Shown here piece by piece: positions 1-64,000 of a stretch of 64,000 nt of DNA. The notes below the pieces were generated by a model. It was not told where the DNA came from. It made no database searches and saw nothing but the letters and a program-made list of their open reading frames with translations. The stretch covers positions 2,418,001-2,482,000 of the forward strand of contig NZ_CP053833.1 of NCBI RefSeq assembly GCF_013201935.1, read 5' to 3'. Both the position numbers and the translations under genes were made by a program. The stretch is from Arcobacter cloacae. GTDB taxonomy: Bacteria > Campylobacterota > Campylobacteria > Campylobacterales > Arcobacteraceae. Every line of letters starts with the position of its first letter. Positions within the stretch are counted from its first letter, which is position 1.

Positions 1-287
1 CTTGAATTTATATTACAAACAGAATATAGAGTCTTTCCATCTGCTGTTTTTTCAAATCCTTCATCTTTAAATCTAAAATTTGGACAAGCACACAAATAAC
101 AATTTAAATCTTCCATATCGTGGCATTTTTTATTATCTTTATAAAGTGGACAAAAATCTGGTTCATTTTTTACCATATTTTCAAATTTAAAATACTCAAT
201 AATCTCATCTTTTGATTTATTTGTTAATTTTTTCATTACATTTGCGTGTAGTTCTCCTTGTTTTAAAAACCACTCCTCATAAGTCAT
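1..287 (-). CDS. Cys-rich small-domain (zf-like) protein, 3' end outside window
   Basis: Open from an ATG at 287 to the window edge, so about 95 residues are visible and the C-terminus is missing. The start overlaps the cbiB stop as ATGA, which indicates translational coupling. The protein begins MTYEEWFLKQGELHANV and contains a cysteine/histidine cluster (FCPLY...KKCHDMEDLNCYLCACPNF). This arrangement resembles the Cys-rich small domain family (zf-like, Pfam PF04071), a probable metal-binding domain often encoded beside cobalamin genes. The link to cobalamin here is inferred from position next to cbiB; no biochemical role is established by the sequence. Confidence is good that it is a real gene and moderate for the family. 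Confidence 0.7.
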   Translation of the reverse strand, partial: MTYEEWFLKQGELHANVMKKLTNKSKDEIIEYFKFENMVKNEPDFCPLYKDNKKCHDMEDLNCYLCACPNFRFKDEGFEKTADGKTLYSVCNINS

Positions 288-1174
288 ACTAAAACTCCTA
301 AAATTAATACAATAATTATAAATATATCTAAACGATTTCTAAGCCCTAAAGCTTTTAAAACATCGCTATTTTCTATATTTTCTTTTCCATCTCCAAAAAA
401 AGGTTTATTTTTTATCTTTCCAAAATAAGAAGTTGGACCGCCTAGTTTAACATTTATAGCTAGTGCAAAAGCTGATATTGGATAACCTGCATTTATGCTT
501 TCATGTTTTTTTCCATATTTTCTAAACTCTAAAAATGCTTTTTTACTAAAAAATAGTAAAGCTATTAAAATAGCTGTAATTCTTGAAGGAATAAAATTTG
601 CAACATCGTCAAGTCTAGCAGAGAATTTACCAAATCTTTCATATTTTTCATTTCTATATCCAACCATAGAATCAAGGGTATTTATAGCTTTATAAATAAA
701 CGCTCCAACTATTCCAAAACATAAAAGATAAAAAAGTGGTGCAATTACTCCATCACTTAGGTTTTCAGCATAAGTTTCAATAGCGGCTTTATTTATTTGA
801 CTATCATTTAAATCTGATGTATCACGACTAACTAACATAGAAATTTTTAGTTTTTTTTCTTCTAAACTTTCACTTGTTACAACCTCTTTTACACTATCAT
901 AAAGCATTTTAGAAGCCATTGTAAATGATGCTAAAAATCCTTGAACAAAAATATTATCAAACAAAGATAAAAAATATGAGATTATAAAAACTATAAATAA
1001 AAGAGAAATTGTTAAAATAAAACCTCTAAAAACAGAATCCTTATAAAACTTCTTTTGAAACCAAGAGATATAATTTCCCATCAAAATAATCGGATGTTTA
1101 AAAAACTTAACTTCCTCATACTCTTTAAAAATCCTATCTAAAATATATGCTATCAAAGCTACTTCATAAAACAT
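284..1174 (-). CDS. cbiB: Adenosylcobinamide-phosphate synthase CbiB/CobD
   Basis: Membrane enzyme that attaches (R)-1-amino-2-propanol or its phosphate to adenosylcobyric acid, making the aminopropanol arm of cobalamin. The family signature is visible (YKAINTLDSMVGY followed by NEKYERFG), as is AINVKLGGPTSYFGK near the C-terminus, and there are about five hydrophobic segments. The open frame extends to 1243, but the ATG at 1174 (MFYEVALIAYILDRIF) aligns with normal CbiB N-termini and gives about 296 residues. The upstream extension is charged and unlike the family. No clear ribosome binding site supports either start. The stop overlaps the Cys-rich gene downstream. The same pathway is served by the minus-strand cob genes between 3809 and 12360. 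Confidence 0.9.
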   Translation of the reverse strand: MFYEVALIAYILDRIFKEYEEVKFFKHPIILMGNYISWFQKKFYKDSVFRGFILTISLLFIVFIISYFLSLFDNIFVQGFLASFTMASKMLYDSVKEVVTSESLEEKKLKISMLVSRDTSDLNDSQINKAAIETYAENLSDGVIAPLFYLLCFGIVGAFIYKAINTLDSMVGYRNEKYERFGKFSARLDDVANFIPSRITAILIALLFFSKKAFLEFRKYGKKHESINAGYPISAFALAINVKLGGPTSYFGKIKNKPFFGDGKENIENSDVLKALGLRNRLDIFIIIVLILGVLV

Positions 1175-1265
1175 TGAACTTACAAATTTCCTATCTTTAA
1201 ATTTTTTATTAGTGATATAATGAATCAATTGAAATAGTATCATTACTTTATTAAAAGGAGTTCAA

Positions 1266-2684
1266 GTGAAAGTACTACTAACAGGCTCTACTGGATATAT
1301 TGGAAGGAGATTAAAACAAATACTTTTAAATGATGAAAATATAGAATTAAAACTTCTTGTTCGAAATAAAAAAAGTGTAACTACTTTAGATAAAAACGTT
1401 ACTATCATACAAGGGGATACTTTTGATAAAGAGAGTTTGAAAGAAGCCTTAAAAGATGTAGAAGTTGCTTATTATTTGATTCACTCTTTAAGTAATGAAA
1501 ACTATAAAGACCTAGATAAAATCTCTGCTCAAAACTTTCTAGATGTCGCAAATGAGTGTGGAGTAAAAAGAATCATTTATCTTGGTGGTCTTGGAGTTAA
1601 AAATGAAAATACAAGTGAACATTTATTAAGTCGAATCGAAACGGGAGAAATATTAAGCTCAAATAAAAATGTTCAAACTATTTGGTTTAGAGCTGGTGTA
1701 ATAATAGGTTCTGGAAGTGCAAGTTTTGAAATTATTAGAAATTTAACTGAAAAACTTCCAATTATGACAACTCCAAAATGGGTAGATACAAAAGCTCAAC
1801 CAATCGCTGTAAGTGATGTTTTATCATATTTACACAATGGTTTATATTTGGAAAAAAAAGAAAATTTGATTGTTGATATTGGAAGTGAACAACTAAGTTA
1901 TAAAAATATGATGTTAAAAACTGCAAAGGTTTTGGGTTTAAAAAGATATTTGATTACCTTACCATTTATGAGTATAAATCTCTCTTCTTATTGGCTAAAT
2001 CTTTTTACACCCGTTCCTTTTACCGTTGCAAAGGCTTTGATTGAAGGGCTTAAATCAGAAGTAATAATTCAAAATGACCACGCAAAGAAATATTTTCCAA
2101 ACATAACTCCAATCTCTTACGAAGAGGCTGTAAAAAATGCTATAAAAGAGATAGAAGAAAACCAAGTAATTAGTCGATGGAATGACAAAGGAGATGGGGT
2201 TTGGGAAAAAAATGCTCAAAATGAAATCTCAAAAGCTGTATTTATCGATAGAAAAGAAGTAGATATTTCAAATCTTGAAGCTTCAAAAGTTTACCAATCA
2301 TTTATTAGTATTGGTGGTGAAAATGGGTGGTTTGATTTTGATTTTTTATGGGAATTAAGAGGAATTATTGATAAATTAATCGGTGGTGTTGGACTTAAAA
2401 GGGGAAGAAGAAGCCAATGTGATTTGAGAATTAGTGATTGTTTAGATTTTTGGAAAGTTGTAGATTTACAAAAAGATGAAAGACTTTTACTTTATGCCCA
2501 AATGAAAGTTCCAGGGGAAGCTTGGCTTGAGTTTAAAATCAAAGATAATAAACTAATCCAATCAGCCTACTTTTATCCAAAAGGAGTTTTGGGAAGATTG
2601 TATTGGTATACTTTAGTTCCCCTACACTATTTTGTATTTAACAATATGATAAAAAGTATAATCAAAAAGGCTAAAAGCCTTTGA
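1266..2684 (+). CDS. SDR-type NAD(P)-binding protein with C-terminal DUF2867
   Basis: A 472-residue protein that starts with GTG behind a good ribosome binding site (AAAGGAG, 6 bases upstream). The N-terminal Rossmann fold has the glycine motif GSTGYIG at residues 7-13 and resembles atypical/extended SDRs of the YbjT/NDUFA9 kind. The last 150 residues (from about GWFDFDFLWELRG to the end) match DUF2867, which commonly follows this SDR type. Substrate is unknown; related proteins bind NAD(P)H or quinone-linked partners, but nothing here shows the reaction. It is divergent from cbiB and convergent with the XRE gene. Confidence 0.8.
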   Translation: MKVLLTGSTGYIGRRLKQILLNDENIELKLLVRNKKSVTTLDKNVTIIQGDTFDKESLKEALKDVEVAYYLIHSLSNENYKDLDKISAQNFLDVANECGVKRIIYLGGLGVKNENTSEHLLSRIETGEILSSNKNVQTIWFRAGVIIGSGSASFEIIRNLTEKLPIMTTPKWVDTKAQPIAVSDVLSYLHNGLYLEKKENLIVDIGSEQLSYKNMMLKTAKVLGLKRYLITLPFMSINLSSYWLNLFTPVPFTVAKALIEGLKSEVIIQNDHAKKYFPNITPISYEEAVKNAIKEIEENQVISRWNDKGDGVWEKNAQNEISKAVFIDRKEVDISNLEASKVYQSFISIGGENGWFDFDFLWELRGIIDKLIGGVGLKRGRRSQCDLRISDCLDFWKVVDLQKDERLLLYAQMKVPGEAWLEFKIKDNKLIQSAYFYPKGVLGRLYWYTLVPLHYFVFNNMIKSIIKKAKSL

Positions 2685-2690
2685 TTTACT
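2666..2690. terminator. Possible weak hairpin terminator
   Basis: A 7-bp perfect stem (AAAGGCT / AGCCTTT, loop AAA) overlaps the stop codon of the SDR/DUF2867 gene, followed by a T-rich stretch without a clean T run. It sits between convergent genes, where a terminator is expected. The stem is short, so the call is tentative. Confidence 0.35.
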
Positions 2691-2695
2691 TTTAA

Positions 2696-2956
2696 TTAAC
2701 GAAAAAATTCACAAATATTTATATTTAAAACTTTTGAAATTTTATACAAAGTCTCTATATTATAATGTTTATTTTCAAGGCCTGCCTCAATTTTTCCTAT
2801 AGTGCTAACTGACCTATGACCAATTGTTAGAGCTAATTCCATTTGAGAAATGTTTTTCTCTAATCTTTTTCTTTTTACATTAAAAGCAATTTTTCGATGA
2901 AGTTCTTCGATCTCGCTTTCATCAATTTCCAAATATAATTGCAATTTATTCCCCAT
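2696..2956 (-). CDS. XRE-family helix-turn-helix regulator
   Basis: Small DNA-binding protein of 86 residues. A Cro/C1-type HTH runs from about residue 24 to the end (VKRKRLEKNISQMELAL...VSTIGKIEAGLENKHYNIETLYKISKVLNI), ending CEFFR. There is no extra sensor domain. It is divergent from a degenerate sensor kinase gene, and a strong inverted repeat lies between them at 3001-3018. A related imperfect copy (TATTCCC-CATA-GTGAAAG) covers its own start codon at 2947-2960, so autoregulation is likely. Signal unknown. Confidence 0.8.
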   Translation of the reverse strand: MGNKLQLYLEIDESEIEELHRKIAFNVKRKRLEKNISQMELALTIGHRSVSTIGKIEAGLENKHYNIETLYKISKVLNINICEFFR

Positions 2957-2960
2957 AGTG
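2947..2960. promoter_or_regulatory. Imperfect second copy of the putative XRE operator
   Basis: TATTCCC-CATA-GTGAAAG has the same left arm and the same 4-base spacing as the near-perfect inverted repeat at 3001-3018, but a degenerate right arm. It overlaps the ATG of the XRE gene. Seen in sequence; operator function is inferred. Confidence 0.35.
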
Positions 2961-3000
2961 AAAGTTTTGTGTAAGAATATAAAAGATAAAATAATTTCAA

Positions 3001-3018
3001 TATTCCCAATAGGGAATA
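3001..3018. promoter_or_regulatory. Inverted repeat, putative operator of the XRE regulator
   Basis: TATTCCC-AATA-GGGAATA: a 7-bp perfect inverted repeat with a 4-base spacer, G/C-rich arms in a very AT-rich background. It lies between the XRE gene and the ATG (3042) of the divergent kinase-like gene. Position and symmetry fit a dimeric HTH binding site. Binding by this regulator is inferred. Confidence 0.5.
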
Positions 3019-3041
3019 AATTATTTAATTATTGGTTTATT

Positions 3042-3806
3042 ATGAATGATTCAGATATAAAGAAATTTAAAGAAGATATAGAAATAATTTTATTTCAAAA
3101 AAATAAGATTGATTTTATTAATAGACTAATCAACGATATAATTTATCAATGGAAACTCCCTTTATCTATTATCTCAACAGCTTCAACAGGAATAAAACTG
3201 AAAAAAGAACTAAACCTTTTAGATGATAAAGAATTAATTTCTTCAATGGAATTAATAAATAACTCTACACAAGAGTTATCTAATTCAATTGATGAATTTA
3301 AATATTTTATAAATAATACAAATAATACTAGCCAAAATTTTTCTATATCTGAACTCTTTGAACATATATTCAAACTCTTAAATATAGAGTTTTTTTCAAA
3401 AAACATTGAGATTAAAAAAAATATCCAAAATATTGAAATTTATTCTTTAAAAAACAAACTCTCTTTAGTTCTGATAAATATTTTAAATAACTCTATTGAT
3501 TCAATTTTAAACCAAACCATATCAAATAAAAAAATTATTTTTATAAAAACTTACAAAAAAGATAATTTTTTAATTATTGAAATTAAAAACAGTATAAAAA
3601 TACTAAATGATGAAAGTATACTAGCTTTATATGATTTCAACGTGACTTATGAAGAATTATTTAGAAAAGCTAAAATCGATTTATATCTAAGTATTAAAAT
3701 TATTAAAAAATTCTTAAATGGTGATATTTTGATTTCAAATAAAAATTTTATTTATAATAATAAAAACTATGAAGGAACAAGTTTTTTAATTAAACTAAAA
3801 CTTTGA
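3042..3806 (+). CDS. Degenerate histidine-kinase-like protein
   Basis: About 254 residues from the ATG at 3042. The frame opens earlier at a GTG (2958), but that would put divergent start codons next to each other and include the operator, so the later start is preferred. The protein looks like the transmitter half of an Arcobacter sensor kinase: IIYQWKLPLSIIS replaces the usual HQWRQPL phosphoacceptor motif, with Tyr in place of His. The N box is kept (ILNNSIDSI), but recognisable D-x-G-x-G and G2 glycine motifs are absent. It has no membrane segment or receiver domain. It is likely a pseudokinase or scaffold, possibly working with the divergent XRE protein; function unknown. Confidence 0.6.
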   Translation: MNDSDIKKFKEDIEIILFQKNKIDFINRLINDIIYQWKLPLSIISTASTGIKLKKELNLLDDKELISSMELINNSTQELSNSIDEFKYFINNTNNTSQNFSISELFEHIFKLLNIEFFSKNIEIKKNIQNIEIYSLKNKLSLVLINILNNSIDSILNQTISNKKIIFIKTYKKDNFLIIEIKNSIKILNDESILALYDFNVTYEELFRKAKIDLYLSIKIIKKFLNGDILISNKNFIYNNKNYEGTSFLIKLKL

Positions 3807-3808
3807 AT

Positions 3809-5200
3809 TTAGCTTATGCTTTTTATTAAATGTTCTACATCTAATTTTGCTTTTAAAGTAGAGATAAAATTATCAACTGTTTGTTTTTTGTACTCTTGAA
3901 AATCAAAACCTACATAATTTGCTTTTATTGATTTAAAATATTTTGTTCTAAACTCATTGTTATCAAAGATTTGATGTACAAAAGTTCCTTTGAAATTTTG
4001 TTTTTCAAAAGAAAGAGGATAATTTTTGCAAATTCCGTGGTGTATTTCAAAACCTTCTATTTTTTCACCAAATAACTCATAAATTTTTTTCTCTAAGATT
4101 TTCTCTTTTTCAAAAATAATATTATCAGGAATAAAAGCAAAACCCTCTTCTTTTAGTGCTTCTTCATTCTCTATTGCATAAATATCTTCAAGATTTTCAA
4201 ACATCATTTCATATCCACCACAAATGGCACAAATATTTTTTTTATAGTTTTGTATTTGTTCAAAAAGTCCAGTCTCTTTTAACCAAAGCAAATCTTTGAT
4301 TACAAGTTTACTTCCTGGAAGTATCACCAAATCAAACTTTTCAAGTGAAATGTTGGAACTAACAAACTCCACAAAAACCTCATCATCTGCAATCAAAGGC
4401 TCAAAATCGTTGTAATTACTCATATATGGATAAGCAATTACTGCAATATCAAGCTTTTTATTTCGTGGTTGTTGCACAAAGTTTTTCAAACTAGCACTAT
4501 CTTCAAATCCAAGATTAAATGGGATATAAGGCAACACTCCTAAAACTGGGATTTTAAAATCCTCTTCTATAATTCTAATTCCCTCATCAAAAAGTGTTAA
4601 ATCACCTCTAAATTTATTTACAATTACACCTATTACATTTTTTCGTAAATGCTCTGGTAATAGATTATAAACTCCCCAAATAGAAGCAAAAACTCCACCT
4701 TTTTCTATGTCTGCAACTAAAATGATTTTTGTGTTGTATTCTGTGGCTATAAAAATATTTGATAAATCCTTATCCATAAGATTTAACTCAACAGGACTTC
4801 CCGCACCCTCACAAACAACACAATCATACTTTGTATCTAAATAATCAAAACATCGCTTTACAGCTGGTTTTAGTAAATCTAAATCCCTATAATATTCCCT
4901 AACATCTTTGGAAGTTACAACTTTTCCTTCAACGATAAGTGAAGCAGAGTTTCCACGACCAGATTTTAGTAAAACTGGATTTAGATGATATGAAGTCTGC
5001 ACACCCAAAACCTCAGCTTGGAAATATTGAGCAATTGCAATCTCACTTCCATCATCACAAACATGAGAGTTATTGGATACATTTTGTGCTTTAAATGGTG
5101 CAACACTAAAACCTGCATCTTGAAGTATTTTTGCTATTATAAAAGTTATAGTTGATTTTCCTGCATCACTTGAAGTACCAAATATTGAGATGTTATTCAT
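3809..5200 (-). CDS. cobQ: Cobyric acid synthase CobQ/CbiP
   Basis: Glutamine- and ATP-dependent amidase that converts adenosylcobyrinic acid a,c-diamide to adenosylcobyric acid. At 463 residues it is slightly short for the family. The N-terminal dethiobiotin-synthetase-like nucleotide site is visible (GTSSDAGKST, residues 8-17). The C-terminal half is a class I-like glutamine amidotransferase domain with the nucleophile in ICGGYEM and a later His in FEIHHG. It overlaps the KAP NTPase stop by 8 bases, placing it at the end of the minus-strand operon that begins with cobT at 12360. Confidence 0.93.
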   Translation of the reverse strand: MNNISIFGTSSDAGKSTITFIIAKILQDAGFSVAPFKAQNVSNNSHVCDDGSEIAIAQYFQAEVLGVQTSYHLNPVLLKSGRGNSASLIVEGKVVTSKDVREYYRDLDLLKPAVKRCFDYLDTKYDCVVCEGAGSPVELNLMDKDLSNIFIATEYNTKIILVADIEKGGVFASIWGVYNLLPEHLRKNVIGVIVNKFRGDLTLFDEGIRIIEEDFKIPVLGVLPYIPFNLGFEDSASLKNFVQQPRNKKLDIAVIAYPYMSNYNDFEPLIADDEVFVEFVSSNISLEKFDLVILPGSKLVIKDLLWLKETGLFEQIQNYKKNICAICGGYEMMFENLEDIYAIENEEALKEEGFAFIPDNIIFEKEKILEKKIYELFGEKIEGFEIHHGICKNYPLSFEKQNFKGTFVHQIFDNNEFRTKYFKSIKANYVGFDFQEYKKQTVDNFISTLKAKLDVEHLIKSIS

Positions 5201-6455
5201 CTATTAAAATTCCTGTTTCTATGAAGTCGTTGATTTTTTGAAAAGTTTTATCATCTACATTTCTTGAAATATCTAATTTATTTGAAAAATAATTAGATTT
5301 AAATAAATTAATATTTTCATCAATAAAATTTATTAAATTTTTGATTTCTTCATCTTTTTTTTCTCTCGCCTCATACCTTTTCTTTTTAGCTTTCATAATA
5401 TAATGTTCAAAAGTAGGACTATGATTTATCTGCCCATTAGAAGAATTATCACCCCAATAATTAAAACCATTAAATTCAATATTATCTAAATTGTGAATAT
5501 ATCCAGCATTACTAATAACTTTTCTAGAAAAAATTGTGTGATATAAAATATAATTAATGTTAACTAATATCAAACATCTTAAAACTTCATTTTTGTCTTT
5601 ATATTCATCATTAGTATTATTAAAGAATTCTAAAATATTATCTAAAACTTGAGTATAAATTCTTGCGTTCAAAATTTGTGATTCTTTAATGTATTTTAAA
5701 ATTGTTTCTTCCCATTTTGGATAAGATTTAAATATCCCATGTTTTTCATAAATTGAATGAAACAATTCCTTAATACTTGGCTCGTATTTAAAAAACTTTG
5801 ATACAGATTTTTCTTTTACATTAGAAAAAATCTTTTTTTCTTCTCCCTCAAAAACATCATCATTTAAAATAATCACCACTTTACAACTAAAGTTCAAAGT
5901 TAATTGAGTAATAAATCCAAATAAATCATTTAAATCTATATCTTTTGATTTTCTTTCAAAATCATCAAAACAGATTACTGCACCATTATTTAGATAAGTT
6001 TCTGTTCTTTTTAATTTTTCATCTTGTAATAAACTATCTATTTTTTCAAATGATTTATCTGTAATCTTTGATAAATCTAAACTCATTCCAAATACACTAA
6101 TAGATTTAGTTAAGCTTGATACTACATCTATTGAACTTTTTACAATGTTTTTCGTTTTTTCTTCTGATTCAAAAGAATCAACACTTTCAAATATTTTTAA
6201 AAATACTTCATTTTTAATCTCTTGAATAGAAGTTTTTCCATAAAGACTTATATAATGATTTGGTATTTTTTTATTTTCATCATTTAAAACAGTTTGAATT
6301 TTATTCTTCCAAAAAAAAGTTTTTCCACTTCCCCATTTTCCTGAAAGCATAATAACTTTACCGTTTGAAATATCTTTTTGTAAATATCCAAGTTCATTTT
6401 TTAATTTATCACCTAGTAAATACTCTTTTAATCTTTCTTGATTTGATTTTTCCAC
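5193..6455 (-). CDS. KAP-family P-loop NTPase
   Basis: A 420-residue predicted ATPase starting at GTG behind AGGAA. Walker A is GKWGSGKT (residues 39-46) and Walker B is the acidic run in ICFDDFERK (about 161-169), the pattern of KAP P-loop NTPases. Many family members carry transmembrane segments inserted in the NTPase domain; none is obvious here. KAP proteins are known from mobile and membrane-associated contexts in bacteria, but this one's role cannot be read from sequence. It is very AT-rich and sits between an SDR gene and cobQ, breaking the cobalamin gene order, which suggests later insertion into the operon. Confidence 0.75.
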   Translation of the reverse strand: MEKSNQERLKEYLLGDKLKNELGYLQKDISNGKVIMLSGKWGSGKTFFWKNKIQTVLNDENKKIPNHYISLYGKTSIQEIKNEVFLKIFESVDSFESEEKTKNIVKSSIDVVSSLTKSISVFGMSLDLSKITDKSFEKIDSLLQDEKLKRTETYLNNGAVICFDDFERKSKDIDLNDLFGFITQLTLNFSCKVVIILNDDVFEGEEKKIFSNVKEKSVSKFFKYEPSIKELFHSIYEKHGIFKSYPKWEETILKYIKESQILNARIYTQVLDNILEFFNNTNDEYKDKNEVLRCLILVNINYILYHTIFSRKVISNAGYIHNLDNIEFNGFNYWGDNSSNGQINHSPTFEHYIMKAKKKRYEAREKKDEEIKNLINFIDENINLFKSNYFSNKLDISRNVDDKTFQKINDFIETGILIDE

Positions 6456-6464
6456 TATAAGTTC

Positions 6465-7151
6465 CTAAACATAAATCATCTTCTTAGTCATTCCACCATC
6501 AACAACTATATTTTCACCAGTGATAAAACCTCTATTTTTTAGTAAAAATTTCACCACATCAACTATATCAAAAGGTATTCCAACTCGTCCGCTTAAGTGC
6601 TGTTCATTATCACTTGTAGTTGGTTTATAGTTAACATCTGTATTTATCCATCCTGGACTAATAGAGTTTACTTTTACATTTGGTGCTAAACTAACAGCTA
6701 ATGCATGAGTTAGTGAGCTAATTGCTCCTTTTGAAGAACTATAGGCTTCTGTTCCACTCTCACTCATCAAAGCTCTTGTTGAAGAGATATTTATAATATG
6801 CCCTTTTGATTCTTTTAGTAATGGTGCAAACTCTTTTGATAAAATATAAGGTGCTGTTAAATTAACACTTATTATCTTTTCCCACTCTTCTATGGTTTGT
6901 TCTTCTAGTGATATATGATTAAAAATCGCTGCATTGTTTATTAGTGCATAGATTTTATTCCTATCTTTTTTGATTTTTTCTATAGTTTTTAATAATTGCT
7001 CTTTAGAAGATAAATCACACTTATAAAACTTCACTCTATCCATCTTTTTTTCTATTATATCTATATTTATTATTTGGTATTTTTTTCTTAGTTTTTTTGC
7101 TAGTGCTTTTCCTATACCATTTGAAGCACCTGTTATTATGATAGTTTTCAT
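6465..7151 (-). CDS. Short-chain dehydrogenase/reductase
   Basis: Classical SDR of 228 residues with the cofactor motif TGASNGIG (7-14), NNAA (72-75), catalytic Ser near 123 and YSSSK (Tyr137, Lys141), so the catalytic set looks intact. Length is normal to slightly short for classical SDRs. Substrate is unknown. It lies 7 bases from the transglutaminase-like gene and 9 bases from the KAP gene, within the cobalamin operon. Nothing ties it to corrinoid chemistry other than location. Confidence 0.8.
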   Translation of the reverse strand: MKTIIITGASNGIGKALAKKLRKKYQIINIDIIEKKMDRVKFYKCDLSSKEQLLKTIEKIKKDRNKIYALINNAAIFNHISLEEQTIEEWEKIISVNLTAPYILSKEFAPLLKESKGHIINISSTRALMSESGTEAYSSSKGAISSLTHALAVSLAPNVKVNSISPGWINTDVNYKPTTSDNEQHLSGRVGIPFDIVDVVKFLLKNRGFITGENIVVDGGMTKKMIYV

Positions 7152-7158
7152 ACTCTTC

Positions 7159-7770
7159 CTAATACTTATATTCTAATTTATTTATTACCAACTTTTTATT
7201 TACAAACGGGTCAACAATTGCACTTATTTCATCTAGTTTATATTTCAAAGGAAAACCAATTTTTGAATTTTGGGCTGTACTTTCTAAAATATAAAAAGGT
7301 TTATCATTTACATATAAAGCTTTTTTATTTAGTTTTATATCTTCAAAATTTATAATCACAAAAATATGTTCTGGAACTAATACAAAATAAACTTTTTCAT
7401 AACCACTAACTTTTAAAAGTGAAATCAAAAGATTTGATTTATCATCACAATCTCCAAAATTTTGTTCAACTACATTTTTAGGACTTCGCGCAACACTTTC
7501 ATTTATTTTATATGGAATTGCTGTAACAAAATCAAGCATTGATTGAACTTCACAAAGTTTGTCATTTTGACAATTTTTTGTTAGATATAAAGCTAGTTTT
7601 TTTGTATAGTCATCTTTTCTTACTTGATTTACATAAGTTGCATCACCAATATCTATAAACTGATTTTTCACTATAAAAAATGAAGAAACTATCAAATAAA
7701 TCACATAAATAATAAAAATAGCTGAGATTAAAAAAGAGAAATATTTTAAAAATCTATTATTTATTAACAT
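7159..7770 (-). CDS. Membrane-anchored transglutaminase-like protein
   Basis: 203 residues with one N-terminal membrane segment (about residues 9-34), so the rest is predicted to face the periplasm. A transglutaminase/papain-like core is suggested by FGDCDDKSNLL (Cys108), PEHIFVIIN (His135) and an acidic residue in YILEST (Glu163), a plausible Cys-His-acid triad. Such domains act as peptidases or amide-transfer enzymes; the substrate is not known. It overlaps the start of the upstream cobC/cobD-type gene by 7 bases, so it is co-expressed with cobalamin genes. Confidence 0.65.
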   Translation of the reverse strand: MLINNRFLKYFSFLISAIFIIYVIYLIVSSFFIVKNQFIDIGDATYVNQVRKDDYTKKLALYLTKNCQNDKLCEVQSMLDFVTAIPYKINESVARSPKNVVEQNFGDCDDKSNLLISLLKVSGYEKVYFVLVPEHIFVIINFEDIKLNKKALYVNDKPFYILESTAQNSKIGFPLKYKLDEISAIVDPFVNKKLVINKLEYKY

Positions 7771-8777
7771 ATCTCTTCTAATGCCTTTTGTAAAATCTCA
7801 TTTGCACTTGAACTTTTTACAGCAATTCTAATAAATCTTTCATCTAAAAAATCAAAATTTGAACAATCTCTTACCATTATTTTATATGGTTTTAGTAATT
7901 CTTGGAACTCTTTTGCTTTTAGATTTTTTAGTTTTACAAGTAGATAATTTGCACTACTTTCAAAAACTTCTTCTATTAAAATAGAATTTTTTAGGATATT
8001 TTCTAACTCTATTTTATTTTTTATGTTTATTGCTTTTGAGATATTTTTGAAAAGTTTATCATCAAGTGCAGCTTGTAAATAGTTTGAGTCAAACTGGGAT
8101 AGTTTCCACATAGGTTCAAACTCTTTTAGATTTTCTATATTTTCTTTTGTTGAAACTATTGTTCCAACTCGTATTCCTGCACTTGAATAAAACTTTGTCA
8201 TTGATTTTAGAATATACAATTTATCGTAAATTTCTAAGTATTTTATAGCTGAGGCTTTATCACAAAAATCCAAAAAACTTTCATCAACTAAAATCGTACA
8301 AGATTTCTCTATCCAAGTTTTCATCAACTCTTCAAGCTCATAATATTTTCCATCGGGAGTTGATGGATTTACAAAAATCACTAAAGAGTTCTCTTTTACA
8401 TTTTCGTTTATATTGCTAAATCTATTTATTAGATTTAATTCATAGTCAAAATTTAAAGCTGCTTTTTTATACTCCAAATATGCAGGTGAATAAATGATAC
8501 AAGTTTGTAATGAAAGATGTTTAAATAGAGTAAAAATCGCACTACTTCCACCGTTAAAAAGCTCAATTTGAGAAGTCTCAACTCCATAATTAAAAGCTAT
8601 TTTTTCATACAACTTATCATAAGTTGGATAAGATGAAATATCCAAAGTATTAAAATCAATATTTATTTGAGGTTTTACAAAATTTATATTTGATGATAAA
8701 TCAATTATCTCATCAACTCTACATCCTAAATCAAAGGCAAATTTTTCTATTTGTCCACCATGTTCAAAAGTTTTCAT
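7764..8777 (-). CDS. cobD: Threonine-phosphate decarboxylase / class I-II PLP aminotransferase (CobC/CobD type)
   Basis: PLP enzyme of 337 residues, expected to decarboxylate L-threonine phosphate to the aminopropanol phosphate that CbiB attaches to the corrin. The start HGGQ (residues 6-9) followed by DLSSNINF is typical of the family. A PLP-binding aspartate lies in VDESF (about 164-168), and the Schiff-base lysine is probably Lys195 in KSMTKFYSSAGIRVG. It overlaps cobS by 4 bases. Related histidinol-phosphate aminotransferases look similar, but the neighbouring cobS and cobU make the cobalamin role much more likely. Confidence 0.85.
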   Translation of the reverse strand: MKTFEHGGQIEKFAFDLGCRVDEIIDLSSNINFVKPQINIDFNTLDISSYPTYDKLYEKIAFNYGVETSQIELFNGGSSAIFTLFKHLSLQTCIIYSPAYLEYKKAALNFDYELNLINRFSNINENVKENSLVIFVNPSTPDGKYYELEELMKTWIEKSCTILVDESFLDFCDKASAIKYLEIYDKLYILKSMTKFYSSAGIRVGTIVSTKENIENLKEFEPMWKLSQFDSNYLQAALDDKLFKNISKAINIKNKIELENILKNSILIEEVFESSANYLLVKLKNLKAKEFQELLKPYKIMVRDCSNFDFLDERFIRIAVKSSSANEILQKALEEIC

Positions 8778-9520
8778 AATATTAAAAGTAATCCTATATT
8801 TAAAAGTACAAGTTCTGTATGTTCAAGGGTAAATCCCAAACAATCACCATTTACAAAACCAAATTTATTGTCTAAAACTTTTAAAATAAAATAAAAACTC
8901 AAAAGTGATATAACAAATAAAATAAACACATTTTGGGCTAAAATAAATGCAATAATCACATAAATCAAAGCAATAATTTTAAGCTTAAAAATCCCACCAT
9001 GTTCAAATGCCAAAGATAAAAAACTATCTTTACTAAATTTAAAATATCCAAGTAAATAAATCAAATTTAATCTTGAAAATATACAAACAATAAAAAAAAG
9101 TGCATACTGTTTTTCATACAAAACATAAGTAATAATTCCCACTTTTAATAAAACAAAAGCAAAACCATATAAAGCCCCAATCGCTCCAATAGTTGATTCT
9201 TTCATAATTTTATAGGCATCTTTTCCACTATATGAAGCAAACCAACCATCAACCACATCGATTATCGCTTCTGTGTGAATAAATCCATAAAGTGCCAAAT
9301 AAACAATAGCAACAACAAAAGAAGAGTATAAAGGATGAAAAAACTCATTTAATATAAGATTTAATCCAATAACAATAGAAGCCAAAATAGCTCCAACAAG
9401 TGGTAATAAAATCAAAGTGTATTTATAAGTTTGATTGTTTATTTGCATATCTTTTACAAAAACAGGAATGATTGAAAAATACGAAAGTGCAAAGAAAAAA
9501 GCGTTTAATATAGCTTTCAT
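8774..9520 (-). CDS. cobS: Adenosylcobinamide-GDP ribazoletransferase CobS
   Basis: Integral membrane enzyme joining adenosylcobinamide-GDP and alpha-ribazole (phosphate) to form cobalamin (phosphate). The 248 residues contain several membrane segments and the family's acidic motif (IDVVDGWFASYSGKDAYKIM followed by KESTIGAIG). Its start overlaps the cobU stop by 4 bases and its stop overlaps the PLP enzyme, so the three genes are translationally coupled. Confidence 0.92.
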   Translation of the reverse strand: MKAILNAFFFALSYFSIIPVFVKDMQINNQTYKYTLILLPLVGAILASIVIGLNLILNEFFHPLYSSFVVAIVYLALYGFIHTEAIIDVVDGWFASYSGKDAYKIMKESTIGAIGALYGFAFVLLKVGIITYVLYEKQYALFFIVCIFSRLNLIYLLGYFKFSKDSFLSLAFEHGGIFKLKIIALIYVIIAFILAQNVFILFVISLLSFYFILKVLDNKFGFVNGDCLGFTLEHTELVLLNIGLLLIL

Positions 9521-10011
9521 TTTAATCTTCTTTCAAGTCCATATTTCACCTCATAAACTTCATCACAAAGTTTTGCTAACTCTTGTCCTATAAGACCTGA
9601 AAAATCAACAAATCTTCGTGATTCAATATCGAAAGGAATTATTCCACAAGAAACATCATTTAAAATAAAGATGATATTTGCATCAATTTTACAGATTTCT
9701 TGAAGCTGAGTTTTCAGAGTTTCTTCACTGTTTTGTAGATTATTAAAAAGCCACATTGAAACGCAATCTATCAAATAAGTTCTGTTTTTTTCAACTACTT
9801 TAGTCAAATCTTTTGGCTCTTCAATAGTGATAAAATCTTCTTTTCTCTCAAGAATATGTTTATCTATTCTATTTTGCATAGAATCATCACCAAAAGAGTT
9901 ATCGTAAGTTGCCACATAATATGGTTTTTCATTTATTGATAATTCTAAAGCCTTTTTAATTCCAGCTTTTGTTTTTCCTGATTTTTGCCCACCAAAATAA
10001 AATATTTTCAT
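9517..10011 (-). CDS. cobU: Adenosylcobinamide kinase / guanylyltransferase CobU
   Basis: Bifunctional enzyme that phosphorylates adenosylcobinamide and then activates it as the GDP derivative for CobS. The P-loop GGQKSGKT lies at the N-terminus. The segment DDSMQNRIDKHILERK contains the conserved histidine of the family's guanylylated-intermediate motif. The open frame begins with TTG at 10014, but the next codon is ATG at 10011 and is the better start; it overlaps the MarC stop by one base (TGATG). About 164 residues, slightly short of the enterobacterial enzyme. Confidence 0.9.
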   Translation of the reverse strand: MKIFYFGGQKSGKTKAGIKKALELSINEKPYYVATYDNSFGDDSMQNRIDKHILERKEDFITIEEPKDLTKVVEKNRTYLIDCVSMWLFNNLQNSEETLKTQLQEICKIDANIIFILNDVSCGIIPFDIESRRFVDFSGLIGQELAKLCDEVYEVKYGLERRLK

Positions 10012-10610
10012 CAAAGTTCCAAAAAGTTCTTAATACCAGTAAATACAATCTGAGCTGAAAGTGCGGCCAAAATCAAACCTGTGATTTTTGAAATAACCAA
10101 AAGTCCTTGTTTCCCCATCATTCTTTCAAATATGCTTGAACTATAAAGCATAAAACCTATTACTAAAACAGCACTTATCAATGCTAAACTTCCAGTTAAC
10201 ATAGAAGAAGTATCTTCAAAAGTGGCACCCATTACAAGTAAAATACCTATTGTTCCAGGTCCTACAATAACGGGAATTGATAAAGGAACAACAGCTAATT
10301 GAAGAACATCTTTATCTCCAACTTTAGCACTATCTTTATTTCCTTTTACCAACTCAATTGCTGTTAAAAATAGTAAAGCCCCTGCTCCAATTCTAAAAGC
10401 ATCAAGGGTAATTCCAAAGATTGTAAATATATGTTTTCCAAAAAATAACAATATCATACTTGTAATGATTACCGAAATGGTAACCTTTATAGCTAAAGCT
10501 TTTTTCTCTTTAGCCGTTGCTTCTTGAGTTACCGTTAAAAATACTGTCAAAGCAAAAAAAGGTGCCATGATAAAAAACATTTTTAAAAATGTTGAAATAA
10601 ATAAATCCAT
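10011..10610 (-). CDS. MarC-family integral membrane protein
   Basis: 199 residues with about six membrane segments and the family-typical stretch VGPGTIGILLVMGAT. MarC/YchE proteins are inner-membrane proteins of uncertain function; the old multiple-antibiotic-resistance link was not upheld. It is placed between the GDSL lipoprotein and cobU and coupled to cobU by a one-base overlap. No relation to cobalamin is evident beyond the shared transcript. Confidence 0.85.
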   Translation of the reverse strand: MDLFISTFLKMFFIMAPFFALTVFLTVTQEATAKEKKALAIKVTISVIITSMILLFFGKHIFTIFGITLDAFRIGAGALLFLTAIELVKGNKDSAKVGDKDVLQLAVVPLSIPVIVGPGTIGILLVMGATFEDTSSMLTGSLALISAVLVIGFMLYSSSIFERMMGKQGLLVISKITGLILAALSAQIVFTGIKNFLEL

Positions 10611-10634
10611 AAAAAATCCTAATTTATATAAAGA

Positions 10635-11291
10635 CTAAAAATACTTTTTAATCTCATTTGCCCAAATTTTATAAGCAGTCCCATTTAAGTGTAAATCATC
10701 AAAAGTAAACTCTTTTTTCAGCACTTTTTGTGGTGCTAAAATAGGATTTAGGTTTATAAATGTGATTTGATTTTCACTTGCATATTTTTCTAATCTTTTA
10801 TTTAGCTCTTCAATTTTTGGATTGAAATCTGCTTTTCTTTTTTCTCCAATATATAAAGTTGCTTGAATATTAACTTTTATATTTTTATCTTTGAAAGTTT
10901 TGATTATCTTTAAATAGTTATTATAAACCTCATCAACTTCTTTTCCTCTCATAATATCATTTACACCTATCATTATGAAAACTTGTTGAATATTTGAAGA
11001 GATAGAATTTAGTCTATCTAAAACACCACTTGTTGTATCACCACTAATTCCTCTGTTTTGAACCTTATCATTGTTTAAAAGTTCATCCCATTGACCCTCA
11101 TCTGTTATAGAATCACCTAACATCATAGTTGTATATTTTTCATTCATTGATAAAACCTCAAATTGACTTTTTTTATGTTTATAATATGGGTCATTTTGTA
11201 TTTTCCATTCAACTACTTCTTGTTTTTCTGCGAAATTACATCCACTTAATAAAACTGCAAATAAAAGCCCTGATAATATTTTTGTTCTCAT
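10635..11291 (-). CDS. SGNH/GDSL-family esterase lipoprotein
   Basis: 218 residues with a lipoprotein signal: LLSGC places the lipidated cysteine at residue 18. The SGNH hydrolase blocks are present: MMLGDSITDEG (nucleophile Ser), GVND (block III) and DDLHLNG (block V Asp/His). The family includes acyl-ester hydrolases and sugar O-acetylesterases acting outside the cytoplasm. The specific substrate cannot be read. One base separates its start from the cobT stop. Confidence 0.8.
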   Translation of the reverse strand: MRTKILSGLLFAVLLSGCNFAEKQEVVEWKIQNDPYYKHKKSQFEVLSMNEKYTTMMLGDSITDEGQWDELLNNDKVQNRGISGDTTSGVLDRLNSISSNIQQVFIMIGVNDIMRGKEVDEVYNNYLKIIKTFKDKNIKVNIQATLYIGEKRKADFNPKIEELNKRLEKYASENQITFINLNPILAPQKVLKKEFTFDDLHLNGTAYKIWANEIKKYF

Positions 11292-11292
11292 T

Positions 11293-12360
11293 TTATACTC
11301 CTAAAAAACTCTCAATTTTTTTTGTTATTTCTTCTTTTGATAAACCATTAATTGTTCCATAACATAAGGCACCGCCACAACCAACACCCTCTTTTGCTTC
11401 ACCCTCATCATAAAGTTTTAAAGCAGGATGTAAAGATTCAGCAAAATCAAAATCACTAGCATAGGCATTAATAGAAAAATCCAACTGTTCTAAAAGTGCT
11501 TTGATATTTGAATTTTTATCTTTATTTATCCATTTTGTTGTACACAATGCTATGTTTGAAGAGTCAATCTCTCCTTCCATACTTCTTAATATTGAATTTA
11601 TTACAAGTAAAACGCTAGCCATTTGAGTTCCACCCGCTAGTATAATTTTTATATCATTTGCTCTACTTCCTAATATAAAACCTGCAGAAAAAATAATCAT
11701 ATTATCACTTACTTTTGATAATATTTGAAAAATATCATCATTTTTATCTAAATTTTCTAAAGCTTTGTTTATTGTCTCATTTTTTATATCATTTGGAGAG
11801 TTTTTAAATGAACTTGAAAAATATCCTTCACACTCATATCCCAGAGCTTTTACTGTTGCATTTGCGGTTGTAGTTCCTGCTGGTATTGATTCAGCTATTA
11901 TCACATAATCATCATTTGTTTGATAATTTTGCCCAAACTCTAAACCTTTTTGAAAAATTTCAAAAGCATTGATATTTGCTCCATTTGTTATATTTTCACT
12001 TATTTTTATATCAAAATTATGAACTTTAAAATAGTTAATTTTTGGAATTACTTGCATTCCTAAATCTAAAATCTCTATATTTGAAAAAGGATTTAATTCA
12101 TGAATTGCTCTAGTAATTAGTGCAGGAGTAGGAACACCTTTTGGAGTTTTTGCAATATCTTGTAAAGAGCGAACCTCTTTTGTACATAAAAACTCAGCAT
12201 CTAAAGTAGGAGTTAAAGATAAAAGTCCAGGAATTCCAGCTTGTGAAATATTTGGAATTTCACAAGTTTTGGTAACACTAGTACTTAATAAAAATGTAGC
12301 TCTCTTACCTCTTAGGAATTCTAAAAAATCAACACTTCCTAAAATTGTTTCAAAATTCAT
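11293..12360 (-). CDS. cobT: CobT-like nicotinate-nucleotide-dimethylbenzimidazole phosphoribosyltransferase (TIGR00303 type)
   Basis: 355 residues resembling the cyanobacterial/archaeal CobT-like family rather than the enterobacterial form. It should transfer phosphoribose from nicotinate mononucleotide to the lower-ligand base, making alpha-ribazole phosphate. Visible features include ESIPAGTTTANATVKALG, the glycine-rich GGTQMASVLLVINS and the C-terminal VGCGGALCYG. An AGGAT ribosome binding site precedes the ATG. It is the first gene of the minus-strand run ending at cobQ. No cobalamin riboswitch-like region is seen in the 130 bases upstream. Confidence 0.85.
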   Translation of the reverse strand: MNFETILGSVDFLEFLRGKRATFLLSTSVTKTCEIPNISQAGIPGLLSLTPTLDAEFLCTKEVRSLQDIAKTPKGVPTPALITRAIHELNPFSNIEILDLGMQVIPKINYFKVHNFDIKISENITNGANINAFEIFQKGLEFGQNYQTNDDYVIIAESIPAGTTTANATVKALGYECEGYFSSSFKNSPNDIKNETINKALENLDKNDDIFQILSKVSDNMIIFSAGFILGSRANDIKIILAGGTQMASVLLVINSILRSMEGEIDSSNIALCTTKWINKDKNSNIKALLEQLDFSINAYASDFDFAESLHPALKLYDEGEAKEGVGCGGALCYGTINGLSKEEITKKIESFLGV

Positions 12361-12457
12361 ATAAATCCTCTTATAATTTTTGCAAAGTATAACAAATATT
12401 AGATAAATAGAATTTCATTTAAATTTAGCTTATAGTTTATTTGTAACTTATTTATAT

Positions 12458-12463
12458 TATAAT
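12458..12463 (+). promoter_or_regulatory. Possible -10 element for the DASS transporter
   Basis: TATAAT lies 28 bases before the ATG at 12492, which has a strong ribosome binding site (AAGGAGGA). No good -35 is visible, as is common in Campylobacterota promoters. Confidence 0.4.
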
Positions 12464-12491
12464 TACATTATATTTCTTATAAGGAGGATTT

Positions 12492-13898
12492 ATGAAAAGT
12501 CAAACTATAAAACTATTTTCACCTATAATAGTCTTATTAATTCTTTGGTTTATACCAGCACCACAAGGATTAAGTCAAGAAGGTTGGCACTTTTTAGCAA
12601 TATTTTTTGCTGTGGTAGTAGGACTTATTATTGAGCCTGTTCCAGCTGCTTTAGTTGGTTTTGCAGGAGTTTCTCTTGTGGCAATTTTAGGATTAGTTGG
12701 TAATTCTAAAGAGAGTATTACTTGGGCATTGTCAGGTTTTTCAAACAGTGTTATTTGGTTAATTTTTGCAGCATTTATGTTTGCACTTGGTTACAAAAAA
12801 ACTGGTCTAGGGAAAAGAGTTTCATTAATTATGATTAAATATATGGGGAAAAGTTCTCTTGGTCTTGGATATGCGGTTGCATTTTCAGATTTAATTTTAT
12901 CTCCATTTATGCCATCAAATACAGCAAGAAGTGCTGGAACTATCTATCCAGTTGCTTCAAATATTCCTTTGATTTTTGACTCAACTCCAGAACATGAGCC
13001 AAGAAAACTAGGTGCTTATATTTCTTGGGTTGCAATTGCTACTACTTGTGTTACAAGTTCTATGTTTTTAACAGCACTTGCTCCAAATCTACTTGCTGTT
13101 GATTTAATAAATCAAGGAACAGGACATATGATATCGTGGGGAGCTTGGGCATCTATAATGCTTCCTCTTATGATTCCACTATTTTTATTAACTCCTTGGT
13201 TAGTATATGTTATTTATCCACCAACTCAAAAGAAATCTCCAGAAGCTCCTGCTTGGGCAGCTGAAGAGTTAAAAAAATTAGGGAAAATTACACCTAAAGA
13301 ACTTTTGATGGCTGGTCTTGCTGTAGTTGCACTTATGCTTTGGATTTTTAGTAAAGAATTAGGTATAGATTCTACAACTACAGCTATTTCAGTTGTATCT
13401 ATAATGGTTTTAGCAAATGTTATTACATGGGATGATGTTATTTCAAATAAAGCAGCATTTAATGTACTTATTTGGTTTGCTTCACTTGTTGCTATGGCTG
13501 CGGGATTAAAAAATGTAGGTGTACTTACATGGATTGGAAATAGCACACAAACATATTTATAAGGGTTAACACCAACTATGCTTATTATTTCAATGTTAGT
13601 GTTATTTTTTGTTTTACACTACTTCTTCGCAAGTACAACAGCACATACAACTGCTTTAATGCCAATTTTCTTAGCAATTGCAGTAAATTTAATGACGCCA
13701 GAACAATTAATACCTTTTAGTATTTTATTAGCTGGAAGTTTAGGAGTTATGGGAATTATCACACCATATGCAACTGGACCTTCTCCTATTTGGTATGGGG
13801 CTGGATATATCTCTCAAGGAAGATGGTGGGCTTTGGGAGCTATTTTTGGAGCTTTATATTTAGTAGCTATTATTATAGGTGGATTAATATTTATTTAA
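12492..13898 (+). pseudogene. DASS/SLC13-family anion:sodium symporter interrupted by an in-frame TAA
   Basis: A divalent anion:Na+ symporter related to the 2-oxoglutarate/malate and citrate carriers, predicted to import di- or tricarboxylates. The first part (12492-13559, 356 residues) ends after WIGNSTQTYL at a TAA (13560-13562). The same frame continues GLTPTMLIISML and runs to a normal C-terminus at 13898, so one base substitution splits an otherwise intact gene of about 468 codons. Family residues are kept on both sides (SPFMPSNTARSAGT upstream, FFASTTAHTTALMP downstream). An ATG at 13578 could restart translation, weakly helped by AAGGG 11 bases upstream. It is either a nonsense-mutated pseudogene, a two-part transporter, or a base-calling error. 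Confidence 0.7.
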
Positions 13899-13931
13899 AA
13901 TTTAAAAGGAAGTTTTTCTTCCTTTTAAATT
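13899..13931. terminator. Bidirectional terminator
   Basis: A 14-bp perfect stem (AATTTAAAAGGAAG / CTTCCTTTTAAATT) with a T5 loop between the convergent DASS and TauE genes; the right arm covers the TauE stop codon. The AT flanks supply T tracts in both directions. Confidence 0.8.
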
Positions 13932-14671
13932 ACTGTTTGAAATATTAAAATACTAGCAATTAAAAATAAAATTACTTTTACAACTTTTATATAAGCCTCT
14001 TTAGGAATTTTATCTTTTATTTTAAGTCCAATAAACATAGCAATTATCACAACAATTAAGCCACTAAACGAACTTATTAATATCTCTTGTGTAAATGAAC
14101 CATGAAATGAAAAAAGTATTATTTGAGTAATTTTTCCAAATAAAAAACATAAATTTGTAGATTGGATTATCTCTTTTTTTGTGTGTTTTGACTCAAGTGA
14201 GTAAATTATCAAAATTGATGCCATAACATTTGTCAAACCACCAATTATTCCAGCAAGTAAACCAAAAACTACCATTGATAATTTCTTCTTTTGTCTTATC
14301 CATTTCATTTCAATTTTAAACTTTTGAATAAATAGATACAAAAGAATTGAAAAAGCTAATAATAATTTAAAAAGTTCAGAACTAGAATAAATAAGTATTT
14401 GTGTACCAATCGCACTTCCAACCATACCAATAATAGCCAAAGGATAGAATCTTTTAACAGCTTGTAAAAAATTTCCTTCACTAAAAATAGAAATAAGATT
14501 AATCAAAAGAGTAGGAATTGCAATACAAATAATAGCTGTTTTCATATCCGTAACCATTGCAAGAAGTGGAGTTGCAATCATTGGAAAACCAAAACCAACA
14601 GTTCCATGAACTAAAGAAGAAACAAATAAGATTAGTGAAAAAATGATTATAAATTCTACTGAGAGTTCCAT
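13925..14671 (-). CDS. TauE/SafE-family (TSUP) permease
   Basis: 248-residue inner-membrane protein with about seven to eight hydrophobic segments. The family pattern is visible: HGTVGFGFPMIATPLLA near the N-terminus and the repeat-like LLAGIIGGLTNVMASILIIY in the middle. TSUP permeases move sulfite, sulfonates or other small organic anions; the substrate here is unknown. It is convergent with the DASS transporter and alone in its transcript. Confidence 0.8.
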   Translation of the reverse strand: MELSVEFIIIFSLILFVSSLVHGTVGFGFPMIATPLLAMVTDMKTAIICIAIPTLLINLISIFSEGNFLQAVKRFYPLAIIGMVGSAIGTQILIYSSSELFKLLLAFSILLYLFIQKFKIEMKWIRQKKKLSMVVFGLLAGIIGGLTNVMASILIIYSLESKHTKKEIIQSTNLCFLFGKITQIILFSFHGSFTQEILISSFSGLIVVIIAMFIGLKIKDKIPKEAYIKVVKVILFLIASILIFQTVI

Positions 14672-14708
14672 AATAAATCCTAAAAAATTTATTATAGGTA
14701 AATTTTAG

Positions 14709-14734
14709 TTAAAAGAGGAAAGTTCCTCTTTTAA
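14709..14734. terminator. Hairpin terminator after dsbD
   Basis: An 11-bp perfect stem TTAAAAGAGGA / TCCTCTTTTAA with a 4-base loop AAGT covers the dsbD stop codon (14731-14733), and A/T-rich sequence follows in the minus direction. Fits an intrinsic terminator for the thioredoxin-dsbD transcript. Confidence 0.65.
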
Positions 14735-16485
14735 AAGTTTTTATTTACTATTTCTAAGAAATCTTTTGGATTTTTATATCCAACAATTTTTGAAGATTTA
14801 ACTTCATTTTTATCTTTATCCCAAAAAATAAGCGCAGGTGGACCAACTACACCAAACATTTTTTGTAATGCTTTATCATCTTCATTATTAGCTGTTACAT
14901 CAGCTTTTAAAAGTGTAAATTCTTGAAGTTTTTTGATAACTTCTTCATCTTTAAAAGTAATCTCTTCTAACTCTTTACAAGCTACACACCAAGATGCCCA
15001 AAAATCTAACATCACAGGTTTATCTGAATTTTTAATAGCAAGCTCAAGTTCAGCTATATTTTTTATTTTTGTAAATACAAGTTTTTCATCTGTACTTTGT
15101 ACAGCTTTTGATGAAGTGAATTTATCCAAAGGTTTAAGTGGATTAGTTGCACCACTAATAGCTCCTACAAATAAAATAACACCTAAAATAAATAAAACAG
15201 CTGTAATTAGTTGAGCTATTATATTTTTATATATTTTTAAATAAATTGCACTTCCAAGAAGTAACAATGCCCATAAATACATAATAATTGTTGCATCTAA
15301 AACTCTATCTAAAAGCCAAATAGCAACACCTAACATCACAATACCAAATATTCTTGTGATACCTTCCATCCAACCACCTGGTTTTGGCATAAATCTTCCT
15401 GCACCTAAACCAATAAGTAAAAGTGGTATTCCCATTCCTAAACTCATAACAAATAAAGCTAAGCCACCAAGAAGGGCATCACCTGTTTGACCTATATATA
15501 CTAAAGCACCTGCAAGTGGTGGAGCAACGCAAGGACCAACAATAAGTGCTGATAAGAATCCCATTATTGCAATTCCTACTATTCCTTGTTTCTCTTTCCC
15601 ATCAGTTGTTTTATTTACTCTGTTTTGAATAGATTGAGGAAGTCTAATCTCAAAATAACCAAACATTGAAAATGCTAAAGCTACAAATATTAAAGCAAAA
15701 ACCACTAAAACATAAGGATTTTGTAATGCAACTTGCAAGTTAGCACCAAAAATACCTGCTATTACTCCTGCTATTGTATAAGCTAAACTCATTGATAAAA
15801 CATAAATCAAAGATAAGAAAAAACCTCTTGTTGCTGTCATATCTTCATTTTTTGAAGCACCAACGATAATTGATGATAAAATCGGAATCATAGGGAAAAC
15901 ACAAGGTGTTAAAGATAACAATAATCCAAATCCAAAAAATGTAGCAAGAACTAAAAGCATATTTCCATCTTTTAAACTATTTGCTATCATATCTGTTTCA
16001 TTTAAAGATTTAGTTTGTTCTGCAACTTTTTCAGTTTTGTTTACTACTTCTTCGTTACTTGGATTGTTATTTCCAAAATTTAAAACAAAACTCTCACCCA
16101 TTGGCGCATAACAAAGTCCAGCTTTTGAACATCCTTGAAAATCAATCCCTATTTCATAACTATTTGACTCTACTTTTGATTTTAATAACTCAAAAGGAAT
16201 TGTTAAATCTAAATTATTTAATTGAACAATAAATTCATCATATTCCACAGGAGCTGGAATATTTACCTCTTGCGTAATTTCAATCTTTTGAGGTTTTAAA
16301 ATAAATATCTTGATTTTATCATCATACAAATAGATATCTTTTCCTAACTCTAACTTGATATTTAAATCTTTTTCATTTTGAGTAAACGTTGTTTTAAATG
16401 CCTCATGTGGCTCTAAAACAGTTGGATTTAACTCTAAAGAAAATGAATAAACAAAAACTAATAAAAATAGTAATATTTTCTTCAT
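14731..16485 (-). CDS. dsbD: Thiol:disulfide interchange protein DsbD
   Basis: Carries electrons from cytoplasmic thioredoxin across the inner membrane to periplasmic thiol proteins. All three parts are visible in 584 residues: signal peptide and periplasmic alpha domain with the cysteine pair in GCSKAGLC, a multi-pass beta domain with paired cysteines in LTPCVFPM and VGPCVAPPLAG, and a C-terminal thioredoxin domain with WCVAC. It lies 9 bases after the small periplasmic thioredoxin gene, which is a likely partner in cytochrome c maturation or periplasmic repair. Confidence 0.95.
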   Translation of the reverse strand: MKKILLFLLVFVYSFSLELNPTVLEPHEAFKTTFTQNEKDLNIKLELGKDIYLYDDKIKIFILKPQKIEITQEVNIPAPVEYDEFIVQLNNLDLTIPFELLKSKVESNSYEIGIDFQGCSKAGLCYAPMGESFVLNFGNNNPSNEEVVNKTEKVAEQTKSLNETDMIANSLKDGNMLLVLATFFGFGLLLSLTPCVFPMIPILSSIIVGASKNEDMTATRGFFLSLIYVLSMSLAYTIAGVIAGIFGANLQVALQNPYVLVVFALIFVALAFSMFGYFEIRLPQSIQNRVNKTTDGKEKQGIVGIAIMGFLSALIVGPCVAPPLAGALVYIGQTGDALLGGLALFVMSLGMGIPLLLIGLGAGRFMPKPGGWMEGITRIFGIVMLGVAIWLLDRVLDATIIMYLWALLLLGSAIYLKIYKNIIAQLITAVLFILGVILFVGAISGATNPLKPLDKFTSSKAVQSTDEKLVFTKIKNIAELELAIKNSDKPVMLDFWASWCVACKELEEITFKDEEVIKKLQEFTLLKADVTANNEDDKALQKMFGVVGPPALIFWDKDKNEVKSSKIVGYKNPKDFLEIVNKNF

Positions 16486-16494
16486 CTAATCTCT

Positions 16495-16857
16495 TTACTT
16501 AAAATTTTCTTTTGATGTTAGAAGTAACTCTTCTTTTGTTAAAATTCCAACATACTCTTTTATTTGTTTACCATCTTTAAAATATAAAAGTGTTGGTAAT
16601 TTCGAAACACCATATTTTTTAGCTAACGTCAACTCTTCATCAATATTAACTTTGAAAATCTCTACATTGTCAGGTTTTATAACATCAAAATCCTCTAAGT
16701 TATTCGCTAAAACCTTACAAGGTGGACACCAAGAAGCATAAAAATCAACGATAACATTTTTACCTTTTATTTTTGATTCAAAATTCTCTATAGTTAATTC
16801 TTCATAACCAAATAAAGAGACAAAACTAACTAAAAGTACTAAGACTACTTTCTTCAT
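16495..16857 (-). CDS. Periplasmic thioredoxin-like protein
   Basis: 120 residues with a signal peptide (MKKVVLVLLVSFVSLFG) and a thioredoxin fold carrying WCPPC, the cis-Pro region SKLPTLLYF and a normal C-terminus. The CPPC centre is typical of reducing thioredoxin-like or TlpA/ResA-like proteins. Being first in an operon with dsbD, it probably receives electrons from DsbD and reduces periplasmic disulfides. Confidence 0.88.
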   Translation of the reverse strand: MKKVVLVLLVSFVSLFGYEELTIENFESKIKGKNVIVDFYASWCPPCKVLANNLEDFDVIKPDNVEIFKVNIDEELTLAKKYGVSKLPTLLYFKDGKQIKEYVGILTKEELLLTSKENFK

Positions 16858-17004
16858 TATTTACCTTATTTTTAATTTTTTTTATTATATTTAATCTTTG
16901 TAAAGAGTTTGTTTATACAAAAGTTATAATCTTTTATTTATTTCAATTTATAAGATTTTATTATATATTTTATGATAATATTTTTCTTTTATAAAAGGAT
17001 TTTA

Positions 17005-17358
17005 ATGAATAATTTAGTTGATTTACAACCAAAAACTGTTGAAAAAATGATTGAAGATAATATTGTAATGATTGATGTAAGACGCCCTGATGAATGGAAA
17101 AGAACAGGCGTTATAAAAAATGCACATTTAATGACTTTTTTTGATGAATATGGGAATCATGATGTGGAAAATTGGATGCAAAAATTTCAAGAATTAGTTC
17201 CTTCAAAAGAACAAACATTTGTTCTTATTTGTGCCCATGCAAATAGAACAAGAACTATTGGAAATTTTTTAATAGAACAAGGTTATAAAAATACAGCCCA
17301 TTTATTTGGTGGTATGGCATTATGGCAACAAGAATTAAGAGAAACAGAAAAATATTAA
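17005..17358 (+). CDS. Single-domain rhodanese-like protein
   Basis: Starts at the ATG at 17005 (MNNLVDLQPK), with AAAGGA just upstream; the frame extends to 16972 but that part is not rhodanese-like. The 117 residues form one rhodanese domain with IDVRRPDEW and the active-site loop CAHANR (Cys76, Arg81). Such proteins transfer sulfane sulfur or act in stress responses. It is divergent from the thioredoxin-dsbD genes, so a redox or sulfur role is plausible but inferred. No membrane or signal segment. Confidence 0.85.
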   Translation: MNNLVDLQPKTVEKMIEDNIVMIDVRRPDEWKRTGVIKNAHLMTFFDEYGNHDVENWMQKFQELVPSKEQTFVLICAHANRTRTIGNFLIEQGYKNTAHLFGGMALWQQELRETEKY

Positions 17359-17371
17359 TTTTTCTGTTTCT
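17340..17371. terminator. Strong bidirectional terminator
   Basis: A 14-bp perfect stem (AGAAACAGAAAAAT / ATTTTTCTGTTTCT, loop ATTA) spans the stop codons of the convergent rhodanese and protease-like genes. The A- and T-rich arms provide tails in both directions. Confidence 0.8.
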
Positions 17372-17801
17372 TATCATATGATAAATCTTTTTTACTCACA
17401 TCAACTATAAAATTATCTTCTAAAATATCTCTTCCTAATAAAAATTCATAGCTAAGATTACTTCTATTACTTAATGAAATTTCAGTAGTATATGTTTTTT
17501 GAAAAATTATAATTTGAGTTTTTACAAAAAATCTCTTTTGAATACCATTTGCATTTTTTATATCTTTTATCTTTGATATTTTTTCCACTAAATAAGTTTT
17601 GTTTGATAATTCACACTTTACAAAATCATTCTCTATCTTTTGAATATTCATACAATGTAAAGAAGAACTATTTGCTCCTGTATCAATTCTAGTTGGAATA
17701 TCATAAAGATTAAAAAGAGGTAAATCAAGTTTGTCAACTGCTCCTAAAATCTCTTTTGAATAAAGATTTAAAGTGATTAAAAAAACAAAAAATATCTTCA
17801 T
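17355..17801 (-). CDS. Exported RimK-associated (ATP-dependent zinc protease/RimB-type) retropepsin-like protein
   Basis: 148 residues with an N-terminal signal sequence (MKIFFVFLITLNLYSKE) followed by a PF05618-type domain. The aspartyl-protease-like motif is IDTGANSSSLHC, and LLGRDILEDNFIVDVSKK closes the domain. A second, non-exported copy lies at 19812-20234 in the same gene group. Members of this family accompany RimK ligases and are proposed to trim or cleave poly-glutamate-like tails. Activity on a periplasmic substrate is inferred from the signal peptide. Confidence 0.75.
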   Translation of the reverse strand: MKIFFVFLITLNLYSKEILGAVDKLDLPLFNLYDIPTRIDTGANSSSLHCMNIQKIENDFVKCELSNKTYLVEKISKIKDIKNANGIQKRFFVKTQIIIFQKTYTTEISLSNRSNLSYEFLLGRDILEDNFIVDVSKKDLSYDKKQKN

Positions 17802-18854
17802 CTACTCTATAATTTCTTCATTATTTAATTCATAAAATTCACTTTGTCCAATTATATTTTCATTAAAATATTCAAGTTTTGTTTCAGCACTTTGTAAATC
17901 TTTTAGTTTTGCAATATGAAAAATAGCATCACCTTCTTGAACCAATGGAATTTCAGATTTACCAATTATAACACCATCAAAAATAGCTCTTATTTCGAAA
18001 CTATCATCACCTAAAGGTTCATCAATATAAGCTATAATCTCATCTTTCTTTACAATATCACCTAAAGCTTTTATAGTTCGTAACATTCCACTTTCATTTG
18101 ATCTTATCCATGTACTATTTCTTGTAATAATTGGTGTTTTAATATTTTTCTTATTTGTTAAATGAGGTAACATTTCCATTTCTCTTAAAACATTTACAAT
18201 ACCCTTTACTCCGATTCGAATAGAGACTTCATCAAATCGTAAAGCCTCTCCTGCTTCATATAGTAAAATAGGAATTCCTGAATCTTGAGCAACTGAACGT
18301 AAAGAACCATCACGTAACTCTGAGTGTAAAACAACTGGTGCTTGAAAAGATTTTGCAAGTTTGAAAGTATAATCATTATCTATATTTGTTCTAACTTGTG
18401 GAAGATTTGATTTATGAATTGAAGCTGTATGTAAGTCAATTCCTAAATTACAACGAGAAACAATTTCATCAAAAAATATTTTTGCAACTCTACTTGCAAG
18501 AGAGCCTTTGATACTTCCAGGAAAACTTCTATTCAAATCTCTTCTATCAGGTAAATATCTTGAAAGATTCATAATTCCATAAACATTTACAATAGGAACT
18601 AAAATAAGAGTTCCTTTTAATTTATTTAAGATATTTAATTTTCTAAGCCTTCTTATTATTTCAATCCCATTTAATTCATCACCATGAATAGCAGCACTTA
18701 TAAAAACAGTTGGTCCATCCTTTTTACCCCTAATTACTCTAATTGGAAGTTTTGTTGGAGTGTTATATAACTTTGGCAACTCTAAGTTTATAGTAACTCT
18801 TGTACCTTTTAAAATCTCTGTATCTGCTATTATTAGTTTTGAATTATTGGGCAT
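17802..18854 (-). CDS. Succinylglutamate desuccinylase/aspartoacylase-family zinc carboxypeptidase-like protein
   Basis: 350 residues of the M14/AstE-AspA type. Zinc ligands are visible as HGDE (His57, Glu60) and DLHTAS (His143), with NRSFPG (109-114) and a probable catalytic Glu in LYEAGEALRF. The C-terminal 100 residues form a biotinyl-lipoyl-like beta domain (GDIVKKDEIIAYIDEPLG), common in this subgroup. The family hydrolyses N-acyl or amide bonds of acidic amino acids. Seven bases separate it from rimK, so removal of glutamyl groups added by RimK is a reasonable but unproven role. Confidence 0.8.
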   Translation of the reverse strand: MPNNSKLIIADTEILKGTRVTINLELPKLYNTPTKLPIRVIRGKKDGPTVFISAAIHGDELNGIEIIRRLRKLNILNKLKGTLILVPIVNVYGIMNLSRYLPDRRDLNRSFPGSIKGSLASRVAKIFFDEIVSRCNLGIDLHTASIHKSNLPQVRTNIDNDYTFKLAKSFQAPVVLHSELRDGSLRSVAQDSGIPILLYEAGEALRFDEVSIRIGVKGIVNVLREMEMLPHLTNKKNIKTPIITRNSTWIRSNESGMLRTIKALGDIVKKDEIIAYIDEPLGDDSFEIRAIFDGVIIGKSEIPLVQEGDAIFHIAKLKDLQSAETKLEYFNENIIGQSEFYELNNEEIIE

Positions 18855-18861
18855 TTAACCT

Positions 18862-19794
18862 TTAAGCTCCTATATTGTCTTTTTTGATTTTTCTTTTTTG
18901 TGGATTAATTGCACAAGTTGGTTTTACACTTTTTTCAATAAACTCCATAATTTTAGCAGCAATATTTATTCCTGTAGATTTTTCAATTCCTTCTAAACCT
19001 GGGCTTGAATTTACTTCCATTACAAGTGGACCCCTACGTGATGGAATCATATCAACTCCACAAACTCCTAGTCCCATAGCACGAGCTGCTGCTATTGCTG
19101 TTGCTTTTTCTTTTCTATTTAGTTTATAAGCAACTGCACTTCCACCTTGATGTAAGTTTGACCTAAAATCGCCCTCAGCACCTTGCCTTTTCATAGCTCC
19201 TACAACTTCACCATTTACAACTAAAGCTCTAATATCAGCACCACCTGCCTCTTCTATATACTCTTGAACAAGTAAGTTTACATCCATTCCATAAAAAGCA
19301 TCTAAAACTGATTTTGCAGCTTTTTCACTATCTACTAAAACTACTCCTACACCTTGTGTTCCCTCTAATATTTTTAGAACTAAAGGAGCTCCACCACTTA
19401 AAGCTATCACATCTTTTGCATTTGATTTATTTGAAGCAAAAACAGTTCTTGGCATATCTACATCATTTTTTGATAAAACTTGTAAACTTCTAAGTTTATC
19501 CCTACTTCTTGTAAGTGCTAGATTTCCAGTTGTACTAAACACATCTAACATTTCAAAATGACGAACCATTGCAGCACCATAAAATGTTCTACTTGCACCA
19601 ATTCTTGGAATTATAGCATCAGGTGTTGGTAATACTTTTCCTTGATAATTTATAAGTAATTCACCTTTCATAATTTCAATAGTACATTTTAAATAATCTA
19701 TTACTTTAACTTCCCAACCTTTTGCTTCTGCTTCTTCAACTAATCTTTTTGTTGAATATAAATCTTTATTTCTTGACAGTACGTAAACTCTCAT
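18862..19794 (-). CDS. rimK: RimK-family ATP-grasp alpha-L-glutamate ligase
   Basis: ATP-grasp enzyme that adds glutamate residues to a carboxyl-end acceptor, in E. coli the C-terminus of ribosomal protein S6. The 310 residues match RimK closely: RIGASRTFYGAAMVRHFEML, GTQGVGVVLVDS (nucleotide loop), QEYIEEAGGADIRALVV and VMEVNSSPGLEGIE (metal site) are all present. It is the centre of a four-gene module with two RimK-associated proteases and an aspartoacylase-like peptidase, all on the minus strand with short gaps. Acceptor protein in this organism is not shown. Confidence 0.93.
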   Translation of the reverse strand: MRVYVLSRNKDLYSTKRLVEEAEAKGWEVKVIDYLKCTIEIMKGELLINYQGKVLPTPDAIIPRIGASRTFYGAAMVRHFEMLDVFSTTGNLALTRSRDKLRSLQVLSKNDVDMPRTVFASNKSNAKDVIALSGGAPLVLKILEGTQGVGVVLVDSEKAAKSVLDAFYGMDVNLLVQEYIEEAGGADIRALVVNGEVVGAMKRQGAEGDFRSNLHQGGSAVAYKLNRKEKATAIAAARAMGLGVCGVDMIPSRRGPLVMEVNSSPGLEGIEKSTGINIAAKIMEFIEKSVKPTCAINPQKRKIKKDNIGA

Positions 19795-19811
19795 TTTATC
19801 CTCAAATATTA

Positions 19812-20234
19812 TTATATTGTTTTTGTAAGATATTCTTTTGAAACATCAACTAAAAATCGATTGGCTAAAAATTTTCTTCCAATTAACATTGGATATTTCA
19901 TATCAGATCTATCTGTTAAAGAGATATCTGTTTTGTATTTTTTCCCAAAAAAAGATATTGTAACTTGAATTGAAGCTCTTTGTTGAACAATACCATTTGA
20001 ACTTTTTACTTTTTTTAATTTGTAAAGTGGCATTTTAATTTTTTTGCCATGATAAGCGGGATGTACTTCATCTAATAATGTAAAATGTACAAATTTTTCA
20101 TCATCAATAAATATATCATCGCAATGTAGTGAATTAGAATCAGCTCCTGTATCAATTTTAGCGTCTAAACCAAAAAGTTCTAAATCTAAAATATCAACAA
20201 CTTCTCTTCTTCCTATTATTTTTTTTTGTGACAT
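19812..20234 (-). CDS. Cytoplasmic RimK-associated protease-like protein (RimB type)
   Basis: 140 residues of the PF05618 family, with IDTGADSNSLHC as the aspartyl-protease-like site and PMLIGRKFLANRFLVDVSKEYL at the end of the domain. No signal peptide, unlike its paralogue at 17355-17801. It is the first gene of the RimK module, 17 bases before rimK, and probably acts on RimK products. The coding start contains a run of nine A (T9 on the plus strand at 20219-20227), a place where slippage could occur. Confidence 0.78.
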   Translation of the reverse strand: MSQKKIIGRREVVDILDLELFGLDAKIDTGADSNSLHCDDIFIDDEKFVHFTLLDEVHPAYHGKKIKMPLYKLKKVKSSNGIVQQRASIQVTISFFGKKYKTDISLTDRSDMKYPMLIGRKFLANRFLVDVSKEYLTKTI

Positions 20235-20294
20235 AATATACCCCTTTTAAAAGGAAATTATATCACAAAATAGTGTCAGAAAAATTTCAAAACT

Positions 20295-20519
20295 TTATTT
20301 TCTATCATCTAAAGCTTTTTGTAAAATTGCAATCACATCTTCTAAATTTTCATAAGGAATATGTGATTTCCACTGAATATCTTGACCATTTAAAGAAATA
20401 CCAATACTTACTATATCTGGCGTATCTTTTCCATACGGTTCAGTTACATTTGAAATAGAGATTTTTCCTTTTTTTGTACCCGCTAATGCTAATGTTCCTA
20501 ATTCTGTAATCGTAGACAT
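20295..20519 (-). CDS. Small conserved-looking protein of unknown function
   Basis: 74 residues beginning MSTITELGTLALAGTKKGKI, with a ribosome binding site (AAAGGA) before the ATG. Soluble, mixed composition, no cysteine cluster, membrane segment or recognised motif. It sits upstream of the RimK module in the same orientation with a gap of about 60 bases. Regular codon use and the good ribosome site support it being real; I do not recognise the family. Confidence 0.55.
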   Translation of the reverse strand: MSTITELGTLALAGTKKGKISISNVTEPYGKDTPDIVSIGISLNGQDIQWKSHIPYENLEDVIAILQKALDDRK

Positions 20520-20578
20520 ATTAATCCTTTTTTATTTTTAACTTAATTTTACAAAAATAAACTTTTTTTAAAGTAAAA

Positions 20579-22624
20579 TTACTCAATATTTAAAGAAGGT
20601 TCTCCTAAATAAAAACCTTGAAATTCATCTATCCCTAACTCATATAAAGTATTGTAAACCTCTTTTGAATGAACAAACTCAGCTATTACTTTTATATTCA
20701 TTGCTTTTGAAAAATCAATTAAAGATTTTACCATTTCAAAAGAGTTTTTATCTAAATTAATATTTTTAATTAAAGAACCATCTATTTTTATATAGTCTGG
20801 TCTAATTTTTAATATATGAGCAAAATTTGAATAACCTGTTCCAAAATCATCAATTGCTATTTTTATTCCTTGACTTCTATATTTTCTAATAAAATCTTCT
20901 AATAAACTATAGTCTGTTATATAATCACTTTCTAATATTTCAAATACAACTCTTTCTTTATCATCAAAATCTATCTTATCTAAATTCTTATCCAAAGAGA
21001 CAATAAAATCAACATCCAAAATATCTTTAAAACTTAAATTAAAAGATATCTGCTTTTGTGTTCTTGATAAATCTGTAAAAGCCTTTGATATTATTTGATT
21101 TGATAATTGTAAATACTGTTTTGTTTTAATAGAAACTTCTAAAAATAAGTAAGGACTTAAATATATATCTTCACCTTGAGCATTTTTATCTTTTATTCTC
21201 ATTAAAGTTTCATATTTAACAATTTCATTATTTCTATTAAAAATAGGTTGATAAAAAGGTACAACATTATTCTCTTCTATTGCAATTTTTATCTTCTCTC
21301 TCCAATAAATAGATTTTTTTATAATCTCTTTTGTATCTATTTCATTGTTATATACAAAAAATTTCATATTTGATTTTTTTGCCTTTTTCAAAGCAATTCC
21401 AGCAGTTTTTATAGGATCTTCTTGAGCTATACTAATACCTAACGTTACATTTATAAAAATATCAATATCTAGTTCTTCAATTTGAATAGGTCTATTTCTA
21501 AAAAGCTTACATAACTCACTTATAAATTCATCATATCTTGAAAAACCCATCATTTTTTTATCAGCTAAACAGTAAACATTTCCGTAAATTCTATAGGCAC
21601 TAACTCCATATTTTAAAGCAAAATCATTTAAAATTTTTGCAACTTCAACTAAGACCAAATTTCCTGTTGAAAATCCATAAAGTTCATTTATATCATCAAA
21701 AGAATCAATATCAACTAATGAAATAGAAACAAAATCACTATCTTTTATATCATCTTCTAAAGCTGTTCTATTTCTTAGATTAGTCAATTCATCAAAATAT
21801 AATCTATCTTGAATCTCTTTAGTTTTAACTTGAACTTGTTCTTCAAAATTTTTTCTATTATTTTCTACTTGATCTATCAATGTATTAAATTGACTAGCTA
21901 AAAAACCTATCTCATCTTTTGATTTAATTCCACTTTCTAACTCATTTAATGAAACATTTACCTTTTGAACTTCTTCATACATTTTATTTATAGGTGCAAT
22001 AATCTTTATTGTAATAAAAATACCAATCACACTTAAAACTAGAAATAAAACCATTGATATATTTAAAATCAAAGAATTAATTCCATCAACAAAACTTGAA
22101 AAATCATCTTTATATATATTTGAAGCTATATACCAATCTAATTTTGAATTATATTCAATCCAAGATATTTTCGTATAAGTGAAATTTACTGGATCAAAAA
22201 TTTTATTCCAATTATATTCTAAATCTTTTTTTACATAGGAAGCTTTTTTCATCTCTTCAAATAATAAATTTTCACTATTTGGGATTTTCATAGTTGAAAA
22301 ATTTTTTGATGAAAATTCTTTAGTTGGATCATAAATTATTTTACCTGAACTATCAAAAATAAAAATAAATCCATTTTTTCCAAGAGTTATACTATTGAGT
22401 AATAAAGTAACCTCTTTTAGTAATTCTTCTTTATCTTCTTCTATATTAGCGCGTGCATTTATTGTGTTAACCACTTTTTCAAATTGTGTTTTAGATGTTT
22501 TTAATTCAATACCACTTAAATAACTATTTACTTTAGGGGATAATAAAAAAACTACAAAAAACAGATATGATAAAAGCCCTAAAATAAATAGCCAACCAAT
22601 TTTTACAAAAATTTTTGTATTCAT
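20579..22624 (-). CDS. Membrane sensor with HAMP, degenerate GGDEF and EAL domains
   Basis: 681 residues. Two membrane segments (about 10-29 and 188-212) bracket a periplasmic Cache-like sensor; a HAMP segment and short coiled coil follow. The GGDEF domain is degenerate: the active-site loop reads RIYGNVYCLAD in place of GG(D/E)EF, so no cyclase activity is expected. The EAL domain looks competent: YETLMR (ETL for EAL), FNLSFKD, EILESD, IDDFGTGYSNF, KIDGSLI and FQGFYLGEP. Predicted to hydrolyse cyclic di-GMP in response to a periplasmic ligand. Confidence 0.85.
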   Translation of the reverse strand: MNTKIFVKIGWLFILGLLSYLFFVVFLLSPKVNSYLSGIELKTSKTQFEKVVNTINARANIEEDKEELLKEVTLLLNSITLGKNGFIFIFDSSGKIIYDPTKEFSSKNFSTMKIPNSENLLFEEMKKASYVKKDLEYNWNKIFDPVNFTYTKISWIEYNSKLDWYIASNIYKDDFSSFVDGINSLILNISMVLFLVLSVIGIFITIKIIAPINKMYEEVQKVNVSLNELESGIKSKDEIGFLASQFNTLIDQVENNRKNFEEQVQVKTKEIQDRLYFDELTNLRNRTALEDDIKDSDFVSISLVDIDSFDDINELYGFSTGNLVLVEVAKILNDFALKYGVSAYRIYGNVYCLADKKMMGFSRYDEFISELCKLFRNRPIQIEELDIDIFINVTLGISIAQEDPIKTAGIALKKAKKSNMKFFVYNNEIDTKEIIKKSIYWREKIKIAIEENNVVPFYQPIFNRNNEIVKYETLMRIKDKNAQGEDIYLSPYLFLEVSIKTKQYLQLSNQIISKAFTDLSRTQKQISFNLSFKDILDVDFIVSLDKNLDKIDFDDKERVVFEILESDYITDYSLLEDFIRKYRSQGIKIAIDDFGTGYSNFAHILKIRPDYIKIDGSLIKNINLDKNSFEMVKSLIDFSKAMNIKVIAEFVHSKEVYNTLYELGIDEFQGFYLGEPSLNIE

Positions 22625-22635
22625 AAATTACTTCT

Positions 22636-23445
22636 TTAAATTTTGATATTTCCTATTTTTTGTCCAAATCTAATATTTTGATTTAATAAATTTTCTATTT
22701 GAACACTATCTTTTTCCCAAAGCATAACAACAGTTGAACCCATTTTAAAATATCCTAAACAATCACCTTTTGAAATTTCAATATTATCATAGGTATAAAC
22801 TTTTATCTCTTTTGTATCTTTATTTGTCTCTACTCTATTTTCAAACTCAAATACCATTTGTCCAACATTTAAAGCTCCAACAAAAACCATATAAAATATT
22901 TTTCCATTATTTTCACACTCTAAAATTACTCTTTCATTTTGTACAAAAAGTTCTAATTCTTTATTTAAATATTTTAAATTAACTGGATAAAGTTTTCCTG
23001 GAACATGTATTAATTTTAAAAGCTTAAAATCACATGGAGCATGATATCTATGATAATCTTTTGGTGATAGATAAAAATTCATAAATGATCCATTTTTTAT
23101 CTTTTCAAAATTACTAGTACAGTAATAAGTTAACAGCTCTTCAACACTATATTGCATACCTTTTATCTGTAAAGCAATATCCTCTTTTAATTCCCCACAC
23201 TCTGTTATCAAACTATCAGTTGGAGAAATAATACTATCTACAGTTTCATCTATTTCTCTTTTTATTATTAATTCTCTTGTAAATAAATCATTTAAAGACT
23301 TATAATATCTTGAATGTTTAAATTCACTCATATTTAATCCCATAAACTTTACATAACAAGCATTTATAAATTTTTGAATAACTTTTGGGAATTCATTTTT
23401 TGCAAATTTTCCAAAATATTGAGAGATTAGATTAGTGATATGCAT
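22636..23445 (-). CDS. psd: Phosphatidylserine decarboxylase
   Basis: Converts phosphatidylserine to phosphatidylethanolamine at the inner membrane. The 269-residue proenzyme carries the self-cleavage motif MGST (Gly236/Ser237), producing the pyruvoyl alpha chain, and the conserved LSPKDYHRYHAP and SPTDSLI segments. Size is normal. It lies 11 bases upstream of the EAL gene with the same orientation, but a functional link is not apparent. Confidence 0.93.
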   Translation of the reverse strand: MHITNLISQYFGKFAKNEFPKVIQKFINACYVKFMGLNMSEFKHSRYYKSLNDLFTRELIIKREIDETVDSIISPTDSLITECGELKEDIALQIKGMQYSVEELLTYYCTSNFEKIKNGSFMNFYLSPKDYHRYHAPCDFKLLKLIHVPGKLYPVNLKYLNKELELFVQNERVILECENNGKIFYMVFVGALNVGQMVFEFENRVETNKDTKEIKVYTYDNIEISKGDCLGYFKMGSTVVMLWEKDSVQIENLLNQNIRFGQKIGNIKI

Positions 23446-23555
23446 TATTTTCCTTTTAATAAATCAATTGAACTATTATTTTATCTTTTTTTACTTCTTA
23501 AATTGCTTTAATAAAAAATTAGTTACCCTTTCACATAAATTTTATAAGGATTTTT

Positions 23556-23795
23556 ATGTACAAAGTTGTAGTATCAAATCAATGTAGTTGTTTTAAGAAT
23601 AGTAATATGGATGGAACTTTGCATTTTGAATCACAAGATGAGGCAAAAAATAAAGCTTTACAAATGGCTGAAAAAATGAATAAAGAGTTTTGTGGAAAAC
23701 ATGAGTTTGAAGTTCAAGAAATGTTTACAAGTTATGTAATTTCATTTTATAATCCAGCAAGAGATAACTGCTGTGGAAATGGTTGTTGCATTTAG
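23556..23795 (+). CDS. Small Cys-rich protein of unknown function
   Basis: 79 residues with CSCFKNSNMDG near the N-terminus, a single Cys in NKEFCGKHEF and a C-terminal CCGNGCCI. The six or more cysteines suggest metal binding or redox chemistry. AAGGA precedes the ATG and a hairpin terminator follows, so this is a complete single-gene transcript. I do not recognise a named family; the pattern reminds me of small Campylobacterota proteins of unknown role. Confidence 0.7.
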   Translation: MYKVVVSNQCSCFKNSNMDGTLHFESQDEAKNKALQMAEKMNKEFCGKHEFEVQEMFTSYVISFYNPARDNCCGNGCCI

Positions 23796-23811
23796 CAACA
23801 ACTATTTTTTA
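23781..23811 (+). terminator. Hairpin terminator after the Cys-rich gene
   Basis: An 8-bp perfect stem GTTGTTGC / GCAACAAC with loop ATTTA followed by a T-rich tail (CTATTTTTTAG). It overlaps the last codons and stop (23793-23795). Confidence 0.7.
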
Positions 23812-24914
23812 GGCATTAAAACATACATTTTACCTTTTTCTTTCATTCTTCCTGCGTACTCAAAAGCTTCACTTCCAAATCCCCAAAAAAAATCTGCTCT
23901 AATTTCACCTTTTATAGCTCCACCAACATCAGCAGCAACCATAAGTTGATTTATAGGTTTTTTAGTTACTGGATTTTTTGTATTTAAAAATATAGGCATT
24001 CCAAGAGGTATAAAATCTTTATCAACAGCTAAATTTCTTTTTGCTGTTAATACACTTCCTAAACTTCCTGCTGCTCCATAAGGAGAAACTCTAAAAAATA
24101 TAAAACTATCATTTATATTTAAAACTTCATCAATTTTATCTGGATTTTTTATAAAAAAATTTTTCATTCCTTGAATAGATAACTCATTTCTTGAAGCATA
24201 ACCTTTTTCTAACATATAGCTACCAATACCTGTAAAAGGCCAACCATTTTGTTGGGCATAACCAACATTTATGATTTTTCCATTTTCTAATTTAATTTTT
24301 CCAGAACCTTGAATATGTAAAAAAAACAGATCATATTTATCATCAACATAAGCTATAGCTTCAAGATTTGGATTATTTGGATTTGCCTCTATTTGTTTTC
24401 TTGTATCATAAGGAACTATTTTATTTCCAACCATTTTTCCTCTTGACTTAAAATTTTTTACATTTTCATCATCTGAAAGAATAAGGTCTTTTGGGATTTT
24501 ATATACAGGATATTTATATTTTTTTGTTTTAGTCAAACTTCCATATAATAAAGGTTCATAATAACCTGTAATGATTCCTTCATCACTTGATTTACTATCA
24601 ATCAATTTATACGGCTGAAAGTTTGTTATAAAGAATTTTCTTCCATCTTTTTCATTTTCTGCTTTTAAACAAACATCTTTAAAAAGTTCATACCTTTTAG
24701 ATCTTTTACAATCTTTTTTGAAAACCTCTAAAGCATAATTTAAATCATCTTCAAAAAAACCCTCAATTTCTATAAATGAAACTTTTTCCATTCTATTTTT
24801 AGGTTCTATTTGTTTAATCTCTTTTTTGATCTCTTTTTGAAAAACAACTTCTTTTTTTGTTGAACAAGCTGTAATAAATAACATTAAAGCTAAAGATAAA
24901 ATAAAAGATTTCAT
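23802..24914 (-). CDS. mltA: Membrane-bound lytic murein transglycosylase A
   Basis: Lipoprotein that cleaves peptidoglycan between MurNAc and GlcNAc with anhydro-sugar formation. The frame extends to 24962, but the ATG at 24914 (MKSFILSLALMLFITACSTKK) gives a clean lipoprotein signal with the lipobox ITAC, and it overlaps the upstream stop as TAATG. MltA features include GIITGYYEPLLYGS, the FLHIQGSGKIKL segment and the C-terminal 3D domain AADVGGAIKGEIRADFFWG with its three aspartates. About 370 residues, normal for the family. Confidence 0.9.
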   Translation of the reverse strand: MKSFILSLALMLFITACSTKKEVVFQKEIKKEIKQIEPKNRMEKVSFIEIEGFFEDDLNYALEVFKKDCKRSKRYELFKDVCLKAENEKDGRKFFITNFQPYKLIDSKSSDEGIITGYYEPLLYGSLTKTKKYKYPVYKIPKDLILSDDENVKNFKSRGKMVGNKIVPYDTRKQIEANPNNPNLEAIAYVDDKYDLFFLHIQGSGKIKLENGKIINVGYAQQNGWPFTGIGSYMLEKGYASRNELSIQGMKNFFIKNPDKIDEVLNINDSFIFFRVSPYGAAGSLGSVLTAKRNLAVDKDFIPLGMPIFLNTKNPVTKKPINQLMVAADVGGAIKGEIRADFFWGFGSEAFEYAGRMKEKGKMYVLMPKK

Positions 24915-25210
24915 TAATTGCATGATGAAGAGTTTATAGGATGAATTTCTTTTAAGCCACAATTCTTACAACTGAATTCAACTTCAGTAACGCCTGAGCA
25001 ACCATGATTTTTCAGAACTCTACTACTTATAATTTCAGATGTAAAAGTTGTATTTGTATTTTTATCAAAAAAAGTTTTTCTTTTTTCTTTACAAGAAGGA
25101 CACTCTCCATTTAAAAGAGTATTTAATCTACTATTTTTTGTCTTAAAATATAAAAGAACAGAAAAAATAGCTATTAAAAAAGCTAAAAGAAGAAAAATTA
25201 TAGTTTGCAT
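24914..25210 (-). CDS. Membrane-anchored zinc-ribbon-like small protein
   Basis: 98 residues: an N-terminal membrane helix (about 3-24) then two CxxC pairs (ECPSCK and FSCKNCG) spaced like a zinc ribbon, with two further cysteines (HGCSG and the C-terminal SSCN). Probably a small inner-membrane protein with a metal-binding head. It lies between dnaK and mltA with coupling to mltA. Function unknown. Confidence 0.65.
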   Translation of the reverse strand: MQTIIFLLLAFLIAIFSVLLYFKTKNSRLNTLLNGECPSCKEKRKTFFDKNTNTTFTSEIISSRVLKNHGCSGVTEVEFSCKNCGLKEIHPINSSSCN

Positions 25211-25221
25211 GAAGTAGAGTC

Positions 25222-27108
25222 TTACTCTACTTCAGCATCGATAACATCATCGTCATCTTTTTTTGCTTTTTTATTTGGCTGAGCACCACCTTGGTCTGCT
25301 CCCTCTTTTTTGTACATTGCTTCTGCTAATTTATGAGATTTTTCTGTTAAAACTTTTAACTTATCTTCTATCTCTTCTTTAGTTGCATTTTCATTTTTTA
25401 GAACTTCTTCTAAATCAGCTGCTGCATCAATAATAGCTTTTTTCTCATCTTCAGAAATAACATTTTCATTCTCTTCTAAAGTTTTTTTAGTTGAATGTAA
25501 TAATCCATCTGCTTGATTTCTTATCTCTATTACAGCTTTTTTCTTAGCATCAGCTTCTTTATTTGCTTCTGCTTCTGCAACCATTTTTTCAATTTCTGCA
25601 TCACTTAAACCTGAACTTCCAGAAATAGTAATTTTGTTCTCTTTTCCTGTTCCTTTATCTTTTGCAGATACATTTAAAACACCATTTGCATCAATATCAA
25701 ATGTTACTTCAATTTGAGGAACCCCTCTTGGAGCTGCTGGAATATCTGAAAGTTCAAACATACCTAAAGATTTGTTATCTTTTGCAAACTCTCTCTCACC
25801 TTGACATACGTGAATAGAAACAGCTGGTTGATTATCATCTGCTGTTGAGAAAACTTGAGATTTTTTAACAGGAATTGTTGTTCCTTTTTCAATAAGTTTT
25901 GTCATAACTCCACCTAAAGTCTCAATTCCTAAAGATAAAGGAGTAACATCTAGTAATAATACATCCTTAACATCACCTCTTAAAACTCCAGCTTGAACAG
26001 CAGCACCAGCAGCAACTACTTCATCAGGATTTACACCTTTATTTAAATCTTTTCCAAAGAAATCTCTTACAACTTGATTTGCTTTTGGTAATCTTGTAGA
26101 TCCACCAACCATAATAATTTCTTGAATTTCATCTTTACTTAATCCAGCATCTTTTAATGCAATTTTGATATGGTCTAAAGTTTCATTGATTAAATTTTCA
26201 GTCATAGCTTCAAATTTTGCTCTTGTTAAAGATTTAACTAAGTGAATTGGTCCTGCACTTCCCATTGAAATAAATGGTAAGTTAATCTCTGTTGATTCAG
26301 CTGAACTTAACTCTTTTTTAGCATTTTCAGCTGCATCTTTTAATCTTTGTAATGCCATTTTGTCATTTTTAACATCAAAACCATTTTCATCTTTGAACTC
26401 TTTTGCTAACCAATCAATAATTGCATTATCAAAGTCATCTCCACCTAAGAATGCATTTCCATCAGTTGAAAGTACTTCAAAAGTTCCATCTCCGATTTCT
26501 AATACAGTAACGTCAAAAGTTCCTCCACCTAAATCGTAAACTAAAACTTTTTCTTCACCTTTTTTATCTAAACCATAAGCTAATGAAGCAGCTGTTGGCT
26601 CATTGATAATTCTTAGTACATTTAATCCTGCGATTGTTCCAGCTTCTTGAGTAGCTTTTCTTTGTGCATCATTAAAATATGCAGGAACTGTAATAACAGC
26701 ATCAGTTACAGTTGAACCTAAATATTCTTCCGCATCAGCTTTTAATTTTCCTAAGATTTTCGCTGAAATTTCTTGAGGAGTATAAACTTTTCCTGCAATT
26801 TCAACAGCCGCTGCACCATTTCTATCAACAATTTTATATCCTACTTTTGATTGAGCTTCTTTTGCATTTGGCTCATCCATCATTAATCCCATAATTCTTT
26901 TGATAGAATAAATAGTTTTTTCAGGATTTGTAATAGCTTGTCTTTTTGCTGGATCACCAACTAAAACTTCACCTTTATCTGTGAAAGCAACAATTGAAGG
27001 AGTTGTATTTTTCCCTTCTTTATTTGGGATAATTTTTGCTTCCCCATTTTCATAAACTGCTATACAAGAGTTTGTTGTACCTAAATCTATTCCAATTACT
27101 TTACTCAT
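25222..27108 (-). CDS. dnaK: Chaperone DnaK (Hsp70)
   Basis: ATP-dependent chaperone of 628 residues. The ATPase signatures are intact: [32 protein letters not shown] and [17 protein letters not shown], and the lid ends in [13 protein letters not shown] as in most bacterial DnaK. Third gene of the hrcA-grpE-dnaK heat-shock operon, following grpE with an 86-base gap. Regulated by HrcA through the CIRCE element upstream of hrcA. Confidence 0.98.
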
Positions 27109-27194
27109 TTTTTTTCCTTTATTAAAGTTTTATTTTTTATTTTAATTTATATTGTTTCAAATCTATCTAGTTTTATGACATTTCGGTCAGAATC

Positions 27195-27755
27195 TTAGTT
27201 AGCTATACTAACCATAGAAGGTCTTAATAACCTATCTTTTAACATATAACCTTTTTGTAATTCAGCAACTATTTGTCCTGATTCATGATTATTGCTATCT
27301 ACTTGCATTACTGCATTATGTACATTTGGATCAAATTCACCATCTGTATCAATTTTTGAAATATTGTGTTTTTCAAAAGTTGTTACAAAATTCTTAATTG
27401 TAAGTTCAATTCCTTCTTTTAATTTACTTAATAATTCAGCTGCATCTAAATCAGCATTAGCTGAAGCTAAAGCCATTTCAAGAGTATCAATTGGTGTTAA
27501 TAAATCTTTTGCAAATTTTTCACTTGCATAATCTATTGCTTGATATTTTTCTCTTTCAAGTCTTTTTTTAATGTTTTCAAAATCAGCATGAACTCTTAAA
27601 TATTTTTCTTCACTTTGCTTTAATTCTTCTTCAAGTCTTGCAATTTTTTCTTCTAAACTCTCTTCTTTAGAACAATTTTCTTGATTTTGACAACATGTTG
27701 TCTCCTCTTGTACTACTTCTTGTTCTAATTGTTCATCTTTTTTTTCTTCACTCAT
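27195..27755 (-). CDS. grpE: Nucleotide exchange factor GrpE
   Basis: 186-residue DnaK co-chaperone that promotes ADP release. A long N-terminal coiled coil (LEEKIARLEEELKQSEEKYL) leads to the conserved FENIKKRLEREK and the C-terminal beta domain ending GYMLKDRLLRPSMVSI. The N-terminal tail contains an unusual CCQNQENC cluster. Nine bases separate it from hrcA. Confidence 0.95.
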   Translation of the reverse strand: MSEEKKDEQLEQEVVQEETTCCQNQENCSKEESLEEKIARLEEELKQSEEKYLRVHADFENIKKRLEREKYQAIDYASEKFAKDLLTPIDTLEMALASANADLDAAELLSKLKEGIELTIKNFVTTFEKHNISKIDTDGEFDPNVHNAVMQVDSNNHESGQIVAELQKGYMLKDRLLRPSMVSIAN

Positions 27756-27764
27756 TTTTTTCTC

Positions 27765-28556
27765 CTAAAAAGTTGTAATTTTTTCATAAAAATATTCGTA
27801 ATCTTTTGGTAATTCACCAATAACCAACATTTTTACATCTTCATTATTTATCTTGCAATAGTTACAAATCCCAATATAGTTTGATGGAAGTAACTTCTCA
27901 AAATATAATCCTTCTTTTAATTCATCTAAAATTTGACCTTTTAAAAAACTATTTATAGTATATTCATCAAAGTCATAATTTAAAGCTAAATTTAAAAACT
28001 CTTTATAATTAAAAATCTGAAAATCAGAGTTTTGTAGAGTCTGATTTATAGATTCATAAACTTCATAAGCTCCCACATCTCTTGATATTTTAGTTATATC
28101 TTTCAAAGATACATCTATCATATCATTTAAAAATCGATATAAAGCATCAGAATATCTAACACTGATTGCAAATGAAGAAAATTCTAATATCATATATCTA
28201 TTTTCAACATTTAAAACATTTTTTAAAATATCAGCTTTCTCTTTTTTTATAAAGATAGATATTCCCATTTTTGAAGAAAAATACTCCAATGCTCGTAAAT
28301 TTACACCTTTTAATTTAAAATTGAGTTTTGATTGCCAATACTGTTTTAAAGCTTCTGTAGTTGGGGTTCTTCCACTACTTATATGTTCTTGAGCAAGATA
28401 TCCTTCTTCACCTAGTTTTTTAAAATATCCTCTAATAGTAGCCGGTGAATAAGTAATATCATACATAGACTTAAGTTGTGTAGACCCTATAGGTTCTAAA
28501 TGTTCAATGTATGCTTTAATAATAGATTGTAATAAAAACTCTTTTTTATCCATCAT
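27765..28556 (-). CDS. hrcA: Heat-inducible transcription repressor HrcA
   Basis: 263 residues, shorter than the 340-residue Bacillus form but normal for Campylobacterota. An N-terminal winged helix (EPIGSTQLKSMYDITYSPATIRGYFKKLGEEGYL) precedes HISSGRTPT, the family linker. It represses its own operon by binding CIRCE at 28580-28606. Two consecutive ATG codons (28556 and 28553) are possible starts. Confidence 0.92.
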   Translation of the reverse strand: MMDKKEFLLQSIIKAYIEHLEPIGSTQLKSMYDITYSPATIRGYFKKLGEEGYLAQEHISSGRTPTTEALKQYWQSKLNFKLKGVNLRALEYFSSKMGISIFIKKEKADILKNVLNVENRYMILEFSSFAISVRYSDALYRFLNDMIDVSLKDITKISRDVGAYEVYESINQTLQNSDFQIFNYKEFLNLALNYDFDEYTINSFLKGQILDELKEGLYFEKLLPSNYIGICNYCKINNEDVKMLVIGELPKDYEYFYEKITTF

Positions 28557-28579
28557 AATAAACTACCATTTTTGTATTT

Positions 28580-28606
28580 TTAGCACTCTTTTACTTAAAC
28601 TGCTAA
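28580..28606. promoter_or_regulatory. CIRCE operator (HrcA binding site)
   Basis: TTAGCACTC-N9-AACTGCTAA. The left arm matches the CIRCE consensus exactly and the right arm differs from GAGTGCTAA at the first two bases. It sits just downstream of the hrcA promoter, where a repressor would block initiation. Confidence 0.9.
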
Positions 28607-28609
28607 AGA

Positions 28610-28639
28610 ATTATAACTTATTGAGTCTTTATTTGTCAA
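28610..28639 (-). promoter_or_regulatory. Sigma-70 promoter of hrcA-grpE-dnaK
   Basis: On the minus strand TTGACA (28639-28634) and TATAAT (28615-28610), both exact consensus, are separated by 18 bases. The predicted start site falls at the edge of CIRCE. Perfect hexamers are notable in a lineage where -35 boxes are often weak. Confidence 0.88.
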
Positions 28640-28691
28640 GTATTTTTATATAAATTATAAATAAAGTTAAAAAAATTTTGTTTAAATTTGT

Positions 28692-28722
28692 AATTTTTAT
28701 GCAATTTTTATATAATTTTTAT
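28692..28722. repeat. Three 11-bp-phased A/T tracts
   Basis: AATTTTTAT occurs at 28692-28700, 28703-28711 and 28714-28722, exactly 11 bases apart, between the divergent hrcA and TRAP promoters. Helically phased A/T tracts suggest bent DNA or an UP-like element for the TRAP promoter. Confidence 0.55.
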
Positions 28723-28753
28723 ACAATTAGATATATAAATAATTATAAATTAT

Positions 28754-28762
28754 TGGTATAAT
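28754..28762 (+). promoter_or_regulatory. Extended -10 promoter of the TRAP transporter genes
   Basis: TGG-TATAAT (TATAAT at 28757-28762) lies 31 bases before the ATG at 28794, which has AAGGAGA as ribosome binding site. No clear -35; phased A/T tracts lie upstream. Confidence 0.55.
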
Positions 28763-28793
28763 GTTTTATAATTATCAAAACTAAGGAGAATAT

Positions 28794-29753
28794 ATGAAAT
28801 TTACTGGAAAAAAATTAGCTAGTGCTACTTTAATAGGAATGTTATCAATCCCAGCTTTTTCTGCTGAATTTATAACAATTGGTACAGGTGGAGTAACAGG
28901 AACTTACTATCCAACAGGTGGAGCTATTTGTAGATTAGTTAATCAATATAAAAAAGACACGAAAATCAGATGTTCAGTTGAATCAACTGGTGGTTCTGTT
29001 TATAATGTTAATACTATTAAAAACAAAGAACTTGATTTTGGTATTGTGCAATCTGATATTGTTTATCAAGCAAGTAAAGGTGAAGGTGCATTCCAAGGTG
29101 CAGCTATTCCAAAATTAAAATCAGTTATGGCTATTTATCCAGAACTATTAACTCTTGTTACAAGAAAAGATGCAAATATTAACTCTTTAATGGATGTAAA
29201 AGGAAAAAGAATTAACCTTGGAAATCCAGGAAGTGGAAATGAAGCAACAGCATTAGCTCTTTTTGAAGAGAGTGGAATTAAAAAATCAGATTTAAAATTT
29301 GCTGGAGCATTAAAAGCTTCTGAAATGCCAGATGCATTAAGAGATAATAAAATTGATGGATACTTTTATATGGTAGGACATCCAACTGCAAATATTAAAG
29401 ATGCTTCAACTTCTGTAAATGTAAAAATAACTCCAATTGAAGGAGATAATGTTGATTCTTTAATTAAAAAGTATCCATATTTTGCAAAATCGAATGTTCC
29501 TGGTGGATTATATAATGGTAACGATGAAGCAATTCCTACATTTGGTGTAAAAGCTGTTTTAGTTACAAGTGATGATGTAAGCGTAAATGCTGTTTATACA
29601 GTTGTAAAAGCTATCTTAGAAAACTTTGACGAATTTAAACAATTACACCCTGCATACAGTGAAATTACTAAAGAATCTCTTCTTGAGGGATTATCTGCTC
29701 CTTTACATGAGGGTGCAAAAAAATATTTCCAAGAAGCTGGATTATTACAATAA
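28794..29753 (+). CDS. TRAP transporter solute-binding protein, TAXI family
   Basis: Periplasmic binding protein of 319 residues with a signal peptide cleaved about AFSA/EF. The TAXI signature is clear (TIGTGGVTGTYYPTGGAICRLVN, then STGGSVYNVNTI and ALRDNKIDGYFYMVGHP). It delivers substrate, probably a C4- or C5-dicarboxylate or amino acid, to the fused permease downstream. A terminator-like hairpin after the stop probably keeps its level above that of the permease. Confidence 0.93.
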   Translation: MKFTGKKLASATLIGMLSIPAFSAEFITIGTGGVTGTYYPTGGAICRLVNQYKKDTKIRCSVESTGGSVYNVNTIKNKELDFGIVQSDIVYQASKGEGAFQGAAIPKLKSVMAIYPELLTLVTRKDANINSLMDVKGKRINLGNPGSGNEATALALFEESGIKKSDLKFAGALKASEMPDALRDNKIDGYFYMVGHPTANIKDASTSVNVKITPIEGDNVDSLIKKYPYFAKSNVPGGLYNGNDEAIPTFGVKAVLVTSDDVSVNAVYTVVKAILENFDEFKQLHPAYSEITKESLLEGLSAPLHEGAKKYFQEAGLLQ

Positions 29754-29789
29754 TTATCTAAGGATTAAATTCCTTAGATAATTTTTTTA
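29753..29789 (+). terminator. Intercistronic hairpin with T run
   Basis: A 12-bp perfect stem ATTATCTAAGGA / TCCTTAGATAAT, loop TTAAAT, followed by seven T. It lies between the binding protein and permease genes and probably causes partial termination or protects the upstream mRNA. Confidence 0.75.
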
Positions 29790-29823
29790 TACTTCATTTA
29801 ACTAAATTATTTTAAATGAAGTA
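29790..29823. repeat. Second inverted repeat before the TRAP permease
   Basis: TACTTCATTTAA (29790-29801) and TTAAATGAAGTA (29812-29823) form a perfect 12-bp inverted repeat with a 10-base spacer, directly after the terminator-like hairpin and 38 bases before the permease start. It could be an operator or a second mRNA stem. Confidence 0.6.
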
Positions 29824-29861
29824 TGAAAATAAATATTTTATCTATATCACAAAGGACACCT

Positions 29862-31967
29862 ATGGCTATTTATGAAGAAAAACCTCATAAATTTTCCCAA
29901 TTAGAAGAAGAACAAAAAGGTGAAACTAAGGCTATTTTAAATGAATTAGAAGGGCAAAGAGTTTTTGGTTCAGAACGTTATGAATTTTGGCTTATTTCAA
30001 TAATTGCACTTTTATGGTCTATGTTTCAATTATATATTGTTATTGAACCTGTTAACTCAACTATTTCAAGATCTATTCACTTATCTTTTGGTGTTGTTTT
30101 AGCATTTTTAATTTATCCAATGATGAAAAAGCCATATTTCTTAACAAAAATTAGATGGTTTGGATACACATTCGCAACAATTGGACTAATAACAGCTTCA
30201 TATATTGCCGTTTTTTATAATGAAATCTCTTTAAGACCTGGGAATTACACAACAGTAGATATTGTAGTTGCAGTTGTTGCAATTATTATTTTATTAGAAG
30301 CAGGAAGAAGAGTTTTAGGATTAGCTCTAAGTATAATCGCGATTATATTTTTAGCTTATTGTTATTTAGGTCCATATATGCCCGAACTAATTATTCATAA
30401 AGGTGCTAGTTTAAATAAATTAGCAGGTCATATGTACCTAACAACTGAGGGAGTATTTGGTGTTCCGCTTGGTGTTTCGGCTGGATTTGTATTTTTATTT
30501 GTACTTTTTGGTTCTTTATTAGATAAAGCAGGAGCTGGTGAGTATTTTATAAATTTAGCTTATGCACTACTTGGAAAATTTAGAGGAGGACCTGCAAAAG
30601 CTGCGGTTGTTGCATCTGGTTTTACAGGGATTATGAGTGGAAGTTCAATTGCGAATACAGTTACAACAGGAACATTTACAATTCCACTTATGAAAAAAAC
30701 AGGTTTTAAAGCAGAACAAGCAGGAGCTGTTGAAACTTCTGCTTCTACAATGGGACAATTAATGCCTCCTATTATGGGAGCTGCTGCTTTTATTATGGCT
30801 GAGTTTTTAGGAATGGCTTATTCTGATGTTGTAATTGCTGCATTTATTCCAGCTTTTGTTGCTTATTTTGCATTAATTTATATAGTTCACTTAGAAGCTT
30901 TGAAATTAGGTTTAAAAGGGATGAATGCAGAAGATCTTCCAAAAAAATGGAATACATTTGTACAAGGTATTCACTATTTAATTCCTATTTTCTTCTTACT
31001 TTATACTTTAATTGTTTTAAGACAAAGTGCTGCTAGTGCTGCTTTTAATGCCATTATGCTTTTAATGATTTTAATGGTTATTCAACATCCATTTAGAGCT
31101 TTTTTAGCAAAAGAGAAAATTACTAAAGAGATTTGGCTCTCTGGATTTGTGGATATTTTAGCAGGAATGATAAGTGGAGCTAAAAACATGGTTCCAATAG
31201 CAATTGCAACAGCACTTGCAGGTATTGTTGTGGGAACTATTACATTAACTGGTCTTGGACAAGTTTTATTAGAAGTTGTAGAAACATTAGCAAATGGTAA
31301 TATTTTTGCAATATTAGCACTAGCTGCTCTTATTTCTATCATTTTAGGAATGGGATTACCAACAACTGCAAACTATATAGTTATGGCATCACTTACAGCT
31401 CCTGTTATTTTAACTCTTGCTGCTGATAATGGATTTTTAGTTCCTGCAATTGCTGCACATTTATTTGTATTTTATTTTGGTATTTTAGCTGATGTTACAC
31501 CTCCTGTTGGACTTGCAGCTTATGCTGCTGCTGGAATTGCAAAAGCAGACCCAATGAAAACGGGAGTTATTGGATTTATTTATAATATCAGAACCGCTTT
31601 ATTACCATTTATGTTTTTCTTTAATCCTGAATTATTATTGATTTCAGGAATAGATTCATCAAATCCAGGAGATCCACTTGGATGGGTATGGATTACAAAT
31701 CCTTTAGATATTGCTGTAATTTTTGTAACTGCATTTATTGGTATGGTTGCATTTTCATCTGCAACAATGGGATATTTCTTAACAAGTACAAATATTGTTG
31801 AAAGATTATTATTCTTATTAATTGTTCCATTTATGTTCCTTCCAAGAATCATGGAAGCAAAATTAGGACTTGGAGATCACCATATATCATATTTAGTTGG
31901 TATTGGGATTTTTGCTCTTATTTATTTTCTGCAAAAAATGAGAATGAAAAAACAAGTTGTAGCATAA
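29862..31967 (+). CDS. TRAP transporter fused permease (DctQM type)
   Basis: Large inner-membrane permease combining the small and large TRAP membrane subunits. The frame opens at 29823, but the ATG at 29862 (MAIYEEKPHKF) has AAAGGA at the right distance and is preferred, giving about 701 residues. It has numerous membrane segments and conserved stretches such as SGFTGIMSGSSIANTVTTG, PPIMGAAAFIMAEFLG and ILGMGLPTTANYIVMASL. Works with the TAXI binding protein upstream, driven by a sodium or proton gradient. Confidence 0.93.
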   Translation: MAIYEEKPHKFSQLEEEQKGETKAILNELEGQRVFGSERYEFWLISIIALLWSMFQLYIVIEPVNSTISRSIHLSFGVVLAFLIYPMMKKPYFLTKIRWFGYTFATIGLITASYIAVFYNEISLRPGNYTTVDIVVAVVAIIILLEAGRRVLGLALSIIAIIFLAYCYLGPYMPELIIHKGASLNKLAGHMYLTTEGVFGVPLGVSAGFVFLFVLFGSLLDKAGAGEYFINLAYALLGKFRGGPAKAAVVASGFTGIMSGSSIANTVTTGTFTIPLMKKTGFKAEQAGAVETSASTMGQLMPPIMGAAAFIMAEFLGMAYSDVVIAAFIPAFVAYFALIYIVHLEALKLGLKGMNAEDLPKKWNTFVQGIHYLIPIFFLLYTLIVLRQSAASAAFNAIMLLMILMVIQHPFRAFLAKEKITKEIWLSGFVDILAGMISGAKNMVPIAIATALAGIVVGTITLTGLGQVLLEVVETLANGNIFAILALAALISIILGMGLPTTANYIVMASLTAPVILTLAADNGFLVPAIAAHLFVFYFGILADVTPPVGLAAYAAAGIAKADPMKTGVIGFIYNIRTALLPFMFFFNPELLLISGIDSSNPGDPLGWVWITNPLDIAVIFVTAFIGMVAFSSATMGYFLTSTNIVERLLFLLIVPFMFLPRIMEAKLGLGDHHISYLVGIGIFALIYFLQKMRMKKQVVA

Positions 31968-31971
31968 TTAA

Positions 31972-32000
31972 TAGATAAAAGAGTTTTACTCTTTTATCTA
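31972..32000. terminator. Bidirectional terminator
   Basis: A 12-bp perfect stem TAGATAAAAGAG / CTCTTTTATCTA with loop TTTTA between the convergent TRAP permease and response regulator genes; it overlaps the regulator's stop codon. Confidence 0.75.
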
Positions 32001-32720
32001 TTTATCTAAAACTTTTTCGATTATATAACCATAACCTTTTTGAGAAATTATAAAATCATCATCTTTTATTTTATCTTTTAATCTTTTCATAACTGTTCTA
32101 AAAGAAGAATCATTTATATCTACATTATTCCAAATCTCTTGCTTAAATCTATCAATTGAAATTAAAGTTCCAATATTTTTTATCAATATTTCCAAAACTT
32201 CAGACTCTTTTTTTGAAAGTTTTACAATTATTTTGTTGTTATACAATTTATTAGTTTGTAAATCATAAGTATAACTATTGTTTAATTTTAAAAGTTTTTG
32301 AGCTTCATTTACTTTTATCTCTTTATCTAAAAGAACTTCCTCTTTTGCCTTTTGAAGCATCTCCATCATATTATCAATATTTAAAGGCTTAACAAAATAT
32401 CCACTAACTCTTAGATTTATAAGTTTTAATAAATCCTCTTCATTTTTATGGGCGCTTACTATTATAAATCTTTGATTTGGAAGAAGTTTTAAAATCTCAT
32501 CAATCATCTGCATACCATTTAAATTTGGCATATTTAAATCACTAATAATTAAATCAAAATTATCTTTTTTAGAAAAACTACTTTTAATAATATCCAAAGC
32601 TTCAGCTCCATCACAAGCCATAACAACTTCATCAAAAATTGTGTTTAAATAAAAAGCTAAAGTTTTTCTAGCTAACTCTTCATCTTCAACCAATAAAACT
32701 TTTGTTTTAAAATTTTGCAT
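31998..32720 (-). CDS. Response regulator, receiver plus winged-helix DNA-binding domain
   Basis: 240 residues. The receiver domain has LLVEDEE (10-15), phosphoacceptor Asp61 in LIISDLNMPNLNG and the Lys in GYFVKPL. The C-terminal 95 residues are an OmpR/PhoB-like winged helix (LSKKESEVLEILIKN...SFRTVMKRLKDKI). It lies 45 bases downstream of a large sensor kinase gene, its probable partner. Convergent with the TRAP genes, so regulation of that transporter is possible but inferred. Confidence 0.9.
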   Translation of the reverse strand: MQNFKTKVLLVEDEELARKTLAFYLNTIFDEVVMACDGAEALDIIKSSFSKKDNFDLIISDLNMPNLNGMQMIDEILKLLPNQRFIIVSAHKNEEDLLKLINLRVSGYFVKPLNIDNMMEMLQKAKEEVLLDKEIKVNEAQKLLKLNNSYTYDLQTNKLYNNKIIVKLSKKESEVLEILIKNIGTLISIDRFKQEIWNNVDINDSSFRTVMKRLKDKIKDDDFIISQKGYGYIIEKVLDK

Positions 32721-32765
32721 TTCTACTCTTTTTTACATATTATAAAATATTATATCAAAATGATT

Positions 32766-35291
32766 TTAAGCATTTAATTTTATTAAAAATTCTACTCCAT
32801 CATCTTTGTTTATTGCTTCAATTTTTCCACCCATATTTTTTTCAACAATAATTTTTGTCATATAAAGTCCGATTCCTGTACCTTGATTTTCAAACTTTGT
32901 TGTAAAGTATGGTTCAAATATTCTTTCAATAATATTTTCGTCTATATTTCCACAATTATTAAAAATAGAGATAAATATATCTTCATTTTCTTTATAAATT
33001 TTTATCTCTATTTTTGCTTTAAATTTTGTAATTTGCTCTTTTATAATTTTTGCATCAATTGCATTATTTAAAATATTAACTATTACTTGTTCAAACTCAT
33101 TTTCATAGTTATCTATTTCTATTTCTATTGCATTAATTTCTAAATTTATAGAGTTTTTTTCCAAAGATGATCTAACTATTTTAGAACTTTGAATAATTGA
33201 ATCTTTAATATTAAATCTCTTTTTTTCTTTTGAGGGTTTATAAAAATTTCTAAAATCATCAATAGTTTGAGACATAAAATCTATTTGTAATTTTGCATTT
33301 TTTATAGTTTCATCTAACTCATCTTTTGGAAGTTTTCCATAAGAATCTCTAATATAATAAATCAAAAGATTTATATTATTCAAAGGCTGTCGCCATTGAT
33401 GGGCAATATTTCCTAACATCTCTCCCATTGAAGCTAGTTTATTTTGTTGAACTAACAATCTATCTTTTTGTAGGTTTTTTTCAACTTCAAGTTCTATTTT
33501 TTGTTTTAACTCCTCTTCATTCATTTTTAACTTTGTTACATCATTTAAATAACCATAAAATCCTATAACATTTGAATAATCATCTTTTATTAAAATTGTT
33601 CTATTATAAACCCATTTTATATTGTTTTGACTATCGACAATTCTATAAATAGAATTAAAAGAGTCTTTATCTTCTAAAATAGCTTTTTTTATAATATTTT
33701 TTAACTGTTTAACATCATCTTTATAAACTAACTCAAAAAAATTGTTGTTATTTTCAAAGTAATCCACTTCATAACCATATCTATTTATACTTTTTGAAAC
33801 AAACTTTATAGTTAAATTTTCATCATTTTCCCATCTAAAAACAACTATTCTTCCGTATTCTGTTAATAACTCAACATCCCTTAACTCTTTTGATAATTTA
33901 ACCCTTTCATCAATATTCATAGACATCATCAAAATTCTATTTGAATTAAACTCTTTTCCTCTAACTAAAATCCATTTATAATCACCATTTTTAGCCCTTA
34001 ATCTATATTCACAAATAAAATGTTCACTTTTTTTATTTATATGTTTTTCAAACTCATTTATAACTTTTTGTTTATCATTTTCGTGAATTAAATTTAACCA
34101 ATCTTCAAAAGTTTGAATATCATTTCTTTCATAACCAAACATAGTGAGCCATTTATTTGAAAAAAAGATTTGTTTTGTCTGTAAATCCATATCCCACAAG
34201 CCATCATTTGAAGCAATAATCGCAAGTTCATATCTCTCTTTCCACTTCTTAAACAGAATATTTTTTCTTTCTAATCTTTTGTTGTATCTATTAAAAATTG
34301 CATTAATAAATCTTCCAAAGATATTAAAAGATGTAATTAATATTAAAGAAATAAAAAGTACCAATAAAAAAAATGCAATAAGTTTTGTCTCATACTCTTG
34401 TTTTATCTTTTTTATATCTTTATTATTTGGATTTGTTTTAATAAATATTTTATATTGATATTTTGGGAAAATATAAGAAAAATCATTTTTACTATTTTCT
34501 AAAAAATTCTCTATAGAATCTAAATCTTCTACCTTTTCACTCATATTATAGTTAAAAACTTTTTTTTCATGAATATCATAAAAATAGAAATGCGAATTAT
34601 TCAAACTCTTACTTTTTGTCACTATTGAATCAAAAATAGCTTTTTTTGTAAGTAGTTTCATATCATCAATTTTAGAGTAAACTCCAATGTAAATATTTAG
34701 AAAATCTATATATTTTATAAAACTCAATTGAATATTTCTTTTTTCATTATCAATACTATACATTAGATTATTATCACCAATATATTCAATATTTCTTAAC
34801 ATATAATATTTAAATTTAGCAGTTTTATTCTCTGAATTTGTAAGACTTGTTAAACTATCTAATAACTCTTCTCCATATAATAATCCATAATTTATATTTT
34901 CAAAAATCAAAAACTTAATACCCTTTTCTTTTTCAATCCCTTTTAAATAGGGTAATAAAAAATTCATATCAAAAGATTTTTTCTCTTCTAATTTAGCTTT
35001 TATAAATCCTATTGTTTCGTAAATAGTGTTACTTAACTCATTTTCAACATCATCGAAACTAACACTTGTATTATATTTTAAACCTGAAACATAGGTTTTT
35101 AAAACATCATTTTTATAAAAATTTTCATTTTGAATTAAATTATTGATTTTATTTCTTTTCTCATATTCTAGAAAAAAATATATAGATATAAAAGAGATAA
35201 AGGCAAGTATTAATATAAAAATTAAAGGTGTATAGATTATTTTATTTTTTATATCTAAAAGTGTATAAAACTTCTTTTTCTTAAAAAACAC
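32766..35291 (-). CDS. Membrane sensor histidine kinase with PAS domains
   Basis: 841 residues, starting at GTG with AAAGGA upstream. Two membrane segments (about 15-35 and 303-327) enclose a periplasmic sensor region. Two PAS/PAC units follow (around ASNDGLWDMDL and FRWENDENLTIKFVSKS), then the transmitter: phosphoacceptor His in GNIAHQWRQPLNNI, N box NILNNAIDA and G boxes in FEPYFTTKFENQGTGIGLYM. All kinase motifs look intact. Works with the response regulator at 31998. Confidence 0.92.
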   Translation of the reverse strand: MFFKKKKFYTLLDIKNKIIYTPLIFILILAFISFISIYFFLEYEKRNKINNLIQNENFYKNDVLKTYVSGLKYNTSVSFDDVENELSNTIYETIGFIKAKLEEKKSFDMNFLLPYLKGIEKEKGIKFLIFENINYGLLYGEELLDSLTSLTNSENKTAKFKYYMLRNIEYIGDNNLMYSIDNEKRNIQLSFIKYIDFLNIYIGVYSKIDDMKLLTKKAIFDSIVTKSKSLNNSHFYFYDIHEKKVFNYNMSEKVEDLDSIENFLENSKNDFSYIFPKYQYKIFIKTNPNNKDIKKIKQEYETKLIAFFLLVLFISLILITSFNIFGRFINAIFNRYNKRLERKNILFKKWKERYELAIIASNDGLWDMDLQTKQIFFSNKWLTMFGYERNDIQTFEDWLNLIHENDKQKVINEFEKHINKKSEHFICEYRLRAKNGDYKWILVRGKEFNSNRILMMSMNIDERVKLSKELRDVELLTEYGRIVVFRWENDENLTIKFVSKSINRYGYEVDYFENNNNFFELVYKDDVKQLKNIIKKAILEDKDSFNSIYRIVDSQNNIKWVYNRTILIKDDYSNVIGFYGYLNDVTKLKMNEEELKQKIELEVEKNLQKDRLLVQQNKLASMGEMLGNIAHQWRQPLNNINLLIYYIRDSYGKLPKDELDETIKNAKLQIDFMSQTIDDFRNFYKPSKEKKRFNIKDSIIQSSKIVRSSLEKNSINLEINAIEIEIDNYENEFEQVIVNILNNAIDAKIIKEQITKFKAKIEIKIYKENEDIFISIFNNCGNIDENIIERIFEPYFTTKFENQGTGIGLYMTKIIVEKNMGGKIEAINKDDGVEFLIKLNA

Positions 35292-35300
35292 TTTATTCCT

Positions 35301-36023
35301 TTAATATTTTATTTTTGCTAAATAAAGTCCATTTGCCTTTGCAGGAGTTTTAAATATATTTTTTTCTAAATTTAACTGTTTTTTTAAATCTTCAATAGTT
35401 AACTTTTTATCATTAATTGCCAATAAAAATCCAACCATCAATCTAATTTGAGACCTTAAATATGAATTTGCTTCAAATTTAAAAACATAAATATCTTTAT
35501 ATTTATAAAAAGAAGTACTAAAAATCTCTCTAGTAGTCAGCTCTTTATCACTTCCTGTTTTATGAAAATATTTAAAATCGTGGATACCAATAAACTCTTT
35601 TATAGCCTTTTTTAAAACTTCTTCATCTACATTTTTTACATAAGTTATAAATTTATCATTAAAAGGAGTTGTAGGTTTTGTAGTAATTAAGTATCTATAA
35701 ACTCTTTTTTTTCCATGAAATCTTGAGTGAAAATTATCATCTACTTTTGATATTTTTAGAATCTTTATTGAAGAGGGAAGATTTTTATTTAAAACTTCTT
35801 TTAATTTAAAAAAATCTTCCCAATAATCAGGAATAATACAGTTAAAAACTTGCCCTGTTGCATGAACCTCTTTATCAGTTCTTCCACTTAAAACTATATT
35901 TGTTTCGATATTTATTTTTTTAAATGCCTTAAGAAGTTTATCTTCAACAGTCAAACCATTTGGTTGCTTTTGACTTCCTTGAAATAAACTTCCATCATAA
36001 GAACATACAAATTTTAAATTCAT
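35301..36023 (-). CDS. truA: tRNA pseudouridine(38-40) synthase TruA
   Basis: Isomerises uridines 38-40 in the anticodon stem-loop of many tRNAs. 240 residues with the catalytic Asp in LSGRTDKEVHATGQV and the family-typical YDGSLFQGSQKQ, RFHGKKRVYRY and RSQIRLMVG segments. Five bases separate it from the LptF/LptG gene upstream. Confidence 0.95.
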   Translation of the reverse strand: MNLKFVCSYDGSLFQGSQKQPNGLTVEDKLLKAFKKINIETNIVLSGRTDKEVHATGQVFNCIIPDYWEDFFKLKEVLNKNLPSSIKILKISKVDDNFHSRFHGKKRVYRYLITTKPTTPFNDKFITYVKNVDEEVLKKAIKEFIGIHDFKYFHKTGSDKELTTREIFSTSFYKYKDIYVFKFEANSYLRSQIRLMVGFLLAINDKKLTIEDLKKQLNLEKNIFKTPAKANGLYLAKIKY

Positions 36024-36028
36024 AAAAA

Positions 36029-37045
36029 CTAATACTCTTTTTGAATTGTTTTAGAATATAAAAAATATGTTCCACTAATCCAAATAATAGGAATAATATA
36101 AATAGCATGTAAAAGAATTCTATCTCCAATAATTTTTATTAAAACATAATAAGAAACAACTGCTATTAAAGAGTAAAAAACTGCTCTATTTTTTTCATAT
36201 CTTGGGTTAAAATATCCAAATGTAATTATTAAAAATATTGAAATCAAAGGAAATAATGAAGTTAATACAAAAAAAGTCAAATCATCTAAATCTGTTCTTG
36301 TTTCTATCTTATTTTTCCAAAATAGATAACTATTTTCAAAATTCTCCATTTTTCCATCTGCTATTGAATCATTTATATACATTGATTCATAATCTATTTG
36401 ATTAAACTCTTCATCATCAAAAATAAATGCTTTTCCATCAATCAATCTAAAACTTAGATTTCCTTTATCATTATCTAAAACAGCTGTTTTACTAACTATA
36501 AATTGGTCTTTTTTATTTTCTGTCTTAAATAGTTTCAAATCTTGATAAACTTTATCATTTTTATCACTTATATAAATTAACCAATCACCAAATTTTTGAC
36601 CAAATTCACTAGCTTTTATATTAAAATTTGCTTCTTTTTTCTTTATGGTTAAAAACTGATTTGTCAAAAATTTTGTTTTGGGAATTAATCCAACTGAAAT
36701 AACAATAAGTAATGCTGATAAAATAAATGTTATAGGTAAAAATATTTTCAATATTTTTACTGGATTTAATCCAAAAGAGGTAATTACTGTAAGTTCATAT
36801 TCACTTGAAAGTTTAGCTAAAGTAATAACTAATGAAATAAAAAATGAAATTGGCATTGTATAAAAAATAATTTGAGGAATAACATAACTATAAAGAGTAA
36901 AAAGTTCTATAAAATCCATTGTTATAACTGAAGTTAATGAAGCTATTCTTACTAGAAAAACTATTGATGTTATAAAATATAATCCTAAAAATATTGGAAA
37001 AAATGTGATTGCTAATTGGGAATGTAAATAGTGATTTAATTTCAA
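36029..37045 (-). CDS. LptF/LptG-family lipopolysaccharide export permease
   Basis: 338 residues with three N-terminal and three C-terminal membrane helices around a periplasmic beta-jellyroll-like middle, the YjgP/YjgQ layout. It forms the transmembrane part of the Lpt ABC exporter that carries lipopolysaccharide or lipooligosaccharide out of the inner membrane. The start is TTG at 37045, with AAAGG 7 bases upstream, overlapping the prepilin peptidase stop as TTGA. Sequence alone does not decide between LptF and LptG. Confidence 0.88.
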   Translation of the reverse strand: MKLNHYLHSQLAITFFPIFLGLYFITSIVFLVRIASLTSVITMDFIELFTLYSYVIPQIIFYTMPISFFISLVITLAKLSSEYELTVITSFGLNPVKILKIFLPITFILSALLIVISVGLIPKTKFLTNQFLTIKKKEANFNIKASEFGQKFGDWLIYISDKNDKVYQDLKLFKTENKKDQFIVSKTAVLDNDKGNLSFRLIDGKAFIFDDEEFNQIDYESMYINDSIADGKMENFENSYLFWKNKIETRTDLDDLTFFVLTSLFPLISIFLIITFGYFNPRYEKNRAVFYSLIAVVSYYVLIKIIGDRILLHAIYIIPIIWISGTYFLYSKTIQKEY

Positions 37046-37842
37046 TAAAATGCCTTTATAAATGTTTCTAAATTAAAAAAATATTCGGTAAAAAATCCTA
37101 GAACTAAATATGGAATAAAAGGTGTTTGAATATCTTTTTTTACTAAATTTGAATAGATTGAGGGTATTATAGCAAAAAAAGCGCCTAAAAATACAGCGAA
37201 TACCCCTGCATTTATTCCAAGAACAACTGCAATTAATGCAAAAATTGGGATATCTCCCTCTCCCAAAGCTACTTGAGTTTTTAAAGTTTCATCTTTTAAT
37301 ATTTTTGATTTTATATTTTGAATATAAAAAGTTAATAAAAAATTTAGTAAAACTATTGCTCCTACAAATAAAAAAGCATTTTTAAAAGCCTCAAACATTT
37401 CAAAACTAGTTGCAAAAAAAGAAAAAATCAAAGCAATTAAAAGTAGATAATCAGGAACTGCTTTATATTTTAAATCAATAAAAGATAAAACTATTAAAAC
37501 ATAAGACAATAAAATCATAAATAAAAATTCATGCGTTAACCCAAGTTTTAAAAATAAAAACAGAGTAATAATCGCACTTAAAAATTCAACTAAAAAGTAT
37601 TGAAATGATATTTTTGTTTTACAGTATGAGCATTTTGCCACTAAAAATATATATGATAAAAGAGGAATATTATGATACCAATAAATTGTATGTTTACAGT
37701 TTGGGCATTTACTTCTATTTATGATAAGAATTGGTTCTTTTAATGGAAGTTTTAAAATTAATACATTTAAAAATGAACCAATTATTGCACCAAAAATAAA
37801 ACTAAATACCTCCAAATCTTCTCTCTCTTTTAGTAAATTCAA
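37042..37842 (-). CDS. pilD: Prepilin peptidase (A24 family)
   Basis: Membrane aspartic protease that removes the leader of type IV prepilin-like proteins and may N-methylate them. Features: FGAIIGSFLNVLI at the start, two CxxC pairs (CPNCKH, CSYCKT), an Asp in FIDLKYKAVPDYLL and the catalytic GxGD in LGEGDIPIFALI. There is no ATG start: the open frame begins at TTG (37842), another TTG is at 37815, and a perfect GGAGGT lies at 37813-37808 with no ATG after it. The true N-terminus is therefore uncertain. Overlaps uppS. Confidence 0.88.
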   Translation of the reverse strand: MNLLKEREDLEVFSFIFGAIIGSFLNVLILKLPLKEPILIINRSKCPNCKHTIYWYHNIPLLSYIFLVAKCSYCKTKISFQYFLVEFLSAIITLFLFLKLGLTHEFLFMILLSYVLIVLSFIDLKYKAVPDYLLLIALIFSFFATSFEMFEAFKNAFLFVGAIVLLNFLLTFYIQNIKSKILKDETLKTQVALGEGDIPIFALIAVVLGINAGVFAVFLGAFFAIIPSIYSNLVKKDIQTPFIPYLVLGFFTEYFFNLETFIKAFY

Positions 37843-38488
37843 CTAAAATATCATAAAGTTCTATTTCATTAAAATCTGGCCAATATGTTTGAGTAAAAAA
37901 CATTTCAGCATAGGCATTTTGCCATAATAAATAGTTGGAAAGTCTTATCTCTCCACTTGTTCTAATTAAAACATCAACATCACCAAAACCTGCTGTATCA
38001 AGACATGAATCAAGATTTTCTTCTGTTATCTCAAGATTTTTTTCATTTAATTTTTTTATAGCTCTGATAATCTCATTTTTTGAACCATAATTTAAAGCTA
38101 AAACTTGAGTTAATCCTGTACAAGTTACTGTTTTTTCTTCTGTTTCTTTTATAGATTTTTGTAAAGATTTTGAAAATCTACTTAAATCTCCAATAGCCTT
38201 AAATCTAATATTATTTTTTAAATATACATCAATCTCTTTTTTTAGATGCTTTTCTAAAAGTTTCATCAAATATTCAACTTCAAGTTTTGGTCTATTCCAA
38301 TTTTCAGTGGAAAAAGCATAAAGAGTTAAATATTTAACTCCAATACTTGCACAATATGAAGTGATATTTCTAACAACTTTTGCTCCCTCTTCATGTCCTG
38401 CTGTTCGATTTAAACCTCTCTCTTTTGCCCATCTTCCATTTCCATCCATAATAATAGCTATATGTGAAGGGATATTTATATTATTCAT
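37802..38488 (-). CDS. uppS: Undecaprenyl diphosphate synthase UppS
   Basis: Cis-prenyltransferase making the C55 lipid carrier for peptidoglycan and surface glycans. 228 residues with the diagnostic IIMDGNGRWAKERGLNRTAGH, TLYAFSTENWNRP and DVLIRTSGEIRLSNYLLWQNAYAE segments. Overlaps coaBC by 8 bases upstream and pilD downstream. Confidence 0.96.
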   Translation of the reverse strand: MNNINIPSHIAIIMDGNGRWAKERGLNRTAGHEEGAKVVRNITSYCASIGVKYLTLYAFSTENWNRPKLEVEYLMKLLEKHLKKEIDVYLKNNIRFKAIGDLSRFSKSLQKSIKETEEKTVTCTGLTQVLALNYGSKNEIIRAIKKLNEKNLEITEENLDSCLDTAGFGDVDVLIRTSGEIRLSNYLLWQNAYAEMFFTQTYWPDFNEIELYDILVEFTKRERRFGGI

Positions 38489-39752
38489 ATAATTTAAACT
38501 TTTCTTGCAATTTTTCTAAAATATTTAAAGAAACTTCTAATTTAGTCCCTTTAAATTCATATGAACTATTTTTTAAAATCAGTTCTATATTATTATTTTC
38601 GCTTCCAAAACTATTTTCTTCATTTAAAATATTCAGACAAACTCCATCAAGATTTTTATTTTCTAGCATTCTTGTGGCACTATTTAAGGCGGTTGTTTCA
38701 TCCATTTCAGCTTTAAATCCGATTGATACAATTCCCTCTTTAGGCAGTGATTTTAAAATATCCATATTTTGTTTTAACTCTAAATTCCAAGAATTTCCAA
38801 TCAACTCTTTTTTTAATTTTCCATCTTGAGGAAAGGCTGGAACATAATCACTAACGGCTGCCACCATAAATAAAAATGGTTTTTTTAATATCAAAGTAGG
38901 AGTTGAACTATCCATTAAAGTAGGTTTTGTAAGAATGCCTTTTTTAGCAACTCTTATAGAATCAACCAAATATTCATACATTTCATTTGAGCTTTGAACT
39001 TTTATTAGATGAATATCTTTTGGTAAATTTTCATAACCTCTAGTGCTTACCAAACAAACATCTGCACCTTTATAATATAAAGCCTTTGCTAAACTTGAAG
39101 CCATTTTTCCAGATGAAAAATTTGAAAGATACCTAACATCATCAATCTTTTCAACCGTTCCACCACCGCTTATTACTACTCTTCTATTTATCCAATACTC
39201 ATCTTTTAGTAACTCTTTACAAGTGGCATCAAAAATTTCAGTTGGTTCTGCCATCGCTCCATCACCAACATCTTTACAAACTAACTCTTTTGTTTGTGAA
39301 GAGATAATCTCATAATTACAAAGTTTTAACATTTTAAGACTTGCTTGTGTAATTGGATTTTTTAGCATATTTGTGTTTGCTGCTGGGGCTATTAGTTTTA
39401 TTCTTGGATATGCAAGTGCTGTTTGAAGTAAAAGATTATTTCCTAAACCATTTGCTAAAGCATTTATTGTATTAGCGCTCGCTGGAGCAATCACAAAAAT
39501 ATCAGACCATTTTCCAATATCTATGTGATTATAATCTTGAGTTTTATCCCAGTTCTCACTACTTTCATCTAAAACTCTATTTTGTGAAATTGCTTCAAAT
39601 GTGATTGGGTTTATAAACTTTTTTGCACCATCTGTCATAATAACACGAACTATTGCCCCTGCTTTTACATAAAGTCTGATTAAATCCAAAGTTTTATAAA
39701 TAGCAATTGAACCAGTAACCCCAACTAATATTTTTTTGTTTTTTAAAAGCAT
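38481..39752 (-). CDS. coaBC: Bifunctional phosphopantothenoylcysteine decarboxylase / phosphopantothenate-cysteine ligase
   Basis: Two consecutive steps of coenzyme A synthesis. The N-terminal flavoprotein CoaC half has GVTGSIAIYKTLDLIR, the His in YNHIDIGKWSD and the substrate motif PAANTNML. The C-terminal CoaB half has VVISGGGTVEKIDDVRYLSN and FSSGKMASSLAKAL. 423 residues, typical length. Three bases separate it from glmU. Confidence 0.95.
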   Translation of the reverse strand: MLLKNKKILVGVTGSIAIYKTLDLIRLYVKAGAIVRVIMTDGAKKFINPITFEAISQNRVLDESSENWDKTQDYNHIDIGKWSDIFVIAPASANTINALANGLGNNLLLQTALAYPRIKLIAPAANTNMLKNPITQASLKMLKLCNYEIISSQTKELVCKDVGDGAMAEPTEIFDATCKELLKDEYWINRRVVISGGGTVEKIDDVRYLSNFSSGKMASSLAKALYYKGADVCLVSTRGYENLPKDIHLIKVQSSNEMYEYLVDSIRVAKKGILTKPTLMDSSTPTLILKKPFLFMVAAVSDYVPAFPQDGKLKKELIGNSWNLELKQNMDILKSLPKEGIVSIGFKAEMDETTALNSATRMLENKNLDGVCLNILNEENSFGSENNNIELILKNSSYEFKGTKLEVSLNILEKLQEKFKLYE

Positions 39753-39755
39753 TTT

Positions 39756-41054
39756 TTACTTCTTTTTACTTGAAAAATGTTTGTAAAAATAACCATCAAT
39801 AACTTTTGCTTTTGCCCTTGTAAGATATAATTCACCTTTTTTAACATTTCCAGTAACTGTTGAACCAGCTCCTATTAAAACATCATCTTCTATGTTTACA
39901 GGTGCAACAAACTGTGTATCACTTCCAACAAAAACATTTTTTCCTATAATTGTTTGATGTTTATTCACACCATCATAATTACAAGTAATTGTTCCACAAC
40001 CTATATTTGTTCCCTCATCTATTGAACAATCTCCAAGATATGATAAATGTCCAGCTTTTACCCCATTTAAAATAGCTTTTTTTGTCTCTACAAAGTTTCC
40101 AATATGAGTTTTATTTAACTCACTTCCAGGTCTAATTCGCCCCATTGGTCCAACATCACTATCTTTAACAATTGAATCTTCAACAACAGAGTTTGTTTTT
40201 ATATGAGAATTTATAATTTTCGAATTTCCAAGAAGTGAAACACCATTTTCAATGATACTTTCTCCCTCAATTTCTACACCCTCTTCTATATAAATAGTAT
40301 CAGGCAGTCTCATAATCACACCAGCTTTCATGAACTCTTTTTTGATTCTATTTTGGTGAATTACCTCAGCATCAGCAAGTTCTACTTTTGAATTTACACC
40401 TTTGAAATTCTCTTCATTTACAACTAAAGGTTTTAAAACTTTTCCTTGACTTATCGCCATTTCAACTAAATCAGTTATGTAATACTCTTTTTGAGCATTG
40501 TTATTGTTTAGTTTTGGTAAGTTTTCAAGTAAAAATTTTGTTTCAAATTGATAAATTCCTGCATTTGCTGTTGTGATTTTTAGTTCATCATCTGATGCAT
40601 CTTTTTGCTCAACTATTTTTTTAACATTTCCATTTTCAATAATTACTCTTCCATAACCATCGGCACTCTCTAGCTCTAAAACAGACATCACAATCGTTGC
40701 ATCAATTTCAAATTTTTCCAACTCACTTGCTTGAATAAGTGGCATATCTCCATTTAAAACTAAAACTTTTTCATATTTTGGAACTATTCCCATAACAGCC
40801 CCACCAGTTCCTGGATAGTTTTTATGGTCTTGAATTACAAAATTTATATTTGAAAAATATTTTTCAATTTCAGCTTTTACCTTTTCAAATTGATGAAATA
40901 AAACCACTGTAATATCATCGCTTAATTTTAAAGCCTCTTTTATAGAATAATATAACATTGGTTTTCCAGAGATTTTATGTAATACCTTTGGAGTATCTGA
41001 TTTCATTCTAGTTCCTTGCCCAGCTGCAAGTATAATTATTGATTTATTAAACAT
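39756..41054 (-). CDS. glmU: Bifunctional GlcNAc-1-P uridylyltransferase / GlcN-1-P acetyltransferase GlmU
   Basis: Makes UDP-GlcNAc. The N-terminal pyrophosphorylase domain has [19 protein letters not shown] and VLNGDMPLI. The C-terminal left-handed beta-helix has hexapeptide repeats with [30 protein letters not shown] and TITCNYDG. 432 residues, slightly short for the family. Apart from cell wall synthesis, its GlcNAc-1-P intermediate is the known entry substrate of the Campylobacter legionaminic acid route encoded at 52666-63838. Confidence 0.96.
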
Positions 41055-41066
41055 TTTTTTCCTTTT

Positions 41067-43001
41067 TTAATTGAGAGCTTCATTTAACTCTTTTTTTAAA
41101 TTTTCAACTACTTCCTCTAATGCATTTTTCATTTTTAAATCATTGATATTTGAACTAATTAATCTATCAAGATTTTTTTCTCTATCTTTAAAAAATTGTG
41201 CAACTTTTTTGTTTTTTGGATTTCTGTTGTACATTAACACTCCTGAAGCTATTAAAGCTACAACTAATCTTGCATGTCCAAAAATTGCTGCATAATTTAA
41301 TAAAGTAAATCCTGAATTATCAGGTTGATTTATATCAGCACCAGCTGCTATTAACCATCTTGCAATCTTATAATTACCATGCCATTGAGTATGATGAAGA
41401 GCTGTTCTTCCATGCATATCTTTTATACTTAAATCTGCTTTTTTTGTAAGTAGTTTTTCAACAACCGTTAAATCATCAGCAATAACAGCCTTATGAATTA
41501 CTGTTCTTCCTTCATTATCTTGAATATCTACATTTACTCTATATTTTAAGAAATTCACAAGTCTTTCAATAAACTGTTCTCTTTCTCTTTTTTCATTTAA
41601 TTTCAAACCCTCTTCAACCATATACATCAAAGGAGTTTTACCATTTCTATCTTTTATATTTAAATTTACACCATAATTTATTATAGTTCTTAAAGTTTCA
41701 AAATCATTGTATAAAACTAAATCAAATAAAATATTCTTTCCATCTAATCTTTGTGTTTCAATATCAGGTCTATATGTTAATACTTTTTTTAATAAAACAT
41801 CATATCGCTCATCTTCTTTTATGAAAATTGATAGTCTAGGATTTGATTTTTTAAATCCCTTAGTGATTGCAATAATCTCTACAATATCATCAACTACACT
41901 TTTTTCATCCAAATCTCTTGCTTCAAGATTTGCACCTTTTGAAACTAAAAAGTCAATCATTTTATAGTTTGAATAACCTTTTAGTATTTCTGTGTAAATT
42001 ATATTTTTATTATTCTCATCACTTATATTTACATCAGCACCACAATTTAATAAAAATTCTACATTTGAGAATTTTTTATTTTCTATCTCTTTTTGTAATG
42101 TAGTTTTTCCTGTTTCATCTACTTTGTCAATTTCTAAACCATTTTCAATAAATAAAAGAGCTAAAGGAATATAATCTTTATCTTCAGTAATTAACTTGTA
42201 TTTTCCTTCCAACTCTTTAGTAGGATTTTTTTGAATATCCACAACTCTTAAAAGTTCATCCATAATATTTTTATTGAAATTATCTATCACATTTAAATTT
42301 ATATTTTTCTTTATCAAAAGTTCAAATAATGGTATATTTTTAGAGCCTTGTAAAATTGCATTAAAAAGAACATTTTGTCCATCTTTATCTAAAAAATTTA
42401 CATTTATTCCATTTAAGACTAAAGTTGTAGCTATATTTATATCATCTTTTAAAACAGCTTTAAAAAGTGCTGTTTGATGGTTTTCATCCAAAGTATTTAA
42501 AGTATCTAAATTATTTACAACATCTTTTAAAATATTTAAATTTCCACCTTCAACAGCATCGAATAAAACGGTTTTACCATAACTATCTTTTATATTCAAA
42601 TCTGGTTTATAAGTAAGTAATATTTGAAACATTTTGTGATTACCATCAAGGGCTATATCTTGAAAAATAGTTCTTCCTGAACTGTTTTTTCTATTTATAT
42701 CAAAACCATTATCAAGAAAAAATCTTACCATCACTCCATCAGATTTTTCACAAGCTTCATCCAAAACAGTTTTTGAGAATCTATCCTCAAGATTTAAATT
42801 TACGCCATTTTTTAGTAAAAATCGTATAGCTTCTAGTTTTCTTTTTGCTGCTAGAGAAAACAAAATAGAACGACCTTTTTCATCTTTTTTATTTATGTCA
42901 ATGCCTCTATTTATATATCTTTGAAGTTTATCGACATCTAAATTTTCAGAGAACAACTCTTTGTAAAAAAGGTCTTCATTTACCTTGAAAAAATTAAACA
43001 C
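41067..43001 (-). CDS. Large ankyrin-repeat protein
   Basis: 644 residues made almost entirely of ankyrin repeats about 33-36 residues long, many with the D-x-x-G-x-(T/S) start and an (I/V)N pair at the end (for example KDMHGRTALHHTQWHGNYKI and DNSGFTLLNYAAIFGHARLV). The N-terminal half is more diverged. No signal peptide or enzymatic domain, so it is likely a cytoplasmic protein-protein scaffold. It starts at GTG and is followed by glmU after 12 bases. Partner unknown. Confidence 0.85.
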   Translation of the reverse strand: MFNFFKVNEDLFYKELFSENLDVDKLQRYINRGIDINKKDEKGRSILFSLAAKRKLEAIRFLLKNGVNLNLEDRFSKTVLDEACEKSDGVMVRFFLDNGFDINRKNSSGRTIFQDIALDGNHKMFQILLTYKPDLNIKDSYGKTVLFDAVEGGNLNILKDVVNNLDTLNTLDENHQTALFKAVLKDDINIATTLVLNGINVNFLDKDGQNVLFNAILQGSKNIPLFELLIKKNINLNVIDNFNKNIMDELLRVVDIQKNPTKELEGKYKLITEDKDYIPLALLFIENGLEIDKVDETGKTTLQKEIENKKFSNVEFLLNCGADVNISDENNKNIIYTEILKGYSNYKMIDFLVSKGANLEARDLDEKSVVDDIVEIIAITKGFKKSNPRLSIFIKEDERYDVLLKKVLTYRPDIETQRLDGKNILFDLVLYNDFETLRTIINYGVNLNIKDRNGKTPLMYMVEEGLKLNEKREREQFIERLVNFLKYRVNVDIQDNEGRTVIHKAVIADDLTVVEKLLTKKADLSIKDMHGRTALHHTQWHGNYKIARWLIAAGADINQPDNSGFTLLNYAAIFGHARLVVALIASGVLMYNRNPKNKKVAQFFKDREKNLDRLISSNINDLKMKNALEEVVENLKKELNEALN

Positions 43002-43062
43002 TAAAAGGTTCCTTTATTTATTTGCAGCTTTAATAAAACTATGCATTTTAGCTAATTTTTTA

Positions 43063-44652
43063 TTAAATTGTTTTTCTTCTTCTTGGATTATAACTTTTTT
43101 TTACACTTTTTTCTTTTTTTTCACTTCTTGATGTTGGGTTATCTTTTTGTTTTCTTTCATGAAAAAACTTTTTTGGACTCTCTTCTTCTATTAAATTTCC
43201 TCTTAAAGATTTCTCAATAAAAGCATTAAAAGAGTTTCTTAAAATATATGCCTTATCATGGTCAGGGAAAATATCTGGAAGTTTATATGAAAGCCAAAGA
43301 TACAAAGAGATTTTTTTTACCTCATCTTCTACTAAAAGTAAATCTTTTTGAGTTATTGCTTTTTTTGGAAGTGTAATGGACGGTTTATAATGACAAACTC
43401 TTTTTTTAATCACACTTGCAATATATGCTTCATAAGCTTGTAAAATAATATTTGATTTTGTAGTTATTGGAGCTTGTGCTAAAAGATATTTATCTTCAAG
43501 TTTTAAGTTAAATCTTGTATCAACAATTTTTGCAGCTTCAAGCATTGAAGAGATATTTGCTGCTACAAAAGGACCACTAAAAATCATATTATCCGCAAAA
43601 AATTTCAAAATTTTTGTAAGTGAATTTGTTTTTATGTGACTTGCTAAGGCTTCTAATTGATTATTATTTATTTTTACTTTAAAAGGTGGTTTTATTGTTT
43701 TTATAGGAGATTCAAACTCCAATGCTACATGAGCTAAAACATCTCTTCGTGTAGCTCCCAAATATCCAGCTTCAAAATGCCCATATCTTCCTGCTCGACC
43801 TGCTATTTGAACTATTTCATTAACAGTTATTTTTCTTCTACTTTTTCCATCAAATTTTTCATCTGTTGTAAATAAAATAGTTTTAATTGGAAGATTTAAT
43901 CCCATTGCGATTGCATCTGTTGCTATTAAAATTTGGCTTTTTTTCTCTCTAAATCTTTTGGCTTCATCTCGTCTTACTTCAGGAGATAAATTTCCATAGA
44001 TAACTGAAACTGAATACTTCTTTTGAAGTTTTTGTTTTAATTTTAAAACATCACTTCTTGAAAAAGCAATCAAAGCGGTTCCATCTTCAAGTTTTTCTAA
44101 AGATGTCCATTTTGGTAAAATCTTTAACTCATTTTTTCTTTGATGTTTTACAATTTCTAGTTCTTCATCAAGATAAGAAGCTATTTTTTTTATAGCATCA
44201 AGAGCGTTTACACTTCCTGTCATTATCACTTTTTTAGCAGGACATCCAATAATGGCATTTACCCAAGCCCAACCTCTATCAGGGTCTTCAAGCATTTGAA
44301 CTTCATCAATAACTGCAACATCAACATCTAAATCAAAATCTAACATCTCAATAGTTGAGCAAACATGTGCTGCATCTTCATCTAACATTTGTTCTTCACC
44401 AGTTATAAGTGATGCATTTATTTTTGATTCTTTTAAATCTTCATATCCTTCAAGGGCTAAAAGTCGCAAAGGTGCTAAATAAAGCCCAGAATTTGCCTCT
44501 TTTAATTTTTGCATTGCATTATATGTTTTCCCACTATTTGTAGGACCTACATAAAACTCTAGTTTTCGATTTAGACTTCTTGCTAATGGATATAAAGTCT
44601 TTAAATCACAGTTTAATAAGGTTTGTAGTTGTTCTTGCCAATTTTCTTTCAT
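43063..44652 (-). CDS. SUV3-like DExH RNA helicase
   Basis: Superfamily 2 helicase of about 529 residues from the ATG at 44652 (MKENWQEQLQTLL); the open frame extends to 44730. Motifs: I GPTNSGKTYNAM, Ia APLRLLALEGYE, II DEVQML, III MTGSVNAL, V TDAIAMGLNLP and VI QIAGRAGRYG. The DEVQ box and overall pattern resemble the mitochondrial RNA-degradosome helicase SUV3 rather than common bacterial DEAD-box proteins. The C-terminal tail is lysine/arginine-rich (KSVKKSYNPRRRK), suiting RNA binding. An RNA turnover role is inferred. Divergent from trmA. Confidence 0.85.
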   Translation of the reverse strand: MKENWQEQLQTLLNCDLKTLYPLARSLNRKLEFYVGPTNSGKTYNAMQKLKEANSGLYLAPLRLLALEGYEDLKESKINASLITGEEQMLDEDAAHVCSTIEMLDFDLDVDVAVIDEVQMLEDPDRGWAWVNAIIGCPAKKVIMTGSVNALDAIKKIASYLDEELEIVKHQRKNELKILPKWTSLEKLEDGTALIAFSRSDVLKLKQKLQKKYSVSVIYGNLSPEVRRDEAKRFREKKSQILIATDAIAMGLNLPIKTILFTTDEKFDGKSRRKITVNEIVQIAGRAGRYGHFEAGYLGATRRDVLAHVALEFESPIKTIKPPFKVKINNNQLEALASHIKTNSLTKILKFFADNMIFSGPFVAANISSMLEAAKIVDTRFNLKLEDKYLLAQAPITTKSNIILQAYEAYIASVIKKRVCHYKPSITLPKKAITQKDLLLVEDEVKKISLYLWLSYKLPDIFPDHDKAYILRNSFNAFIEKSLRGNLIEEESPKKFFHERKQKDNPTSRSEKKEKSVKKSYNPRRRKTI

Positions 44653-44707
44653 AGGCGTATTATATACAATAGAATATAATACAAGTTTAAATAACTGAAG
44701 GACATTA

Positions 44708-45829
44708 ATGAATTGTAAATATTTTGGCACTTGTGCATCTTGTACACTTTTTGATAAAACTTATGAAGAACAACTAAACTACAAAATTCAAAGGGAAAAA
44801 GAGAGATTTTCTAACTTTACAACAATGGAATTTGATATTATCAAAAGTAGTGAGTCAAATTTTAGAAATCGTGCAGAGTTTAGAATTTGGTGGGAAAAAG
44901 ATGCAAATGGAAATGAGATTTTATCTTATGCCATGAATGACTTCAAAAAAAATATCTTAAAAATTGATTCATGTGAAATGGTAAGCCCTCATATAAAAGA
45001 GCTTATGCCAAAACTTATAAATCAACTTGAAAGTGAGTTAGAACTCTCTTATAAACTTTTTGCAGTTGAATTTTTAGGAAGTTCAACAAATGATATGTTG
45101 GTAACTTTGATTTATCATAAAAAACTGGAAGAGAGTTGGATAACAAAAGCAAAAGAAATTGAGCAAAAATTAAATATAAAAATCATAGGAAGAAGTAGAA
45201 AACAAAAAATCGTTTTAACAAATGATTATATAAATGAAACTTTAAATATTGCCAATCAAGATTTCTTTTTTGCTTATGAAGAAAATGGTTTTACTCAACC
45301 AAATACAAAAGTAAATATCCAAATGATTCAATGGGTTTTAAATAACACTCGAGCTTCAACAAAAGATTTATGTGAGTTATATTGTGGTGGTGGAAATTTT
45401 ACAATTCCTTTATCTACAAAATTTAGAAAAGTTTTAGCTACAGAAATTTCAAAAACTTCTATAAAATCAGCTTTGAGAAACTGTAAGTTAAATAATATAG
45501 ATACTATTGGTTTTATACGTATGAGTGCTGAGGAATTTGTACAAGGATTAAATAAAGTAAGAGTTTTTAATAGATTAAAAGATATAAATTTAGATGATTA
45601 TGAATTTGACACTATTTTTATGGACCCACCAAGGTCTGGACTTGATGATACAACAAGAGCATTAGCAAAAGATTTTCCTAATATTATCTATATTTCATGT
45701 AACCCAGAAACTTTACATAGAGACTTAGAAGAGCTAACAAAAACCCATGAAATCGTAAGATTTGCACTATTTGACCAATTTGCTTTTACAAATCATATTG
45801 AAAGTGGTGTGATTTTGAAAAGAAAATAG
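44708..45829 (+). CDS. trmA: tRNA (uracil-5-)-methyltransferase TrmA
   Basis: SAM-dependent enzyme making m5U54 (ribothymidine) in tRNA. 373 residues with FTQPNTKVNIQMI, the SAM motif ELYCGGGNFTIPL, DPPRSGLD, the nucleophilic Cys in YISCNPETL and the catalytic Glu near the C-terminus (TNHIESGVIL). The N-terminal CKYFGTCASCTL is family-like. Length normal for TrmA. Confidence 0.94.
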   Translation: MNCKYFGTCASCTLFDKTYEEQLNYKIQREKERFSNFTTMEFDIIKSSESNFRNRAEFRIWWEKDANGNEILSYAMNDFKKNILKIDSCEMVSPHIKELMPKLINQLESELELSYKLFAVEFLGSSTNDMLVTLIYHKKLEESWITKAKEIEQKLNIKIIGRSRKQKIVLTNDYINETLNIANQDFFFAYEENGFTQPNTKVNIQMIQWVLNNTRASTKDLCELYCGGGNFTIPLSTKFRKVLATEISKTSIKSALRNCKLNNIDTIGFIRMSAEEFVQGLNKVRVFNRLKDINLDDYEFDTIFMDPPRSGLDDTTRALAKDFPNIIYISCNPETLHRDLEELTKTHEIVRFALFDQFAFTNHIESGVILKRK

Positions 45830-45832
45830 GAA

Positions 45833-45850
45833 CTTGAAACTTGTTTCAAG
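45833..45850. repeat. Short inverted repeat after trmA
   Basis: CTTGAAAC-TT-GTTTCAAG, 8 bp perfect with a 2-base centre, just after the trmA stop. No T tract follows, so it is not a convincing terminator. Confidence 0.35.
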
Positions 45851-45935
45851 CCCTATAACTTCAAAGCATTAAAAAATCTTCTAAAAGTATTTTATTTTAT
45901 TCCTTACAAAGAAAAAAAACTATAAAATCTTCTTT

Positions 45936-47222
45936 ATGAAAAAGAAACAACTACTAAAACAGATTATCAGAGATTTTCATTTAAGTGAAAACTTTGATGT
46001 AAAACCTAGAAATATACAACCACCAATTGATACAAAAAAAATAATTACCTTAATTGGTGTAAGAAGATGTGGTAAAACTTCAATTTTTTATCACATGATA
46101 AATCAACTTATCGAGAAAATAGAAAAAACAAAAATACTATTTTTGAATTTTGAAGATGAAAGATTTGAGTTAAATAGTGATGAATTAGATTTAATATTAC
46201 AAGCTTATATGGAATTGTATCCATCATATAAACTAAGTGAGTGTTATTTTTTCTTTGATGAAATTCAAAATATTCCTAATTGGGAAAAATTTATTCGAAG
46301 AATGTATGACACTATTAGTAAAAATATTTTTATTACAGGTTCTAACTCAAAACTTCTAAGTTCTGAAATTGCAACTAGTCTAAGAGGAAGAACTTTAAAC
46401 TTTGAGATATTTCCTCTCTCTTTTAAAGAATATTTATCTTTTAAAGATATAGAAGTAGATTTTTATTCATCAAAAAGTTTAGCTTTTATAAAAAATGCCC
46501 AAGAAAGTTTTCTGAAAAATGGCTCTTTCCCTGAAATTCTATTTTTAGAAGAGATTTATGCAAATAAAACTTTACAAGAATATTTTAATGTACTTTTATA
46601 TAAAGACTTAGCCGAGAGATACAACATAACAAATACTGTAGCTTTAAAGTTTTTTCTAAAACGAATAATATCATCAAGTACAAAACAAATTTCAATTAAT
46701 AAAATCTTTAATGAATTAAAATCAAGTGGAATCAAAATAGGTAAAAATACTCTATATGAGTTTTTAGAATATGTTCAAAATATATATTTAGCATTAACTT
46801 TACAAAAATATGATAATTCTTTAATAAACAAAGAATTGGGAGAAAAAAAAATTTATAGTATTGATATTGGATTAAATAATGCAACAGAATTTAGATTTTC
46901 TGATGATATTGGAAAATCACTTGAAAATGCTGTATTTTTAGAGTTGAAAAGGAAAGAGTTTGATATTTACTATTATAGAACTTCTAAAAGTGAATGTGAT
47001 TTTTTGGTATTTGATAAAAACACTATCAGTGATGTTATTCAAGTGACATTTGATATGAGTGATGAAAATACAAAAAGTAGAGAAATAAAAGGTTTAATTG
47101 AAGCTTGTAAAAATTTTGATCTAAAAAGTGGAACAATAATCACTTTTGATAATGAAGATGAACTAATAGAAAATGGTATAAAAATAAAAATCATACCTTT
47201 TTACAAATGGTCGATAATTTAA
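45936..47222 (+). CDS. AAA-type ATPase with DUF4143 domain
   Basis: 428 residues. The N-terminal ATPase has Walker A GVRRCGKTS, Walker B FFFDEIQNIPNW, sensor ITGSNSKLL and the family-typical SLRGRTLNFEIFPLSFKEYL. The C-terminal DUF4143 region ends in a nuclease-like fold (FLELKRKEFDIYYYR, SECDFLVFD, DVIQVTFD) resembling PD-(D/E)xK proteins. These ATPases are widespread in bacteria and archaea, vary between strains, and their function is not established. A stand-alone gene between trmA and flagellin. Confidence 0.82.
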   Translation: MKKKQLLKQIIRDFHLSENFDVKPRNIQPPIDTKKIITLIGVRRCGKTSIFYHMINQLIEKIEKTKILFLNFEDERFELNSDELDLILQAYMELYPSYKLSECYFFFDEIQNIPNWEKFIRRMYDTISKNIFITGSNSKLLSSEIATSLRGRTLNFEIFPLSFKEYLSFKDIEVDFYSSKSLAFIKNAQESFLKNGSFPEILFLEEIYANKTLQEYFNVLLYKDLAERYNITNTVALKFFLKRIISSSTKQISINKIFNELKSSGIKIGKNTLYEFLEYVQNIYLALTLQKYDNSLINKELGEKKIYSIDIGLNNATEFRFSDDIGKSLENAVFLELKRKEFDIYYYRTSKSECDFLVFDKNTISDVIQVTFDMSDENTKSREIKGLIEACKNFDLKSGTIITFDNEDELIENGIKIKIIPFYKWSII

Positions 47223-47242
47223 TCTAATTTTAAGAAATGTTA

Positions 47243-47248
47243 TATAAT
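47243..47248 (+). promoter_or_regulatory. Possible -10 element of the flagellin gene
   Basis: TATAAT about 144 bases upstream of the flagellin ATG; no good -35, and no sigma-54 (GG-N10-GC) or clear sigma-28 pattern was seen. This would give a leader of about 135 bases that contains three perfect hairpins. Confidence 0.4.
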
Positions 47249-47249
47249 A

Positions 47250-47364
47250 ATTCTCTTATAACTTTAGGGTTCAAGAGAATCCGAAAAGAGAAAAACTTTC
47301 TCTTTATGCTTGCTACTTTTATAAGGAACAAGAACGTTTAAGGCTGTGATAAACTCTTATCACA
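47250..47364 (+). promoter_or_regulatory. Structured 5' leader of flagellin mRNA with three hairpins
   Basis: Three perfect inverted repeats: ATTCTCTT/AAGAGAAT (47250-47257 and 47273-47280); AAAGAGAAA/TTTCTCTTT (47285-47293 and 47297-47305, loop AAC); TGTGATAA/TTATCACA (47345-47352 and 47357-47364, loop ACTC). Two AAGGA motifs lie at 47323-47327 and at the ribosome binding site 47381-47385. In Campylobacter jejuni the flagellin leader is bound by CsrA; a similar control is inferred here. Confidence 0.55.
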
Positions 47365-47391
47365 ATGTGTCATAATCAAAAAGGATTTATT

Positions 47392-48237
47392 ATGAGAATT
47401 AATACTAACGTTTCATCTTTAACAGCTCAAGAAGCTGCACAAAATACTTCTAAGAGTGTAACTAGCTCTTTAGAAAAACTTTCTACTGGTCTTAGAATCA
47501 ACAAAGCTTCTGATGATGCTTCTGGTTTAGCTATTGCTGATAAGTTAAGAACTCAAGCAACTTCTATCAACCAAGGTATATCAAATGGAAATTCTGCTGT
47601 TGCATTATTACAAATTGCAGATAAGTCAATGGCTGAACAATCAAACATCTTAGATACGATCAAAGCTAAATTAATCCAAGCAAATACGGATACAACTTCA
47701 ACAGAGGGTAGAAACTCTATTGGTAAAGATATTAAAAAATTATTAGAACAATTAAATAATATTGGTACTCAAACGAATTACAATGGTAGACAACTTATAT
47801 CTGGTGATGATGGAACAGCGGGATCATCATCACACTCTTTTCAAGTTGGGGAAAAAGCTACAGATATAATTACTATGGCAGCAGTAACTGCAAATACAAC
47901 GGGATTATCTTTGACTACTTTATCAACTGCAGTAGGGTCAGGTTCTTTTAGTAAAGGAGATGCTTCTACTGCTCAAACAGCTGTAAATGATGCTATTAAT
48001 AAACTAAATGGATTTAGAGGGGATATAGGTTCTACTCAAAACCAAGTTGAATCTGCGGTTAGAAACTTAATGACTCAAGCTACAAATGTAAAAGCTGCTG
48101 AATCGATTATTAGAGATGTAGATTATGCACAAGAGTCTGCAAACTTTAACAAACAAAACATCATTTCTCAAGCTGGTTCTTATGCAATCAGTCAAGCTAA
48201 TGCTGTTCAACAAAATGTTTTAAGACTACTTCAATAA
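47392..48237 (+). CDS. fla: Flagellin
   Basis: Filament subunit of about 281 residues from the ATG at 47392 (MRINTNVSSLTAQEAAQ), which has AAAGGA upstream; the frame extends to 47365. Conserved D0/D1 helices are present at both ends (ISTGLRINKASDDASGLAIADKL-like N-terminus, C-terminus ending NAVQQNVLRLLQ). The middle domain is very short, so the outer face is small; it is rich in Ser and Thr (around GTAGSSSHS and LTTLSTAVGSGS), which are candidate O-glycosylation sites. The adjacent Maf and legionaminic acid genes support glycosylation. Confidence 0.95.
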   Translation: MRINTNVSSLTAQEAAQNTSKSVTSSLEKLSTGLRINKASDDASGLAIADKLRTQATSINQGISNGNSAVALLQIADKSMAEQSNILDTIKAKLIQANTDTTSTEGRNSIGKDIKKLLEQLNNIGTQTNYNGRQLISGDDGTAGSSSHSFQVGEKATDIITMAAVTANTTGLSLTTLSTAVGSGSFSKGDASTAQTAVNDAINKLNGFRGDIGSTQNQVESAVRNLMTQATNVKAAESIIRDVDYAQESANFNKQNIISQAGSYAISQANAVQQNVLRLLQ

Positions 48238-48256
48238 TTAAAATGAAGTTTTCTTT

Positions 48257-48286
48257 TAAAAAGGAAGGTATTCCCTTCCTTTTTTA
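48257..48286. terminator. Flagellin terminator (bidirectional)
   Basis: An 11-bp perfect stem AAAAAGGAAGG / CCTTCCTTTTT, loop TATTC, with A and T tails on both sides. It lies between flagellin and the convergent 48292-48618 gene. Confidence 0.88.
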
Positions 48287-48291
48287 ATAGA

Positions 48292-48618
48292 TTATAATTT
48301 TAGTTCAAAAGTTTCATCATCTACTTTTATCATATTTAAAGAATTGGGGTTTCCACTTTTCCATTTGTGAAGGTTGTTGTTTACTAAAAACATACCTATT
48401 TTTTTATCTCTTATTTCAGGACATTTTCTATAAAATCCTGGAGTTATGTTCATTTTAATTTTTTTATTATTTATTATAAGAAAATATTCTACATTATCTG
48501 AAAAATATTTGTCTCTATTCTTTTTACCAATTCGTAAACCATATCCAGAACCTGTTTTTTCATTAGCTTTGCCATTACTCCAAGTTTTAACAATAATTGT
48601 ATTTTCAATTTTCATCAT
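48292..48618 (-). CDS. Small protein of unknown function beside flagellin
   Basis: 108 residues, basic, with no signal or membrane segment. It contains GSGYGLRIGKKNRDKYF and a C-terminal half with KKIGMFLVNNNLHKWKSGNP. It is a compact globular-looking protein and I do not recognise the family. It is convergent with flagellin and shares its terminator, so it is a separate transcript. Two consecutive ATG codons are possible starts, with AAAGGTAA just upstream. Confidence 0.6.
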   Translation of the reverse strand: MMKIENTIIVKTWSNGKANEKTGSGYGLRIGKKNRDKYFSDNVEYFLIINNKKIKMNITPGFYRKCPEIRDKKIGMFLVNNNLHKWKSGNPNSLNMIKVDDETFELKL

Positions 48619-48675
48619 TTACCTTTCTTTAATTTATTAATATATGAAAATGATTATTTTTATAGTTAGTGTTCT

Positions 48676-48689
48676 TAACTTATAAGTTA
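48676..48689. repeat. Perfect 14-bp palindrome upstream of the 108-residue gene
   Basis: TAACTTATAAGTTA in the 150-base gap between the 48292-48618 gene and the first maf gene. It could be an operator. The surrounding gap contains no gene or other recognisable element. Confidence 0.3.
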
Positions 48690-48769
48690 GACTGGTTTAT
48701 CAGTATTAAGTTACATTTTGCAAAAAAAGAATGATATTATATTATCTAATGACTATAGCTTTTCTTAAA

Positions 48770-50794
48770 TTATAATAATCTTTTTAAACAAAAAATATAA
48801 TCTTCAAAAATAATCTTTAGTTGATTTATATAAATTTCTTTTATTTTGTTAACTTTTTTTGGTTCATTTTTAATTTTTATATCATTAAAATGATAAGATA
48901 AATAGGGTATCAACATCATAAGATATTTTTTTAATATCCCTATTATTAGTTTATTGTTCACATTAATTGAAAAATATAAATCCGTAACTTTTTCATAAAA
49001 TTCTTCATAAGTTTTTAATTCACAATTTAGTAATTCTAAAAGAGCTATATTTATAATATTTTCTATTTCTTTTATATCTTCTTTCAAATCTTTTTTAGAT
49101 TCTTTGTTTAAATGATTTAAAGAATATTGATTTAATAAATTTATTAAAACAATATTCTGATAATTTAGATTTTTAAACTTTTCAATTTTTATATTATTTT
49201 TATCTAGAGGTTTAACATTTTCAAAATATGCTCCATTAAAAGATAAATTATATATGTTGCAATTTATTTCTTTACTAACTATTTCTTCTAAAGCTTTAAT
49301 AGAATTATAAAATAAACCTATAGTACTAACTTCTTCTCGCATATTACCTTTTACTTTTACTAAACCTCTAATAGAAAAATCCTCTTTTTTCTGATTTTTA
49401 TTTAAATCATATTTACGAGTACTTGAAGAACTATTTTTTGAATGACTTTCCCCTGTTTCTTGATCTAATGCTAAATCTAATCCAATAAGATAAATTTCTT
49501 TTGCATTCATTTTAAGTAAAATATCTAAAGTTATTTCTCCAATACTATATCCTTCGAAAGTAATATTATTTTTATGAAATGGTATAGATACCTCATATAA
49601 AAAAAGAGTTTTTTGTTTTAGTTTTGATAGTAAACTTATATTAGTTTTTACAGAGGCTAAAATAATAGTATTTTGATTTATTTTAGACACACTGTTATCA
49701 TCAAATTGTATATCATTTAAAATAGCTGATTCATCAAGAGTAGTTATCATATCTATTTTAATATTGTTATTTAATAGTTTTTTATAAGCAGCTCCTATTG
49801 TTACAATAAAAAATTTATTTTGATTTTCCTTTATCCATTCCATACTCTCATCTAAAGATGGACCTGCTGCTATATATAACACAGGAATATTATCAAAAAA
49901 ATTCAATTTTTCTTTTATCTGGTTCATTAATAAAATTTTGTAATCCATATCTAAAATTTGTGTTACTCTATTTCCTAATGAATATAAGTATCTTGTATAA
50001 GTATATTGAGATGAATTATTAACTAAATGGAGGGTTGTATTCAAAGTATCTATATATTTATCTATATTTACTTCTGAACTTGAGAATTTTAACATATAAT
50101 TTTTAAGTAAAGAACTTTTCATAAACTTTTGTATTCTCTTTTCTTCTTCTAATGGATTATCCATTATTGAAAAAACAACACCTTTATTTCCAAGAATAGT
50201 ATAATCTACAGTAAATAATGATAATCTAAATATTTCTAAATTTCTTTCCAAAACTAGATACGATTCAGCATCTATTTTTTCAGCAATTCGAGGGATATGC
50301 CTACCTAATAAAGTACCTAAAAAAACAAACTTTTCAATTTTTTTTAATTTTTTCTTTTTCTTTCTTAAAAAATCATTTAAAAAATTTGAATATTCAAACA
50401 TATCATTTTGTGTTAAAGCAAGATAATTAGTTCCATCATCAGAAAATCTATTCTTTTTATCTACATCTAATTTTCTATCTATCGCAAAATAATTCTCTAC
50501 AAAATATATACTATTTTTTTCATCAAGTTCTACTTTTCTAACTAATTTATCATTGATTTCTTTAGGTCTTTTATCATAAAGATATTTATCATTAATTAAA
50601 TCATAAATATCAAAATCTCCATTTTCTATAATAAATTCTAATGCATATTTTTCTTTATACGTTCCATTTTCTATCATACGAGAAAGTTCATCTACTCTAT
50701 GATAAAGTTGATTGTCATATTCACTTAAAAAAGCGAGATTTGCTAAAAAAGTGGTTAACAGTGCATTTTGTAATTGTATTTCTGCTTCTTTCAT
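48770..50794 (-). CDS. maf: Motility accessory factor (Maf) family flagellin glycosyltransferase
   Basis: 674 residues of the Maf/DUF115 type. The nucleotide-sugar-binding core begins at VLYIAAGPSLDESMEWI and continues through KFFIVTIGAAYKKLL, IDMITTLDESAIL and EIYLIGLDLALDQETGESHS. The N-terminal block (KKIEKFVFLGTLLGRHI then YLVLERNLEIFRLSLF) is also typical. Maf proteins transfer nonulosonic acids such as legionaminic or pseudaminic acid from CMP donors to flagellin Ser/Thr. Divergent from a second Maf gene, 40 bases apart. Confidence 0.9.
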   Translation of the reverse strand: MKEAEIQLQNALLTTFLANLAFLSEYDNQLYHRVDELSRMIENGTYKEKYALEFIIENGDFDIYDLINDKYLYDKRPKEINDKLVRKVELDEKNSIYFVENYFAIDRKLDVDKKNRFSDDGTNYLALTQNDMFEYSNFLNDFLRKKKKKLKKIEKFVFLGTLLGRHIPRIAEKIDAESYLVLERNLEIFRLSLFTVDYTILGNKGVVFSIMDNPLEEEKRIQKFMKSSLLKNYMLKFSSSEVNIDKYIDTLNTTLHLVNNSSQYTYTRYLYSLGNRVTQILDMDYKILLMNQIKEKLNFFDNIPVLYIAAGPSLDESMEWIKENQNKFFIVTIGAAYKKLLNNNIKIDMITTLDESAILNDIQFDDNSVSKINQNTIILASVKTNISLLSKLKQKTLFLYEVSIPFHKNNITFEGYSIGEITLDILLKMNAKEIYLIGLDLALDQETGESHSKNSSSSTRKYDLNKNQKKEDFSIRGLVKVKGNMREEVSTIGLFYNSIKALEEIVSKEINCNIYNLSFNGAYFENVKPLDKNNIKIEKFKNLNYQNIVLINLLNQYSLNHLNKESKKDLKEDIKEIENIINIALLELLNCELKTYEEFYEKVTDLYFSINVNNKLIIGILKKYLMMLIPYLSYHFNDIKIKNEPKKVNKIKEIYINQLKIIFEDYIFCLKRLL

Positions 50795-50821
50795 CTATAA
50801 CCTTTACTTTATATTTATTAC

Positions 50822-50829
50822 ATTATACT
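50822..50829. promoter_or_regulatory. Overlapping divergent -10 elements between the two maf genes
   Basis: ATTATACT reads TATAAT on the minus strand (50827-50822) for the first maf gene and TATACT on the plus strand (50824-50829) for the second. The plus-strand -10 ends 5 bases before the ATG at 50835, so that transcript may be nearly leaderless. No -35 is obvious for either. Confidence 0.4.
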
Positions 50830-50834
50830 ACGCT

Positions 50835-52685
50835 ATGGATAAAACATCAGCATATGAAGAAATAGAAAAAACTTTACAAGAGATATTTATTAATAATTTA
50901 GAATTTTTTAAAATAAATTTTCCTTTGATCTATAAAAAAATAGTTGAATTTGAAAAATTAAATTTAGAAAATTATTCAATTAATTTTATAAATAATAAAT
51001 TTCAATTAAATAATACCCCTACTAATCAAAATTTTTACGAAATTGAACCTTTTCAAGATTCTATGAACAGAATCAATAAATTTGATATTTCTTCAGCATT
51101 TAATTTAGTAAAAATTGAACAATTAAAAAATAAAAATCCTTATAAAAATGAAATAAATGCTTATTCCTATCTAAATGAATTTATAGAGCATTTTCAAAAT
51201 ATTGATATAAAAATAAATAAATTCATTTTTTTGGGAACTTTACTGGGAGTTCATATAAATGATTTTGATAAATTTTTAAAAGCAAAAACTTATTTTATAT
51301 TTGAACCAAATATTGAAATATTTAGACTATCTATGTTTATGACTGATTATAAAATTTTATCTAAAAATGCTAAGCTATTTTTTGCAATAAATGAAGATGA
51401 ACAGGGTTTAAATAACATATGTAAAGAATTCTTAAATTACAACTATGAATTTAACAATCTGATTCATTTTGAATTAGCTGACAAAATAAATGAACCTTTA
51501 ATTAATGAACTATCTTTAATTTTTACTCACTTAGGAGAAATGAGACATCCTTTTTCTGAATATTTAATAAGTTTAAAAAGATTTCATAATTATTTCGTTA
51601 ATAATAATTATAATTTAATTAATATATCAAAAATTCATAATTTCTTAGAAGATAAAAGAATTTTATTTTTAGCTGCAGGTCCATCTTTAGAAAGAAACTT
51701 AGATTTTGTACATAAAAATAAGAATAAATTTATAATTGTTACGGTTGCAGCTACATTAAAAATCTTAGAAACAAAAAAAATTACTCCGGATATAATAATA
51801 ACTGTTGATGGTCATCATATAATATCAAAACAATTTGAAGTTGATAAATCTATATATGAAAATTCTATCATCTTATCTTCGATAAAACTTGACATCGAAA
51901 TACATAAACTTTTTAAAAATGAAAATCTGTTTTTTTTCCAAAATTCTTTAAATCTATTTGAAGAATTTGGTTTTATAACTGGAGTAACTGTAGGAGATAT
52001 TGGTATAGATTTACTATTGAGATTGGGTGCTAATAATTTATATCTTTTAGGAGTCGATGCTGCCATAGATTCTAAAACAGGGATAACACATATAAATACA
52101 CATTCTCATTCAAAAAAAATAGATCTTGATTATAATAAAACTATTGATTTTAATAAAACAATACTTTATGTAAAAGGAAATTTTGAAGAAAAAGTACCAA
52201 CTCTTATGGAATATAAAGAAATGATAGAAGAAATAAATGAAAAATTTAGTTTTATAAATGATAATCTTAAGATTTTCAATCTTTCTAATGGGGCATATTT
52301 TAATAATACAATATCTCTAAGAGCTTCTAAACTAAAAATAGATGAAGTTGTTAACAAAGATATTTTTAAAGAATTATTTTTAGAAAAATTACATTCTATT
52401 TTAGAAAAAAATATAAATGAAAAATTTAAGAAAAACTTTGCAAAAGAAAATAAAATATTATCTGAAGTAAGAAATATAGATAAAAATATTAATTTCTATA
52501 AGAATTTCAAAGATATTCAACAAAAATACCCAAATTCTATATCTCTTGATATATTAGAAAAATACTTAAAATTAATATTACCTTATTATAATTTATTAAG
52601 AAATCAATCTTTAGCAAATAATATTCTAGAAAAACAATTGAATGAAATCATAAATAAATTATTTGTTATATTCTCTTTAGATTAA
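50835..52685 (+). CDS. Second Maf-family flagellin glycosyltransferase
   Basis: 616 residues from the ATG at 50835 (MDKTSAYEEIEKTLQEIF). The open frame extends to 50712, but that part runs antisense into the other maf gene and is not Maf-like. Core motifs: NKFIFLGTLLGVHI, YFIFEPNIEIFRLSMF, ILFLAAGPSLERNLDFV, PDIIITVDGHHIIS and LYLLGVDAAIDSKTGITH. It is clearly homologous to the 48770-50794 protein but well diverged, which suggests a different donor sugar or acceptor site. Its 3' end overlaps the convergent legF gene by 20 bases. Confidence 0.88.
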   Translation: MDKTSAYEEIEKTLQEIFINNLEFFKINFPLIYKKIVEFEKLNLENYSINFINNKFQLNNTPTNQNFYEIEPFQDSMNRINKFDISSAFNLVKIEQLKNKNPYKNEINAYSYLNEFIEHFQNIDIKINKFIFLGTLLGVHINDFDKFLKAKTYFIFEPNIEIFRLSMFMTDYKILSKNAKLFFAINEDEQGLNNICKEFLNYNYEFNNLIHFELADKINEPLINELSLIFTHLGEMRHPFSEYLISLKRFHNYFVNNNYNLINISKIHNFLEDKRILFLAAGPSLERNLDFVHKNKNKFIIVTVAATLKILETKKITPDIIITVDGHHIISKQFEVDKSIYENSIILSSIKLDIEIHKLFKNENLFFFQNSLNLFEEFGFITGVTVGDIGIDLLLRLGANNLYLLGVDAAIDSKTGITHINTHSHSKKIDLDYNKTIDFNKTILYVKGNFEEKVPTLMEYKEMIEEINEKFSFINDNLKIFNLSNGAYFNNTISLRASKLKIDEVVNKDIFKELFLEKLHSILEKNINEKFKKNFAKENKILSEVRNIDKNINFYKNFKDIQQKYPNSISLDILEKYLKLILPYYNLLRNQSLANNILEKQLNEIINKLFVIFSLD

Positions 52686-53352
52686 ATACTTCCTTTGCAA
52701 TCAAAAAATCTAATTCATCATCAATATCAACAGAATATATTTTATCCATTATGTAAGCAAAAATATTTTCTTGTAGAAAGAAACCTTTATTTTTTAATAA
52801 TTCTTCAGTTTTACAAATATAAATAGCTCCATTTAATCTGTAAAATATTGGTAAATCTTGACTTCTTTTATTTATTATCTCTTCTCTTAAAAAATTTGAC
52901 ATATTTAAGTCTTCATCTAATGTATTACACCATAATGGTGAGTGTTCAGTTTCACAAACACTTATAACAGCATTGGCATCTTTTTTATTTAATAACTCTA
53001 TTGCTTCATCAATATGCTTTTCATTTCTTAATGGACTTGTGGGTTGAAGAAGAACAATATAGTCATATTTTTCTAAACTATTTATAGTGTGTTCAAGCAC
53101 ATCAAAAGTAGAAGAAGTATCTGTTGCTAAATAATCTGGTCTTTTTATAATATCGGCACCAAATTTTTGAGAAATTTGAAGTATTTTTTCATCATCACTA
53201 GAGACAATAACTTTAGATATATATTTACTTTTTAGTCCTGCTTCAATACTATAAGAAATAAGTGGTTTACCACATAAATCTAAAACATTTTTTCTAGGTA
53301 ACCTTTTACTTCCACCACGAGCAGGAATTATTGCTAAAAAAGTTTTATTCAT
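52666..53352 (-). CDS. legF: CMP-legionaminic/N-acetylneuraminic acid synthetase (LegF/PtmB type)
   Basis: Activates a nonulosonic acid with CTP. From the ATG at 53352 (MNKTFLAIIPARGGSKRLPRKN), about 228 residues; the open frame extends to 53394 but that overlaps ptmE more than needed. Family motifs: IPARGGSKRLPRKN, LLQPTSPLR and an acidic metal site in YSVDIDDELDFL. It is the last gene of the operon and provides the CMP-sugar used by the Maf proteins. CMP-Neu5Ac synthetase is the nearest alternative; the PtmE/LegB context favours legionaminic acid. Confidence 0.88.
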   Translation of the reverse strand: MNKTFLAIIPARGGSKRLPRKNVLDLCGKPLISYSIEAGLKSKYISKVIVSSDDEKILQISQKFGADIIKRPDYLATDTSSTFDVLEHTINSLEKYDYIVLLQPTSPLRNEKHIDEAIELLNKKDANAVISVCETEHSPLWCNTLDEDLNMSNFLREEIINKRSQDLPIFYRLNGAIYICKTEELLKNKGFFLQENIFAYIMDKIYSVDIDDELDFLIAKEVFNLKRI

Positions 53353-54394
53353 TGAATATCCTAAAATATTCACTTTGGGCTTGTTCAAAATCACTCATTC
53401 TTCCAATATCAAGCCAATATTCATGAATAGGAAATGATAAAACTTTTTTTTCTTTTTCTATTAAAATATTAAATAGTGTTGGCATATCAAAAAACTCATT
53501 TTTTGGAATAAATTCAAAAATATTTGGAGATAAAACATAAATTCCTGCATTTACAAAAAACTTTTTAATAGGTTTTTCAATGATTGAAGCTATGCTGCTA
53601 TTTTCTATTTCAATAACTCCATAAGGTATTTGATATTCATATTCTCTAACACACATAGTTGCATTTGCATTTCCAAAACAATGAAAATCTAATAAATTTG
53701 AAAAATTTACATCAGTTAATAAATCAGCATTCATCACAAAAAATGGCTCATTTGGTTGCTCTTTTAAAAGACTTAATGCTCCTGCCGTTCCAAGTCTTGT
53801 ATTTTCTTCTACATAATCAATATTAACTCCAAAATCACTACCATCTTTAAAATATTCTCTTATAATCTCAGCTTTATAATTTAAACTTATTGTAATATTT
53901 ACAAAACCATGAGAGGCAAAGTTTTTGATGATAGTTTCCAAAATTGGTTTATTTCCAACTTTTAACATGGGTTTTGGTATATCTTCTGTAAGAGGTCTAA
54001 GTCTTGTTCCTAAACCTCCTGCCATTAAAATTACTCTATTTCTTTTTTTAGTTACATTTAATAGAGTTGCTAAATTTACAATATCTAATAAATAATTATT
54101 CTCATCAACTATTGGTATTTGATAAACTTCATTCTTTATAGCTTTTTGTATAATTCTTTCTTTTGATTCACTATATAATGCAGTAATTGGTGTCTTAAAA
54201 TATAACTCTTTTATAGAATCTTCTAAGGTATGATTTTTTAAAAGACCTCTTCTAATATCCCCATCACTAAGTGTTCCTAAAAGTTTTTTGTTATTATCAA
54301 CAACTAAAGCTATTCTAATAGCCCCTTTATCAATTATTTTTAAAGCTTCTTTTATTTTTGTATTTTCAGTAATCAATAATGTATTTATATTCAT
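53345..54394 (-). CDS. ptmE: CBS-domain sugar-1-phosphate guanylyltransferase (PtmE type)
   Basis: 349 residues: two CBS motifs (about 1-115) followed by an NTP-transferase domain with LMAGGLGTRLRPLTEDIPKPMLKVGNKPI, FVMNADLLTDVNF and a C-terminal YWLDIGRMSDFEQA. This fusion is the layout of Campylobacter jejuni PtmE, which makes GDP-GlcNAc for the GDP-based legionaminic acid route. Overlaps the PIG-L gene by 4 bases and legF by 8. Confidence 0.85.
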   Translation of the reverse strand: MNINTLLITENTKIKEALKIIDKGAIRIALVVDNNKKLLGTLSDGDIRRGLLKNHTLEDSIKELYFKTPITALYSESKERIIQKAIKNEVYQIPIVDENNYLLDIVNLATLLNVTKKRNRVILMAGGLGTRLRPLTEDIPKPMLKVGNKPILETIIKNFASHGFVNITISLNYKAEIIREYFKDGSDFGVNIDYVEENTRLGTAGALSLLKEQPNEPFFVMNADLLTDVNFSNLLDFHCFGNANATMCVREYEYQIPYGVIEIENSSIASIIEKPIKKFFVNAGIYVLSPNIFEFIPKNEFFDMPTLFNILIEKEKKVLSFPIHEYWLDIGRMSDFEQAQSEYFRIFNE

Positions 54395-55047
54395 AAAATT
54401 TCCTTTAATAACATGAAACTTTCAGCATATTCACATCCACTTATAGCTCCTCTAAAAGTTGCTAGTGCTTTTATATTTCTTTCATTTCTTGGAAATGGAT
54501 GTTCTGCTATTTCACTTTTAAAAATTTGCATAATTTCAAGCTTTTTATCTATAAAATCACTAATATCTACAAATACATTTGGAATAAAGCTATCTTCTTT
54601 AGTACTTGGTGCAAACTCTGTTTCACTCAAAGTTTCCATCATATAAATTTTTTTGATAAATGGATATCGAAATGATTTTGTACAACTATAACTTGCTTCA
54701 AAAATCTTTCTATGATCACTATGAACATCTCCTTTAAAAGGAAGATAAATAATATTTGGCTTAATTTCACTTATCACTTTTGAAATTTTTCTTACAAGCT
54801 CACTCATAGAATACTCATCAACTTGCATAGTTTTTAATCTTAAATTATGAACACTATCAAAATTATATAGTTCTGATACTTTTTCTATCTCTTTTTCTCT
54901 TGTTTCATAGTAACTATGATTTTCATCTATAGTGGTACAAATAAGCCAATGAATCTCATCTTCTTTTGCTTTATGTTTCAATAAAGTACCACTACATCCT
55001 AATGTTTCGTCATCTGGATGAACAGCAACAACCAAAATTTTATTCAT
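54391..55047 (-). CDS. PIG-L family (LmbE-like) deacetylase
   Basis: 218 residues with the zinc site AVHPDDETLGCSG (H-P-D-D) and the second ligand in DVHSDHRKIFEAS. PIG-L/LmbE enzymes remove N-acetyl groups from amino sugars and related molecules. It is between legG and ptmE and overlaps both, so it is part of the sugar operon. A deacetylase is not among the core legionaminic acid enzymes; it may free an amino group for another substituent. Substrate is inferred. Confidence 0.85.
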   Translation of the reverse strand: MNKILVVAVHPDDETLGCSGTLLKHKAKEDEIHWLICTTIDENHSYYETREKEIEKVSELYNFDSVHNLRLKTMQVDEYSMSELVRKISKVISEIKPNIIYLPFKGDVHSDHRKIFEASYSCTKSFRYPFIKKIYMMETLSETEFAPSTKEDSFIPNVFVDISDFIDKKLEIMQIFKSEIAEHPFPRNERNIKALATFRGAISGCEYAESFMLLKEIL

Positions 55048-56188
55048 TGATTAACTCTAATGGATCTTCATCTTTAATCAAAAAATTTTTAAAATCAATT
55101 TTCTTAATTAATAAGTAGGCCTTTTCAGAACTATGTCCATCACCAAAAGGATTTACAACATTATCTAAAATATTTTTATTATTAGGATTAATAACAAAAT
55201 TAATTGCATCTTCAATATCTGTTTTATTAGATGAACAATATATAATATTATCACTCTTTAATCTATCTTTTTGTCTTAACCCAACGTTTACAGCAAATTT
55301 TTTTAGTGTTGCAGCTTCATAAATACCTGCCGAAGAATTACCTATAATAAATTGACAATTATTAAAAATAGTCAAATATACATCTCTTGATAAATTTTTA
55401 TAAAAATAAAATTCATCCTTATAATTAATAAATTCTTCAATTAATTCAATTATTCCTTGATGGTTAGGATCACTATTTGGATAACTGACTATTGTAAATA
55501 TTTTCTTTTCTTTAAGAATAGATAATATTTCTTTAAATATCATTTTACTATCTTCATTTTCCATAGGATGAAAAATCATTAATGCATAGTTTAAAGGAAT
55601 ATTTCTACTTAAAATTTCCTGAATATTCAATTTATTATATTTAAAAAGTCTATCCAAACTTATACTTCCAATATTAAATATTCTTTTCTCTGATTCTCCT
55701 AAAGATATTAACCTTTTTTTATGCATTTCATTTGATACAAAATGCAAACTAGATAATTTTGATGTAGCATGACGAATATATGTATCATTTCCCATATCTT
55801 TTTCATGGTCTCCTCCATAAAAATGTATAGAAGGAATATTTAAATACATACTTAATAGCCCACCTATTATCACGTCTTCTCTATCTCCCGCATAGAGAAT
55901 TAAATCAGGATTAAAAAATGAAACAACGTCAATACTATTTTGAAGTAAAATACTTGCTGTTTTAAGTCTTGATTTTGGAGTATCAGAACTAATTAAAGTT
56001 TCAATTTCTAATAAAATATCTAAATTATCAGATTCTATCTGCTTCTTTGAAAAACCAAAATTTTTTGATAAATGAGCTCCTGATACCAAAAGTTTCAACT
56101 CAATTTCATGATCTTCATGTAATTTTGTATACAAAGACGATAGTAAATCATAATCTGAACGAATTGATGTTATTCCAAGAATTTTCAT
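55040..56188 (-). CDS. legG: Hydrolysing NDP-sugar 2-epimerase (LegG/NeuC type)
   Basis: 382 residues, GT-B fold. Starts ILGITSIRSDYDLLSSLY, with YAGDREDVIIGG in the middle and NSSAGIYEAATLKKFAVNVG with RQKDRLKSDN near the C-terminus, all typical of NeuC-like hydrolysing epimerases. In the GDP route it converts the GDP-2,4-diacetamido-2,4,6-trideoxyglucose intermediate to the free mannose-configured sugar for LegI. Three bases from the HAD gene and an 8-base overlap with the PIG-L gene. Confidence 0.88.
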   Translation of the reverse strand: MKILGITSIRSDYDLLSSLYTKLHEDHEIELKLLVSGAHLSKNFGFSKKQIESDNLDILLEIETLISSDTPKSRLKTASILLQNSIDVVSFFNPDLILYAGDREDVIIGGLLSMYLNIPSIHFYGGDHEKDMGNDTYIRHATSKLSSLHFVSNEMHKKRLISLGESEKRIFNIGSISLDRLFKYNKLNIQEILSRNIPLNYALMIFHPMENEDSKMIFKEILSILKEKKIFTIVSYPNSDPNHQGIIELIEEFINYKDEFYFYKNLSRDVYLTIFNNCQFIIGNSSAGIYEAATLKKFAVNVGLRQKDRLKSDNIIYCSSNKTDIEDAINFVINPNNKNILDNVVNPFGDGHSSEKAYLLIKKIDFKNFLIKDEDPLELINE

Positions 56189-56191
56189 TAT

Positions 56192-56836
56192 TTACCTTAT
56201 ATATTTTTTTAATTCAATTAGACTCTTAATATTCAACTTAGAGTCATACACAATATTTGACGCATAACCATTTAGAAATCTAAGTGTTTTAATTTTTAGT
56301 TTTTCTGCTCCTACAATATCAGTATACGGATGATCTCCTATATAAATAACTTCATTATTTTTACTATTTACTAATTCTAATGCTTTTTCAAAAGAATAAC
56401 TATGTGGTTTTTCATATTCAATACCTTTTTCTCTTGCATAAACTATAAAATCTACATATTTATCTAAGCTTAATGATTTTACCTTATTTCTTTGAACTTC
56501 AACTACACCATTTGTTATAACTACAACTTTTATATTTAACCTACGTAAATAACCTAAAATATTTATCGCATCATCATAAAGTTTTAATGAGCAATCTATA
56601 CTCTTATACAATTCAAATAACTCATTTTGTCTATCTTCTGTATAAAAGTTTATTTCTTTTAATACTTCACTAAAAAGATCCTTATTTCTAATTCTAAAAT
56701 TATTATCATCAAAAATTTCTAAAATCTTACTATAATTTATCTCATTTTTTAATGCAAATAACTTAAAAACTTTTTTAAAATATTCATCTTCATCATATAG
56801 TGTATTATCAAGGTCAAACAAAACTGATTTAATCAT
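56192..56836 (-). CDS. HAD-superfamily phosphatase
   Basis: About 214 residues from the ATG at 56836 (MIKSVLFDLDNTLYDEDEYF), which overlaps the ATP-grasp stop by 8 bases; the frame extends to 56857. Motif I is FDLDNTLYD, motif II VVITNG, motif III Lys near KPHS, motif IV YIGDHPYTDIVGA. It belongs to the small-molecule phosphatase group with a helical cap (YjjG/NANP-like). In a sugar operon it could dephosphorylate an intermediate, as N-acylneuraminate-9-phosphatase does, but LegI makes an unphosphorylated product, so its substrate is open. Confidence 0.8.
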   Translation of the reverse strand: MIKSVLFDLDNTLYDEDEYFKKVFKLFALKNEINYSKILEIFDDNNFRIRNKDLFSEVLKEINFYTEDRQNELFELYKSIDCSLKLYDDAINILGYLRRLNIKVVVITNGVVEVQRNKVKSLSLDKYVDFIVYAREKGIEYEKPHSYSFEKALELVNSKNNEVIYIGDHPYTDIVGAEKLKIKTLRFLNGYASNIVYDSKLNIKSLIELKKYIR

Positions 56837-57878
56837 TATGATCCCAAACTTGATCAAAATATCTTAAAAAAATTTTGGGTTTTTCAAACTTAGATTTATC
56901 TACAGTTATATTACTTCCCAATAACAGTTTCAATGCCTCTAAAGGAAAATTAAAACCAATATCTTTATCTATACCACTACTTGCACCTATCCGAGGATTT
57001 AAATCAAATAAAACAATTCTCCCATCACTTGATGTCGCTAATTCTATATTATTAGTATAAGATAAATTAAACTTTTCAATTATTTTAGCTGCCAAATTTT
57101 CAATTTTTACATCATAACATACTCTTCCTCTAAATGTTTGAGAAGCATTTCCCCATTCACGAATATGATTTAATGAAAAAATATTTTCCCCATTATTAGA
57201 AATGGAATAAACACTATAATAAGGTTCATCTAAATATTCCATTATTATTAAATCATCAAATTTATTTTCATCTCTTAAAATTTTTTCAAAAAATTCTAAA
57301 GGATACTCGGTAATTGGCTTTGATTCAAATACATTTTGAAAATTAAATTTGTTACAAAGAATATATACACCTCTTCCACCTCTTCCAAATCTCGGTTTTA
57401 TAACTACTTTATTGTTTGGATAACCTAATTTTTTAATTGATATCATAAACTGTTCATAATTATTTACAATCTCATATCTAGGAGCATGTTCTGGCATATG
57501 CTCTGTTAATTCTTTATAAACTGTTCCTTTATCATATGCTTTAATTAAACTATCGTATGAACTCACCATTATTTTACATGAAACTAATTCACTATATTTA
57601 GATAGTGCTAAATTATCTTCATTTCCACATGGTATTACTACATCAACTTTATACTTTTTAACCATTTCTTGTATAAACTCAACAAATAGTTTTTCATTTA
57701 CAACACTATTAGGAGAAAGTTCAAATATATCTACAAATTTCTTTCCTACAGCAAATTCAAAAGCATCAACACCAATAAGATTTATTTCAAATTCATCACA
57801 ATCTTTATATGCCCTTAAAATATCAGGACTCGTCATTCCACCTACTGTAGTTATTAGTATATTTAATTTGTTTTTCAT
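56829..57878 (-). CDS. ATP-grasp ligase (carbamoyl-phosphate-synthase-like)
   Basis: 349 residues. N-terminal Rossmann-like part (ILITTVGGMTSPDILRAYK) followed by an ATP-grasp domain: VVIKPRFGRGGRGVYI (nucleotide loop), IIMEYLDEPYYSVYSI and the metal ligands in LFDLNPRIGASSG. Such enzymes form amide or thioester bonds through an acyl phosphate. In this operon it may attach an amino acid or other acyl group to a sugar amine. No close functional relative can be named from sequence alone. Confidence 0.78.
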   Translation of the reverse strand: MKNKLNILITTVGGMTSPDILRAYKDCDEFEINLIGVDAFEFAVGKKFVDIFELSPNSVVNEKLFVEFIQEMVKKYKVDVVIPCGNEDNLALSKYSELVSCKIMVSSYDSLIKAYDKGTVYKELTEHMPEHAPRYEIVNNYEQFMISIKKLGYPNNKVVIKPRFGRGGRGVYILCNKFNFQNVFESKPITEYPLEFFEKILRDENKFDDLIIMEYLDEPYYSVYSISNNGENIFSLNHIREWGNASQTFRGRVCYDVKIENLAAKIIEKFNLSYTNNIELATSSDGRIVLFDLNPRIGASSGIDKDIGFNFPLEALKLLLGSNITVDKSKFEKPKIFLRYFDQVWDHND

Positions 57879-58555
57879 TAATAATCCTTTCGTAACACTC
57901 CAAAATAATGAGAGGAAGTCTCTTCAGGTTTAAGAAATGATGTTCTTTGCTTAAATCCAATATCTAAAATACTAAACTTTTCAAAGTAATTCTCAAAATC
58001 CTCTTTATTTTCAGGAATTACTACAATACAATCCTTTTGTGAAGGGATTCTTTCATCAACTTGAAAGGTATTTTTTGAAATTTCTTTTGAATAATAATAT
58101 GAGATATCTTCTCTAGTTGCAAGGGTTGTTATTAATATTCCACCTTTTTTAAGATATTTATGAAAATGTGAAATAACCTCTTTTACCGATTCATCTGTAT
58201 TATATGATATTACATGCCAAGCAAGTATTAAATCAAATTTCTCTTCAAACTCTTCCACATAATTATTTGAATTTATAAACAAATTGTTCTTATCAAAATT
58301 TTCATAAGAAAATAATCTTTTTGATGTAATCTCTTTTGCAATCTCTGAAATTTCAATACCATAAAACTCATTTACCTTATCAATAATAAACTCAGAATTA
58401 TTACCACTTCCAAAACCATAATCTAAGCAAGTTATATGATTAGGAAGAATATTTTTTATTCTATGATACAAAATAACTAAGGTTTCATCTGGATACATCA
58501 TATATGAGTATCCTTTGTCATAAATTTTATTCCATGATTCTTTGTTTTGCTTCAT
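57878..58555 (-). CDS. SAM-dependent methyltransferase
   Basis: 225 residues, class I fold. Motif I is CLDYGFGSGNNSEF, with an acidic residue in YGIEISE and post-I LILAWHVISYNTDES; GGILITTLATRED is typical of the strand-5 region. Substrate is unknown; being locked between the ATP-grasp and FAD genes (1- and 4-base overlaps) it probably acts on the nonulosonic acid or the group added to it. Confidence 0.78.
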   Translation of the reverse strand: MKQNKESWNKIYDKGYSYMMYPDETLVILYHRIKNILPNHITCLDYGFGSGNNSEFIIDKVNEFYGIEISEIAKEITSKRLFSYENFDKNNLFINSNNYVEEFEEKFDLILAWHVISYNTDESVKEVISHFHKYLKKGGILITTLATREDISYYYSKEISKNTFQVDERIPSQKDCIVVIPENKEDFENYFEKFSILDIGFKQRTSFLKPEETSSHYFGVLRKDY

Positions 58556-59946
58556 AATATCTCCTTGATTTTTAAATATGCATCTTTTATTACATGACTT
58601 TCGAAAAATAAACCTTCTTCACTTAATATACCTATACTTACTAAATTTTTTAAATTTAAACTTTTTATTTCTTTTCTTATTATATTAGTATTCTCTATAT
58701 TATTTTGAGTCAAAAAAGGAAATCCATACTCTAAAACTTCTGTCTTTATAAACATTATTTGAGTATGAGGTTCTAACATATTATATTCAAAAAGTTCACT
58801 AATGATTTTTTCTTCAAGTTTCTCCTTATTAGGTTCTTCAAAATGTAATGTTTCAACACTTATTGGATAGTAACCTTTTCTCTTTGCACCTTCACAATAG
58901 TTAATGTAATTGTCAACTCTAAATATACTTGTTCCTTGATCATAAGAATAAATAAAACTTAACTCACCACATTTTAACTTTTTATCTATAAGAATATTTG
59001 TAATCACTGTTTTTGGGTGATTATCAAATTTTAAAGATTTATCCAGATTAATATTTAACATCTGCGATAATGGATACACTCCTATTGAAGAAACAATCTT
59101 ATCTATTTTATAATTTATACCATTTATCTCTACTTTTTCAACTTTATTAAAATCTACTTGCAAATTCGTTACTGTTGAATTCATGTGAAATATAACGTTC
59201 ATATCTCTTAATTTTTTTTCAATTGCATCTATTACTTTATAAATCCCATAACTCTTAGGATAAAGACTTCTTAAATGAACTAAATATTCATTAGGAAGAT
59301 TCATTTGTTCAGTATAACTGAGCCTTGAACCTATATTTTTACAATGAACTAGTTCTTTCATAATATGCTCTTCAAATAAAACAATTCTAGTAAATTGAGT
59401 TAAAAAAAGAACCATTGTATTTAAATCTTTCGGGTGTTTCTGATACAGCTTTTTAATTGCTGGAACAATTATCTCATCCGTAATTTTTACCCCAAATAAA
59501 AACAAAGAGTATGAATATGCATCTTTTTTATGTAAGTCTTCAAATTCTGAATTATTTAAATTAAGATTTTGAAAAAAATCTCCAATATATTCAGAAATTT
59601 TTTCATTCTCTCTTAAATCCATAAAAGGTGAATTTTCTTGAAGCTTTTTATTATACATTAATCCAGTCAATGCTCTTAACTGTCCATTAATTGTTGTAGT
59701 CACTTGCCATTCATTTTCATCAAACAAATTTAAATAGAAGTCATCTAAATCTTTTATTCCTGTCTCTAATATATTATGAGCACCATAGTCAAAATAACCA
59801 TATTCATCATAGTCAAAAGATTTTAATAATCCCCCTAATCTATCAGTTTTTTCTACAATATGAACTTCATATTCTCCACTATTTGCCAGTAAGTAAGCTG
59901 TTGTTAAGCCCGAAATACCTCCACCTATAATAACTACTCGTTTCAT
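58552..59946 (-). CDS. FAD-dependent oxidoreductase (UDP-galactopyranose mutase/protoporphyrinogen oxidase-like)
   Basis: 464 residues. The dinucleotide-binding motif is VVIIGGGISGLTTAYLLA and the second FAD stretch is VEKTDRLGGLLKSF, followed by YGAHNI. Overall layout resembles NAD(P)/FAD oxidoreductases found in surface polysaccharide clusters and related to UDP-galactopyranose mutase. It may catalyse a redox or mutase step on the nonulosonic acid or its precursor. The exact reaction cannot be read. Overlaps legI and the methyltransferase by 4 bases each. Confidence 0.8.
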   Translation of the reverse strand: MKRVVIIGGGISGLTTAYLLANSGEYEVHIVEKTDRLGGLLKSFDYDEYGYFDYGAHNILETGIKDLDDFYLNLFDENEWQVTTTINGQLRALTGLMYNKKLQENSPFMDLRENEKISEYIGDFFQNLNLNNSEFEDLHKKDAYSYSLFLFGVKITDEIIVPAIKKLYQKHPKDLNTMVLFLTQFTRIVLFEEHIMKELVHCKNIGSRLSYTEQMNLPNEYLVHLRSLYPKSYGIYKVIDAIEKKLRDMNVIFHMNSTVTNLQVDFNKVEKVEINGINYKIDKIVSSIGVYPLSQMLNINLDKSLKFDNHPKTVITNILIDKKLKCGELSFIYSYDQGTSIFRVDNYINYCEGAKRKGYYPISVETLHFEEPNKEKLEEKIISELFEYNMLEPHTQIMFIKTEVLEYGFPFLTQNNIENTNIIRKEIKSLNLKNLVSIGILSEEGLFFESHVIKDAYLKIKEIL

Positions 59947-60941
59947 ATTATTTCGTCCTTTTTGTAATCTTTCTTTGCAATAGTGCCTATAATATCATAC
60001 CAGTTCATCGGACTAATTCCATTTGAAGGTCTTTTCACACCAAGATTTTCTTTAGTTAATAAATCACCTTTCCTAATTTCACTATTTGCTACTATTGACT
60101 TTCTTGCTGTAATGATATTTTTAGATTCACTTTTTGAAGGTTTTTTAATTCCATTTCCCAATGCTAGTTCTATATTTCTTATTGCTTTAACCATTGCTTT
60201 TAACTCTGAAGGTTCTAATGAAGCCTGATGATCTGGTCCTTTCATATTCTTGTCTAAAGTAAAATGTTTTTCTATAACTGTTGCACCCATAGCAACTGCT
60301 GCTATATCAACTTCTATTCCTAATGTATGATCACTATATCCATAATTACAATTAAAAGTATATCCAATTGTATTCATAGCTTTTAAATTAACATCCTCCA
60401 TTGGCGTTGGATACTCTGTATTTGTATGAAGAATAGTAATATTTTCTTTTTTTGTGCCAGAATTAATAAGAATATCAAGTGCATCTTCTATTTCCCCTAT
60501 ATCAGCCATCCCTGTAGATAATATTATTTGCTTGTTTAATTTTCCTATTTGTTCTAAATAAGGTAGATTTGTTATCTCTCCACTTGGAATTTTAAAAATC
60601 TTTAATCCTAAATCATCTAATAAGTTTACACTATCATTATCAAAAGGAGTAGATAAAAACATTATATTCTTAAAATTACAATATTCAAGAAGTATTTTAT
60701 GTGTATCTACATCTAATTCTAACTTTTTAATCATTTCAAACTGATTTTCTTCTGTAGAAGTAGTTTTTTTTTGATACTCAGCTTTTTGAGCATTTATAGA
60801 AACTAAATTTTCTGTTTTAAATGTTTGAAATTTAACGGCATCAGCTCCTGCTTCACTTGCAACATCAATTAGTTTTTTTGCAAGATCAACTGAACCGTTA
60901 TGATTTACTCCTGCTTCTGCTATTATAAATACTTTATTCAT
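59943..60941 (-). CDS. legI: N,N'-diacetyllegionaminate synthase (LegI/NeuB family)
   Basis: Condenses a six-carbon diacetamido sugar with phosphoenolpyruvate to a nine-carbon nonulosonic acid. 332 residues with FIIAEAGVNHNGSVDLAKKL, DAVKFQTFKTENL, YSDHTLGIEVDIAAVA, GATVIEKHFTLDK and a C-terminal antifreeze-like SAF domain (RKSIVANSEIRKGDLLT). NeuB (sialic acid) is the close alternative; LegB, LegC and PtmE in the operon favour legionaminic acid. Coupled to both neighbours by 4-base overlaps. Confidence 0.9.
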   Translation of the reverse strand: MNKVFIIAEAGVNHNGSVDLAKKLIDVASEAGADAVKFQTFKTENLVSINAQKAEYQKKTTSTEENQFEMIKKLELDVDTHKILLEYCNFKNIMFLSTPFDNDSVNLLDDLGLKIFKIPSGEITNLPYLEQIGKLNKQIILSTGMADIGEIEDALDILINSGTKKENITILHTNTEYPTPMEDVNLKAMNTIGYTFNCNYGYSDHTLGIEVDIAAVAMGATVIEKHFTLDKNMKGPDHQASLEPSELKAMVKAIRNIELALGNGIKKPSKSESKNIITARKSIVANSEIRKGDLLTKENLGVKRPSNGISPMNWYDIIGTIAKKDYKKDEII

Positions 60942-61513
60942 TTTACTAAACTCCCCACTTTTATAAATCCATCTATTTTTATACCTTGTTTAGAAGTTGC
61001 ATTACTTCCAAAAAAACTATTTTCTTTTACAATAACTCCACCATTTATTACACTTGCTGTTGAAATATGGCAATTATCTTCTACAATACAATCATGCTCA
61101 ATAAGTGCTTTTGTATTTATTATACAATTTTTTCCAATTTTTACATTTGCATTTATTAATGCTTGATGCATAATAACTGTTCCTTCTTCTATAACACTAT
61201 GTTTAGAAACATATGCTAGTGGAGAAATTATTACAGGTAAATTAAAACCTATTTCTTTTAATTTATTATATATTTTAACTCTTGTTTTATTTGATTCTAT
61301 TTGTCCTACTGTTATGAGTGCATTTTTACAAGTTTCAAAAATCGTTTCTAAATCATCATCACAAGCAATAACTTCATAATCTAAAACTTTTTTACCTATA
61401 TTTTCTTTAGTATCAACTATACCAATAATTTCATATCTATTTTCTTGCTCAACTACATCAATAACACTATGACAATGCCCACCACCACCAATTAGAACCA
61501 TTTTTTCTTTCAT
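60938..61513 (-). CDS. legH: Sugar N-acetyltransferase, PglD/NeuD/LegH type
   Basis: 191 residues: an N-terminal Rossmann-like half (VLIGGGGHCHSVIDVV) and a C-terminal left-handed beta-helix with hexapeptide repeats (VKIGKNCIINTKALI) and the catalytic His in IEHDCIVEDNCHIS. Placed immediately after the aminotransferase, it fits LegH, which N-acetylates the 4-amino group of the NDP-sugar using acetyl-CoA. A NeuD-like O-acetyltransferase is the alternative. It shares one base with legC. Confidence 0.82.
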   Translation of the reverse strand: MKEKMVLIGGGGHCHSVIDVVEQENRYEIIGIVDTKENIGKKVLDYEVIACDDDLETIFETCKNALITVGQIESNKTRVKIYNKLKEIGFNLPVIISPLAYVSKHSVIEEGTVIMHQALINANVKIGKNCIINTKALIEHDCIVEDNCHISTASVINGGVIVKENSFFGSNATSKQGIKIDGFIKVGSLVK

Positions 61514-62649
61514 TATGAAATCACCGAACTTGGAATATTTACAACTCTTTCTTCAAGATATTTTGCATTTTTTAAATCTGTTTTTTGACAATCTTTAAAC
61601 ATTTCAAGTTCATTCATAAGTTTCCAAAGAGGTCTTGTCATTACACCATTTTTATTTGTAAAATCCAAAAATTCATTTCTTTGATTTACATCATTTAATA
61701 AAACTGCTTGAAGCCAGTAGTTTGATTTTGAATCTTTTGGTTCAATTATAAAATTCATATTATTTGTTGTAAAAAACTCTTTATATTTTACTGCTAACTC
61801 TCTTTTTGAAGCTAAAAACTTTTCTAATTGTTCAAGTTGAGCAACTAAAAGTGCAGCGTTAATATTAGGAAGTCGATAGTTATAACCTATTTCGTCATGT
61901 ACATATTCGTATAGATGAGGAATTTTTGCAGTTGTAGTGATATGTTTTGCTCTTTTAGCTAATGTTTCATCATCTGTAACAATAACTCCTCCACCACCTG
62001 AAGTTATAATTTTATTACCATTAAAAGAAAATGCTCCAACTTTTCCAAAAGTTCCAGTATGTTTATCTTTATAATAACTTCCCAGACTTTCAGCTGCATC
62101 TTCAACTAAAGTAATATGCCAAATATCACAAATTTCTTTTATTTCATCTATCTTACATGGATGCCCAAAAGTATGCATAGGAACACATGCTTTTATAGTT
62201 TTTCCAGTTGTTTTATTTACACATTTATTTTCTATAATTTCACAATTTTGTTCTAAAAAATCTTTCAGATTTTCAGGACTTAAACCCATAGTGTCTAAAT
62301 CAACATCAACAAATATAGGTTTTGCTCCTATATAACTAATAGCATTACAAGTTGCAATAAAAGTAAGTGGTTGAGTTATAACTTCATCATCTTTTTTCAC
62401 ATCTGCTAAAAGTAGTGAAATATGAAGAGCAGCGGTACCATTTACAGTTGCTATTGCATATCTACTTCCCACTATTTTGGCAAATTCTTTTTCAAAAGTA
62501 TCAACATATTTTCCAACACTTGATACAAATGTTGAATCTATACAATCATTTAAATATTTCTTTTCGTTACCAATAAATCTTGGTTCATGTAAGGGTATAA
62601 ACTCATTTGTTTTAAATGTTTCTTTTATAAAATCAACTATTTTTTGCAT
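61513..62649 (-). CDS. legC: Sugar aminotransferase LegC (DegT/DnrJ/EryC1 family)
   Basis: PLP enzyme that aminates C4 of the 4-keto-6-deoxy NDP-sugar made by LegB. The ATG at 62649 (MQKIVDFIKETF) is chosen because the longer frame to 62694 would run into legB. About 378 residues with FIPLHEPRFIGNEKKYL, GTAALHISLLLADV, LVEDAAESLGSYY (PLP Asp) and the lysine in SFNGNKIITSGGGGVIV. One base after the legB stop. Confidence 0.9.
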   Translation of the reverse strand: MQKIVDFIKETFKTNEFIPLHEPRFIGNEKKYLNDCIDSTFVSSVGKYVDTFEKEFAKIVGSRYAIATVNGTAALHISLLLADVKKDDEVITQPLTFIATCNAISYIGAKPIFVDVDLDTMGLSPENLKDFLEQNCEIIENKCVNKTTGKTIKACVPMHTFGHPCKIDEIKEICDIWHITLVEDAAESLGSYYKDKHTGTFGKVGAFSFNGNKIITSGGGGVIVTDDETLAKRAKHITTTAKIPHLYEYVHDEIGYNYRLPNINAALLVAQLEQLEKFLASKRELAVKYKEFFTTNNMNFIIEPKDSKSNYWLQAVLLNDVNQRNEFLDFTNKNGVMTRPLWKLMNELEMFKDCQKTDLKNAKYLEERVVNIPSSVIS

Positions 62650-62650
62650 A

Positions 62651-63838
62651 TTACATTTTCCCATCAAGATATTTACCTGTCTCTTTATGCCCAAAATCTG
62701 GAATCATCGTAAAAAATTCTTTAACAATATCTTCTTTTGTCCAAGATAAATTTGATTTAAAATTTTTAATAGTTTTTTCAAAATGATTTAATTTATCTTC
62801 ATCAAATAAAGCTTCATTTTTAATAATTCCAAGATTTTCAAATTTAGCCATATCTAAAACTTCTTTATCAGTAAAAAACTCTTCAAAATCCTTTTCACCT
62901 GTTGTATCACTAGGTGTGAATAAACAAGGCCATTTACCCTCTAATGGTAAAGTTTTTACCAATTCTCTTGCTTCATCTTCATCTTTACATAAATATGGTT
63001 CATATCCTAAATTTTTTAAATATTTAACTGCAATATCTGCAAAAGTGATAAGATGTAAATTTTCACTTAATTTTGGGAAAAAGATATCTCTATTTTCACC
63101 GAAAATACATGACATAAGGCAAAGTTCACCACTTTCTTGAGGAGTTACAAAATATCTTTTTATATCATTTGGAGCAACTATTGGTTGATTTTTTTGAATT
63201 CTTTGATTAAATCCATGTAATAAACTTCCATCACTAAAAGCAACATTTGCAAATCTAGCCATTGAAACATCTATTTGTTTTGATTTTCGCATTACAAACA
63301 TTTCCATAATTCTTTTACTAGCACCCATCATATTTACTGGATTTGCCGCTTTATCTGTACTTACACAAAAGTACTTTTTAGTTCCATTCTTACATGATTG
63401 TTTAAGAGTTTTATCTGTATTAAATACATTCGTTTCAATCATTCTCATAAGTGTATATGGATCTTTTTCACTTCTTACATGTTTTAAAGCTGATAAATTT
63501 AAAACATAATCATATTTTCCATCTGCTTTTATAAAAGCATCATATTCAAGGCTTCCTATATCAAGTGCAAATGTAGCAAATTCTCCATCTATGTAACCAA
63601 AACTACTTCGTATATCTCGAACTAATTCAACCATATTATTTTCGCTAATATCAACCACATGAAGTTTTTTTGGATTTCTTTTAAATATTTCTTTAGTTAC
63701 TGCTTGACCAATAGAACCTGCTCCTCCTATAACTAAAAATGTCGAATTTGTCACTATTTTAGAAAGTTCTTTCTCATGATTATTTATATCTTCTACAAAT
63801 AACTCTTTTGTCCTTCCTATTAAATTTAGTACATTCAT
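62651..63838 (-). CDS. legB: NDP-GlcNAc 4,6-dehydratase LegB (polysaccharide biosynthesis SDR)
   Basis: Extended SDR of 395 residues that dehydrates NDP-GlcNAc to the 4-keto-6-deoxy sugar. Cofactor motif LVIGGAGSIGQAVTKEI (33-49), then LNLSALKHVRSEKDP and VSTDKAANPVNMMGASKRIMEMFV, where Met replaces the usual catalytic Tyr as in the FlaA1/PglF group. With PtmE in the operon the likely substrate is GDP-GlcNAc. GGATA precedes the ATG. It is the first clear pathway gene, 15 bases after the partial gene at the window edge. Confidence 0.9.
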   Translation of the reverse strand: MNVLNLIGRTKELFVEDINNHEKELSKIVTNSTFLVIGGAGSIGQAVTKEIFKRNPKKLHVVDISENNMVELVRDIRSSFGYIDGEFATFALDIGSLEYDAFIKADGKYDYVLNLSALKHVRSEKDPYTLMRMIETNVFNTDKTLKQSCKNGTKKYFCVSTDKAANPVNMMGASKRIMEMFVMRKSKQIDVSMARFANVAFSDGSLLHGFNQRIQKNQPIVAPNDIKRYFVTPQESGELCLMSCIFGENRDIFFPKLSENLHLITFADIAVKYLKNLGYEPYLCKDEDEARELVKTLPLEGKWPCLFTPSDTTGEKDFEEFFTDKEVLDMAKFENLGIIKNEALFDEDKLNHFEKTIKNFKSNLSWTKEDIVKEFFTMIPDFGHKETGKYLDGKM

Positions 63839-63853
63839 GAAATATCCAAATAT

Positions 63854-64000
63854 TTATTTATTTTGTTTATAATACCAAAATATTTTTAAATCAACTGCTT
63901 TAAATAATTTTTCCTTAAAATGAATCATAGATAAAAAACATTGTAGATACAAAATATATATCAAGAGAATATTTAATAAACTAAACCTCTCAACTATTTT
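63854..64000 (-). CDS. 3' end of a further minus-strand gene cut by the window edge
   Basis: A frame open for 48 codons from the window edge to a TAA at 63856-63854, ending AVDLKIFWYYKQNK, only 15 bases before legB. In so AT-rich a sequence a stop-free stretch of this length is unlikely by chance, and the hydrophobic stretch then basic tail looks protein-like. If real, the sugar operon extends beyond the window. No family can be assigned from 48 residues. Confidence 0.5.
   Translation of the reverse strand, partial: KIVERFSLLNILLIYILYLQCFLSMIHFKEKLFKAVDLKIFWYYKQNK

Follow-up and report, generated by a model that had tools for sequence, protein, structure and literature searches.

An operon of Arcobacter cloacae that lies beside a flagellin gene combines what looks like a legionaminic acid (Leg) pathway with five further enzymes, and it raises the question of which sugar such a gene set would make and why a deacetylase and a ligase should sit among its backbone genes. 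The operon occupies 52666-63838 on the minus strand of the window, the 64,000-nucleotide stretch of DNA analysed here. We use Leg for legionaminic acid.

The operon, its backbone and its flagellar neighbourhood

According to the ORF list of the window, this region is filled by 12 intact ORFs in the order LegB, LegC, LegH, LegI, FAD-dependent enzyme, methyltransferase, ATP-grasp, HAD, LegG, PIG-L, PtmE and LegF. With the earliest possible starts, consecutive genes from LegB to LegF overlap by 44, 1, 4, 4, 4, 1 and 29 bases, are then separated by a gap of 3, and overlap again by 8, 4 and 50 bases; upstream TTG or GTG starts account for the three large overlaps, which with later ATG codons, chosen by eye, shrink to 8 bases or become a gap of 1. 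The original prediction of twelve same-strand, tightly packed genes is confirmed, and the twelve-gene operon is real. Seven of the genes had been assigned to the known Leg route, and this stood for four of them, which exceed their NCBIfam cut-offs: the LegC aminotransferase (61513..62694; TIGR04181, 572.5 bits, cut-off 420), the NeuD-type N-acetyltransferase LegH (60938..61513; TIGR03570, 171 bits, cut-off 160.8), the legionaminic acid synthase LegI (NeuB, 59943..60941; TIGR03569, 512 bits, cut-off 399.65), besides which no NeuB-family gene was found in the genome, and the hydrolysing 2-epimerase LegG (55040..56188; TIGR03568 (NeuC), 352 bits, cut-off 236), the only NeuC relative found there at E ≤ 1e-10. 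It did not stand at family level for two others. The NDP-GlcNAc 4,6-dehydratase in the LegB role (62651..63838; Pfam Polysacc_synt_2) has no match to the LegB family TIGR04180 among its 9 listed NCBIfam families, and the LegF-type CMP-sugar synthetase (52666..53394; Pfam CTP_transf_3) reached no NCBIfam cut-off, its best family being PseF (176 versus 205.7 bits). The seven genes thus fit a Leg backbone with a dehydratase outside the curated LegB family, and because such a dehydratase may still carry out the LegB step, the claim is that the set works like a Leg pathway. The seventh gene encodes a PtmE-type sugar-1-phosphate nucleotidyltransferase with a CBS domain (53345..54394; Pfam), and the GDP-linked intermediates of the known route are putative here.

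The operon adjoins a flagellin gene (47365..48237, plus strand, recognised by eye), whose product is the likely acceptor and shares 64% identity with an ORF that neighbours two Maf-like genes in locus L065, and two divergent genes for Maf-type flagellin glycosyltransferases (50712..52685, plus strand, with the start probably at 50832 by eye; 48770..50794, minus strand), both with Pfam Maf_flag10_N and MptE-like matches.

A constant deacetylase and variable, probably acyl-forming enzymes

The domains named beforehand for the five extra proteins were all found by Pfam. The proposed eraser is the PIG-L/LmbE deacetylase (54391..55047, minus strand like all genes of the operon; Pfam PIG-L, 83.9 bits, cut-off 28.2). 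In an 8-row alignment, H10, D12, D13 and H112 of PIG-L and D15, D17, T115, K150 and D180 of the HAD protein are invariant; we take these, and the conserved residues of the ATP-grasp protein, invariant in 8 rows too, to be the metal, phosphatase and ATP sites, respectively. Moreover, H10, D13 and H112 fit the His-Asp...His pattern of PIG-L/LmbE zinc ligands in the passages available of PMC4101496. Strong PIG-L matches occur in 31 of 397 Campylobacterota genomes, and LegI (E ≤ 1e-100) is found in 28 of these 31 versus 92 of the 366 others. Weak matches (E 4e-40 to 1e-31), present in 25 genomes with no strong one, lie outside these counts; a formyltransferase adjoins PIG-L in both of the weak-match loci that were fetched (L104, L105).

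We compared 34 PIG-L loci, the 31 and three others, and in 34 of 34 a likely N-acyl-forming enzyme, the writer, lies within three genes of PIG-L: ATP-grasp in 11 (10 of the window's kind and one of a second kind, GR2), formyltransferase in 11, a GNAT-related protein in 11 and WbqC in one, counts that are partly post hoc since the writer list was compiled after viewing these loci. The GNAT-related class is named by likeness to a MaoC-GNAT protein, and the single-domain member that was checked gave no Pfam match at 1e-5; WbqC is counted as a putative writer. The slot between LegI and PtmE was then compared with that of LegI clusters that have no PIG-L. There are 92 such loci, of which 80 were fetched and 12 left out, and 73 have a measurable slot (7 do not); no such writer is present in the slot in 73 of 73, and LegG fills it alone in 66. 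The remaining 7 slots hold more than LegG, including amidotransferases (L125, L136) and a Maf-like ORF (L139). By eye, the unlabelled slot ORFs of L121, L127, L157 and L170 resemble MNT/HEPN, ORF6N and DUF1016 types, with one L170 ORF unrecognised. Among 25 measurable PIG-L loci, 4 have the writer near PIG-L and outside the slot. Because the genomes are related, the Fisher value of this comparison (1e-17) overstates the independent evidence. The predicted further-modified nonulosonic acid, formed by deacetylation and ligation, is supported by this pairing.

The extra genes had also been put forward as a five-gene block to look for in other clusters. They do not form one: the flavoenzyme is found in 2 of 397 genomes of the phylum and in 2 of the 104 genomes of the family, the window's genome counted in both, and the conserved unit is instead ATP-grasp, HAD, NeuC/LegG and PIG-L. 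These four genes keep one order across 10 ATP-grasp loci, some of them on contigs from MAGs that carry the labels Omnitrophota and Deltaproteobacteria. The association of PIG-L is not limited to Campylobacterota either, because an Ensifer plasmid Leg cluster carries PIG-L with a GR2-type ATP-grasp and HAD, S. mexicanum has a GNAT-related protein with PIG-L, and a cyanobacterial plasmid has formyltransferase, PIG-L and NeuB. Only the Ensifer and S. mexicanum cases count as fresh tests, since the cyanobacterial formyltransferase was already visible before the locus was opened; of the five plasmid records with PIG-L that were opened, that of S. medicae, not a Leg cluster, has no writer beside PIG-L.

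In a LegG tree that included 28 of the 76 PIG-L-free rows, picked at random, and from which LegG ORFs outside 330-430 aa were dropped except a fused one, the LegG proteins beside ATP-grasp, GNAT or WbqC writers form their own clade (20 rows, support 98/91), and those of the formyl class have no clade of their own. The window LegG is of a separate lineage; that it might be the ordinary LegG of its genus was rejected, with 51% identity at best. It groups with the GNAT class though its writer is an ATP-grasp protein, a position that is unsure because of its very long branch (1.3). In L086, LegG and PIG-L are fused in one 624-aa ORF. We count LegG among the genes of the unit that is exchanged, and the window is a mosaic at the level of genes; the comparison of loci shows a constant putative eraser, a variable writer and exchange at gene borders. 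The best explanation would be that the operon is one setting of a general slot, in which PIG-L is constant and the writer is swapped between strains. In relatives, pig-L contains a poly-G tract, seen in 13 of the 34 loci; the window has no G or C run of at least 7, and phase variation of its pig-L through a G tract was rejected.

The proposed product and its alternatives

The proposed writer of the window (56829..57878; Pfam ATPgrasp_Ter above cut-off) was modelled with a pLDDT of 84.6. The predicted structure is closest to 2pn1 (Z 27.4, rmsd 3.0 over 291) and resembles PylC, 4ffr (Z 24.5, rmsd 3.2 over 282), and on this model the protein has the fold of ATP-grasp carboxylate-amine ligases; we propose it as a candidate for amide formation on a sugar amine. 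A single-sequence scan of genome contigs with this protein gave no confirmed match. The HAD phosphatase gene (56192..56857; Pfam HAD_2, 87.3 bits, cut-off 23.8) has the ATP-grasp gene as its neighbour in 10 of 10 loci. No HAD gene adjoins the ATP-grasp relatives in Haloferax (L196) or the GR2 copies in L043, L044 and L046-L048, and in G037 (L033) a PHP-domain protein adjoins the ATP-grasp gene, replacing HAD. The SAM methyltransferase (57878..58555; Pfam) is 22-24% identical to methyltransferases of ATP-grasp or WbqC cassettes from three relatives (L031, L043, L099). The only other copy found of the amine-oxidase-like flavoenzyme (58552..59946; Pfam Amino_oxidase, NAD_binding_8) lies in the Pse-type flagellar cluster of L065, and tblastn against plasmids gave no match to it; its AlphaFold model, built from two sequences, was set aside (pLDDT 39.5), and a PDB profile search gave only weak matches, confined to at most the first 90 residues (best E 1.5e-6). 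Judged by domain annotation alone, methylation and a redox step are plausible, and the two enzymes probably tailor the new group, X.

We consider it probable from these comparisons that the operon makes Leg5X7Ac for flagellin, a Leg in which the 5-N-acetyl group is replaced, with PIG-L as eraser and the ATP-grasp protein re-acylating the amine. The backbone enzymes would assemble the sugar, the amine freed by LegC would be acetylated by LegH and become N7, and the other amine, which would arrive already acetylated, would become N5. PIG-L would strip this N5-destined acetyl at about the stage of LegG, and the ATP-grasp enzyme would use ATP to join a carboxylic acid to the bared amine, with the HAD phosphatase dephosphorylating either donor or product. 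Tailoring of the newly attached group, likeliest an amino acid or small hydroxy acid, would fall to the methyltransferase and flavoenzyme, and the neighbouring Maf proteins would load the CMP-sugar onto flagellin. We infer all the chemical steps here, together with the placement at N5, the timing with respect to LegG and the identity of X; N7 or a later intermediate could also be the target of PIG-L.

The position is likely N5, since most PIG-L loci retain LegH: 15 of the 18 in which LegC and LegI are visible (absent in 3). We regard as unlikely an exchange at N7, in which PIG-L removes the LegH acetyl and the ATP-grasp protein re-acylates the C4 amine, even though Leg5Ac7Ac carries acetyl on both amines and the C. 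botulinum sugar, in the passages available, is written Leg5Ac7NMeGlu in PMC2674064 versus Leg5GluNMe7Ac in PMC5207245. In 7 of 60 PIG-L-free loci a formyltransferase stands between LegC and LegI with no LegH (directly LegC-formyltransferase-LegI in five; with further genes between in L175, where the match is weak at 51 bits, and L178), which implies that a writer at an already free amine needs no PIG-L, and L107 carries both this arrangement and PIG-L with a writer. Since a writer can thus replace LegH without a deacetylase, exchange at N7 would make LegH wasteful; moreover, the formyl and glyceroyl precedents sit at N5 in the accounts available. We give little credence to a scheme in which the extra enzymes supply either a second residue or a substituent elsewhere, for example at position 8, with no N-acyl exchange. 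C. jejuni Pse is known to carry N-acetylglutamine at position 8 (available text of PMC3958885), and a haloarchaeal glycan cluster without an annotated NeuB contains both ATP-grasp and HAD, but the cassette has no glycosyltransferase by Pfam, and an O-substituent needs no deacetylase, yet PIG-L is the partner that does not vary and, in one relative, forms a fusion with LegG. Slightly less credible still is that the accessory genes serve an unrelated molecule and are merely carried in the operon, as ORFs with no evident sugar role are inside relatives' operons (for example L031:12263-13312, L094, L121, L157), because the same four genes keep their order into the Omnitrophota and Deltaproteobacteria contigs and a pair of GR2-type ATP-grasp and HAD is found again next to PIG-L in the Ensifer Leg cluster.

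Relation to known systems and significance

Replacement of the N5 acetyl as proposed for Leg5X7Ac has precedents, in the passages available, in 5-N-formyl-Leg (PMC6137143), Pse5-dimethylglyceroyl-7Ac (PMC3068675) and Leg5GluNMe7Ac (PMC5207245). The last, from C. botulinum, is a flagellin Leg with an N-methylated glutamyl amide for an acetyl and a co-encoded PtmH-type methyltransferase (PMC5207245, PMC13317340); its ligase and any deacetylase are unnamed in these passages, and the terms PIG-L and ATP-grasp are absent from the main text of PMC13317340. In C. jejuni NCTC 11168 Pse5-(2,3-di-O-methylglyceroyl)-7Ac, the N5 acetyl is likewise swapped for another acyl, and Cj1295, which is switched by a G tract, is proposed to cleave the C5 acetamido group; unlike the operon here, the sugar is Pse, the enzyme is described with an aminopeptidase-like domain and not PIG-L, and the acyl writer is unnamed in the portions available (PMC3068675). 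No Cj1295-like domain was found by Pfam in any of the 12 operon proteins. The Halorubrum sp. PV6 cluster, for which an N5 formyl is reported, has LegG (1049), a putative formyltransferase (1050), NeuD (1051) and LegI (1053); it differs in serving an archaeal N-glycan, and its main text, as available, contains neither 'deacetyl' nor 'PIG-L' nor gene 1052 (PMC6137143). The sfmABCDE flagellin-modification operon of Shewanella oneidensis shares a SAM methyltransferase and an ATP-grasp protein, and differs in reportedly having no clear PseH, PseG, PseI or PseF orthologues, a larger two-part modification and, in the main text as available, no deacetylase (PMC3765264). Our searches of open-licence papers found, among the matches listed, no description of PIG-L in nonulosonic acid synthesis and no pairing of legionaminic with PIG-L or LmbE; the pairing of nonulosonic acid with PIG-L, and legionaminic, formyltransferase and deacetylase together, were likewise not found in the open-licence literature searched.

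The N5 groups of flagellar nonulosonic acids differ among strains of C. jejuni, C. coli and C. botulinum, and in the parts of that literature available, removal of the N5 acetyl and addition of the new group are mostly not assigned to enzymes. A wider reading, to which we give about even chances, is that Leg clusters of several phyla have a combinatorial slot in which PIG-L bares N5 and an exchangeable writer acylates it, with a LegG lineage matched to bulky groups and, in some lineages, an eraser switched by slipped-strand events, and that the window is an undescribed, phosphatase-coupled ATP-grasp setting whose product would be methylated and oxidised by the flavoenzyme to an acyl new on flagellin. 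The eraser and writer rule turns deacetylation into a directly testable step, and enzymes that attach acids to sugar amines may be useful for sialic acid analogues. A constant PIG-L with a swappable writer would predict the N5 class from the genome, as formyl, CoA-derived acyl or ATP-grasp-ligated acid, and in relatives with a poly-G tract in pig-L it predicts a switch at N5.

Twelve-gene operon and its surroundings

The original prediction of a same-strand operon of twelve genes holds, and these genes are tightly packed on the minus strand at 52666-63838 of the window. The backbone set for the legionaminic acid (Leg) route is likewise present as seven genes (a dehydratase, LegC, LegH, LegI, LegG, PtmE type and LegF type), with the correction that the dehydratase in the LegB role is of the Polysacc_synt_2 kind and lies outside the curated LegB family. 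Domain search identified the five additional genes as a flavoenzyme, a methyltransferase, an ATP-grasp ligase, a HAD phosphatase and a PIG-L deacetylase. The operon is adjoined by a flagellin gene (named by eye) and two Maf transferases, and it is probably the source of the organism's only nonulosonic acid, because one NeuB-family gene and one NeuC relative of the window's LegG (E ≤ 1e-10) were found in the genome. Directly upstream of legB in this genome lies a 448-aa gene (L032:995-2341), AlbA/Schlafen-like by eye, which separates legB from a recA-like gene; in the compared loci L031 and L092 the recA-like gene directly follows legB.

PIG-L and its partner enzymes

The PIG-L profile matched 31 of 397 Campylobacterota genomes at E ≤ 1.4e-98, the following match being only 4e-40. 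LegI at E ≤ 1e-100 was present anywhere in the genome in 28 of these 31, compared with 92 of the 366 others, and the remaining three carry a NeuB of 35-38% identity within the locus. We compared 34 PIG-L neighbourhoods, comprising all 31 genomes, the congener G002 and two MAG contigs; LegI was seen in 27 of them, and all 34 show one or more backbone-type genes. A likely N-acyl-forming enzyme (the proposed 'writer') is located at most three genes from PIG-L (the proposed 'eraser') in 34/34 loci. This enzyme is a formyltransferase, a GNAT-related protein or an ATP-grasp enzyme in 11 loci each (the last being 10 like the window's plus one of a second kind, GR2, in L101), and WbqC in one (L099). 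Within each kind, one member is named by Pfam and the remainder by similarity; the GNAT-related protein of L092 has MaoC and GNAT domains, and its shorter relative at L086:6045-6827, with no Pfam match at 1e-5, is GNAT-related by likeness. As judged from these gene neighbourhoods, PIG-L is the constant partner across the compared loci.

As a control, 80 loci were fetched of the 92 genomes with LegI and without strong PIG-L, and the PIG-L profile had no match in any of them. The stretch between LegI and PtmE was readable in 73 control loci, where none of the acyl enzymes of the writer list was found and LegG stood alone in 66; among the 25 readable stretches of PIG-L loci, 21 contained an acyl enzyme, and in L089, L100, L106 and L109 it is near PIG-L yet outside the stretch. 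The Fisher value for this association is 1e-17, which is a guide only because the writer list was drawn up after the PIG-L loci had been seen and the genomes are related, not independent. Of the seven control slots with more than LegG, L125 and L136 contain amidotransferases, one contains a Maf-like ORF and four contain ORFs without profile identity; the acetamidino chemistry of the amidotransferases would alter the acetyl group but leave it in place. Genes named by eye as HisF-like and HisH-like, which probably supply ammonia, lie beside a PseA-like amidotransferase at L090:9795-12323 and in L125 and L136. ORFs without evident sugar role also occur between backbone genes of Leg operons (L031:12263-13312; L094:2971-3816 and 5380-6276; L121:5546-6272; L127:5978-6859; L157:7427-10033), and by eye these are DUF1016-like, RhuM-like, ORF6N-like and MNT/HEPN-like pairs.

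Outside the phylum, tblastn in plasmids returned 106 records for PIG-L, of which five were opened, and five for ATP-grasp, of which two were opened. Nonulosonic acid clusters make up three of the five opened records for PIG-L, and a likely writer is present in each: Ensifer adhaerens pA (LegC, PtmE, LegG, PIG-L, LegI, a GR2-type ATP-grasp and HAD), the S. mexicanum plasmid (LegI, LegH, GNAT-related, LegG, PIG-L) and the Synechococcus NIES-970 plasmid (formyltransferase, PIG-L, NeuB), the last of which is not a fresh test because its formyltransferase was already visible when it was picked. The Ruegeria plasmid pairs PIG-L with a neighbouring formyltransferase and lacks NeuB. In the S. medicae plasmid an aminotransferase accompanies PIG-L, and the stretch viewed contains no writer. 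For ATP-grasp, a glycan cluster on a Haloarcula plasmid (L195:6059-9757) combines a polysaccharide deacetylase, an ATP-grasp enzyme (27%) and a HAD-IA hydrolase, with no NeuB annotated in that stretch, and a Haloferax plasmid cluster has ATP-grasp without HAD.

The ATP-grasp cassette

The window's own cassette is a rare setting of the proposed general eraser and writer rule. The ATP-grasp gene was found in 11 of the 397 genomes at E ≤ 1e-12, with at least 50% identity in seven of them (the window's own and six of family f13), and the congener G002, outside this sample, has a copy 70% identical to the window's. Of the five extra genes in the original prediction, ATP-grasp, HAD and PIG-L recur together with NeuC/LegG: the order ATP-grasp, HAD, NeuC/LegG, PIG-L is conserved, with HAD adjacent, in 10/10 compared loci with this ATP-grasp gene, among them MAG contigs labelled Omnitrophota and Deltaproteobacteria. 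The five genes as a whole do not recur, since the genes ahead of this order vary. They are a flavoenzyme and a methyltransferase in the window, a methyltransferase, an NAD-dependent epimerase-type enzyme and an aminotransferase in the congener (by Pfam) and six f13 loci, and only the latter two in the Omnitrophota contig. The flavoenzyme occurs in 2/397 genomes of the phylum and 2/104 of the family, the window's genome counted in both. Its other copy (L065:9139-10539) lies in a pseudaminic acid (Pse)-type cluster, with Pse genes named by eye and no recognisable PseH, near flagellin-like and Maf-like genes, a NanM-type methyltransferase, WbqC and YtoQ. Several genomes of the Helicobacter family have a GR2 gene broken up as two ORFs (e.g. 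L043:12269-13190 and L047:12222-13144), one of which is bordered by a C tract; in L046 it is one unbroken ORF.

In fold, the ATP-grasp model (pLDDT 84.6) most resembles 2pn1 (Z 27.4, rmsd 3.0 over 291), followed by PylC (Z 24.5, rmsd 3.2 over 282), and the L-amino acid ligase YwfE (Z 22.9, rmsd 4.0 over 303) is level with many other ATP-grasp enzymes; likeness of fold does not by itself define the substrate. Every ATP-grasp gene of the window's kind has a phosphatase-type neighbour, HAD in 10/10 and a PHP-domain protein in the distant genome G037, which hints that the ligated acid could bear a phosphate, as in 3-phosphoglycerate, a speculative and rather unlikely reading. The HAD motif residues are present, and by sequence one of the nearest proteins of solved structure is N-acylneuraminate-9-phosphatase. 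In PIG-L the zinc ligands H10, D13 and H112 (pattern from PMC4101496) and the neighbouring D12 are invariant in eight rows.

The window aligns with L092, a congener locus of the GNAT class, at 82% over 52705-56167 and at 87% over 59943-63921; the interval separating these two blocks, which contains HAD, ATP-grasp, methyltransferase and flavoenzyme, does not align. L031 (ATP-grasp class) matches the window at 72% over HAD and ATP-grasp, without an alignment in LegG, and among six loci compared the flavoenzyme gene aligns solely with L065 (65%). This block-wise pattern indicates that the cassette has been swapped near gene borders.

Amine, order of steps and known N5 exchange

The LegC-LegI stretch of 60 readable PIG-L-free loci contains LegH in 47, a formyltransferase without LegH in seven and neither in six. 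Five of the seven have the direct order LegC, formyltransferase, LegI; in L178 further genes also lie in between, and in L175 the formyltransferase match is weak (51 bits). In such loci, where the deacetylase is absent, the formyltransferase would use the amine newly made by LegC. Since LegH is retained in 15 of 18 readable PIG-L loci, the additional writer would use the other amine, which would arrive as N-acetyl and become N5, so that the amine destined for N5 is most likely the one acted on. L107 combines both arrangements: one formyltransferase stands where LegH would be, and another adjoins PIG-L.

PIG-L directly follows LegG in the window with an 8-base overlap, and in L086:6827-8701 the two are fused in a single 624-aa ORF with Epimerase_2 and PIG-L Pfam domains. 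A tree of 74 LegG proteins places those next to ATP-grasp, WbqC or GNAT-related writers in one clade of 20 (98/91). Of these, 11 belong to an ATP-grasp/WbqC set and 8 to a GNAT set, which the window's LegG joins although the window's writer is an ATP-grasp enzyme; LegG of the formyl class is placed among PIG-L-free LegG. As a lead only, because the bootstrap is unsettled and the window's branch is long (1.3), this special LegG would act on the changed N-acyl group when that group is bulky, with exchange before or at LegG. It is the only NeuC relative found in the window's and congener genomes, and on this gene content it must also do the ordinary step there.

Towards its 3′ end, pig-L carries a run of 8 to 12 G in 13/34 loci (including L043:6514, L045:13371 and L090:8564), and no such tract was found in the window. 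After the run the frame continues for 44-66 bases in nine loci and stops within 6-13 bases in four, as expected of slipped-strand switching, which makes phase variation of the deacetylase by this means probable. Backbone genes have G runs in LegF (2/25) and LegH (2/18), and none in LegI (0/28), LegG (0/49), LegC (0/20), LegB (0/16) or PtmE (0/30); the cassette genes are mixed (formyltransferase 10/27, GR2 5/12, methyltransferase 4/9, ATP-grasp of the window's kind 1/10, HAD 0/11, GNAT-related 0/11). The pig-L tract of these relatives parallels that of C. jejuni Cj1295, which also has a run of G and has been linked to exchange at N5 (PMC3068675). Such exchange is already known from 5-N-formyl-Leg (PMC6137143), 5-dimethylglyceroyl Pse (PMC3068675) and Leg5GluNMe7Ac (PMC5207245; PMC2674064 writes the positions the other way round), and a proposal of PIG-L for it was not found among the open-licence literature matches listed. 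To this known exchange the present comparison would add a general, testable rule, in which a PIG-L eraser is paired with an exchangeable writer.
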